Assembly (NCBI GenBank): GCA_902789505.1
Contig: CADAOO010000037.1
Coordinates: 1-40,949 of the forward strand
Length of the DNA stretch: 40,949 nucleotides
From: an uncultured Methanobrevibacter sp.
GTDB taxonomy: Archaea > Methanobacteriota > Methanobacteria > Methanobacteriales > Methanobacteriaceae
Direction of reading: 5' to 3'
Below, piece after piece: positions 1 to 40,949 of the stretch. Each line of letters starts with the position of its first letter. Within the stretch, counting starts at the first letter, position 1. The notes beneath the pieces were generated by a model, which was not told the DNA's origin, did not search any database, and worked only from the letters and a program-made list of their open reading frames with translations. A program made the position numbers and the translations under genes.

Positions 1-234
1 ATCTATTCTGTAAAGGCGGATTCTATTATAGGTCAGGATGGTGGTGTGGTTTCAGCTATTTTGGTATATCTGCTTGAAAATAATATTGTTGATCAGGTAT
101 CTGTTGTCGGTGAAGATAAAGATGCACCTTGGAGACCTCAATCAAAACTCACTTCTTCAGTTCAGGATGTAATCACTGCTGCAGGAACAAAATACAGTAC
201 CACACCAATAGGATTTAAGGCTTTAGACAACTAA
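1..234 (+). CDS. Coenzyme F420 hydrogenase/dehydrogenase beta-subunit type domain (3' end only)
   Basis: The frame is open from the first base, so the start lies outside the window. The visible 77 residues match the N-terminal domain of the FrhB/FdhB family (F420- and flavin-binding oxidoreductase subunits): a GQDGGVVSA segment, a helix ending in DQVSVVGEDKDAPWRPQ, and the AAGTKYSTTP block. In the family this is normally followed by a long C-terminal domain. Here a TAA stop comes about 10 residues after AAGTKYS, followed by a hairpin and T-tract. The product is therefore either a stand-alone N-terminal domain or a C-terminally truncated remnant. Family assignment rests on recalled motifs; the missing C-terminal domain is seen directly. 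Confidence 0.65.
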   Translation: MYSVKADSIIGQDGGVVSAILVYLLENNIVDQVSVVGEDKDAPWRPQSKLTSSVQDVITAAGTKYSTTPIGFKALDN

Positions 235-269
235 ATGTGTATTTTTACATATTTTTTCTTCTTTTTTTA
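235..269 (+). terminator. Stem-loop plus T-tract after the F420-beta-type gene
   Basis: ATGTGTA (235-241) pairs with TACATAT (246-252), with one G-U pair and a TTTT loop. It starts directly after the TAA stop and is followed by T-rich sequence. Consistent with a 3' end. Confidence 0.5.
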
Positions 270-341
270 TACATAATTATTAATTTTAATTTTTAGAAAC
301 AATTTAATATTATTAAGTTTAAAAAGTAATGTGGTGATACG

Positions 342-1370
342 ATGGAATTAATGAGAGAGCTTTCTTTAGCGCCAGGAGTATCTGGTAGCGAAGAAGAAAT
401 AGCTAAAATTATTACACGCGAATTAAAGGATGTAGCTGACACCATTGAAACTGACAGTATGGGAAACTTGATTGCTACTAAAAAAGGTGAGAAAAAAGCA
501 CCTAAAGTAATGCTAGCTGCCCATATGGATGAAATAGGTTTGATGGTAAGATATATTGATGATAACGGTTTTATTAAATTTTCCAACATAGGCGGAATCA
601 ACGACCAAATGTTAATGAATCAGACAGTAACCGTCCACTCATCCGTAGGCGAGGACGTTATTGGAGTAATCGGTTCCAAACCGCCTCATGTAACTAAACC
701 TGAAGAAAAAAACAAGGTTGTTAAAGCTGACGACATGTTTATAGATATTGGGGCAAAAGACAAGGAGGATGCGGAAAAAATGGTCCGCATTGGAGATAAG
801 ATGACCTTTAATGCTCTTTTTGCTGAATATCCGAATAATTTGATAATGGGTAAAGCTTTAGACAATCGTGTAGGTTGTTATGTGATGACAGAAGTTTTAA
901 AAAGAGTCAAAACCAGGGCTACTGTTTATGGTGTAGGTACAGTGCAGGAAGAAGTGGGCTTGAAAGGAGCTAAAACTTCTGCATTTAAATTAAACCCTGA
1001 TTTGGCAATTGCACTTGATGTAACATTATCCGGTGACCACCCTGGAATCAAACCTGAAGAGGCTCCTGTAGTTATGGGCAAAGGTCCGGCAGTTATTTTG
1101 GCCGATGCCAGCGGAAGAGGTATTTTAACCCAGCAATCCGTAAAGGACATGCTCATTAAAGTCGGTGATGAAAATGACATCGATTATCAATTGGAGGTCA
1201 GTGACGGCGGAACAACTGACGGTACAGCAATTCACCTGACCCGTGAAGGAATCCCGACCGGTGTTTTATCCGTTCCTACCCGTTATATACACACTCCGGT
1301 AAGTGTATGTAGTATGGATGATATTGAATCAACCATTCAATTAATCACCGAAGCTATAAATAACTTATAG
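342..1370 (+). CDS. M42 family metallopeptidase (deblocking/tetrahedral aminopeptidase type)
   Basis: A 342-residue protein of normal length for the M42 family (FrvX/TET aminopeptidases, dinuclear metal enzymes forming cytosolic dodecamers that trim peptides). Metal and catalytic motifs are in order: AAHMDEIG (His61, Asp63), ALDNRVG (Asp174), VQEEVG (Glu203/204), ALDVT (Asp226) and RYIHTP (His317). The start follows a GGTGAT ribosome-binding site. It is probably a single-gene unit ending in a strong terminator whose stem contains the stop codon. The family also contains proteins annotated as glucanases, but the full metal-ligand set supports a peptidase. The exact substrate cannot be read from sequence. 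Confidence 0.9.
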
Positions 1371-1394
1371 CTTCATATCTTTTTCTTTTTTTAA
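1350..1394 (+). terminator. Strong terminator overlapping the peptidase stop codon
   Basis: GAAGCTATAA (1350-1359) pairs perfectly with TTATAGCTTC (1365-1374) around an ATAAC loop, followed by T-rich DNA. The TAG stop (1368-1370) lies inside the right arm. Confidence 0.8.
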
Positions 1395-1448
1395 AACTAA
1401 TACTTTTTATATCATAACGATTAAAAGTTAATAAAAGGTGTTATCTAT

Positions 1449-2303
1449 ATGAGTAATGATACTATCAGGATAATGATTATCAGTACTATTCCGGATATGA
1501 TTGCTGAACATCATTATTTCATTAAACATGTTTTTCCAGATTTAAAGGAAATCTGTAAAGATTATGATGTTAATTTGGAGTATGTTGACTTGATATTTTC
1601 AATGTCCAAAGTTGAATTAAGCCAATGCAGGTCAATTCGCAAATATTTTGAATCAATAGATATGAACAGGACATTTTTCTTCTGTTTTAGAGGGCAAAAG
1701 TTAGGATGCGCTCCAACTTATAGGGATGTTGATAAATTGACTTTGGACAAGTATCCCGAACTTGTTGATTATATAGGGGACATCTCATTTACTGAACTGA
1801 TGATAATGCATGCATTAAATCCATTTGAAAAACATGGCGAGTGCGGATATGAGTGCCTGCCTCCTGTTAAGCATTCAATGTTCTATTTCAGGGATGAAAA
1901 ATTCTTGAATAATTTAACTGATTCTCAAAAAGAACTTTACATTTCCAATGGTGATGATGAGGACGTATTTGTCAGAGACCTGAAGCTTGCCATGGCTAAA
2001 GACTTCGTTTTCAGTAACAAGTTGGAATTTGATCAAAAAGAGGACAATACCCATATCAATATTAGGAAATATGAGGGCATTTGGGATGAAAGTTTAAATC
2101 TGAAGGATTTCCTCTGTCAATATGTCCATGAATATGCAGAATTAAATGACGTATCATATGATGACTTAATGGATTTGGTATCAGAATTGAATCTTTATGA
2201 TCCTCAAGGCTCTTTTGCGGATTTCAAATGTGAAAATAAGGATTTAAAAGATATAATCATTGAAGACTTTGTAAATGAATTAAAATTGGAATTATCAAAA
2301 TAA
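1449..2303 (+). CDS. Stand-alone DUF4062-like domain protein (TEP1/NACHT-partner type)
   Basis: A 284-residue cytoplasmic protein with no signal or membrane segment. Residues ~5-100 follow the pattern of the DUF4062 domain that precedes NACHT or WD40/TPR modules in STAND-type proteins: a first strand ending in ISTIPDMIAE, then HVFPDLKEIC, a Cys/Arg-rich helix, and FFFCFRGQKLGCAP where relatives have a GERYGW-like motif. Further on, SFTELMIMHALNP and HSMFYFRDEKFLNNL match the 'TE.EI..AL' and 'AFFYFRD..YL' elements of the same family. No Walker A, NACHT, WD40 or TPR follows; the remaining ~100 residues are acidic and unrecognised. The start has an AAAGGTG site 6 nt upstream. Domain call is from remembered family patterns; function unknown. 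Confidence 0.55.
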   Translation: MSNDTIRIMIISTIPDMIAEHHYFIKHVFPDLKEICKDYDVNLEYVDLIFSMSKVELSQCRSIRKYFESIDMNRTFFFCFRGQKLGCAPTYRDVDKLTLDKYPELVDYIGDISFTELMIMHALNPFEKHGECGYECLPPVKHSMFYFRDEKFLNNLTDSQKELYISNGDDEDVFVRDLKLAMAKDFVFSNKLEFDQKEDNTHINIRKYEGIWDESLNLKDFLCQYVHEYAELNDVSYDDLMDLVSELNLYDPQGSFADFKCENKDLKDIIIEDFVNELKLELSK

Positions 2304-2311
2304 GAATAGGA

Positions 2312-2333
2312 GGTAGGTTTACTTGAACCTATC
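2312..2333. terminator. Hairpin between convergent genes
   Basis: GGTAGGTT (2312-2319) pairs with AACCTATC (2326-2333), with one G-U pair and a 6-nt loop. It lies between the DUF4062-like gene and trmO, and the trmO stop falls at the stem/loop boundary. Could serve both directions. Confidence 0.45.
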
Positions 2334-2804
2334 ATCTGATTTTTGTGTTTTGGCTTTTTTGTGATTGGTTTCAAACCATCCTATTTTTAGTTCGTCAATT
2401 GTATCTTCATATAGCTGGGGCACGTAAGGTTTTATATCCAGAAGTGGTGTTCCGTCCAAAACGTCAATATTTTCAACGAATACTTTATTTCCTTCAACTT
2501 CATTGACTTTAACGACACTCATTCCAATGCGATTTGGTCTTTTTGGAGATCTTGTCGCAAATACTCCGTGGGTGTCATTGTCCATAAAGGGCTTTACTTC
2601 GAGCATATAACCTTCAACTTTGTGAAGAAGATATATGATGTGGATATGTGAGAAGTCTTCAAGGTCTTTTAATCCATTGGAGTATTTCTCCTTAATTTCT
2701 ATTGTTCCAGGTATTCCCTTCGCGCCTGTTGGTTGAATTGGCATTCCTTCAATTTCTTTAAATTCGGTATGGATGGTTCCGATTGATTCCATTTCGATTT
2801 TCAT
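2319..2804 (-). CDS. trmO: tRNA t6A37 N6-methyltransferase TrmO (TsaA/UPF0066 family)
   Basis: 161 residues, the usual length for the single-domain TsaA/TrmO family. It uses S-adenosylmethionine to methylate threonylcarbamoyladenosine at tRNA position 37. The conserved core is visible: IGTIHTEF at the N-terminus, a GxIEI strand, DFSHIHIIYLLH, and GVFATRSPKRPNRIGMS, the family signature. The C-terminal DIKPYVPQ is also typical. Start at MKIEMESIG is near the expected N-terminus. It converges on the DUF4062-like gene; no operon partner is evident. Activity on tRNA is family knowledge, not shown by the window. Confidence 0.9.
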   Translation of the reverse strand: MKIEMESIGTIHTEFKEIEGMPIQPTGAKGIPGTIEIKEKYSNGLKDLEDFSHIHIIYLLHKVEGYMLEVKPFMDNDTHGVFATRSPKRPNRIGMSVVKVNEVEGNKVFVENIDVLDGTPLLDIKPYVPQLYEDTIDELKIGWFETNHKKAKTQKSDDRFK

Positions 2805-2989
2805 AATTAGTTATTTGTTTTAATTTTTAATAAAATTTTCTCGAATTGAAAATGGGTCACTTCGGTAAAATCACAATGAGAAATATTTTTTTTAATTTAG
2901 TGAGGTATCAATAAAAAAGTAAGTCAGTGAGATGTGAACGATGTATCAATCCGCTGTCTTCATAATCTGAAAATAAGTGGAAAGTAGGA

Positions 2990-3124
2990 TTAAAATCCTG
3001 CTATTCCTAATAAAATGAATATTAAAAATACAACTAAAGCTGCCTTTAAAAGTGTTTTTAAATTTTTTAAAACTGCATAAATAATTATAAATAATATGAT
3101 TAATCTGATAATGTCCATTATCAT
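2990..3124 (-). CDS. 44-aa hydrophobic miniprotein immediately downstream of moaE
   Basis: Reading the minus strand just past moaE gives MIMDIIRLIILFIIYAV, then a short basic stretch (KNLKTLLK), then a second hydrophobic run to LLGIAGF and TAA. An AGGAGGT ribosome-binding site sits 7 nt before the ATG; it overlaps the last codons and stop of moaE, so translation is probably coupled. The composition suggests two membrane segments with a positive loop. No homologue is recognised. The strong, well-placed ribosome-binding site and coding-like hydrophobicity support a real small protein; a longer overlapping minus-strand frame here is considered a shadow. Confidence 0.55.
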   Translation of the reverse strand: MIMDIIRLIILFIIIYAVLKNLKTLLKAALVVFLIFILLGIAGF

Positions 3125-3126
3125 GA

Positions 3127-3564
3127 TTAACCTCCTGCGAGAATGGTTTTTGTACCCTCCTCGGAGATTTCTTCTTTTTTGAATTCCACTTCATATTTTA
3201 CAGTTTCAATAACTTCTTTTAGTGCATCAAGAGTTTCTTTCCTATGTGCACCTAAAACTGCAACCAGAAATAGCAAGTCTCCTGTGTAGAATTCCCCTAT
3301 GTAGTGAACAACGGATATTTCATGAACATTGTATTTAATTTTTGCATTTTCAACTATTTTTTCAATTTCTGATTGGGTTTTTTCTTTATCAGGAGTAGTT
3401 AAAATGAGCTTTTTTAAGTTCATGTTCTCTTCTTTTCCACGAACTATTCCTTCAAAAGTAAAGATAGCTCCGGAATAATCAATTTTATTGCTTTTTTTTA
3501 ATTCAGCTATTAAATCAGCGGTTATTACTTTGTCTTCTTTTGATTCGATAATACGTACAACCAT
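3127..3564 (-). CDS. moaE: Molybdopterin synthase catalytic subunit MoaE
   Basis: 145 residues, normal for MoaE, the large subunit that transfers sulfur from MoaD to precursor Z in molybdopterin synthesis. Recognisable elements are GAIFTFEGIVRG, VHEISVVHYIGEFYTGDLLFLVAV, GAHRKETLDALK (active-site His/Arg region) and the C-terminal VEFKKEE, where most homologues have a WKKE-like motif. No moaD or other moa gene is adjacent. A MobA-like transferase lies about 32 kb away, but no functional link can be claimed. Methanogens use the cofactor in formylmethanofuran and formate dehydrogenases. The gene is followed directly by the 44-aa miniprotein. Confidence 0.9.
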   Translation of the reverse strand: MVVRIIESKEDKVITADLIAELKKSNKIDYSGAIFTFEGIVRGKEENMNLKKLILTTPDKEKTQSEIEKIVENAKIKYNVHEISVVHYIGEFYTGDLLFLVAVLGAHRKETLDALKEVIETVKYEVEFKKEEISEEGTKTILAGG

Positions 3565-3613
3565 GTTATCTCTCCTTTTTTTAAATTTATTTTAATACTA
3601 TAAATAACTATTG

Positions 3614-4549
<936 letters not shown>

Positions 4550-5200
4550 ATGGAAAATAAAAATTTAATCATAATTGCTGTGGCAATTGTACTGATTGTT
4601 GTAGTTGTTGGTGTAGTTTTAACCACAGGCGTGTTGAATAAGGCTGATGACAGAACCACCACTTCATTCAGCAATTCATTTATGGAAGGTGCTTTTACAG
4701 GAGACGTTAAGCTGGTAAAAAATGCTTCCGATTATATGCAGTCCTATGAAGATAGCCAGCATTCAATAACATATAATATTTCAACTGTGGATAATTCAAC
4801 TGCCCTGATGGACATCTATTATGTACAGGGAGTTACAAATCCTGAACATCGTTCATTCAATGGAAATGACTGGAATATCTATTTCTCACAGGCCATTCAG
4901 GGAAATGATACAAACAACAAACTGAATATAATCATCTGCCAGTCCCAGGGTGAAAAACAGGGTTATCTGATTTATATGATCATTGATTCAAAAACTGATT
5001 TGAACGTATCTTCAAATGTATTTGGAGAACCGTATAAAAGTTATGTGGAGCCTTTGCTTAAAAGCATAACCCTAAAAGAAAGCAGCAATGTTCCTGCCAT
5101 CAATGATCAGTTCGGACTATCAGAATCTGATTTTGCAAAACAGATGGATCTTGTCCATCAGTACAAGTCAGGTAACACTTCCGTACTTCAGGGGTCATGA
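4550..5200 (+). CDS. Membrane-anchored extracytoplasmic protein of unknown function
   Basis: 216 residues. An N-terminal hydrophobic segment (residues ~5-27, valine/isoleucine rich) follows MENKN and would anchor the protein with its C-terminal domain outside. No lipobox cysteine is seen. The exported part has several N-x-S/T sites and predicted beta strands with no recognised motif. It resembles the many short 'NK-TM-exposed domain' proteins of gut methanogens in layout only. It is followed 3 nt later by tsr3, suggesting translational coupling even though tsr3 acts on ribosomes in the cytoplasm. Confidence 0.6.
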   Translation: MENKNLIIIAVAIVLIVVVVGVVLTTGVLNKADDRTTTSFSNSFMEGAFTGDVKLVKNASDYMQSYEDSQHSITYNISTVDNSTALMDIYYVQGVTNPEHRSFNGNDWNIYFSQAIQGNDTNNKLNIIICQSQGEKQGYLIYMIIDSKTDLNVSSNVFGEPYKSYVEPLLKSITLKESSNVPAINDQFGLSESDFAKQMDLVHQYKSGNTSVLQGS

Positions 5201-5203
5201 TGA

Positions 5204-5716
5204 ATGAAGATTACAGTTTTTCATGCAGATGAATGCGATAGAAAAAAATGCACTTCCATTAAGATGGAAAAACTGGGCAAGTGTAAACTGGTCTATAACA
5301 TCAATAAAATACCCAGCGGCGCTATCGTCTTGAATCCATATGCAGAAAAAGCTGTTTCATTTGAAGATTACAGATTTGTTCAAAGAAGGGGAATTGTAGG
5401 TCTGGACTGTTCCTGGAATGAGGTTTCAAAGTCCAAAAAATTCTTTTCCCTTTCAAAATATCACAGGTCACTTCCATTTTTGATTGCTACAAATCCGGTC
5501 AATTATGGAAAACCCTGCATATTGTCAACAGTTGAGGCAATCTCCGCTACATTGTACATTACCCGTTTTAAAGATGAGGCTCGCGAGCTTATGGAAGGTT
5601 TTAAATGGGGCCATACCTTTTTGGAACTGAATCACGATCTGCTTGAAGCTTACAGTGAAGCGGATACCAGTGCTGAAGTTGTCAAAGTCCAAAATGAATT
5701 CCTTGAGTCAGATTAA
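5204..5716 (+). CDS. tsr3: 16S rRNA aminocarboxypropyltransferase (Tsr3/DUF367)
   Basis: 170 residues, the usual archaeal length. Tsr3 moves the 3-amino-3-carboxypropyl group of S-adenosylmethionine to a small-subunit rRNA pseudouridine. The conserved parts are DECDRKKCTS, VLNPYAEKA, the central GLDCSWNEV, YHRSLPFLIATNPVNYGKP, LSTVEAISATLYI and FKWGHTFLELN near the C-terminus. The start overlaps the end of the membrane-protein gene region (ATGATGA context), so expression is probably joint. The next gene encodes ribosomal protein L40e, a plausible ribosome-biogenesis neighbour, although a separate promoter exists for it. Confidence 0.92.
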   Translation: MKITVFHADECDRKKCTSIKMEKLGKCKLVYNINKIPSGAIVLNPYAEKAVSFEDYRFVQRRGIVGLDCSWNEVSKSKKFFSLSKYHRSLPFLIATNPVNYGKPCILSTVEAISATLYITRFKDEARELMEGFKWGHTFLELNHDLLEAYSEADTSAEVVKVQNEFLESD

Positions 5717-5765
5717 TATTAATTTAATTTTTCTTTCATAATTTTTTGGTTTAAGGGGTTTTTAA

Positions 5766-5783
5766 CTAAAACTTTAAATACTA
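5766..5783 (+). promoter_or_regulatory. BRE/TATA-type promoter of the L40e gene
   Basis: Purine/A-rich sequence followed by an ACTTTAAATACT TATA-like box, which would place transcription start near 5800-5810. This leaves a leader of about 90 nt before the ribosome-binding site. Confidence 0.45.
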
Positions 5784-5807
5784 TTAGTGTAATATAATTT
5801 ATTAATA

Positions 5808-5845
5808 GTTATGAAAAGTGAAATTTTCTCATTTTATTTCATAAC
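5808..5845 (+). promoter_or_regulatory. Leader hairpin upstream of L40e
   Basis: GTTATGAAA (5808-5816) pairs perfectly with TTTCATAAC (5837-5845), with partial pairing inside. It lies between the likely promoter and the AGGAGG site (5883-5888). Could be a leader structure or an operator. Confidence 0.35.
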
Positions 5846-5895
5846 ATGTTATTTTAATTAATTTACAGTTTTCATGATTATAGGAGGAGTTATTA

Positions 5896-6042
5896 ATGGC
5901 AAGATTCGAAGAAGCAGAAAACAGAATGTTCAATGTAAAAATCTGCTTAAAATGTAATGCTCGTAACCCTGCTGCTGCAACAACTTGCAGAAAATGCGGT
6001 TACAAAGGTTTAAGATTCAAAGCTAAAGAACCAAGAGGATAG
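5896..6042 (+). CDS. rpl40e: Large ribosomal subunit protein eL40
   Basis: A 48-residue zinc-ribbon ribosomal protein starting [13 protein letters not shown]. Two CxxC pairs bind zinc: Cys17/Cys20 (CLKC) and Cys31/Cys34 (CRKC), followed by the basic [14 protein letters not shown] tail typical of archaeal L40e. The AGGAGG ribosome-binding site 7-8 nt before the ATG is one of the strongest in the window, as expected for a highly expressed gene. Both length and sequence match the archaeal family closely. Confidence 0.95.
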
Positions 6043-6063
6043 ATTTATTCTCTTTACTTTTTT
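6033..6063 (+). terminator. Terminator overlapping the L40e stop codon
   Basis: AAGAGGATA (6033-6041) pairs with TATTCTCTT (6046-6054) with one G-U pair, followed by a T7 run. The TAG stop (6040-6042) straddles stem and loop. Confidence 0.65.
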
Positions 6064-6145
6064 TATTATTTTTTTATTTCATATTTTTTAAAAAAACAAT
6101 TAATTTAATATATTATTTTTTATAAAACTTATTTTAGGTATTCTT

Positions 6146-6898
6146 ATGAAGGACGTTGAAAATTATATTAGAGATATTTTAAAAACTAGAAAATTGCATT
6201 TCACTTTAATTGATCCTGATGAACAAACACCTGAAGAGGCTTTGGAAATAGCTACCGCAGCTATTGAAGGGGGAACTGACGGAATCATGATTGGAGGATC
6301 CACTGTAGATGGTGATGATGTAGATAACACTTGTAAAATCTTATCTGAAAACATTGCTGTTCCGATTATTATTTTTCCGGGAAATACAAGTTGTGTAAGT
6401 AAATATGCCGATGCAATCTTTTATATGAGTTTCATCAATTCAAGAAATTCCTATTGGATTAATGGTGCTCAGGCACTGGCTGCACCTGCTGTAAAAGCAT
6501 CCGGAATGGAAATTTTGCCTATGCATTACATGGTTGTCGAACCTGGCGGAACTGTAGGATGGGTTGGGGATGCCAATTTGGTGCCTAGAAACAAACCTAA
6601 GATACCTGCAATTTATGCAATGTCTGCAGAGCTATTCGGAATCAAATTTTTCTATCTTGAAGCAGGTTCCGGTGCGAAGGAGCCAATTCCTCCTGAAATG
6701 GTAGCATATTCCAAAAAAGCAGCTCCAAAAAACATACTTGTTGTTGGAGGAGGAATACGTGACGGCAAAGCAGCATACATGGCTGCAAAAGCCGGAGGGG
6801 ACATTATCGTAACCGGTACTGTTGTGGAAGAAGTTGATAATGTTCAAGCCAAAATTCAAGAATTAACCGGAGCCATTAAAAAGGCTTCACTAGAGTAG
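6146..6898 (+). CDS. Geranylgeranylglyceryl phosphate synthase
   Basis: 250 residues, normal for GGGP synthase, a TIM-barrel prenyltransferase joining geranylgeranyl diphosphate to sn-glycerol 1-phosphate: the first ether bond of archaeal lipids. Signature segments are HFTLIDPDE (Mg/phosphate side), DGIMIGGSTVDG, VPIIIFPGNTSCVSKYADAIFYMSFINSRN, FFYLEAGSGA, and the phosphate-binding NILVVGGGIRDG and GGDIIVTGTVVEE loops. The start has an AGGT element about 7 nt upstream. No frameshift or missing motif. The stop lies inside a terminator hairpin, so it is probably monocistronic. Confidence 0.95.
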   Translation: MKDVENYIRDILKTRKLHFTLIDPDEQTPEEALEIATAAIEGGTDGIMIGGSTVDGDDVDNTCKILSENIAVPIIIFPGNTSCVSKYADAIFYMSFINSRNSYWINGAQALAAPAVKASGMEILPMHYMVVEPGGTVGWVGDANLVPRNKPKIPAIYAMSAELFGIKFFYLEAGSGAKEPIPPEMVAYSKKAAPKNILVVGGGIRDGKAAYMAAKAGGDIIVTGTVVEEVDNVQAKIQELTGAIKKASLE

Positions 6899-6925
6899 TT
6901 TTCAACTGCTCTCACCATATTTTTT
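6892..6925 (+). terminator. Terminator overlapping the GGGP synthase stop codon
   Basis: AGAGTAG (6892-6898) pairs with CTGCTCT (6906-6912) with one G-U pair, followed by a T7 run. The TAG stop is the end of the left arm. Confidence 0.65.
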
Positions 6926-6952
6926 TATATATAAATTAACATAGGAAGTATT

Positions 6953-8020
6953 ATGTTAAATTCACTTTATGAAAAAGCCATCGCTAAGAGAGGATTTATC
7001 CAGGATATAGAATCAGATAATAATTTGGAAGCTCAACTTGAAGCAAACTGGTTTTCTAGAGAATTCAAGGAAAGTTCTGATGATTTTTCAATTGCAGCAG
7101 GGGACGGAAGCTTCAACAAAAAGAAATTTTTAAAAAGCAATTTCTGTGCTGTCGGCGCTGAATCCATCATTTACGACGGTGAAATAAAAAAGATTGATGA
7201 TGCGGATATAATTGAAGTGAGCCATATTTCATTTTTGGATGAGCTTTTAAGCAATTATATGTCCATATTGGAACTTAAATGTGCACTCAGAGCTATTAAA
7301 GAATATGATGTGGATTATTATCTGTTTGACGGGTCTATTTTGGGAGATTTGGAAAACGCCTATCCGAGAGGTGCTGAACTTCCATCTAAAATTAGGGACA
7401 ATCTTGACGATGCCCTTCTGAATGAATTTAAAAGAAGGTTAGAGATTACTCCTTACGGATTTGTATTTCCGCAAATAAAAGACAAGGTCCTGGTGGATGT
7501 GAGTGTCAATGAAGATTTTATAGATAAAGAAGATTTTGATTTGCATTTGGCTTCTGTAGAAAAGATTATTTTATTAAAGGAGCTTTTGGAAAATAAAAAG
7601 AAGATAATCTCAATATCAAAGACATCTTCAGACAATGATCTGTTTAAATGGAATATTCCCGACATTTCAATCCTGGACAGGCTGACCGATAAAAAACAGG
7701 GCATCTCCAAGATTGATTATCGGCGAGTCTATAAAAATGCGGCTTTTCCATATTTCAATGATTTTTTCAAGCAGCTGCAGTTCACCGTATTTTATGTGAG
7801 GTTGCAGGATAATAAAAATGTTTTAAAAGTGGAATTGCCCTATAAGGCATCCATCGGAGATGTGATTAGGATTTTAGAAAAGATTAATGTATTGTCAGTT
7901 CAGGGTTATCCGTATTTACTCAATAAAGCACACAACGACGTTGTCATTACTGACAGGAACATTAAGGAATTATTGAAGATAGCTAAAGTTTATGAAACAA
8001 CAAACAGGGAAATGTTATAG
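6953..8020 (+). CDS. nurA: NurA 5'-3' nuclease
   Basis: 355 residues. NurA is the RNase H-like nuclease that works with the HerA translocase in archaeal DNA-end resection. Both conserved acidic strands are present: IAAGDGSFN (Asp51) and DYYLFDGSILGD (Asp126). The C-terminal part has the expected aromatic/basic FKQLQFTVFYVRLQ strand and the GYPYLLNKAHNDVVIT block that closes NurA domains. The start follows an AGGAAG site. herA starts 12 nt downstream, a standard nurA-herA operon. The resection partners mre11 and rad50 lie about 20 kb away rather than in this operon. Confidence 0.9.
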   Translation: MLNSLYEKAIAKRGFIQDIESDNNLEAQLEANWFSREFKESSDDFSIAAGDGSFNKKKFLKSNFCAVGAESIIYDGEIKKIDDADIIEVSHISFLDELLSNYMSILELKCALRAIKEYDVDYYLFDGSILGDLENAYPRGAELPSKIRDNLDDALLNEFKRRLEITPYGFVFPQIKDKVLVDVSVNEDFIDKEDFDLHLASVEKIILLKELLENKKKIISISKTSSDNDLFKWNIPDISILDRLTDKKQGISKIDYRRVYKNAAFPYFNDFFKQLQFTVFYVRLQDNKNVLKVELPYKASIGDVIRILEKINVLSVQGYPYLLNKAHNDVVITDRNIKELLKIAKVYETTNREML

Positions 8021-8032
8021 TGAGGTCTTAAG

Positions 8033-9547
8033 ATGGTAGTTGGAATTTGTGTAGGTGAAACATCCCTTTCGGAAGTTACTTTTATTTCAGATAAAATGCC
8101 TAAAGTCGGTGAGTATGTCACAATTGAATATGGCGGTAAAAAAGTATTGGGAATGATTGAAAATTTGATAATGGGCAATGATGCCTTAAATGTGGACATC
8201 AATGATTTTAAAGCTATTCAAAAGATTTCCAGATTGGGTGTTGACGATAATTACATCAGGGGGAAGGTAAAAATCCTCGGTGACGTTAATGATAATCTGA
8301 AGCTGCCAAGAACCCCCGTTCTTCCGGGAACCGAAATTCATCTGGCCGACAAGGACACTTTAAACGAAATATTCGATGTTAAAAATCCCGTCAGATTGGG
8401 ATGTCTTGTTAATCAGAGTGATGTTGAGGTCAATGTTGAGGCAAACCCTATTCTATCAAGGCATTTGGCAATACTGGCAATGACCGGTGCCGGTAAATCC
8501 AATACAGTTTCTGTTTTAATAGATCAGTTGCTGGGATACAGTGTTCCTGTATTTGTATTTGATATGCATGGGGAATATGTCGGTGCAAGCTTCCCGAATG
8601 GTGATGTAAATGTCATCAAACCTAAAATCAATCCGAAATACATGGAATTTTATGAAATTAAAAAGCTGATTAACATTCCGAATAATGCAGTCATTCAGGA
8701 AAGGTACTTTAGAGAGGCATTCATTCACGCAAATGAAAAGCTCAGTGCAGGAACTGAAAAAACCATTGACTTTTTGGATTTGATGTATGATTATCTGGAG
8801 GACAAATCAGGATTGAATGATGAGGACGGAAAAATTGACAAGTCAGTTGTTGACGTAATGAATAAGATCAAAGATGCAAAGCTCAAGTATTCCAAGCTGT
8901 TTTATCAAAATGCTCCAAACATCATATCAAACATCAAGCACTCTCATGTCAATGTCCTGGATTTAAGTCAGGTTGATGAATATGTGGCTACAGTTCTTGT
9001 TAGCCATATTTTGAGGAATTCCCTTCAAAGAAGTAAGGATGCGGCTCACAGCGGAAACAAGGAAGAATTAATGGACAATTCAGTATTTTTCATTCTGGAG
9101 GAGGCACATATCCTGGCTCCTAAAAAACGTGATTCCGATTCAAAACGCTGGATTCAAAGAATTGCAAGGGAAGGCCGTAAATTCGGATTGGGTTTATGTC
9201 TGGTAAGCCAGTCCCCAAAAACCGTTGACCATGACGCTCTCTCCCAGATGAACAACATGATTATATTAAGGCTTGTTGAGCCGGAAGACCAGAGGCACGT
9301 GCAGTCAGCCAGTGAAAGCCTATCCCAGGATCTTGTCAATCAGCTGCCTTCCTTGAATGTGGGTGAAGCTATTGTGCTTGGTTTGATGAGCAAAGTACCT
9401 ACCCTTGTTAAGATTGATGAATTCAAGGGTCGTCTTCATGGGGATGATATGGACATCGTTTCCCATTTTGCAGATATCAAGCAAAAGGAAGAAGATGAAA
9501 TCAAGCGTCAGGAAGAGGAAAGTATGCAAATGGGTTATAATTATTAA
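8033..9547 (+). CDS. herA: HerA DNA translocase/bipolar helicase
   Basis: 504 residues, the usual HerA length. An N-terminal HAS-barrel (residues ~1-125) begins VVGICVGET and ends RLGCLV. The FtsK/VirB4-like ATPase follows with Walker A MTGAGKSNT (150-158), an FVFDMHGEYVG strand, Walker B VFFILEEAH (351-359), an arginine-finger region RIAREGRKFGLGLCLVSQSP, and a glutamine/lysine-rich C-terminal tail. HerA forms a hexameric ring that pumps DNA into the NurA dimer. The start at MVVGICVGE has a GAGGTC site. No damage seen; downstream lies a long noncoding gap. Confidence 0.95.
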   Translation: MVVGICVGETSLSEVTFISDKMPKVGEYVTIEYGGKKVLGMIENLIMGNDALNVDINDFKAIQKISRLGVDDNYIRGKVKILGDVNDNLKLPRTPVLPGTEIHLADKDTLNEIFDVKNPVRLGCLVNQSDVEVNVEANPILSRHLAILAMTGAGKSNTVSVLIDQLLGYSVPVFVFDMHGEYVGASFPNGDVNVIKPKINPKYMEFYEIKKLINIPNNAVIQERYFREAFIHANEKLSAGTEKTIDFLDLMYDYLEDKSGLNDEDGKIDKSVVDVMNKIKDAKLKYSKLFYQNAPNIISNIKHSHVNVLDLSQVDEYVATVLVSHILRNSLQRSKDAAHSGNKEELMDNSVFFILEEAHILAPKKRDSDSKRWIQRIAREGRKFGLGLCLVSQSPKTVDHDALSQMNNMIILRLVEPEDQRHVQSASESLSQDLVNQLPSLNVGEAIVLGLMSKVPTLVKIDEFKGRLHGDDMDIVSHFADIKQKEEDEIKRQEEESMQMGYNY

Positions 9548-9697
9548 CTCAGATATCGTTGTAAACACTCCTGCTGATAAAATATTGTTATAATGCATAT
9601 TGATGCAGATGTAAATTTGGTTTATAATTGAAAACATTGTGGAAGATTATTTGGTAGAAATAAATCTCGAATGGTTTCGCTTTTTATTAATTTTTTG

Positions 9698-9717
9698 TGC
9701 AGATTTTATCGTCTGCA
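9698..9717 (+). terminator. Possible distal terminator of nurA-herA
   Basis: TGCAGA (9698-9703) and TCTGCA (9712-9717) form a 6-bp stem with an 8-nt loop, followed by T-rich DNA. It lies about 150 bp after herA in a 345-bp noncoding gap. That gap otherwise holds only AT-rich sequence and the adhesin promoter. Confidence 0.35.
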
Positions 9718-9827
9718 TTTTACTTTCTATTTTTTATATGAATAAATTGTTGCTTTATGTATTTTCACATAAAATATATTCATATTTTTCTTATCTATAT
9801 AAATGATTTTCATAATTTAGAATTTTT

Positions 9828-9860
9828 TTTCAAAACAATTATATGCTATTTTAAACACAG
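9828..9860 (+). promoter_or_regulatory. Adhesin promoter with a shared BRE/TATA element
   Basis: TTTCAAAAC followed by an ATTATATGCTA TATA box and TTTAAACACA, about 35 nt before the gene. The same layout (TTTCAAAACTA, TATATAATAA, TTTAAACACA) stands at 21945-21976 before the second adhesin. The match between otherwise unrelated upstream regions supports a functional promoter. Confidence 0.6.
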
Positions 9861-9892
9861 ATAAATCTATAATATAAAATTAATAAACGGGA

Positions 9893-12800
9893 GTGGCAAT
9901 TTTGATAAACAAAAAATTCATGATTCTAGCAATATTTCTTGTTAGCCTGTTAGCTGTTTCGGCAGTAAGTGCCGCAGATAATGCCACAGAAGATATTGTT
10001 GGTGTAGAAGAAACAGCTGATGAAGTTGTAAGTGTAAATGAAAATCAGACAATCTTAAGTGAAAATAATGATGTCGGTACTTTTGATGATCTTCAAGGTG
10101 AGATAAATAATGCAGCAGAGGGTTCTGTTCTGAATCTGACAAGGGACTATAATGGAGCTCATGGTTCTAGAATCCAATTGAATAAAAATACTATAGACGG
10201 TCAGGGACATACCCTTGATTGTTTGGGTGATGACTGCAGTGCATTTTATTCAAATAGTGGAACCATAACATTGCAAAATATCAAAATAATTAACGGACAC
10301 AACGATTTTAATAATAAAGGAGGAGCCATTTATATAGAAGGTTCTGCCCAATACACAATTATAAACTGTACTTTCAACAATAATTGGGCCGATGACTACG
10401 GCGGAGCAATATACAATGGCGTAAATAAACCTTTAACCATTATAAATAGTAGTTTCAATAATAATAAAGCAGATGATGATGACGGTGGAGCAATATACTC
10501 CAAAGGAGAATTGGATATTATAAATTCCACATTCACATCAAACAATGCGAACGATGATGGTGGAGCAATTTATTGTGAAAAATCAGTATATCTTGAAAAT
10601 TGTTTATTTGAAAAAAATCATGCTAATGTTGATGGTGGTGCAATATATAGTAAAAGTAATGTCACTGTAACAAAAAATACCCGTTTTAACGCTAATGAGG
10701 CAAAGGGTGCAACTTCTGCTCAATGTTACGGCGGTGCCATACGAAGTGAAGGTCATGTTAAAGTTGATCATGCTACTTTTACTGAGAATATAGCTGCTGA
10801 TTCTGGTGGTGCAATTTATGCAAAAACTGTTTACATATTTCCAGCCACTTTTAAAAAAAATAAGGCAGAGGATAATGATGGTGGAGCAGTTTGCGCTGAG
10901 GGTTCTGTTTTTGTTAGGGATTCCTCCTTCGAAGGGGGACGTGCTTATAATTTTGGTGCTGCAATATATACTAAAGATACTATCCATGCAATAAATACCT
11001 ATTTTTGGGATAATAGAGCAGTGCATGGCACTGGTTCTAAGTCTTATGGTGGTGCTGTGCGATGTGAAGGTGACGGTATAATTGAATACTGTCGATTTTC
11101 TAGTAATTATGCATTTAGATATGGTGGGGCAATATACTGCGATGGAGATTTAGATATTAAAAACACTCTATTCAAATACAATGAGGCACACATGGGTGGT
11201 GGAGCAGTTTATTGTGAAAAATATGTATCTGTTGAAAATAGTGAGTTTATAGACAGTAAAGTTGAGGATTTTGGTGGTGCAATATATTGTGAAAAGGATG
11301 TCAGTGTAAAAAATACCAAATTTACAAATAATGAAGCAGATGATCACGGACCTGAGGGACAGGGACATAAAAATAAGGGTGGTGCTATACTAAGTGAAGG
11401 TGATGTTAAAATTGATGGGTGTACTTTTAATTATAATCATGCCCAATGTTATGGCGGTGCAATTTATGCAGACACTATAACCTGGGTGGATACACCTTCA
11501 TATTTCAAAGGCAATCATGTTTATTTGGATCATGGCGGTACAATATATGTAAATAAATTCACCACTGATGTAAAATATGGTGTTTTTATTGATGGTGATA
11601 TTATTGAAAAATCAAGAGATGGAGGGGCAATCTATATAAACAAGGAAAATCATATTACATTTTCCCAGTGTTATTTTGAACATAATCGCTGTACTGATGA
11701 AGGCGGAGCAATCTATTTGGATTCCACTTCCTCTACTTTGACTTTAGAGAATAATATTTTTATCAGCAATTGGGCAAAAGATAAAGGAAACATCGTATAC
11801 AATAAAGGTGAGTATACTAAAATTCACAATAACTGGTATGGAAGCAACTCTTTTGATTTTTCAAATGAACTTGTAGAATATAATGCTTGGGGAAGCGATA
11901 AAAGCCATCAGGATGATGAACAGGTCATTGTTGAATTATCTTTAGATGAAAATCCTCAGGCCGGTCAGCCATCCACATTAATTGTCAGATTCATATCCGA
12001 CGGAGAATTATTTAATTATGACGCAAAATTCAGTGCAGATAACGGGGCAATACTTACCAATCATAAAATTGGAAATAATACTGTTACTTCAGATATCACA
12101 TTCGATGACGGCATTACAACTGTAACCGCCACTGTCAATAAACAGGTTTTAAAATTATCATATTCCTATTCTAAACAAAACGTTACAATGGATATTAAAG
12201 CACCGGAAATTACTTTTGGTGATAATGCTGCCGTAAATGTTATTATAACACCAAATAATGCTACAGGCAAGGTCAGTATTGGAAATATTAATTCTCCTAT
12301 TGTAAATGGCGCTGCCACTCTTATTATTCCAGATTTATCTGCAGGCGATCATACTTTGCTCGTTAGTTATTCAGGTGACGGAGTATATAAGGCTAAACAG
12401 GAAAATGTGACCATTGCTGTTAATCGTAAAAACTTAAATGTCGATGCTAGTGCAAAACCAATAGTGAAAGGTGAGAATGCTACAGTTATTGTAACCGGTT
12501 TGGAACGTGCTACAGGCAATGTTACTGTTACAATTAACAATAATCATTGGACAGGCAAAATCAGCAATGGAACTGCCACCATTATTATTCCTGGATTAAA
12601 CGATAATACAACTGCAAATGTTACTTATATTGGTGATGCCAATTATACTAATGCTTCCACTGCAGCTTATATTATTGTTTATCCTATTAAGGTGAATTTA
12701 ACTATTAGTGCCAGTGTTGATCCTATTATGGCTAGTGAGGATGCTATTATTGTTGTTAGTGGTTTGGAAAATGCTACAGGAAGTGTCACTGTTACTATTG

Positions 12801-15800
12801 GCAGTGATGAGTGGTATGGTGAAATTAATAATGGTGTGGCCACTGTTACTGTTACAGGATTGAAGATGAATGCTACTGCGGATGTTTTTTATCCTGGTGA
12901 TTATTTGTATAATAATGCATCAACTACAGTTGATATCACTGTTACTCCGACAATTTATGTTTGGTATGTGAATGGAAGTAAAGAATCCAGCGGCAATGGA
13001 ATAACACCTGATACTGCATTTAAAACATTAAAAGAAGCATTAAAGAAAGCCCCTGAAAATAGTACCATTTATATTGCTCCGGGAACATACACAGGCAAAA
13101 ACAATACAAATTTAGCTGTCAATAAAAATTTGACATTCGCTAATTATGGTGTGGGTGAAGCAATCTTTGATGCACAGGGATTAAGTAGAATCTGGACTGT
13201 TAATGCAGGAAGAATAAATATCACAGGCTTGACATTTAAGAATGGAAAACAAGAATCTGTCTGCGGTGCGATTTTCTTTAGTCAGACACTTAATGACTCA
13301 TGTATAAATGCCATTTTTATAAATAATAATGCGGATGAGGGTCTTGCCGGTGCAATCGGATTTTATGCAGATGTTATCAACACCAACATAAATTCCATTT
13401 TTATAAATAACAGTGTAAATACTGGTTATGGTGGTGCGATTTTCTTTAATGGGAATCTAAACAATGTAAATATATCCGGTAATTACACAGCCAACACAGC
13501 AGGCGATTACGGTGGTGCAATTCTCTTTTATGGTGATTTAAACAATGTAGATATATCTGGAAATTATACTGCCAACTCAGCAGCCGACGGCGGTGCAATT
13601 TTCTTTAATGGAAATTTAGCTGATGTTAATATAAGCGGATATTATAACAATAACCAGGCAAATGACACTGCAGGCGTATTCCTATTTAATAGCAATTTGA
13701 CTAATGTTGTCATATCCGGAGATTACAGCAATAATGCCGCCCAATATTGTGCGGTATACTATATGAGCGAGTCTGCAACCGTAAATGATTCCAGCATATC
13801 CGGGGATTACTATAATAACTCTGCAAATTATTGTGTTGTACTTTTAATGGAAGGAATAATAAGTAATTCCAACATATCCGGAAACTACACCAATAACCAT
13901 GCGGAAATGGGCATTAACATTATCGGGAAAGCATATAATGTTGACATGTCTGGAAGTTATGTGAATAATGATATTGTTAATGGCAGTGTGATTTATATTA
14001 TGCATTGTAATGAAAATTCCGTTATTCATGACTCTGTTTTCATAAACAATACAATGGACGATAACTTGATTATTGATGTGGAATCCGGTTCTGTTTCATC
14101 TGTCAATAACTGGTTTGGAAATAATGCCACCAATTACAATATAAGACCAAATGTCAGTGAAAATGTAACTATGGTCAACTGGCTATTTTTAAACGCAACA
14201 ACAAACACTACAGATGAAATGAAAATAAATGAAACAGCTGAAATTGCCTTTAAATTATACTCATATGATAATGTTTCACAAGAAATTAAGGAGTATGATG
14301 CATCAAAAATGAACATACAATTGGATTTATCACCATTACATGGTACATTAAATCAGCCAACTGCTTTTATCAATGAAACAATATTATTCAAGTGTATGGA
14401 AGTAGGGCTTGCGAGTGTAACCGGTCAATTTGAAACTGCTTCATACACCATTATTTTAACTAGAATATCCACTGAGATTATTGTTAATAAAACAGAAATA
14501 ACATTAAATGTTAGTGAATCTGTTTCTGCCGGTGCAGCTTTAAATCCTCCTGAAGCAGGTAATTTAACTTATACTTCAACCAATACAAGTGTTGCTGTTG
14601 TTGAAAATGGCATTATCAAAGGTTTGAAAGAAGGTACTGCCATCATTACTGTTAGTTTTGCAGGTGATGAGAGATATGCTCCTGCTGTAAGTAACATTAC
14701 TGTTGATGTTGTAAAAAGAACTCCGGTCATCATTGCTAGTGCTGATGTTATTGAGAACAGAGTCATCATTCGTGTGGATATCGACGAATATGACGGGGTG
14801 ATTTCACTGAACAGCATTTACCTCAAAATCAACTCATCAATATCTTTTGTAGAGATTTTGGATCCTGGAAGTTATAGCATTAACATAACTGCATGGGGCA
14901 ATGATTTGTTCTATCCTGGTTCAGAAATATTGAATTTCACTGTCCCTGAGCCTGAAAAACTCAACACTTCCATTTCAGCACAGCCAAGCGTAGATGGAAA
15001 CAGTGTCACAATCACCGTTGACGTTGATTTGAATGCTACCGGTTTTGTTGAGATTGCCATTGCAGGCAACAAGTATTACATCCCAGTGGATGCAGGTAAG
15101 GCAGTATTCACCAATGAGTTTTATTCCGGAACTTACAGTGCTGATATAACTTATCTGGGTGACAATAAATATAATCCTGCAAATACAACTGCCCAATTCA
15201 GTGTAATTGACCAGAACGATACTTTGAAAAACACTTCAATCAAGATAAACGTTGTTACAGGTGAAAATTATGCAATGTTTACCGTTGATGTTAATGAAAG
15301 CGCTACAGGATTGGTTGAAATCAACATTGACGGCGAAGCAGTCTATCTTGCAGTCAAAAACGGCCAGGTCACATATGAAGCGGTGATGCCTGGCGGAGAC
15401 TATACTGTGACTGCAACTTACCTTGGTGATGACAGATTCAATGGAAACAGCACAACATCTGAATTCACTGTCAAAGACCATGAGAAAATAAACACTACAA
15501 TCGCAACTTCAGTCAGTGTAGCCAACAGCACAGTGACCCTTACTGTCAATGTTAATGAGAATGCAACTGGCTTTGTTGAAATAAGTGTTGCAGGCAAGAA
15601 ATATTATGTTCCTGTTGATGCGGGCAAGGCTGTATTCAGCAATGACTATGCTGCAGGAACTTACGGTGCCGATATAACTTATCTTGGTGATGATAACTTC
15701 AATGCAGCAGTTGATTCCGCTTCATTTACTGTAATTGAGCATAATGAAACTAAAATGAATACTGCAATTGATGTTGAGGTGGATAGTGTTGAAAATAATG

Positions 15801-16399
15801 TGACAATTACAGTTAATGTTAATGAGAATGCTACTGGTCTTGTGGAATTCAACATTGATGGTGAAGCTGTTTATCTTCCTGTAAACAATGGTGTGGCAGT
15901 GTGTGGATTAGTATTGTCTGGAGGGGATTATACTGTGACTGCAACTTACATGGGTGATTCTGATTCAAAGTTCAATTCCAACTCAACATCCCGTGAATTC
16001 ACTGTCAAGGGCCATGAGAAAGTCAACACTACTATTGCAACTTCTGTTGGTGTGGTCAACAGTACAGTGACCCTTACTGTCAATGTTAATGAGAATGCTA
16101 CTGGCTTTGTTGAAATAAGTGTTGCAGGCAAGAAGTATTATGTTCCTGTTGATGCGGGCAAGGCTGTATTCTCCAATGACTATGCTGCAGGAACTTACGG
16201 TGCGGATATAACTTATCTTGGTGATGATAACTTCAATGCAGCAGTTGATTCCGCTTCATTTACTGTAATCGAGCATAATGTGACCAAAAAGGACACTCCA
16301 ATTGACATTAGTGTTGACAGTATTGAAAATAATGTGACAATAACTGTCAATGTTGATTCTGACGCCACAGGATGTGACCAAAAAGGACACTCCAATTGA
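9893..16399 (+). CDS. Giant adhesin-like surface protein, N-terminal part (frame broken by duplication)
   Basis: 2168 codons until a frameshift stop; the natural product continues in the frame ending at 20615. After a signal peptide (INKKFMILAIFLVSLLAVSA-type), residues ~139-655 hold about 18 GGAIY-like repeats of a Pmp-type parallel beta-helix. Then come Ig-like domains (~765-1020), a second beta-helix (~1021-1410) opening with the VWYVNGS and PDTAFKTLKEA pattern, a Big_2-like domain (~1520-1610), and the start of an alternating Ig array. It is exported and probably wall-associated. The conventional start is GTG at 9893, but TTG at 9902 fits better: GGGAGTGG is then at ribosome-binding-site spacing, and the second adhesin has the same TTGATAAACAAAAAATTC. 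The last ~14 residues (after ATG in DSDATG) are out-of-frame products of a 94-bp duplication. Confidence 0.85.
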   Translation: MAILINKKFMILAIFLVSLLAVSAVSAADNATEDIVGVEETADEVVSVNENQTILSENNDVGTFDDLQGEINNAAEGSVLNLTRDYNGAHGSRIQLNKNTIDGQGHTLDCLGDDCSAFYSNSGTITLQNIKIINGHNDFNNKGGAIYIEGSAQYTIINCTFNNNWADDYGGAIYNGVNKPLTIINSSFNNNKADDDDGGAIYSKGELDIINSTFTSNNANDDGGAIYCEKSVYLENCLFEKNHANVDGGAIYSKSNVTVTKNTRFNANEAKGATSAQCYGGAIRSEGHVKVDHATFTENIAADSGGAIYAKTVYIFPATFKKNKAEDNDGGAVCAEGSVFVRDSSFEGGRAYNFGAAIYTKDTIHAINTYFWDNRAVHGTGSKSYGGAVRCEGDGIIEYCRFSSNYAFRYGGAIYCDGDLDIKNTLFKYNEAHMGGGAVYCEKYVSVENSEFIDSKVEDFGGAIYCEKDVSVKNTKFTNNEADDHGPEGQGHKNKGGAILSEGDVKIDGCTFNYNHAQCYGGAIYADTITWVDTPSYFKGNHVYLDHGGTIYVNKFTTDVKYGVFIDGDIIEKSRDGGAIYINKENHITFSQCYFEHNRCTDEGGAIYLDSTSSTLTLENNIFISNWAKDKGNIVYNKGEYTKIHNNWYGSNSFDFSNELVEYNAWGSDKSHQDDEQVIVELSLDENPQAGQPSTLIVRFISDGELFNYDAKFSADNGAILTNHKIGNNTVTSDITFDDGITTVTATVNKQVLKLSYSYSKQNVTMDIKAPEITFGDNAAVNVIITPNNATGKVSIGNINSPIVNGAATLIIPDLSAGDHTLLVSYSGDGVYKAKQENVTIAVNRKNLNVDASAKPIVKGENATVIVTGLERATGNVTVTINNNHWTGKISNGTATIIIPGLNDNTTANVTYIGDANYTNASTAAYIIVYPIKVNLTISASVDPIMASEDAIIVVSGLENATGSVTVTIGSDEWYGEINNGVATVTVTGLKMNATADVFYPGDYLYNNASTTVDITVTPTIYVWYVNGSKESSGNGITPDTAFKTLKEALKKAPENSTIYIAPGTYTGKNNTNLAVNKNLTFANYGVGEAIFDAQGLSRIWTVNAGRINITGLTFKNGKQESVCGAIFFSQTLNDSCINAIFINNNADEGLAGAIGFYADVINTNINSIFINNSVNTGYGGAIFFNGNLNNVNISGNYTANTAGDYGGAILFYGDLNNVDISGNYTANSAADGGAIFFNGNLADVNISGYYNNNQANDTAGVFLFNSNLTNVVISGDYSNNAAQYCAVYYMSESATVNDSSISGDYYNNSANYCVVLLMEGIISNSNISGNYTNNHAEMGINIIGKAYNVDMSGSYVNNDIVNGSVIYIMHCNENSVIHDSVFINNTMDDNLIIDVESGSVSSVNNWFGNNATNYNIRPNVSENVTMVNWLFLNATTNTTDEMKINETAEIAFKLYSYDNVSQEIKEYDASKMNIQLDLSPLHGTLNQPTAFINETILFKCMEVGLASVTGQFETASYTIILTRISTEIIVNKTEITLNVSESVSAGAALNPPEAGNLTYTSTNTSVAVVENGIIKGLKEGTAIITVSFAGDERYAPAVSNITVDVVKRTPVIIASADVIENRVIIRVDIDEYDGVISLNSIYLKINSSISFVEILDPGSYSINITAWGNDLFYPGSEILNFTVPEPEKLNTSISAQPSVDGNSVTITVDVDLNATGFVEIAIAGNKYYIPVDAGKAVFTNEFYSGTYSADITYLGDNKYNPANTTAQFSVIDQNDTLKNTSIKINVVTGENYAMFTVDVNESATGLVEINIDGEAVYLAVKNGQVTYEAVMPGGDYTVTATYLGDDRFNGNSTTSEFTVKDHEKINTTIATSVSVANSTVTLTVNVNENATGFVEISVAGKKYYVPVDAGKAVFSNDYAAGTYGADITYLGDDNFNAAVDSASFTVIEHNETKMNTAIDVEVDSVENNVTITVNVNENATGLVEFNIDGEAVYLPVNNGVAVCGLVLSGGDYTVTATYMGDSDSKFNSNSTSREFTVKGHEKVNTTIATSVGVVNSTVTLTVNVNENATGFVEISVAGKKYYVPVDAGKAVFSNDYAAGTYGADITYLGDDNFNAAVDSASFTVIEHNVTKKDTPIDISVDSIENNVTITVNVDSDATGCDQKGHSN

Positions 16400-16465
16400 C
16401 ATTAGTGTTGACAGTATTGAAAATAATGTGACAATAACTGTCAATGTTGATTCTGACGCCACAGG
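16278..16465 (+). repeat. Exact 94-bp tandem duplication that frameshifts the giant adhesin
   Basis: Positions 16278-16371 and 16372-16465 are identical over all 94 bases; the first flanking bases on both sides differ. Since 94 is not a multiple of three, the frame shifts and a stop appears at 16397-16399. Deleting one copy joins 9893 to 20615 in one open frame (10,629 nt, 3543 codons with the stop). The junction shows no shared bases. Confidence 0.95.
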
Positions 16466-19400
16466 TCTTGTTGAAATAAGCATTGGTGATGAAGCAATTT
16501 ATCTTCCTGTAAACAACGGAAAAGTCACAGGTGAATTCATGATATCTGGCGGCGATTATGAAGTCACTGCAACTTACCTGGGAGACAATAATTTCAACGC
16601 AAACACAACATCCGCAGAATTCACAGTCAAAGATCATGAAAAGATAAACACTACCATTTCAGCAGAGGCTGCTGTTGATGAAAGCGCAGTAACAATTACC
16701 ATCAATGTAAATGATGGCGCTACCGGCTTTGTTGAAATAAGTGTTGCAGGCAAGAAGTATTATGTTCCTGTAGATGGTGGAAAGGCCACATTTGTAGATG
16801 ACTATCTTCCGGGCACTTATGCTGCTGAGATAACATATCTTGGTGATGACGACTTCAATCCGGCTAAGGCTTCAGCCTCATTTACCGTAATCGAACATAA
16901 CGAAACAAAAATGAACACTCCAATCAGTGTTGAAGTTGCAAGTGTTGAGAATAACGTGACCGTTACAGTCAATGTTAATGAAAATGCCACAGGCCTTATA
17001 GAGATTAACATTGATGGTGAGGCCATCTATCTTCCTGTAAACAATGGAATGGCTTCATGTGGATTTGTATTGCCTGGCGGCGATTATATGGTTACAGCCA
17101 CTTATCTTGGTGATGCCAAATTCAACGCAAACACAACATCCACTGAATTCACAGTCAAAAACCATGAAAAGGTCAACACAACTATCAAAGCACAGGCCAC
17201 TGTGGATGGAAGTGCCGTAACAATTGCAGTTGACATAAATGAGAATGCAACAGGCTTTGTTGAAATAAGTGTTGCAGGCAAGAAGTATTACGCCCCTGTA
17301 AACGAAGGCAAGGCAATATTCGCCAATGACTACCTTCCGGGCACTTATGGTGTCGACATAACCTACATGGGTGATGACAACTTCAATCCTGCCAAGACCT
17401 CAGCCTCATTTACCGTAATAGAGCATAACATAACTAAAAAGGACACTCCAATCGATATTGACGTTTCAAGCGTTGAAAATAACGTTACAATAACAGTCAG
17501 CGTTAATCCTAACGCCACTGGACTTGTTGAGATTAACGTTGATGGCGAGTCAGTATATCTTCCTTTAAGCAATGGTGTTGCAGCATGTGGGATTGTATTG
17601 CCTGCAGGAATGCATGAGGTCAGTGCAACCTATCTTGGTGATGCCAAATTCAACGCAAACACAATATCCACTAAATTCACTGTCAAGGGCCATGAGAAGG
17701 CCAACACTACAATTGCAGCCGCTGTCAGTGTGGACAACAATACAGTCACACTCACAGTCACTGTAAATAATGAGGCTACCGGTTTTGTTGAGATAAGCGT
17801 TGCAGGCAAGAAGTATTATGTTCCAGTTGAAAAAGGCAAAGCCACATTCGTCGATGACTACATGCCTGGAACTTACGCTGCTGAGATAACCTACATGGGT
17901 GATGACAACTTCAATCCTGCCAAGACTTCAGCTTCATTTACTGTAATCGAGCATAACGTGACCAAAAAGGACACTCCAATTGATATCGATGTTTCAACTG
18001 TTGAAAATAATGTGACCATTGCAGTCAGCGTTGATTCTAACGCTACCGGTCTTGTTGAAATAAGCATTGGTGATGAAGCAATTTATCTTCCTGTAAACAA
18101 CGGAAAAGTCACAGGTGAATTCCTGCTTCCTGGCGGCGATTATGCTGTGACTGCAACTTATCTGGGAGACAATAATTTCAATGCAAACACAACATCTGTC
18201 GAATTCACAGTAAAAGACCATGAAAAAGTTGATCCTTCAATCAAATCTCAGGCCGCTGTGGACGGCAATACCGTAACAATTACAGTCAATGTAAATGATA
18301 ATGCAACAGGATTTGTTGAAATAAGCATTGCAGGCAAGAAATACTATGTTCCTGTTGATGTTGGCAAGGCAGTATTCAGCAACGACTATAATGCAGGAAC
18401 TTACAGCGCAGATATAACATACCTTGGTGATGACAACTACAACACAGCCGAGGATTCCACTTCATTTACTGTAATCGAGCATAACGTAACCAAAAAGGAC
18501 ACTCCAATAGATATTGCTGTTGACAGTGTTGAGAATAATGTGACAATAACTGTAAACATCGACCCTAACGCTACAGGTCTTGTTGAAATCAGCATCGGCG
18601 ATGAAAGCATTTACCTTCCTGTAAATAATGGTGTGGCTATAGGCGAATTCCTGCTTCCTGGCGGCGATTATGAGGTTGTTGCCACTTATCTTGGTGATGA
18701 CAAATACAATACAAACACAACATCCGCTGAATTCACAGTAAAAGACCATGAAAAGGTTGATTCTTCAATCAAATCTCAGGCTGCTGTGGACGGCAATACA
18801 GTAACAATTGCAGTCAATGTAAATGAGGACGCTACAGGCTTTGTTGAAATATCCATTGCTGGCAAGAAATACTATGTTCCTGTCGATGCAGGCAATGCCA
18901 AACTGGTAATTGACTATCTTCCGGGCACTTATGGTGTCGATATAACCTACATGGGTGATGACAACTACAACACAGCCAAAACTTCCACTTCATTTACTGT
19001 AATCGAGCATAACGTAACCAAAAAGGACACTCTAATAGATATTGCTGTTGACAGTGTTGAGAATAATGTGACAATAACTGTCACTGTTGATGCAAACGCT
19101 ACAGGCCTTGTTGAAATCAGCATAGGTGATGAGGCAGTTTACATTCCTGTAAACAATGGAGCAGCCATTGGAGAATTTTTACTGCCTGGTGGTGATTATG
19201 AAGTAACTGCAACTTATCTTGGTGACAACAAGTTCAATGGAAATGCAACATCTGCCGAATTCACTGTTGAAGGTCATGTGAAGGTTAACACAACAATATC
19301 CGCCAGAGTAATTTCAATCGAAAACACAGCATTCATAACGGTCAATGTCAATGAAAATGCCACTGGCTTTGTTGAATTGACAATTGGCTCAACCACTGCC

Positions 19401-20615
19401 TATGTGAAAGTGGAAGATGGTGTGGCAAGATATAATGATGTATTGCCTGCCGGAAACTACAGCTTCAAAGCTACCTACATGGGTGACGAAAACTTCAATG
19501 AAAACACAACAGAAGGCACATTCAGAGTTTCCGGTCACTTGAAGAGACCTTCAAATATTGACGCTTCTGTAAGCGTTGACGGGGACAATGTATCTATTGA
19601 CATTTCCGTTCCTGGTGCTACCGGCTACGTTACACTGGACTGGGGTGAAAATCTCATACATGTCCCATTGGAAAACGGATCTGCAGTGTTCGAAGATGAA
19701 TTTGCACCTGGAAGTTATGAAGTGGATATAGTCTATTCCGGTGATGATAATTACCTGCCGTCAGATAAGACAGTAAACTTCACCATAGGCAAAATATCTA
19801 CCCATTTAGAGACCAAATATGAAAACGGCACAATCTATGCCACAGTTACAGATGCACAAGGCAATCCTGTAAGTGGACTTAAGGTTGGCTTTGCTGTAAA
19901 CGGCGTGAAATACGTGACAACTGATGAAAATGGTCAGGCAAATTATTCACTCGGCGATCTGGCACCAGGCACTTACAACATTAAGGTAATGGCTTACGGC
20001 AATGACATATATGAAAATTCCAATCAGGAAACAGTCGTTGTAACCAAAGAGCAGTCCAAAATCTATCTGCGTAACGCATTGTACTTTGTTACAGACACCA
20101 AGATTGTAAAAGTTACCCTATGGGGCGGCAAAAACAAACCTATTGCCGGAAAAACAGTTCACATTAAGGTATATGATTCACTATATTCTGGTGTGACTGA
20201 TAAGGATGGTAATGCATACATTAGGGTAGGTATCGGATTTGGTGTGCACAATGCTACTGTCATTTTTGACGGCGACTATCAGTATGCCTCATCCAATAGA
20301 ACAGGTCAGATAAAGGTTATCAGGGAGACTCCTTCCATTATGGTTCGTGGTGCTGATCAGAAGTTCAAGGTCAGTGATAATCCTAAGACTGTTAAGGTAT
20401 ACTTGTGGGATAGAAACAGCAAGCCGCTTCCTGTTGGCTCAAAAGTTGCAATTAAGATAAACGGCCAAACATATGTCGGACTTACTGATAGCAATGGTAT
20501 TGCAAGCATTAATATCAATGTTAATTCTGTTGGCGTTTATAATGCTGAGCTTAAGTATGCCGGTAACAGTGCATATAATGCAGTAACAAGGGACGTCAAA
20601 ATTAGAATTGTATAG
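16350..20615 (+). CDS. Giant adhesin-like surface protein, C-terminal part (downstream of frameshift)
   Basis: The true continuation enters this frame at about 16374 (VTKKDTPID); the first eight codons are read from the duplicated DNA out of frame and there is no signal peptide or good ribosome-binding site, so this piece is unlikely to be made alone. It holds alternating Ig-like modules of ~90 residues. Type A has ATGFVEISVAGKKYYVPV and ends FTVIEHN; type B has ATGLVEI.IGDEA.YLPVNNG and ends FTVK.HEK. Two divergent modules follow, then a ~260-residue C-terminal region in three domains (starting at KISTHLETKYE, KIYLRNALYF and ETPSIMVRGA) ending TRDVKIRIV. That region recurs in the other two adhesins here and is a candidate wall-binding unit. 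There is no C-terminal membrane segment or sortase motif. Confidence 0.85.
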   Translation: MLILTPQDVTKKDTPIDISVDSIENNVTITVNVDSDATGLVEISIGDEAIYLPVNNGKVTGEFMISGGDYEVTATYLGDNNFNANTTSAEFTVKDHEKINTTISAEAAVDESAVTITINVNDGATGFVEISVAGKKYYVPVDGGKATFVDDYLPGTYAAEITYLGDDDFNPAKASASFTVIEHNETKMNTPISVEVASVENNVTVTVNVNENATGLIEINIDGEAIYLPVNNGMASCGFVLPGGDYMVTATYLGDAKFNANTTSTEFTVKNHEKVNTTIKAQATVDGSAVTIAVDINENATGFVEISVAGKKYYAPVNEGKAIFANDYLPGTYGVDITYMGDDNFNPAKTSASFTVIEHNITKKDTPIDIDVSSVENNVTITVSVNPNATGLVEINVDGESVYLPLSNGVAACGIVLPAGMHEVSATYLGDAKFNANTISTKFTVKGHEKANTTIAAAVSVDNNTVTLTVTVNNEATGFVEISVAGKKYYVPVEKGKATFVDDYMPGTYAAEITYMGDDNFNPAKTSASFTVIEHNVTKKDTPIDIDVSTVENNVTIAVSVDSNATGLVEISIGDEAIYLPVNNGKVTGEFLLPGGDYAVTATYLGDNNFNANTTSVEFTVKDHEKVDPSIKSQAAVDGNTVTITVNVNDNATGFVEISIAGKKYYVPVDVGKAVFSNDYNAGTYSADITYLGDDNYNTAEDSTSFTVIEHNVTKKDTPIDIAVDSVENNVTITVNIDPNATGLVEISIGDESIYLPVNNGVAIGEFLLPGGDYEVVATYLGDDKYNTNTTSAEFTVKDHEKVDSSIKSQAAVDGNTVTIAVNVNEDATGFVEISIAGKKYYVPVDAGNAKLVIDYLPGTYGVDITYMGDDNYNTAKTSTSFTVIEHNVTKKDTLIDIAVDSVENNVTITVTVDANATGLVEISIGDEAVYIPVNNGAAIGEFLLPGGDYEVTATYLGDNKFNGNATSAEFTVEGHVKVNTTISARVISIENTAFITVNVNENATGFVELTIGSTTAYVKVEDGVARYNDVLPAGNYSFKATYMGDENFNENTTEGTFRVSGHLKRPSNIDASVSVDGDNVSIDISVPGATGYVTLDWGENLIHVPLENGSAVFEDEFAPGSYEVDIVYSGDDNYLPSDKTVNFTIGKISTHLETKYENGTIYATVTDAQGNPVSGLKVGFAVNGVKYVTTDENGQANYSLGDLAPGTYNIKVMAYGNDIYENSNQETVVVTKEQSKIYLRNALYFVTDTKIVKVTLWGGKNKPIAGKTVHIKVYDSLYSGVTDKDGNAYIRVGIGFGVHNATVIFDGDYQYASSNRTGQIKVIRETPSIMVRGADQKFKVSDNPKTVKVYLWDRNSKPLPVGSKVAIKINGQTYVGLTDSNGIASININVNSVGVYNAELKYAGNSAYNAVTRDVKIRIV

Positions 20616-20642
20616 AGATTATTTAATCTCTACTTTTTTTAT
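20613..20642 (+). terminator. Adhesin terminator containing the stop codon
   Basis: TAGAGATT (20613-20620) and AATCTCTA (20625-20632) form a perfect 8-bp stem with an ATTT loop, then C and T7. The first TAG is the stop codon. The same stem ends the other two adhesin genes. Confidence 0.8.
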
Positions 20643-20644
20643 TT

Positions 20645-20801
20645 TTTGATACTATTTTTCATGTCAAATACTTGATTTGGGCATAGATTATTATGTTATT
20701 TCTATCTTTTTGTGCATTTATTTGATACTATTTTTCATGTCAAATACTTGATTTGGGCATAGATTATTATGTTATTTCTATCTTTTTGTGCATTTATTTG
20801 A
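20645..20801 (+). repeat. Two tandem copies of a 76-bp noncoding unit
   Basis: The unit starting TTTGATACTATTTTTCATGT at 20645 repeats exactly at 20721, with the 5-base flank TTTGA repeated a third time at 20797. Only one copy of the unit is present in the paralogous noncoding region after 26071. The shared TTTGA suggests slippage or recombination at short homology. Confidence 0.9.
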
Positions 20802-20803
20802 AT

Positions 20804-20905
20804 CAGTTTTTCAATATTTGTAATGAGGTATTGACGAGGCAAATTTTGTAGTTTCGTGTGGATGTAGGAATTGTTATATACATATTTAACACATATTAAA
20901 TTAAT
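20804..20905 (+). promoter_or_regulatory. Conserved upstream region and promoter of a small membrane protein
   Basis: From TTTTTCAATATTTGTAATGAGG to the GTTATATACATATTTAACACATATTAAATTA block, this DNA is nearly identical to 26153-26254, apart from a few base changes and a short indel. The TATA-like GTTATATACATATTTAA (about 20873-20890) stands 45-60 nt before both downstream genes and is the likely promoter. Confidence 0.55.
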
Positions 20906-20932
20906 ATTAATATTTATTTTTTGGGTTATTTG

Positions 20933-21529
20933 ATGGATAAAAATAAATTGATTATGTGTGCTTTAATTGTTATTATTTTAGCTTTTTTAGTTGGAATATT
21001 CTTATCAATGCCTAATTTTTCAAAGGCCGATTCAAAACTTGAAATAATTGGCAATGATACAATTACAGAAGGTAGCAATATTCAGATTAAATTAACCGAT
21101 AATAATGGGACTGCATTAATTAATCAAACTGTGAAAATAACATTTACTAATAAAGACAACTCCAATTCAGATTATTCAGTTGTTACAAATGAAGAAGGTG
21201 TTGGAGAATTAAAATTAGACAAAAATGCTGGAGAATATGATGTAACAGTTATTTATAATGGAAACGATAATTACATGGGATGCAATGCAACTAAAAAAAT
21301 AAATATTGAAAAAGAAGTTGCTGAAGCTGAACCGGCTCAAAATCAAGCAGGTAGTCAAAGTAACACCCATATAGTTATGGGAGAAGATGGATATTATTTT
21401 ATTGTTGATGATAATGGGAATATCTTACAAAATTTAGGTCCAAGTAAGAAATATTATCCTAATAATCCAAATAGTGTTGATTATCCTAATGCAGAACCTT
21501 CTAGCAAATATATTGATAAAAGCAAATAA
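20933..21529 (+). CDS. Single-span membrane protein with an external Ig-like domain
   Basis: 198 residues from ATG. A TTG 12 nt upstream is in frame, but the ATG gives MDKNKLIMCALIV, matching MEKNKIIVIALLV of the paralogue starting at 26285. A membrane segment (residues ~6-26) is followed by KADSKLE and a Big-type Ig-like domain (residues ~35-120) with VKITFTN, NEEGVGELKL and YDVTVIYNGNDNY, close in style to the Ig modules of the neighbouring adhesins. The last ~70 residues are polar, with tyrosine- and proline-rich ends. It is probably anchored in the membrane facing the wall. Function unknown; position directly behind an adhesin is repeated at the third adhesin. Confidence 0.65.
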   Translation: MDKNKLIMCALIVIILAFLVGIFLSMPNFSKADSKLEIIGNDTITEGSNIQIKLTDNNGTALINQTVKITFTNKDNSNSDYSVVTNEEGVGELKLDKNAGEYDVTVIYNGNDNYMGCNATKKINIEKEVAEAEPAQNQAGSQSNTHIVMGEDGYYFIVDDNGNILQNLGPSKKYYPNNPNSVDYPNAEPSSKYIDKSK

Positions 21530-21539
21530 TATTTTTTAA

Positions 21540-21576
21540 GTAGGTGCAACTTCACCTACAACTTCTTTTTATTTTA
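21540..21576 (+). terminator. Terminator after the 198-aa membrane protein
   Basis: GTAGGTG (21540-21546) and CACCTAC (21553-21559) form a perfect 7-bp stem with a CAACTT loop, then T-rich sequence. Confidence 0.7.
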
Positions 21577-21735
21577 ATTCAGGCATAGACCATTTGGCCG
21601 CTTCAAAACTTCCTGATTAATTTCGACCTTTATTATTTAAATCATTGATAGATTTGCTAATAGTGGCAAAGCATATTATGTGTTACATATTTTTGATAAT
21701 TGTTTACCTCAAGTGCTAATATATTAAATATTTAA

Positions 21736-21826
21736 TTTTACATATATTATAATTGTAGTTCGTATTAGAGTGAAATATGGATTACGCATTAGCTTAGGAC
21801 CATCTTAGGTGGTTCTACTTTTTTAA
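21736..21826 (+). ncRNA. Possible very short transcription unit (promoter, micro-ORF, terminator)
   Basis: In a 475-bp gap, a TATA-like TTTTACATATATTATAA is followed about 25-60 nt later by ATGGATTACGCATTAGCTTAG (six codons, MDYALA). Next is a stem TAGGACCA (21795-21802) / TGGTTCTA (21810-21817) with one G-U pair, then C and T6. The stop codon overlaps the stem exactly as in the adhesin terminators. It may be a small RNA, or the remnant 3' end of a lost adhesin-type gene. No RNA family is recognised. The rest of the gap shows only AT-rich DNA and the next promoter. Confidence 0.25.
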
Positions 21827-21944
21827 ACAATAATAATTGCAAATGTTTTCGAATGATTACACTATTGGAAGACTATTTATTTCTAAATCAAATTTTATTC
21901 ATACTTTCTTTATTTTTGTACATAATATTCAGTTTTTACATTTA

Positions 21945-21976
21945 TTTCAAAACTAATATATAATAATTTAAACACA
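21945..21976 (+). promoter_or_regulatory. Promoter of the second adhesin
   Basis: TTTCAAAACTA, then the TATATAATAA TATA box and TTTAAACACA. The layout and much of the sequence match the element before the first adhesin (9828-9860). Confidence 0.6.
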
Positions 21977-22004
21977 ATATATATATATCATTAGATAAGT
22001 TTAA

Positions 22005-22343
22005 ATGGGGGTAAAATTTTTGATAAACAAAAAATTCATGATTCTTGCAATATTTCTTGTAAGCTTATTGGCTGTCTCGGCCGTTAATGCGGCAGATAAT
22101 ATTACAAGTGATATTGTAAGCATAAATGAAACTGACGAAGTTATTAGTATTGAAAATAATGAAGAGTGTATACTTGAGGCGTACCCAGGGACATTTACAG
22201 ATTTGGCCAATAGGATAACTCATACGAACAATCAATTGAATTTGGATAGAAATTATGTTTATAACGAAAAAACAGATTCTACTTATAGATATGGGATAGA
22301 TATTACAAAAAAATTAAAATTAATGGGAATGGCTACACAATAA
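22005..22343 (+). pseudogene. Second adhesin-like protein, N-terminal fragment (frameshifted)
   Basis: Encodes a signal peptide nearly identical to that of the giant adhesin (INKKFMILAIFLVSLLAVSAV) and an N-terminal region ending ITKKLKLMGMATQ. In the next frame the expected family sequence INGNGYTINGNNKAVAFAVYS follows without a gap, so one base is missing, most simply from the A7 run at 22307-22313 or the A4 run at 22316-22319. The in-frame ATG at 22005 overlaps the GGGGG stretch, so TTG at 22020 (same as TTG 9902 in the paralogue) is the more likely start. Either a decayed gene, a phase-variable OFF state, or a sequencing error. Confidence 0.8.
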
Positions 22344-22360
22344 ACGGAAATAATAAAGCA

Positions 22361-24394
22361 GTGGCGTTTGCTGTTTATTCACTTGGAGTTGTTATAAATA
22401 ATATTAATTTTAAAAACTGTAATTATGGCACTATTTATTGGTATAGTGAAAAAGGCACATTATCTGATTGTAGTTTTTTAGACTGCACTTCAACTTATGA
22501 TGGTAGTGCAGTATTTTGGAGAGGTGATGATGGTATTTTATCAGGATGTAGTTTTGTGAATTGTACTGTTTTTGGCCACCATAATAAAAATTCTGAAGCA
22601 TATGAACCCAGTCGTGGCGGTGCAGTATACTGGAACAACAATAATGGTGCTTTAAATAATTGCATTTTTAAAAATTGTTATGGGGATGAAGGTGGCGCTG
22701 TTTTTTGGCAGGGTGAATTTGGCGGTTTGAGTAAATGTACTTTTATTGATTGTTCCGCAGAGTATGATGGTGCAGTTTCTTGGAATGCAATTTACGGTAG
22801 CATTGACCATTTTACTTTCATAAATTGCCATGCAAAATATTCCAGTGGTGCTGTAGGTTGGACAAGTGCCGAAGGCTTTTTAACTGCTTGTAACTTTTTG
22901 AATTGTCATGCTACTTATGGTGGTGTTATTCATTGTACTGGAGATTATGTTAATATTTTTGAATCTAATTTTACAAATTGTTCTGCCGAGTATGGTGGTG
23001 CCATTATCTGGCCAGGTTATTATGGTTCAATTGAAGGATCTATTTTTATAAATTGTTCTTCTAGTAATGAAGGGGGTGCAATTTGGTGGTCAGGGTATAA
23101 AGGTTGGGTTGAAGAATCTAGTTTTATTAACTGTAACTCTAAAAATTACGGAGGTGGAATTTACTTTGATGCTGATGATTGCTGGTTGATTAATCCAATT
23201 TTTGAAAATTGTTTTGCAAAAGAGGGTTCAAATTGGTATAGTAAAGAACCAATTGCATTTATTAATCAATCTAATACATTTATTAAAGCCCATGATGTAA
23301 CCACTACCTATGGCAATAAAGGATATGTGGTCGCAACCCTAAAATACATTGATGATAAACCTTTAGCTAATAAGAAAATTTACATTGAATCTAATGACTT
23401 ATGGGGTTCAGCAACAACCAACTCCAAAGGTGAAGCTTATTTTAATATTCCAAATAATTTGACTCCAAAAACTTACATTGTTACTATATATTATATAGGT
23501 ACTGGTAATTATTTTTCATCAAGCACTACCGCAAAAATTACTGTCAATAAAGCCAACACAACATTAACTACCAGATATGAGGTGAGAAGCAAAAACATAG
23601 TTGCCACAGTAAAGGATGAAAACGGCAATCCTGCAAGGGGTGTTAAAGTCGGGTTTGCGCTTAATGGTGTTAAGTATATGATTACTGATGCCAATGGTCA
23701 GGCAAAATATTCCACTGCCGATTTAGCGAATGGTACATATAAAGTGACTGTCAAGGCCTATGGGAATGAAATATACAAGGACTCCAACAAGAAAACAGTA
23801 TCCTTCAATATTGGAAGCAAGGAACAGGCAAAAATCTATCTGCGCAATGCACTGTACTTTGTCCTGCAGACAAAAATCGTTACAGTTACCCTATGGGACA
23901 GCCATAACAATCCTATTGCAAATAAGACCGTCTACATCAATCTTGACGAATACGGATCAAAATATTCCGGCGTGACTGACGAAAACGGCAATGCATACAT
24001 CAGAGTGGGCATAGGGTTCGGAAATCACTCGGCCACAGTAAGCTTTGAAGGCGATACCCAATACAATGCAGCCAGTAAGACAGGAAAAGTCAGAGTGATT
24101 AAGGAAACACCTTCACTAATGCTTCCGGGAGCATACACCAAATTCAAAGCCACAGATTCAACAAAAACAATCAAGGTATACCTAAAGGACAGATACAACA
24201 AACCTCTCCTTCCGGAAACAAAAGTATTTGTCACCATAAACGGCATACTATACGTCGGACTAATCAATACCGAAGGCATTGCAAGCATCAACATAATCCT
24301 CAACAAGGCAGGCGTTTATGATGTTGACCTTTACTATACTGGAAACACCGCATACAATGAGGTTAGAAAATCAACAAAAATTACAATAGTTTAG
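22361..24394 (+). CDS. Second adhesin-like protein, main part (downstream of frameshift)
   Basis: 677 codons continuing the fragment above; it has no signal peptide of its own. Residues ~1-310 are beta-helix-like repeats built on NC-F-NC / GGA(V/I)-W patterns (for example GGAVYW, GGAIIWPG, GGAIWWSG), with many cysteines spaced one per turn, unlike the first adhesin's GGAIY type. Ig-like domains follow, then the shared three-domain C-terminal region: TTLTTRYEVRSKN, KIYLRNALYFV with IRVGIGFGNHSATV, and ETPSLMLPGA, ending STKITIV. Codon use changes inside the gene: AT-rich up to about 23,560, then C-ending codons dominate. This suggests the C-terminal block was swapped in. Confidence 0.8.
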   Translation: MAFAVYSLGVVINNINFKNCNYGTIYWYSEKGTLSDCSFLDCTSTYDGSAVFWRGDDGILSGCSFVNCTVFGHHNKNSEAYEPSRGGAVYWNNNNGALNNCIFKNCYGDEGGAVFWQGEFGGLSKCTFIDCSAEYDGAVSWNAIYGSIDHFTFINCHAKYSSGAVGWTSAEGFLTACNFLNCHATYGGVIHCTGDYVNIFESNFTNCSAEYGGAIIWPGYYGSIEGSIFINCSSSNEGGAIWWSGYKGWVEESSFINCNSKNYGGGIYFDADDCWLINPIFENCFAKEGSNWYSKEPIAFINQSNTFIKAHDVTTTYGNKGYVVATLKYIDDKPLANKKIYIESNDLWGSATTNSKGEAYFNIPNNLTPKTYIVTIYYIGTGNYFSSSTTAKITVNKANTTLTTRYEVRSKNIVATVKDENGNPARGVKVGFALNGVKYMITDANGQAKYSTADLANGTYKVTVKAYGNEIYKDSNKKTVSFNIGSKEQAKIYLRNALYFVLQTKIVTVTLWDSHNNPIANKTVYINLDEYGSKYSGVTDENGNAYIRVGIGFGNHSATVSFEGDTQYNAASKTGKVRVIKETPSLMLPGAYTKFKATDSTKTIKVYLKDRYNKPLLPETKVFVTINGILYVGLINTEGIASINIILNKAGVYDVDLYYTGNTAYNEVRKSTKITIV

Positions 24395-24429
24395 AGATTT
24401 GAACAATCTCTACCATTTCTTCTTTTTTT
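24392..24429 (+). terminator. Adhesin terminator containing the stop codon
   Basis: TAGAGATT (24392-24399) and AATCTCTA (24405-24412), loop TGAAC, followed by T-rich sequence. TAG is the stop codon; stem identical to those at 20613 and 26041. Confidence 0.75.
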
Positions 24430-24573
24430 GCCAAAAGCCAGATTCAATGCCAAAAAATATAATCTGACCAACCATTATAATAATTTCCCCCAAACATTTA
24501 TAGGTTGTGATAGCGAACATTGCCTTAACGGCTCCAATCCCCATTATACAATGCCCAGCACCCCAGAACCATT

Positions 24574-24591
24574 TCAAAAGATATAAATATA
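24574..24591 (+). promoter_or_regulatory. Promoter of the third adhesin-like protein
   Basis: TTCAAAAGATATAAATATAC gives an AAAAG BRE-like element and a good TATA box about 50-60 nt before the start. TTTCAAAA is shared with the other two adhesin promoters. Confidence 0.55.
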
Positions 24592-24636
24592 CAGGCAAAG
24601 AAATCTAGTATTATAGACTTAAGGGAGAAAAAAACA

Positions 24637-26043
24637 ATGAAATTCAAACTGATTTTAGTGGCATTGCTGCTCGCATTCCTGCTTGCGGTTTCAGCATCAG
24701 CAGTAAGCGCAGCGGACGATGCCGCCTTAGAAAGCATATCGGACGATGATGCAATCGCAACCGACAACAGCGAAGTGCTGCGTGATGAACAATTAGGCGC
24801 AGGACCGAATAAAGACGTATGGATAGACAACACCGTAGACGAAAGCAAGATATATGTCGAAGGACATATGGAAGTCTGGGACCACAAAAATATTAACCCT
24901 GTGCTGCTTATAGGAATGTCAGGTTCCAGAAACACCACATACTCCGACAACAATACAACATCCATTGAAAGCCAGGTAATGGAAAAGTATCTGGACATTG
25001 CTAAAAAGGCGACCGGTGCCAGTGACATTGAAATCATAAAAATGGACAGGTACGTTTCATCCGAAATGTGGGACCACAGAATATATGAGACTATTGATGA
25101 CAATAGTACAGGGAGAGCCACACACATAGCTTCAGGCTCCTATGCCAAAATCACAACCGTCCACCTCAACGTGATTACAGAGTACAACAGAGAGGACCAG
25201 AAACTGATTGAAACCAAACTGACCGCAAAATACGATGCCGCCAGCAAAAACATTGTTGCAACCGTAAAGGATGCTGAGGGCAAACCCGTTAGCGGACTTA
25301 AGGTAGGATTTGCAATAAACGGTGTGAAATATGAAACAACAGACGCCAACGGCGAGGCAAAATACTCTACTGCAGGTCTGGCGGACGGCACATATAAGGT
25401 GACCGTACAGGCTTACGGAAACGAAATATACAATAATTCCAACAAGGAAACAGTTACATTTACTATCGGAAGTAAAGAAAAGTCCAAGATCTTCTTGCGT
25501 AACGCTCTTTACTTTGTTACCCAAGTTAAAATGGTTCAAGTTACCTTGTGGGATGGCAACAATCAGCCACTTGCAAATAAAACAGTTTCTATCAGAGCAT
25601 ACGATTCAGTATGGCATGGTGTAACTGATGAGAACGGTGATGCTTTTGTCAGAGTTGGTATCGGTTTCGGTACACATGATGCTACAGTCAGCTTTGACGG
25701 GGATGATGATTACAATTCATCCACCCGAGCAGGTTATATTAGAGTAATCAAACAAACTCCTTCTGTAATGGTACGTGGCGCTGACACCATGTTTAAAGCG
25801 ACAAATCCAGTCAAAATTGTTAAAGTCCATTTAAGGGACAGATATGACCAACCACTTCCAGAAGGATCAAAAATTGTTCTCAAATTAAACGGTAAGACCT
25901 ACATCGGATTTACTGATGCTGAGGGCGTTGCCCGCATTGCAATCAACATCAACACTGTGGGCACATTCACTGCTCAGGCGATGTACGGTGGAAACAGTGC
26001 ATACAATCCCGTAACAAGGGACGTCAAAATCAGAATTGTATAG
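24637..26043 (+). CDS. Short adhesin-like secreted protein with the shared C-terminal module
   Basis: 468 residues with a GGAGA ribosome-binding site. Signal peptide KFKLILVALLLAFLLAVSA ends near AVSAAD. Residues ~30-195 are an acidic unrecognised domain (VWIDNTVDESKIYVEGH, then NPVLLIGMSGSR, MEKYLDIAKKATG); there is no beta-helix. Residues ~200-468 are the three-domain region shared with both other adhesins: TKLTAKYDAASKN (Big_1-like), KIFLRNALYFVTQ with VRVGIGFGTHDATV, and QTPSVMVRGA ending TRDVKIRIV. No membrane anchor. Codon style shifts near 25,470 from C-ending to T-ending codons, which suggests mosaic origin. Intact, unlike the other two. Confidence 0.75.
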   Translation: MKFKLILVALLLAFLLAVSASAVSAADDAALESISDDDAIATDNSEVLRDEQLGAGPNKDVWIDNTVDESKIYVEGHMEVWDHKNINPVLLIGMSGSRNTTYSDNNTTSIESQVMEKYLDIAKKATGASDIEIIKMDRYVSSEMWDHRIYETIDDNSTGRATHIASGSYAKITTVHLNVITEYNREDQKLIETKLTAKYDAASKNIVATVKDAEGKPVSGLKVGFAINGVKYETTDANGEAKYSTAGLADGTYKVTVQAYGNEIYNNSNKETVTFTIGSKEKSKIFLRNALYFVTQVKMVQVTLWDGNNQPLANKTVSIRAYDSVWHGVTDENGDAFVRVGIGFGTHDATVSFDGDDDYNSSTRAGYIRVIKQTPSVMVRGADTMFKATNPVKIVKVHLRDRYDQPLPEGSKIVLKLNGKTYIGFTDAEGVARIAININTVGTFTAQAMYGGNSAYNPVTRDVKIRIV

Positions 26044-26071
26044 AGATTTATTATAATCTCTACTTTTTTTA
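26041..26071 (+). terminator. Adhesin terminator containing the stop codon
   Basis: TAGAGATT (26041-26048) and AATCTCTA (26055-26062), loop TATTAT, then C and T7. TAG is the stop codon. Confidence 0.8.
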
Positions 26072-26254
26072 TTTTTTGATACTATTTTTCATGTCAAATA
26101 CTTGATTTGGGCATAGATTATTATGTTATTTCTATCTTTTTGTGCATTTATTATTTTTCAATATTTGTAATGAGGTATTTGTTGACGAGGCAAATTTTCT
26201 AGTTTCGTGTGGATGTCGGAATTGTTATATACATATTTAACACATATTAAATTA
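26063..26254 (+). repeat. Second copy of the duplicated adhesin-downstream noncoding block
   Basis: Nearly identical to 20633-20905, but with a single 76-bp unit and a short deletion/insertion before TTTTTCAATATTTG. It includes the promoter block GTTATATACATATTTAACACATATTAAATTA used by the next gene. Confidence 0.85.
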
Positions 26255-26284
26255 TATTATGTAATTATTTGGGGGAGTATAAAC

Positions 26285-26740
26285 ATGGAAAAGAATAAAA
26301 TTATAGTAATTGCTCTTCTTGTGGTCATAATTGTTCTTTTAGCGGGCATAATTGTATCTATGCCAATCCTTAAAAAAACAGATGCAAAAGTTGAAACAAA
26401 TAATGCAACAACAGCTAATGAAACTACAAGCGCTCCTGTCACACCAGATACAATAACAGTGGAATTGCCTGAATTTGATACAAAATATACAAAAACTGTA
26501 GGTGAATACACAGTTGAAGCACAAAAATGGCAAGGAGGTTCTGTTGGAGGATTTGAGGTCCACTTGTATAAAAATGGTGATTCAGTTTACAAAGACTCCT
26601 ATATGACTAGAGCCTATTTCTACATGGATGGAGAGTGGAAATGGAGCGACTGGGGTAATGGTGAAGATGGTTATAAAGGGTATCACAGATATCCTGTAAG
26701 CAGAGGTGTTGAAATCCAAAAGGTCGAAGTTAAATTTTAG
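26285..26740 (+). CDS. Single-span membrane protein, paralogous N-terminus to the 198-aa protein
   Basis: 151 residues from the ATG preceded by GGGGGAG; in-frame GTG starts further upstream lie in the promoter block and are rejected. MEKNKIIVIALLVVII, a membrane segment to ~residue 27, and VSMPILKKTDAKVE align with the protein starting at 20933; after that the two differ. Residues ~35-60 are a Thr/Ala-rich linker, and the exposed domain (TVGEYTVEAQKWQGG, VHLYKNGDSVYKDSY, EWKWSDWGNGEDGYKGYHRYPVS) is tryptophan- and tyrosine-rich and unrecognised. The same promoter with different exposed domains suggests a family with exchangeable outer parts. Confidence 0.65.
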   Translation: MEKNKIIVIALLVVIIVLLAGIIVSMPILKKTDAKVETNNATTANETTSAPVTPDTITVELPEFDTKYTKTVGEYTVEAQKWQGGSVGGFEVHLYKNGDSVYKDSYMTRAYFYMDGEWKWSDWGNGEDGYKGYHRYPVSRGVEIQKVEVKF

Positions 26741-26755
26741 GGATTTAATAGGTGA

Positions 26756-26788
26756 ATATGGAAAGGAATAAAATTAAACTTTCCATAT
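26756..26788 (+). terminator. Perfect 10-bp hairpin after the 151-aa protein
   Basis: ATATGGAAAG and CTTTCCATAT around a 13-nt loop, 16 nt after the stop. It has no strong T-tract, so it may be a 3'-UTR structure rather than a terminator. Confidence 0.45.
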
Positions 26789-26916
26789 ATAACTCCTACA
26801 TCAGATGACAGGTTAAAATTATTAATCCATCATTTTTTCAAATCAAATGCATTTTAAAAATATTTATATATTTTTTTCCAACAATATATTAACAATTGAT
26901 TTTTGGAGAAAGGGAA

Positions 26917-28032
26917 ATGCCTAAAAAAATCTGTGAAAACTGCGGAAAAAGTGTGGACGATTATGTTAAGTTCTGCCCTGGATGTGGCGGAAATCAGTTT
27001 AGACAATTGAATCAGGTTTCAAATAGCTCTTCTTCAGTTCCAACCAGGAATTCATCTCAGAATAGTGATTTGGTGCATAAGTTATTCTATTGGAATTATG
27101 GTGGAAGATACATATTCTCAAAAACTAAATTGATATCTATTTTGACATTTTTTGCATTTATTCTAAGTGGTTTTGAAGGTTCTACAGGTATAATGATTTT
27201 TTTAGGTTTAATTTTTGCCATGATTGCCTATGTGATTGGATTTTCTCTTCATAAGATATTGGGCAATGATAAGCCTTCCGTGAATGTATTGGACAATAAT
27301 GATTATGGTTTTTTTGAAGATTTAAAACATTCATTTTTCTATTGGCAGAATAAGAATACTGGTGAATTTGTATTTTCAAAGACAAAAACTATAACTATTT
27401 TAATATTTATTATTATCTCAATTTGGGCTTATATTCTATCCCCTCCATATATTTTCGCATGTCTTGCCGTTGGATTGATATTTGCAATACCTGCAGGAAT
27501 AATAGGTTATGGGATTCATAAACTAACAAACAATGACCCGAAACCTAAAAAGGTTGTCGCAAAACCTAAGCCTCAGGTTGCCCCAAAGGTTAAAGAGAAA
27601 AAAGTCGAAGCTCCTCCTGCTCCAAAAACTGTTGAAGAAAAATCTGAATTCAAGAGGTATCAGTCCCAGCTTGATGATCTGGTGGAGGAATATGATTCCA
27701 AAGAGAAGCATTTAAGGGATTTGATTGCAAAACGTTTTGAACCTCCGCAATTGACTTATGACCGATTCATAGCTGCAGTTGATAACTGTACCAAAATTTT
27801 CAATGAAAAAGCAGAATCTGTTCAATCAATTATTGATCTTGCATCTGATGATTCAAAAAGAGTTGATGATGAGATTAAATCAAGGATGGAAATCATAAAG
27901 TCATTGATAGATAAGATAGATGATTTAACTGACGAACTGGTATTGAATATTGGCAAATCCGATGATGTTGATGTTAAAGACTTGCTTGTTGATATGGAAG
28001 ATCTAATCGATTCTGTAAAAAATTATGATTAG
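26917..28032 (+). CDS. Zinc-ribbon membrane protein with duplicated membrane domain and C-terminal coiled coil
   Basis: 371 residues from the ATG preceded by GGAGAAAGGG; a TTG 21 nt upstream is in frame but lacks a site. A zinc ribbon (Cys6, Cys9, Cys20, Cys23; KICENCGKSVDDYVKFCPGCG) is followed by a Ser-rich linker. Two similar membrane units follow: LFYWNYGGRYIFSKTKLISIL and FFYWQNKNTGEFVFSKTKTITIL each precede two hydrophobic spans and end G(F/Y)(S/G)(L/I)HK. Then comes a Lys/Pro linker and ~150 residues of charged, coiled-coil-like helix (from EEKSEFKRYQSQLDDLVEEY) ending acidic. The zinc ribbon plus spans resembles many archaeal 'zinc-ribbon domain' proteins. The internal duplication and long helix are unusual; function unknown. 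Confidence 0.65.
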   Translation: MPKKICENCGKSVDDYVKFCPGCGGNQFRQLNQVSNSSSSVPTRNSSQNSDLVHKLFYWNYGGRYIFSKTKLISILTFFAFILSGFEGSTGIMIFLGLIFAMIAYVIGFSLHKILGNDKPSVNVLDNNDYGFFEDLKHSFFYWQNKNTGEFVFSKTKTITILIFIIISIWAYILSPPYIFACLAVGLIFAIPAGIIGYGIHKLTNNDPKPKKVVAKPKPQVAPKVKEKKVEAPPAPKTVEEKSEFKRYQSQLDDLVEEYDSKEKHLRDLIAKRFEPPQLTYDRFIAAVDNCTKIFNEKAESVQSIIDLASDDSKRVDDEIKSRMEIIKSLIDKIDDLTDELVLNIGKSDDVDVKDLLVDMEDLIDSVKNYD

Positions 28033-28183
28033 TCATCATTTTGAGTATTAATATTCATAACTATTCAATTTACCTTTTTTAATTTAAAATCAATATTATT
28101 TTTTCTTAATAATCTATTTTTTTACTTTTCAAATGCTCTCTTGGCAAACAATTAAATATTCTAAGAAATATATTACTACTCAA

Positions 28184-28225
28184 TTAAATACTTAGTTAAG
28201 TGTTTAAATTGGTTATATACAATTG
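28184..28225 (+). promoter_or_regulatory. Palindrome and TATA box before mre11-rad50
   Basis: TTAAATACTTA-GT-TAAGTGTTTAA (28184-28207) is a near-perfect inverted repeat (10 of 11 arm positions). It sits directly upstream of a TATA-like GGTTATATACAATT at about 28211. The position suits an operator or activator site, but no regulator is known from the window. Confidence 0.35.
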
Positions 28226-28243
28226 ATTAAAAAAGGTAATATA

Positions 28244-28363
28244 ATGAAATTTGCACATTTAGCAGACACTCATTTAGGTTATCGTCAATTTGGTTTAATT
28301 GAACGTGAAAAAGACTTTTATGAAGTGTTGAAACCGCAAGACCATCTCCCATTGCACTTTTAA
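28244..28363 (+). pseudogene. mre11: mre11 N-terminal fragment
   Basis: Starts with an AAAGG site and ATG, encoding MKFAHLADTHLGYRQFGLIE and REKDFYEV: the Mre11 phosphoesterase start with motif I (Asp8, His10). After codon 28 the frame is wrong and stops at 28361. The Mre11 sequence resumes in another frame at about 28333 (TARPSPIALLTFQKGLLKLKG). The intervening helix and strand with motif II (GDLFD in relatives) are absent, a loss of roughly 25-30 codons that is not a multiple of three. The junction lies near 28326-28332. Confidence 0.85.
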
Positions 28364-28377
28364 CTTTCCAAAAAGGA

Positions 28378-29421
28378 TTGCTTAAACTTAAAGGTTCAGG
28401 AATTCCTATGTATGCAATAGCCGGAAACCACGATATTGTAATACGTAATGATTCTATTCCGCCTCAGGTTATTTTCAAAAAGCTGGGTTTAAAGGTAATC
28501 AGTCCAATCAATACTAATTATATGCACGGAGATATTTTCATTGCGGGCCTGCCGTTCTATCCGTCATCCCAGGTTAAAAATTTAAAATCCAAATTAGCCG
28601 AATTATCCAAAAAAGCGGCCAATCATGAAAAATCAATTCTTGTACTGCATCAGGGTATTGACAAGTACTTCGGATATAATTATGAACTGGAGATTGGAGA
28701 TTTGCCTGATAATTTCAATTATTATGCATTGGGCCATATTCATAATTATGTTAATGATAATTTCGGAAAGGGAAAACTGGTTTATCCTGGTTCCGGAGAA
28801 ATATGGAACATCAAGGAACTAAAGGATTACCATGAAAACGGCAAAGGTTTTGTAATTGTTGATATAGATAATGAAAAACCTCTTGTTAAAAGGGTTAAAA
28901 TTGATATTCCCCGTGAATTTATCAGAAGGTCACTTGACTATAATGACTTGGAAAGCGGGATTTCAGGCATTAAAGAAACTATTAAAGATTTTGATAAAAA
29001 GCCTATCCTTGATTTGGACATTCATAATATTGAATCAGATACCAATAGGGTTTATGAGATGATCAATGAGGAACTTGGAGATTTGTCTTTAATGATTAGA
29101 CCAACATTCCATACAGTTGATGAAGAGGATATAGACATTGTTATGGATGAAAACGATTCTCTGGGACCTAAGGAAATTCTTAAAGAACAGCTAAAAACTT
29201 ACGATGATGAGTCAATCAGTAATCTGGCGGTTGACCTGTATGAGTTATTATCTAAAGACAAAGTTGACGAATCGCTAGATTTAATTAATCAGTATTTCGA
29301 TGAATATTATCGAACTGAGATAGAAGATGAGGTAATTGAAATTGAAGAATTCGAAGATGAAGAAACTCCATTAGAAAAACCAAAGAAAGTTCAAGATAAC
29401 TCCAAGGAGGTTCTAGAATGA
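28378..29421 (+). CDS. mre11: Mre11 C-terminal part, lacking metal motifs I and II
   Basis: 347 codons if started at TTG 28378; the homologous frame is open from about 28333. It keeps motif III (YAIAGNHD), the His motif (VLHQGIDKY), and ALGHIHNY, so the later metal ligands are present. The N-terminal aspartate/histidine and GDxxD ligands are not in this frame. The C-terminal half has the capping domain and an acidic Rad50-binding tail. It overlaps rad50 by 4 nt (ATGA), the normal mre11-rad50 arrangement. As it stands no intact nuclease can be made. A real deletion or a sequence error are both possible. Confidence 0.85.
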   Translation: MLKLKGSGIPMYAIAGNHDIVIRNDSIPPQVIFKKLGLKVISPINTNYMHGDIFIAGLPFYPSSQVKNLKSKLAELSKKAANHEKSILVLHQGIDKYFGYNYELEIGDLPDNFNYYALGHIHNYVNDNFGKGKLVYPGSGEIWNIKELKDYHENGKGFVIVDIDNEKPLVKRVKIDIPREFIRRSLDYNDLESGISGIKETIKDFDKKPILDLDIHNIESDTNRVYEMINEELGDLSLMIRPTFHTVDEEDIDIVMDENDSLGPKEILKEQLKTYDDESISNLAVDLYELLSKDKVDESLDLINQYFDEYYRTEIEDEVIEIEEFEDEETPLEKPKKVQDNSKEVLE

Positions 29422-32165
29422 TTTTCACAAAATTAAAATTAATTAATTTTAAATCCCATGAAAATACTGTAATTAACTTTAAAAAAGGCATCAGTGTTAT
29501 TGTGGGTGAAAATGGTGCTGGAAAATCCACTTTATTGGAAGCCATTAGCTTTGCCCTGTTCAAGCAGCACACTGCAAAAAAGATTGATGATTTGGTACGC
29601 AACAATGCTGATTCAATGACTGTAGAATTGGAATTCGTGTCTAACAACAGGCAATATAAGATTGTCCGAGTTAAAAAATCCATGTTAAAATCATCAATTT
29701 ACAAAAAAACTTCCAAAGAAGGCGGATATGTACATATATGTACTGGAGATAAAGAAGTTGCAAACGAGATTCGCCAGATTTTGGATATTGATTCTGATTT
29801 GTTCCTCAATGCAATTTATATTAGGCAAGGGGAAATTGCTGAATTGGTTGACAAGGCTCCTGCAGAGAAAAAACAGTTAATTGCTAAGCTATTGGGTATA
29901 GATTCATTAGAAAAAGCCTGGAAAAATTTGTTGCCTGCAATTAATGATTATGAAAATCAACTTGCAGAACTCAAAGGAAAATTATACAATTCTTCTGAAC
30001 TAGATGAGGAATACTCAAGGAAAAAAGATGAATTAAATGCACTTAAGCAAAGGGGTCATGAACTTGAAGAGCAACTTGATGATGTAGCCAAATCCCTTGA
30101 GGAAATTTCCGAAAGTAAAAGGGATATGGAAAGGGAAAAGGAGATTTACGAAACCCAGGTTGCCAACTATGAAAACGAACAAAAGAATTTGATTAAATTG
30201 GAAAGCGATAAAAAACTTGTTCAGGATAATCTGGATAAAATTTCTGCTGCTGAAGACCAGATTACAAGATTGAGCAAGTATGTTTCAAAATTGGATGTTT
30301 ATCTTGACTTTGAAAAATCTGTCAACAGCATTAAAAGGTTAAAGGATGATGAGGCTGAGATTAACAATAAACTGGATTCTATCGCTCAGCAAAGAGAGAT
30401 TATTGCAGATAAAAAGGAGGAATATAATAAGTTCCTGGCATCCGATGAAGAGATAAACAAATTGAATAATAAAAAGGTAAATCTTGAAAAAGAATTGGCA
30501 TCAATGGCAAAATTGGAACAGGATAAAAAAGATTTATTGAAAGATATTGAAGAAGAAAGAAATGATATCGAAGACTTTTTCTCAAGATCTAAAGATAAAT
30601 TGGGTGACAATGGATTGTCTCAGGATATTTTGGCAAATGTTGATGATTTCAACAATCTTGAAGATGCTACAGATGATTTCATCAATGAAATCAATTCAAA
30701 AATCAAGGATCTCTCTGATGATATTGCAGCTAAAAATGAGCAATTGGTTGTGTTTAATCAGAATATCAAATCCAGTGAAAAACCATTGGAGGAATTAAAT
30801 GATGTGGAAAATAAATGTCCGGTTTGTCAATCTGATATTAGTTCCGCTCAGAAAACTGAATTGATTAAACAATATAAAGAAACCATTGAAGAAAATAAAA
30901 AATTAATTTCAGAAAATGAAGAAGATATCCGCTTATTAACTAAGAATAAGGACAGTTTTGAAGAAAAACAGTCTCAAATTCAAGAATTGTCTAAAAATAT
31001 CATTGAATACAAACATAAGTTCGGTCATTTACAAAATCAATTGGTCAGATTAAATAAAATTGACGATGGCCTCGCATCAAAAGAGTATGTCAGCAATAAG
31101 TTAGGTGAATTGATTTTATTAATTGCCCGTGAAAAAGAGGGCAAGGAAGTTTATAAGGAATCTTATGATGCGTATATTCAGGCTCAAGGTGCTTTAGAGA
31201 TTTTAGGCAGTGAAACTGAGGCTCAGTATAAATTGAAACAAGTTAAAAATGAAATTGACACTCACGTCAAAAATATTAAATTGGCTATGGAACAGGACCC
31301 TCATTTAAGTGGAGACATTAGTTCCAGTGAGCTTGAGGACCGTATCAATGATTTAAAACAGAAAAATGAAGAATACAATCAGCTTAAAGGTTTTGTTCAA
31401 AATAAATCTTCATTAATGACACAACTCAATTCCATTAAGGAAGATATCGGCATGTCAACAAATCAGATTGACATTACTAAAAATAAGATTGAAGCTTCCT
31501 TATATGATAAGGAAAAGTATGAGCAAATAATTTATCGCTTTGAAATGTATGAAAGACGTAGGGACAATTTCAATAACGAACTTTCAGAAATTAAAGGTCA
31601 GGCTCGTGAATCCATTTCAAATCTTAGGGATTTAACAGAAAGGATTTCAACAGCAAATAAATTCCAACAAGAATACAATGATATTTCAGATTATATTGAA
31701 CTTTTAAATCATTTCAGAAGTTTATACAGTAAAAACGGTATTCAAAAAGATTTAAGAAATATTTCAAGACCTTTAATCCAAAAATACACTAAACAATTTT
31801 TCAATGAATTCAACTTCAATTATTCAGATTTAACTTTGGATGAGGAATATGATGTTACTGTTTATGGTCCTGAAGGTGAATCTTCAATGAGTATGGTTAG
31901 TGGCGGTGAAAAAATAGCCATTGCACTTGCTTTAAGATTAGGTATTACTCAAGCAATGTCCAAAGGAGAATTGGATACTATTTTATTGGATGAGCCTACA
32001 ATTCATTTGGATAGCTCAAGAAGACATGAATTAATTAATTTATTAAAAGACATGTCTGTATTGCCTCAAATGATAATTGTAACTCATGAAAGTCAGCTTG
32101 AAAATGCAGCTGACAATATAATTAAAGTTGAAAAAGAAAATGGTATTTCAAAAGTAATGATTTAA
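29418..32165 (+). CDS. rad50: Rad50 DNA double-strand-break repair ATPase
   Basis: 915 residues, full length. Walker A GENGAGKST (30-38) and Q-loop YIRQGEIAEL open the ATPase. Two long coiled-coil arms follow, joined by the zinc hook CPVC (Cys467, Cys470). The C-terminal half has the ABC signature VSGGEKIAIALALRLG (~828-843), Walker B TILLDEPTIHLD (~853-864) and the D-loop and His-switch region IIVTHESQLE. Rad50 tethers DNA ends and controls Mre11. An AAGGAGG site lies 8 nt before its ATG inside mre11. Rad50 is fully conserved although its partner gene is broken. It ends in a hairpin plus T-tract. Confidence 0.95.
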   Translation: MIFTKLKLINFKSHENTVINFKKGISVIVGENGAGKSTLLEAISFALFKQHTAKKIDDLVRNNADSMTVELEFVSNNRQYKIVRVKKSMLKSSIYKKTSKEGGYVHICTGDKEVANEIRQILDIDSDLFLNAIYIRQGEIAELVDKAPAEKKQLIAKLLGIDSLEKAWKNLLPAINDYENQLAELKGKLYNSSELDEEYSRKKDELNALKQRGHELEEQLDDVAKSLEEISESKRDMEREKEIYETQVANYENEQKNLIKLESDKKLVQDNLDKISAAEDQITRLSKYVSKLDVYLDFEKSVNSIKRLKDDEAEINNKLDSIAQQREIIADKKEEYNKFLASDEEINKLNNKKVNLEKELASMAKLEQDKKDLLKDIEEERNDIEDFFSRSKDKLGDNGLSQDILANVDDFNNLEDATDDFINEINSKIKDLSDDIAAKNEQLVVFNQNIKSSEKPLEELNDVENKCPVCQSDISSAQKTELIKQYKETIEENKKLISENEEDIRLLTKNKDSFEEKQSQIQELSKNIIEYKHKFGHLQNQLVRLNKIDDGLASKEYVSNKLGELILLIAREKEGKEVYKESYDAYIQAQGALEILGSETEAQYKLKQVKNEIDTHVKNIKLAMEQDPHLSGDISSSELEDRINDLKQKNEEYNQLKGFVQNKSSLMTQLNSIKEDIGMSTNQIDITKNKIEASLYDKEKYEQIIYRFEMYERRRDNFNNELSEIKGQARESISNLRDLTERISTANKFQQEYNDISDYIELLNHFRSLYSKNGIQKDLRNISRPLIQKYTKQFFNEFNFNYSDLTLDEEYDVTVYGPEGESSMSMVSGGEKIAIALALRLGITQAMSKGELDTILLDEPTIHLDSSRRHELINLLKDMSVLPQMIIVTHESQLENAADNIIKVEKENGISKVMI

Positions 32166-32188
32166 TATCATTATTTTTTATTTTTTTT
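32155..32188 (+). terminator. Terminator at the rad50 stop codon
   Basis: TAATGAT (32155-32161) pairs with ATCATTA (32167-32173); the TAA stop is in the loop region, and T6-A-T8 follows. It also abuts the 3' end of the convergent minus-strand gene. Confidence 0.7.
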
Positions 32189-32582
32189 ACATCAGTTGAT
32201 TAGCGCTTTTAATGGAATCAACTATGCAGTTCGCATTCCATCCAACAATGGTTGTTGCTTTTTCTTCAAGAATTTCGGGAACTTCTTCAAGTCCATAAGG
32301 TCTAACCAATATTGTTGGTATATTATATTTTTCGCTAGCGTTCAATAAATCGCCAAACAGCTCCTTGTTATCATTATAAAGCCCGGCCAGCAATATTATT
32401 CCATCAATTTTTTCATAGAATGCTTCTCCAGCATGAGCATAAGAACCTGATATTGATTCTTTCCATAAGAAATCAACTTTTGAGAATAATTTTTCGCAGA
32501 ACTGTCCATATTCATTATTGCTGTCAAAACCGTTGGTTATAATAAGATTATAAATTTTATCATCTTGTTCATCTTCAAACAT
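32187..32582 (-). CDS. Small TIR-like (DUF1863/MTH538-type) protein
   Basis: 131 residues, a single alpha/beta domain. The second half matches the DUF1863 TIR-like family: IDGIILLAGLYNDNKE (relatives: VIxLAGVYSxYSxW), a helix, YNIPTILVRPYGLEEVPEILEEKATTIVGWN (relatives: KPILGIxPWGxxxxSxxVxxxADxIVxWN) and CIVDSIKSA. The first half is weaker: NLIITNGFDS replaces the usual LFISHSW. No NAD-hydrolase glutamate can be assigned with confidence. No Thoeris ThsA, NACHT or SIR2 partner is adjacent; the neighbours are rad50 (convergent) and a Mur ligase (divergent). It could be a TIR-fold protein with a housekeeping role. Confidence 0.55.
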   Translation of the reverse strand: MFEDEQDDKIYNLIITNGFDSNNEYGQFCEKLFSKVDFLWKESISGSYAHAGEAFYEKIDGIILLAGLYNDNKELFGDLLNASEKYNIPTILVRPYGLEEVPEILEEKATTIVGWNANCIVDSIKSANQLM

Positions 32583-32698
32583 TTTAACACCTTGCTTTTA
32601 TTTTAACTATTTTTATATATAAAATAATTAGTTTTTCAAAATCTTTATTAATTTTAAAGTAATATTTTATTATAGGAATATTTTAATAAGGAATTTTT

Positions 32699-33982
32699 AT
32701 GAAAGCGGCTGTTATTGGTTTGGGTGTTGAAGGAAAAAAAGCAGTAAACTCTCTTTTAAATCATGGATGGGAAGTTTATGCTACTGATTTGAATATTAAT
32801 GTCGACTTGGATGGTTTGGATTTACCAAAATTATCCATGAACGTATTGGATGATAATCAAACTGTTTCTATTGTTGGAGATAAATTGACTGTTGATTTGG
32901 GTTTTACCAATTCATATGCAATTGAACAGTGTGATGCAATAGCTATAAGTCCCAGTATGTATGGCGGAGCATTTGCAGAAAGATTACTTATGGATGGGGA
33001 TTTATTAAGTGATGTTGTAACTAAACATAAGGAAATGTTTACTATTGGAATCACAGGTACCAACGGAAAGACTACAACCGTGCATATGTTAAAAAGTATT
33101 TTGGAAAGTGCCGGTAAAAAAGTTTTAGTCGGCGGAAATGGCGGCGGAGGATTTTCCGGTTATTATGATTTGATGCTTGAAGCTAATGACGGCGATTATG
33201 ATATATTGCTTGTTGAAGTGTGTGATATGACATTGGACTTTTGCAAGCACTGCTTTGACTTTGATTATATTGGTCTTACCAATATCGGCAATGATCATAT
33301 GAATGTTCATAAAACCATTGCAAATTATAAGGATACGCTGGTTCGATTTTTTGAAGGCAAAACAATATTCACAGCATTTAACCAGGACTTCAACACAGAT
33401 TTTAAAGAATCTGCAGCCAGACATATTTCTTATTTTCCTTATCAGGATGAACTGCAGGTTTTCGGCAAATTCAATCTGTTAAATGCAGGATTGGCAACAG
33501 CCATTTCAAAAGAGTTAAAAGTTCCAAAAGATATCATTAAGGATACACTTTCACATTTCAAAGCTGTTCAGGGCCGTTTGGATGTTTATAAAATCAATGA
33601 TGCATCCGTTTATGTTGGAAAAACGGACAATTCTGATGCGTTGGCTTCAGTTTTATCCGAAAGGGATTTCTATGCTATCTTTATTGGTACTCCTCGCCAT
33701 AATGAAGAGCATAGGTTGGATATTTTGGATGTTGCGGTCAAATATAATCCTGAAGTCATAGTGCTCTTCCCAGGTCTTGACGATACTTTGGATATTGCAA
33801 TTTATAGATTGAATTCATTAGGTTATTTGGGAAACATCATTACCGTCAATACTCTTGATGAAATTATAGAACTTGTTGCCGAATACTCTCACGAAAATGC
33901 TATACTGATTGGTGGCAATGGTCAAGATACAATTATAGATATTCAAGAAAGGATTAAACTAATTTCAGAAAAATTATGTTAA
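32699..33982 (+). CDS. Mur ligase family protein (MurD-like), possibly pseudomurein peptide synthesis
   Basis: 427 residues with three Mur-ligase domains. A Rossmann-like N-terminal domain (AAVIGLGVEGKKAVNSLL, VYATDLN) is MurD-like. The central ATPase has a P-loop GITGTNGKTTTVHML (residues ~117-131), VEVCDMTLDF and YIGLTNIGNDHMNVH. The C-terminal domain starts near GRLDVYKIND. These enzymes join amino acids to a carboxylate using ATP. In a pseudomurein-walled archaeon a role in the wall peptide is plausible. The F430 synthetase CfbE is also a Mur-ligase homologue and cannot be excluded, although the N-terminus does not look like the CfbE I recall. A secreted protein follows 66 nt downstream. 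Confidence 0.75.
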   Translation: MKAAVIGLGVEGKKAVNSLLNHGWEVYATDLNINVDLDGLDLPKLSMNVLDDNQTVSIVGDKLTVDLGFTNSYAIEQCDAIAISPSMYGGAFAERLLMDGDLLSDVVTKHKEMFTIGITGTNGKTTTVHMLKSILESAGKKVLVGGNGGGGFSGYYDLMLEANDGDYDILLVEVCDMTLDFCKHCFDFDYIGLTNIGNDHMNVHKTIANYKDTLVRFFEGKTIFTAFNQDFNTDFKESAARHISYFPYQDELQVFGKFNLLNAGLATAISKELKVPKDIIKDTLSHFKAVQGRLDVYKINDASVYVGKTDNSDALASVLSERDFYAIFIGTPRHNEEHRLDILDVAVKYNPEVIVLFPGLDDTLDIAIYRLNSLGYLGNIITVNTLDEIIELVAEYSHENAILIGGNGQDTIIDIQERIKLISEKLC

Positions 33983-34048
33983 AAAGTAATATTTAAATAG
34001 TATGTAATAACAAAATTTGATTATATATAACTTAATTGGTGTAAGAAG

Positions 34049-35239
34049 ATGAGCAAAAGTTGGAGAAGTAAGTCAATTAAAATATTTTTGGGTCTGTTTT
34101 TTGCATGTGTCCTTTTGTTTGCGTTTTCATTTGTAAATAGTACTTCATACACAGGCCATTCTGTAGCTGATACTTATAATATAACTGTTGGCGAATCACT
34201 GTTTAAAGGAGATTCAATTTTAGGTAGTAATAATCCTATAGAAGTTCCATTTTTATCAAACATGGGATTTATAGCTCATCAATTGTTAGCTTTGGATATT
34301 CAGGGGATGGTCATGACTTTATCGACTGGGGTAGTGCCTTTTGATTTTACTACAATCGCAAGCGAAGGAATTGATTCATATGGTAATGCCATTAATATTG
34401 ATGGACCTGGTTATATAACTTATGAGGGAGATAAATTGGCTGTTAAAGGACCGGATAATTATGTATGGGCATATAGTGCACCATCCAAAGTATTGACTAA
34501 AACATCTTCCGGAGTCGACATTGTTGAGGATGGTAAAGTTCTGCAATCTGTTCCTACCAATGAAATTAAACATTTAAACTTTTCAAGTGATTATTACAAT
34601 AATGACACAATCGTAAACTGGTATAATTATGATGCTGTTGAAGGATCCAATTTCACTTTGGAAAAAGGAATGGTTTCATTTTCCGATGGAAGAAAGGACA
34701 TAAGCGCTTCTGATGTTCCAAGAATCTTTGGACAGGATGTTGTTGATTATGCGGCCGAATATCCGACAGGATCCCCTATTTTATTATATGCAGGTAACTA
34801 TACCGAGCAGCCGGGTGAAGTTGCCGGAACCAGTTTGGGTTCACATCCGGAGTATGGAGATTCAAGCCGAGAAGTTAATGCAAGACAATTTGTCGAAGCA
34901 TGGAATGGAACTATTATCCCGCCTAATTCCACAAGCAGCGGTAAAGATTACATATACTTTGCATCTGTTAGTGATGCTGCAGCTCCAGGTGGAAGTGCTT
35001 CACACGGTGTATGTCCGTCTGCAAGAGCAATGAGGGATGCTGTTCTTGCTGAAGGTTTTGGTATGCCTGTAGGTATGACAGGTGATGAAAACGCAGTATT
35101 GTATGGATATAATCCTGCAAGCGGTATTTATGTAACCAATAACCACGATTATCCTGTTAAACTCAAAATGTGGACTGAAGGGTCAGGTACCGGAATGGGC
35201 ATCTATTGTCAGGTTATAAGATATATTCCAGAGAAGTAG
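34049..35239 (+). CDS. Secreted or membrane-anchored protein of unknown function
   Basis: 396 residues. After KSWRSKSIK a hydrophobic segment (IFLGLFFACVLLFAFSFV, residues ~11-28) is an uncleaved anchor or signal. The exposed region has N-x-S/T sites, a GPDNYVWAYSAPSK segment and a C-terminal GICPSAR-like GVCPSARAMRDAVLAEG followed by YVTNNHDYPVKLKMWTEGSG and IYCQVIRYIP. The last part resembles in pattern the 'NxTxYPVxI' strand of VanW-type proteins; this is weak. It follows the Mur ligase by 66 nt, with a separate AT-rich element (TTATATATAAC) between, so a link to wall synthesis is only inferred. I do not recognise the family. Confidence 0.55.
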   Translation: MSKSWRSKSIKIFLGLFFACVLLFAFSFVNSTSYTGHSVADTYNITVGESLFKGDSILGSNNPIEVPFLSNMGFIAHQLLALDIQGMVMTLSTGVVPFDFTTIASEGIDSYGNAINIDGPGYITYEGDKLAVKGPDNYVWAYSAPSKVLTKTSSGVDIVEDGKVLQSVPTNEIKHLNFSSDYYNNDTIVNWYNYDAVEGSNFTLEKGMVSFSDGRKDISASDVPRIFGQDVVDYAAEYPTGSPILLYAGNYTEQPGEVAGTSLGSHPEYGDSSREVNARQFVEAWNGTIIPPNSTSSGKDYIYFASVSDAAAPGGSASHGVCPSARAMRDAVLAEGFGMPVGMTGDENAVLYGYNPASGIYVTNNHDYPVKLKMWTEGSGTGMGIYCQVIRYIPEK

Positions 35240-35263
35240 AATATATCCTCTTTTTTTATTTTT

Positions 35264-35917
35264 ATGTCAATTTCAACTATTATTACGGCTGCCGGAAAGA
35301 ATTCTAGAATGAGAAAAGACCAGATTTCTAGAAATATGGATTTGAAAAATAAGCTTATTTTGCCGTTCATGGATAAGACTGTTTTGGAGACAACAATCGA
35401 CAATGCATTATCCGCTAACATTGATGAATGTATTGTTGTACTTGGCCATTATGCTGGTGAAATAATGGAGGCTATTGGCAATAATTATGAAGGTTCTGTC
35501 AAGTTCATTCATAACAATCCGGTTGATGTAGGTCTATCAACATCTCTTTTCAATGGTTTGGCAAATTCTCAATATGATTATGCTTTATGCATTACAGGAG
35601 ACCAGCCTACAGTATCGGCTGAAACATTCAACAAAATGATTGAAGTCAGTCAAAATTCTGAAAATCCAGAAAAAACAATATCCATTTTGAGAAGAAGAAA
35701 AACAGGGTTGCTGGATACTGCAGAAGGATTGGGAATGCCTTTTGTAGCTCATAGGAAAAATCTTATGGGTTATCTGGAAAATGAAGATGATAACCTAAAT
35801 CCGATTCTTAGAAAAATATTCGATGATGGGTACACATTTTATGGAATAAAGGAAAAAAATAAAAAAGAATTGTTGAATATCAATCATTATGAAGACTATT
35901 TAAGTCTTTTAGATTGA
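35264..35917 (+). CDS. MobA-like NTP transferase domain protein
   Basis: 217 residues with the NTP_transf_3 fold: N-terminal ITAAGKNSRM nucleotide loop, KNKLILPFMDKTVLETTI, CIVVLGHYAGEI, HNNPVDVGLSTSLFNGL and the metal motif ITGDQPTVS. Relatives include MobA/MocA-type enzymes that load CMP or GMP onto molybdopterin and other nucleotidyltransferases; the substrate here is not determined. The start lacks a clear ribosome-binding site and lies 24 nt after the secreted protein, with a T-tract between. Its 3' end overlaps that of the convergent DUF169 gene by 9 nt. Confidence 0.8.
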   Translation: MSISTIITAAGKNSRMRKDQISRNMDLKNKLILPFMDKTVLETTIDNALSANIDECIVVLGHYAGEIMEAIGNNYEGSVKFIHNNPVDVGLSTSLFNGLANSQYDYALCITGDQPTVSAETFNKMIEVSQNSENPEKTISILRRRKTGLLDTAEGLGMPFVAHRKNLMGYLENEDDNLNPILRKIFDDGYTFYGIKEKNKKELLNINHYEDYLSLLD

Positions 35918-36583
35918 TTGTAAACCGGAAATAACCTCTTCAATTTTGGCAGCACTGATTCCAACAGCCATTTCATTATCCTTAATGTCAGCCGCTTTTC
36001 TGGAACCGTCACAACCTAATGTAAAATTAATTCCGTCAGAAATGTATGGATTGGCAAAGGCATCGCCGCACAATGATTGAATACCTGCAAATGAAGCGGT
36101 AATTTTCTCACCGGTCTTGTAAACAATGCTCTGTGCAAGAATCATTCCGCCAACAGGTTCGGTAATCACTTCAATAACATCTGCTTCGAAATCAGCTTCA
36201 TCCAACGGAGCGTAAATAATTCCCCAATGTTCTTCTTCAACAATTGAAAGTTTGCTTGTAAGTTTTTTAGCGGTTTCCAAGTCTTGAAATCTTCCAAGTG
36301 AGAAGTATTTTTCACCATTCGCCAATTTTGGTGGCATATCTCTAAGTCCGATAGCTCCTGCACCGCCTAAACACATTTGCTGTTCAAGTGTTGAGTAGAA
36401 TTTGCTGCCCAATGATGCTTTTCTTACCATTTCGCAATGTCTGATTTTTTCATCAATTAAATCATAGCCTTCAGGGAGGTCCCCTTCGGTTTTTATTAAT
36501 TTCATTGCAACAGGTTTGGCATCCAGTTTTATTTTACTTTCAATAACCTCACAATATTTTTGATTTTTTTCTAGATTTGTCAT
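35909..36583 (-). CDS. DUF169 family protein
   Basis: 224 residues from the ATG preceded by AAAGGTG at 6-nt spacing; a GTG three codons earlier overlaps that site and is rejected. The family pattern is visible: KPVAMKLIKTEGDLPEGY, a Cys (HCEMVRKAS), CLGGAGAIGLRD, YFSLGRF, GIIYAPLDEADFEADV, and the C-terminal CGDAFANPYISDGINFTLGCDGSRKAA with two further cysteines. DUF169 proteins are widespread in methanogens and have no settled function; the conserved cysteines suggest metal or cluster binding. Confidence 0.85.
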   Translation of the reverse strand: MTNLEKNQKYCEVIESKIKLDAKPVAMKLIKTEGDLPEGYDLIDEKIRHCEMVRKASLGSKFYSTLEQQMCLGGAGAIGLRDMPPKLANGEKYFSLGRFQDLETAKKLTSKLSIVEEEHWGIIYAPLDEADFEADVIEVITEPVGGMILAQSIVYKTGEKITASFAGIQSLCGDAFANPYISDGINFTLGCDGSRKAADIKDNEMAVGISAAKIEEVISGLQSI

Positions 36584-36611
36584 AGATAACACCTTTGATT
36601 ATTATATTATT

Positions 36612-37838
36612 CTAAGGAATTTTAAATTCTTTCGGTTTGTTTTTGTTATTTTTACAGAATGTTCTGAAATCACATGCAGTGCATGTTCTTTCGTCGGCTT
36701 CCGCTTTCCAGGCATCCTGTATTTTACATCCTTTGATTTCATTTATTAATGATTCTTCTATATTGTAGACAACTTCATCGAACTTTTTAAGGGATTCGTC
36801 TATCTCTTCATTGTCAATATTAATAATTCTAATTGAACGCTCTAATTTAAATTCATCACTTAATTCAGGTGCTTTATCATCTTCCTGCCAATTTTCAATC
36901 AATCGGAAGTCATTTTCATATTTTTCAAGTGTTTCATCATCAATTAAATTGTTTTTCATTTCATCCTGAATTAAAAGCAGATCCTCCTTTGAGGGAACAA
37001 GCTCATTCAGATAAAAGATAATTCCAGCAAAAATTGATTTTGCATCCTCTTGCTGTGACCTTAGCCAGGAATACGTGAGGATTTGCTGTTTATGATTTTC
37101 CCATTTGTTTTCAGATTTTGGATTATCAACTTCAATCGGCGGCCTTTTCATTCCTTTATAATCAATGATTATTTCATAATCCTCCTCATCTTCGGAGTTT
37201 TTAATTCTCTTTTTGAAGTCTTCATCTTTCTTTAGAATTTCAATAATTTTATTGTTGTAGTTGTCCAGATTGCTTTGTTCGAGGGTTTTATTAATTTTCA
37301 TTGATGTTAATACATCCACAACACCGTTGATACCGTAATAATTGGACCTGCTTCTTTTTTCATTGTATTGGGGCATGTCACGTATTCCTTTAATTAAAAG
37401 TTCCGATGAATCAATCAGAGGGAACAGATGTTTTCCCCATATGTTTATTGCCTTTTCAGCCCTTGCGCTGGCCAGCTTCTTGTGGTCATGTTCATTCAGA
37501 TTTTCAACTTCGTGGTTGGTTGAGCTGAAAAACAGGTCCTCGTCGTGGGGATAAAGCCCTCTTGCCTGAAGTCTCAGGTCAATCAAATCTTCGATTGGCC
37601 TTATATCGTCCAGCCAGTCCCATGGAAATTCGGTTTTATTCTGTTTCCATTGGATGAATGCTTCCTCCATTACTCCGTGAATAAATTCACCAAACCACCT
37701 CTGGACAGGTTTTGAAGGTGGCAGTGTTCCTTTGTTCTGATATCTGTATTGAAGATTGCAGGTTAAAAAGGATAATAAATCTCCGGTTAAACTGTATTCC
37801 GGAATCATATATGCTTTTGATCTTGAAGGTAATTTCAT
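36612..37838 (-). CDS. RecB/AddB-type Fe-S nuclease (PD-(D/E)XK), partner of the helicase
   Basis: 408 residues. Catalytic features of RecB/Cas4-type nucleases are visible: an early GEFIHGVMEEAF helix (motif-I His), YYGINGVVDVLTS (motif-II Asp) and EIIIDYKGMKRP (D-x-K motif III), then a QILTYSW helix (QxxxY motif IV). Four cysteines sit as in Fe-S nucleases AddB and Cas4: Cys27 and C-terminal Cys386, Cys389 and Cys395 (CTACDFRTFC), which would bind a 4Fe-4S cluster. It begins 10 nt after the UvrD-like gene, so the two form an operon and probably one helicase-nuclease. No CRISPR genes are near, so a repair role like bacterial AddAB is more likely than Cas4. Confidence 0.8.
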   Translation of the reverse strand: MKLPSRSKAYMIPEYSLTGDLLSFLTCNLQYRYQNKGTLPPSKPVQRWFGEFIHGVMEEAFIQWKQNKTEFPWDWLDDIRPIEDLIDLRLQARGLYPHDEDLFFSSTNHEVENLNEHDHKKLASARAEKAINIWGKHLFPLIDSSELLIKGIRDMPQYNEKRSRSNYYGINGVVDVLTSMKINKTLEQSNLDNYNNKIIEILKKDEDFKKRIKNSEDEEDYEIIIDYKGMKRPPIEVDNPKSENKWENHKQQILTYSWLRSQQEDAKSIFAGIIFYLNELVPSKEDLLLIQDEMKNNLIDDETLEKYENDFRLIENWQEDDKAPELSDEFKLERSIRIINIDNEEIDESLKKFDEVVYNIEESLINEIKGCKIQDAWKAEADERTCTACDFRTFCKNNKNKPKEFKIP

Positions 37839-37848
37839 GATTAATCTC

Positions 37849-40317
37849 CTAAATTAGATATATCTCTCTAAATCCGACATATTTCTCGTCTCTGCTCCAT
37901 CCCACGGCAATATTTGGTATGTCAAAATGGTCATTTTTCTTGGTGTAACCTTCGATAGCTGAATTAAGGCCCACCAATAGCAATATGCTTTCGGCTCTTG
38001 AAAATGCTACAAAGTAAAGTCTTGTCAAATCGTCAAATGAGCGGTCCTTTTCGCTTCTGTCGCTTTGACCAAGCACACTATATTGTCTGATGCTGTCTTC
38101 TATAGTAATTTTATCTGGCAATGCTTTCGGAAATCTTAGGCGTTGTGTTCTTATGTCATTCGTTTTGAATCTTGAACCGACGTCCACAATAACCAGCGGA
38201 AATTCCAGTCCCTTTGATTGATGTATGGATAAAACGTTTATTCTATCGTCAGGCAATGTTTCAAGAAGGGATTCATCAATGCTTACTCCGCCTGTTGAAA
38301 GGGGTATGAAAATATTCCATATTGCCTCAAGTACTGATTCCCTTACTTGCGATGGGTTTTTGAATGAAATGCTTGAGTGATAATCATTGAAAAATCCGGT
38401 TTGGGTAATTGATTTGGTAATGGCCTCCAGGTATACTATTCCCTCAACGTCATCCTGCAGCTCTTCAATCCATGTTGTTAATTTATATGCAAGCTCCATT
38501 AAACTGGCTCTTTTTGGCCAGCTTTGCTCAACGCCGTTGATTACTTCGGGATATGGCCTTCTAAGTTGCCAGCGTGTTACAAAATCATTCAATGATACCG
38601 GTTCATTAGGCTCGGGGTTTAATTTAATATAATCCTTTGCATGATATCTCCACCGATTCATATTTCGTTTTGCTAAATTGGGGATTGTTTTATCTGAATT
38701 TTGAATGCCTGCTTCAGGGTCAATGCATTCAAGCATCAAACCACAGAATATGGCTACAACATCGATATCTGGCAAATCGATACCTCTCGGATTAAACATT
38801 TCAAGGGGGTTTCTAAGTTTTTTCAGGTTTTTTCTTAGGTGATGGAGAAATGAACGGTTTCCGAATTGTGTCTCTTTCGGTGAATAAGATAAAATCGCTA
38901 TGTCTGATGCGGACCCGTAATCCTTGTCTAAAGTAATTTTTATTTTTTCTTCCTTTTTTCCGGCCTGAATTGCTTCATGATTAATTTTTTGCAAATCTGC
39001 GATGTTGATTGCACCGTTAACTTTTTTATAATAATCTTCATTCAATACTTTAAGCACTTTTAAATCGCATTCGCCCTTATTTACCAGTTTGTCGATTAGT
39101 CTTGACAGGTCCTTAGCCAACATTTCCGGGTTGTTTCTAAACATTCCCAATATTGGCATTTTGTCTCTTTCAAAGTCAGGAGCAATAATTTTAGGTTTAT
39201 TTTCAACTCTGGCGTTTTGATATTCCCGGTCAAGCTCTGCAAATTGATTGCAGTGATTGATTATGTTTTCAGTTGAGCGGTAATTGGTCCTTAAGTTGAT
39301 TTCCTCAACTTCAATATCCAATCTTTCTTTGACACGTTTTTTGTAGTTTGTAAACAAATCTACGGTTGCTCCTCTAAACCTATAAAGTGATTGGTCATCA
39401 TCACCTACAACTGTTATGTTTCCGTCATTTTTAAGTGCTGAATTCGCTATGGTGAAATAGATATCCTCCTGAAGCAGGTTTGTATCCTGATACTCGTCAA
39501 TCAGAACAATTTTGATTTCATCCAAAAACAAATCCATATCGTGATTTTTCAGTTTTTCAAGAAATTCTGATTCGAGCATTGCAAAGTCAATTGTATTTCT
39601 GTTTTTAAGTGTTCTTTCATATTCCTTAATACAGTCAAGCGCCAATCTGTGTCCGCTGCCTTCCTGTGTTTTTGAATATAATTCATCAAAGTCAATTTGG
39701 TCATAATAAATCCTATTTTTCACTTTCATTAGGATTTCACTCATTTTTGATGGTTCTTCAAGTTTGTTTCTGCCGCTTAATTCCTTCAAATATTCTACAA
39801 GGTCTTTATTGAGATATTTTTCATCCTCAATGAGAATCTTTATCATTGCGGAGTTAGCAACAAACTCTTCAATTACTATAGCCTGATTTTCTCCGGGCTT
39901 TTTATTTTCCCTTAGAAGCTCTTCAGCGATGCTGTCTGTGGTTCCGATGTTAATCTGGTTAAAGTCAATTCTTTCGACTTTAGCAATTTTTTCAGCATCT
40001 TCAAAACTGCTTCCGGCATCGTCAATAAGCTGGTTTTTGATTTTGTCTCCCCATCCTAGGATTCTTGAATATAATTCATCAGCGGCTTTTTTAGTGAAGG
40101 TTGTGGCCAGTATTTCGGAGGGGTCAATGTCATCAACAAAGATGTATTTCAGTATTTTTAAAACCATTACTGTTGTTTTTCCGGACCCCGGCCCTGCAAC
40201 GATAAAAAGGGATTCATCGGCCTTGGATAAAATAGCTTTCTTCTGGTCTTTATTTGAAGAGATGTCTCTTTTAAGCGTGTTTACTATCATATCTTCAAAT
40301 TTTTCATATGGAATCAT
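37849..40317 (-). CDS. UvrD/Rep-family superfamily 1 DNA helicase (AddA-like)
   Basis: 822 residues. SF1A motifs in order: Q-motif DQKKAI, Walker A AGPGSGKTTV (41-50), motif Ia TFTKKAADEL, motif II VLIDEYQDTN (271-280), motif III VGDDDQSLYRFRGA, motif IV LRTNYRSTENI, motif V VLSIHQSKGLEFPLVIV and motif VI RLYFVAFSRAE. It has a long insert between III and V, but no C-terminal nuclease domain; that activity is supplied by the next gene. Start has an AGAGGGA site. The leader runs toward the mobile-element remnant at 40.5 kb. It unwinds DNA 3'-5', presumably from ends, with the adjacent nuclease. Confidence 0.92.
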   Translation of the reverse strand: MIPYEKFEDMIVNTLKRDISSNKDQKKAILSKADESLFIVAGPGSGKTTVMVLKILKYIFVDDIDPSEILATTFTKKAADELYSRILGWGDKIKNQLIDDAGSSFEDAEKIAKVERIDFNQINIGTTDSIAEELLRENKKPGENQAIVIEEFVANSAMIKILIEDEKYLNKDLVEYLKELSGRNKLEEPSKMSEILMKVKNRIYYDQIDFDELYSKTQEGSGHRLALDCIKEYERTLKNRNTIDFAMLESEFLEKLKNHDMDLFLDEIKIVLIDEYQDTNLLQEDIYFTIANSALKNDGNITVVGDDDQSLYRFRGATVDLFTNYKKRVKERLDIEVEEINLRTNYRSTENIINHCNQFAELDREYQNARVENKPKIIAPDFERDKMPILGMFRNNPEMLAKDLSRLIDKLVNKGECDLKVLKVLNEDYYKKVNGAINIADLQKINHEAIQAGKKEEKIKITLDKDYGSASDIAILSYSPKETQFGNRSFLHHLRKNLKKLRNPLEMFNPRGIDLPDIDVVAIFCGLMLECIDPEAGIQNSDKTIPNLAKRNMNRWRYHAKDYIKLNPEPNEPVSLNDFVTRWQLRRPYPEVINGVEQSWPKRASLMELAYKLTTWIEELQDDVEGIVYLEAITKSITQTGFFNDYHSSISFKNPSQVRESVLEAIWNIFIPLSTGGVSIDESLLETLPDDRINVLSIHQSKGLEFPLVIVDVGSRFKTNDIRTQRLRFPKALPDKITIEDSIRQYSVLGQSDRSEKDRSFDDLTRLYFVAFSRAESILLLVGLNSAIEGYTKKNDHFDIPNIAVGWSRDEKYVGFREIYLI

Positions 40318-40474
40318 TTTTTCCCTCTTAATCTATATTTATTAATTTATATCATTATCTTATTAATATAGTAATTGAGAGAGCGTCTGAAAAGTATTCA
40401 AAAAACGATAAATCATTTTGATGTAATATTTATTTTACAAAAAAACATTTTTATTATTTAACAACATAATTACT

Positions 40475-40843
40475 ATTATGGTAAGGATATCCTTCCATAA
40501 TATGCATAAAGTTGGGGATTTTTTCCCCGGCTTTCTCATTTTAAACACAATTAATTTTAAATATTAATTGAATTCAACATATATTTATCCAATTAATGCC
40601 AGAATACCATGTCTTCTTTAATTCATGGATGAATTGCACCAAGAGTAGGCATTACTTTTCAAATGCTCTACAATGATACAATTAAATTAAACTTTTTCAA
40701 CAATAATTAAGTTTAAAAATCAATATTAATTGAATCTGTCTGAACCTTCGCGATGAGGGGGATAGCACGGTAATCCTATACTCATTAGAGTATACAGCCC
40801 GTGAAGTAAGAATCCTCAACTTCTATAAAGTTGGGGTAGTTCA
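40475..40843 (+). mobile_element. Probable IS200/IS605-derived mini-element (PATE-like) with no tnpA or tnpB
   Basis: One end has a palindrome with a single bulge (ATTATGG-T-AAGGAT / ATCCTTCCATAAT, 40475-40501) and then an 11-bp stem AAAGTTGGGGA / TCCCCGGCTTT (40508-40534, two G-U pairs), a subterminal hairpin. The other end is a typical IS605 right end, finishing GAATCCTCAAC, a hairpin, then GGGGTAGTTCAA. ATAAAGTTGGGG occurs at both ends. About 200 bp of AT-rich noncoding DNA lies between; no transposase or tnpB is present. Exact boundaries are uncertain. Confidence 0.5.
40729..40843 (+). ncRNA. TnpB-type omegaRNA-like right end (solo)
   Basis: Contains a stem TATACTC/GAGTATA (loop ATTA, about 40778-40795), then GTGAAGTAAGAATCCTCAAC and a terminal hairpin (CCTCAACTT / AAAGTTGGGG, about 40813-40836) ending GTAGTTCA. 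This is the form of the 3' end of IS605-family omegaRNAs, known to guide TnpB. With TnpB absent, the adjacent bases from about 40844 would be the 'guide', and they run into the start of the next gene. Assignment is by recalled pattern. Confidence 0.45.
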
Positions 40844-40864
40844 ATAAATAATTTAGCTGAGATT

Positions 40865-40949
40865 ATGTCTGATTGTGAAAAAATTGATATGTTTAAAAAT
40901 GATGTTCGATATAGGGATAATATAGCCCATGTAGAGACTATTCCAGCTA
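40865..40949 (+). CDS. Start of a protein, possibly YprA/Hrq1-type helicase (cut by window end)
   Basis: 28 codons are visible: MSDCEKIDMFKNDVRYRDN and IAHVETIPA, running off the window. The VETIPA segment after a short helix resembles the N-terminus of DEAD/DEAH helicases of the YprA/MrfA/Hrq1 type, which carry an HVxxIPAR motif before the ATPase. The frame is also open upstream to a TAA at 40826, through the last bases of the mobile element (SINNLAEI), so the true start could be earlier. No good ribosome-binding site precedes the ATG. Confidence 0.35.
   Translation, partial: MSDCEKIDMFKNDVRYRDNIAHVETIPA

Follow-up and report, generated by a model that had tools for sequence, protein, structure and literature searches.

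An exact 94-bp tandem repeat divides an otherwise intact adhesin-like gene in the window, the whole stretch of DNA analysed here, which is contig C37 of a draft assembly (40,949 bp). It is highly probable that this repeat is an artefact of short-read (metagenome) assembly, an overlap of two contigs that was not collapsed. Its length of 94 bp does not exceed the 99-nt overlap of contig ends in the draft, the copies are exact and blunt, and further faults of the join type, themselves presumed errors, are found in the same contig. Among the three readings offered by the earlier note, a reversible switch, a recent mutation, or an uncollapsed contig overlap, the third was therefore best supported, and the switch gained no positive evidence.

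The repeat and the gene divided by it

The gene, its two parts, and the repeat have the following positions:

9893-20615, + strand: whole gene, Methanobrevibacter adhesin-like, split into frames of 2168 and 1421 codons by the 94-bp repeat
9893-16399, + strand: 5' part of the gene, ORF of 2168 aa, with a TGA stop within copy 2
16278-16371, + strand: copy 1 of the 94-bp exact tandem repeat
16372-16465, + strand: copy 2 of the 94-bp exact tandem repeat, frame shifted by +1
16350-20615, + strand: 3' part of the gene, ORF of 1421 aa

Tandem Repeats Finder reported 16278-16465 with a period of 94, 2.0 copies, and 100% matches. Direct comparison of the copies gave an identity run of exactly 94, with blunt edges and 0 extra matching bases on either side. 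The duplication without a shared junction base that had been described from the letters alone is thus present in the deposited sequence; an origin of such an exact pair by chance (about 0.25^94) is impossible. The unit is not a multiple of three (94 mod 3 = 1) and lies inside a surface-related reading frame. Two further claims were borne out: removal of one copy restores the frame, since 10,723 - 94 = 10,629 nt is divisible by three and corresponds to 3543 codons including the stop, and the gene is otherwise open on both sides, with ORFs of 2168 and 1421 aa. The starts of successive homologous Ig-repeat segments around the site are 267, 361, and 261 nt apart. Since 361 equals 267 + 94, an extra 94 bp is an economical description of the site.

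The 5' part consists, in this order, of a signal-peptide-like start (recognized by eye), right-handed beta-helix/PMP-like repeats, and Ig-like (Big_3_5) repeats, with Pfam matches to Big_3_5 (4.7e-58), Chlam_PMP (2e-37), and Beta_helix (5e-15). In the 3' part, Big_3_5 (3.3e-133) was matched in 15 stretches, corresponding to about 15 Ig-like domains. Adhesin-like proteins of Methanobrevibacter are large surface proteins built of beta-helix and Ig-like repeats and encoded in many copies per genome, and the split gene is like them in domains, size, and signal-peptide-like start. By its predicted signal peptide, beta-helix/PMP, and Ig-like repeats it is assigned to this group, as a candidate surface adhesin. 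Whereas complete relatives encode adhesin-like proteins of up to 8264 aa in single unbroken frames, the gene described here is split by the 94-bp copy.

The overlap of the 5' and 3' frames at 16350-16396 would be compatible with two separate genes, or with one protein produced via ribosomal frameshifting in copy 2. However, a signal peptide was looked for in the 1421-aa frame 16350-20615 and is absent, and no ribosome-binding site is evident in the 30 nt (GTATTGAAAATAATGTGACAATAACTGTCA) preceding ATG 16350, which falls inside copy 1. The second in-frame start with its own signal peptide, which according to the earlier note would have made two genes, was accordingly not found. Frameshifting would have to be +1, and the A5 run in copy 2 does not appear to be a classical +1 site, while the spacing of the Ig repeats indicates 94 inserted bp. 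The probability of both readings is virtually negligible, and they were ruled out on the sequence.

Word size and scaffolding of the draft assembly

The draft comprises 1.89 Mb in 109 contigs and is 84% complete. All relatives of its HerA that were found belong to Methanobrevibacter metagenome genomes, the closest being 91-92% identical, and the draft contains pseudomurein genes. These findings make it very probable that the draft was assembled from a metagenome and belongs to the Methanobrevibacter group; the archaeon would be a methane producer of the gut or rumen. Two of its contigs, C7 and C4, have a G+C content of 0.25-0.27 over their first 20 kb, versus about 0.35 elsewhere, and these stretches are possibly foreign or mis-binned.

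Comparison of 73 contig ends revealed an overlap of exactly 99 nt in four pairs and a common 99-nt prefix in a fifth. Overlaps of exactly this length indicate graph words of k about 99-100; a 99-nt end overlap is expected for a maximal K of 99 (metaSPAdes, MEGAHIT) or 100 (IDBA_UD) (PMC10914622), and the draft, derived from a probable metagenome, conforms to this rule in its k-length contig-end overlaps. The same source advises that contigs be preferred to scaffolds for IDBA_UD, as a precaution against scaffolding errors. Runs of 23 and 7 Ns elsewhere in the draft indicate that scaffolding took place, and suggest that estimated gap sizes were written. For short-read metagenome assemblies, duplicate flanks at scaffold joins, wrong repeat numbers in repeat regions, and local errors have been described, the local errors being suspected to be prominent in IDBA-UD assemblies (PMC7111523). 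The 94-bp site is similar in having duplicate sequence at a putative join and an apparently wrong repeat number in a repeat region. The published duplicate flanks have Ns between them, whereas the 94-bp site has none, and the assembler of the draft is unnamed.

With graph words of about 99-100 nt, the repeat could have been formed as follows. Neighbouring reads would have overlapped by only 94 nt, which is shorter than a graph node, and one contig would have ended at 16371 and the next begun at 16372; given an end overlap of exactly 99 nt, an overlap of 94 nt is too short to be merged by the graph. The scaffolder would then have used read pairs to link the two contigs, estimated a gap of zero or below, and placed the ends side by side with the shared 94 nt uncollapsed. 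This would produce a blunt-edged, exact tandem copy that shifts the frame by +1. No second copy of the 99-mer 16273-16371 was detected in the genome, and no exact dispersed repeat explains a contig break at this position, so that a coverage hole has to be assumed.

Other anomalies in the same contig

Two further sites of the contig are suspected joins:

20624-20722, + strand: exact 99-bp dispersed repeat X, identical to 26054-26152; the longest exact repeat of the contig, equal in length to the end overlap
26054-26152, + strand: other copy of X, downstream of the Big_3_5 gene 24637-26043
20645-20801, + strand: 76-bp exact tandem repeat (run 81), second suspected join
28244-29418, + strand: mre11, frame-broken at 28328-28329, third suspected join

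X is the sole dispersed exact repeat in the contig that reaches 99 bp, and its copies are located 3' of two adhesin genes. The 76-bp tandem repeat, 4.4 kb from the 94-bp repeat and free of Ns, is composed of X[1-99] followed by X[24-99], the latter being the final 76 nt of X. Across 1.03 Mb of this genome, no exact tandem repeats of at least 60 bp were detected beyond these two, and both (94 and 76 bp) are shorter than the 99-nt end overlap. The 76-bp structure is suspected to have arisen from two contigs ending in X that were joined with 23 nt trimmed instead of 99; alternatively, it could be a real duplication with 5 bp of microhomology.

In mre11, about 67 nt are missing without Ns, comprising residues 29-51 and with them the GDLF motif, which aligned relatives keep. 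Residues 1-28 are encoded up to 28327, and residue 52 onward follows in another frame from 28330. No other copy of 28244-29418 was found in the genome. The other conserved genes of the contig that were checked against four relatives are intact. For a conserved repair gene situated in this very contig, a partial loss is easier to ascribe to a blind join than to mutation. The break is thus a probable join error, or else a real loss of Mre11. The blind joining proposed for the 94-bp site would account both for the 76-bp repeat at 20645 and for the 67 nt lost at 28328.

It is extremely unlikely that all of these anomalies are real, in which case Mre11 would be lost by deletion of GDLF, break repair would be impaired, and blunt tandem duplications would switch adhesins off. 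If true, surface variation in this archaeal lineage would be driven by a mutator state and would possibly be reversible.

The HerA-Mre11 interval and relatives

The earlier note had proposed to compare the same locus in related genomes. This comparison was performed, but at this position the relatives lack the entire cluster that separates HerA from Mre11, and no single-copy orthologue of the split gene was available for alignment. DNA searches in 60 relatives, and in a further 66 genomes from the genus, yielded distant Ig-repeat matches only, none of them close to the segment. A scan of genome contigs with the adhesin and a pattern scan of viral contigs gave no match, and Rfam predicted 0 RNAs in the window.

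The interval between HerA and Mre11 measures about 0.3-0.5 kb in 15 of 19 relatives and 1.0-1.4 kb, with various small genes, in the other four. In one further contig (L151), HerA is followed by an adhesin-like gene. In the window, the interval (9547-28244) is about 18.5 kb long and filled mostly with adhesin-type genes. It appears to be a variable cargo site, the outer boundaries of which may also be unreliable here, given the faults of the contig. At two loci, L139 and L144, HerA is followed by two small adjacent genes which by eye resemble a HEPN/nucleotidyltransferase-type pair.

Close exact repeats in the draft and in complete relatives

Pairs of exact direct repeats, 30 bp or longer and within 1.2 kb of each other, were collected from 1.07 Mb of the draft and from 395 kb of adhesin-rich stretches in four single-contig relatives. 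In the draft, the spacing is a multiple of three in 46 of 58 pairs, and the other 12 are off-frame. The four complete relatives have 185 of 186 close exact pairs at multiple-of-three spacing, the sole exception being located outside any long frame. For 12/58 versus 1/186, Fisher's test gave p of about 1e-7, and about 1e-4 if only six coding loci are counted; pairs within one gene are not independent, and the samples differ, since the stretches of the relatives were picked at adhesin genes and those of the draft only in part. The longest exact runs also differ, not exceeding 100 bp in the draft versus up to 319 bp in the complete relatives.

Off-frame repeats are found at broken adhesin frames in draft contigs C7 (3381/424 aa), C12 (437/219), and C11 (639/189), and in all three the similarity of the copies ends abruptly where the exact run ends. 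In contig C84, an off-frame repeat coincides with a frame end. Sampling of 13 other drafts revealed several off-frame pairs at broken frames in G025, a few in G016 and G019, and none in ten. The exact-repeat ceiling of G025 is likewise 100 bp. One adhesin gene of G025 (L166, G025:C33, 2720-13062) shows the same fault pattern: it is broken into frames of 1253, 810, 335, 385, and 715 aa, and several of the breaks fall on exact repeats that are off-frame, among them a repeat of 99 bp.

These data also bear on the possibility that the 94-bp repeat is a real, recent, unselected tandem duplication which inactivates the adhesin gene in the sampled lineage. A recent event would be expected to leave identical copies and two otherwise open halves, as is the case here. 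Against an artefact, it has to be considered that a real 94-bp tandem repeat, with a run below 99, forms a linear path at k=99-100 and would also be assembled correctly. Nevertheless, a real duplication is unlikely: the edges are blunt and lack microhomology, the sole other long exact tandem repeat in 1.03 Mb is situated only 4.4 kb away on a k-length repeat, and frame breaks linked to repeats are seen repeatedly in this draft and in G025, which has the same ceiling, but not in complete relatives. A real duplication explains the exactness and the open flanks only. An assembly artefact accounts for both of these and also for a unit shorter than 99 bp with blunt edges, for its clustering with two further faults, and for the pattern across the genome.

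Very unlikely is a reversible on/off switch, in which duplication and loss of a random tandem unit would phase-vary a surface adhesin, even though the unit is not a multiple of three and lies in a surface protein that has homologous repeats. Spontaneous, reversible duplication of sequence has a precedent in pneumococcal capsule genes (PMC4243769, citing Waite 2001 and 2003). Phase variation of pneumococcal cap3A, cap8E, and tts by random tandem duplication is similar in that an exact tandem duplication breaks an ORF; for the capsule genes, however, reversion and phenotype were reported in culture, whereas here a single consensus of an archaeal adhesin-like gene is at hand, and no second allele was seen. 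Moreover, the lone off-frame pair among the 186 in adhesin regions of the complete relatives does not affect a long frame, and the neighbouring suspect sites are intergenic in one case and within mre11 in the other, neither of which is predicted by a surface-protein switch.

Implications

The 94-bp repeat, most likely an assembly artefact, probably means nothing as biology. It calls for caution, since giant, repeat-rich adhesin genes in short-read drafts break at repeats of about k length and thereby mimic phase variation. A control that can be applied without reads, the off-frame fraction of close repeats in a draft versus complete relatives, helps to separate such artefacts from phase variation.
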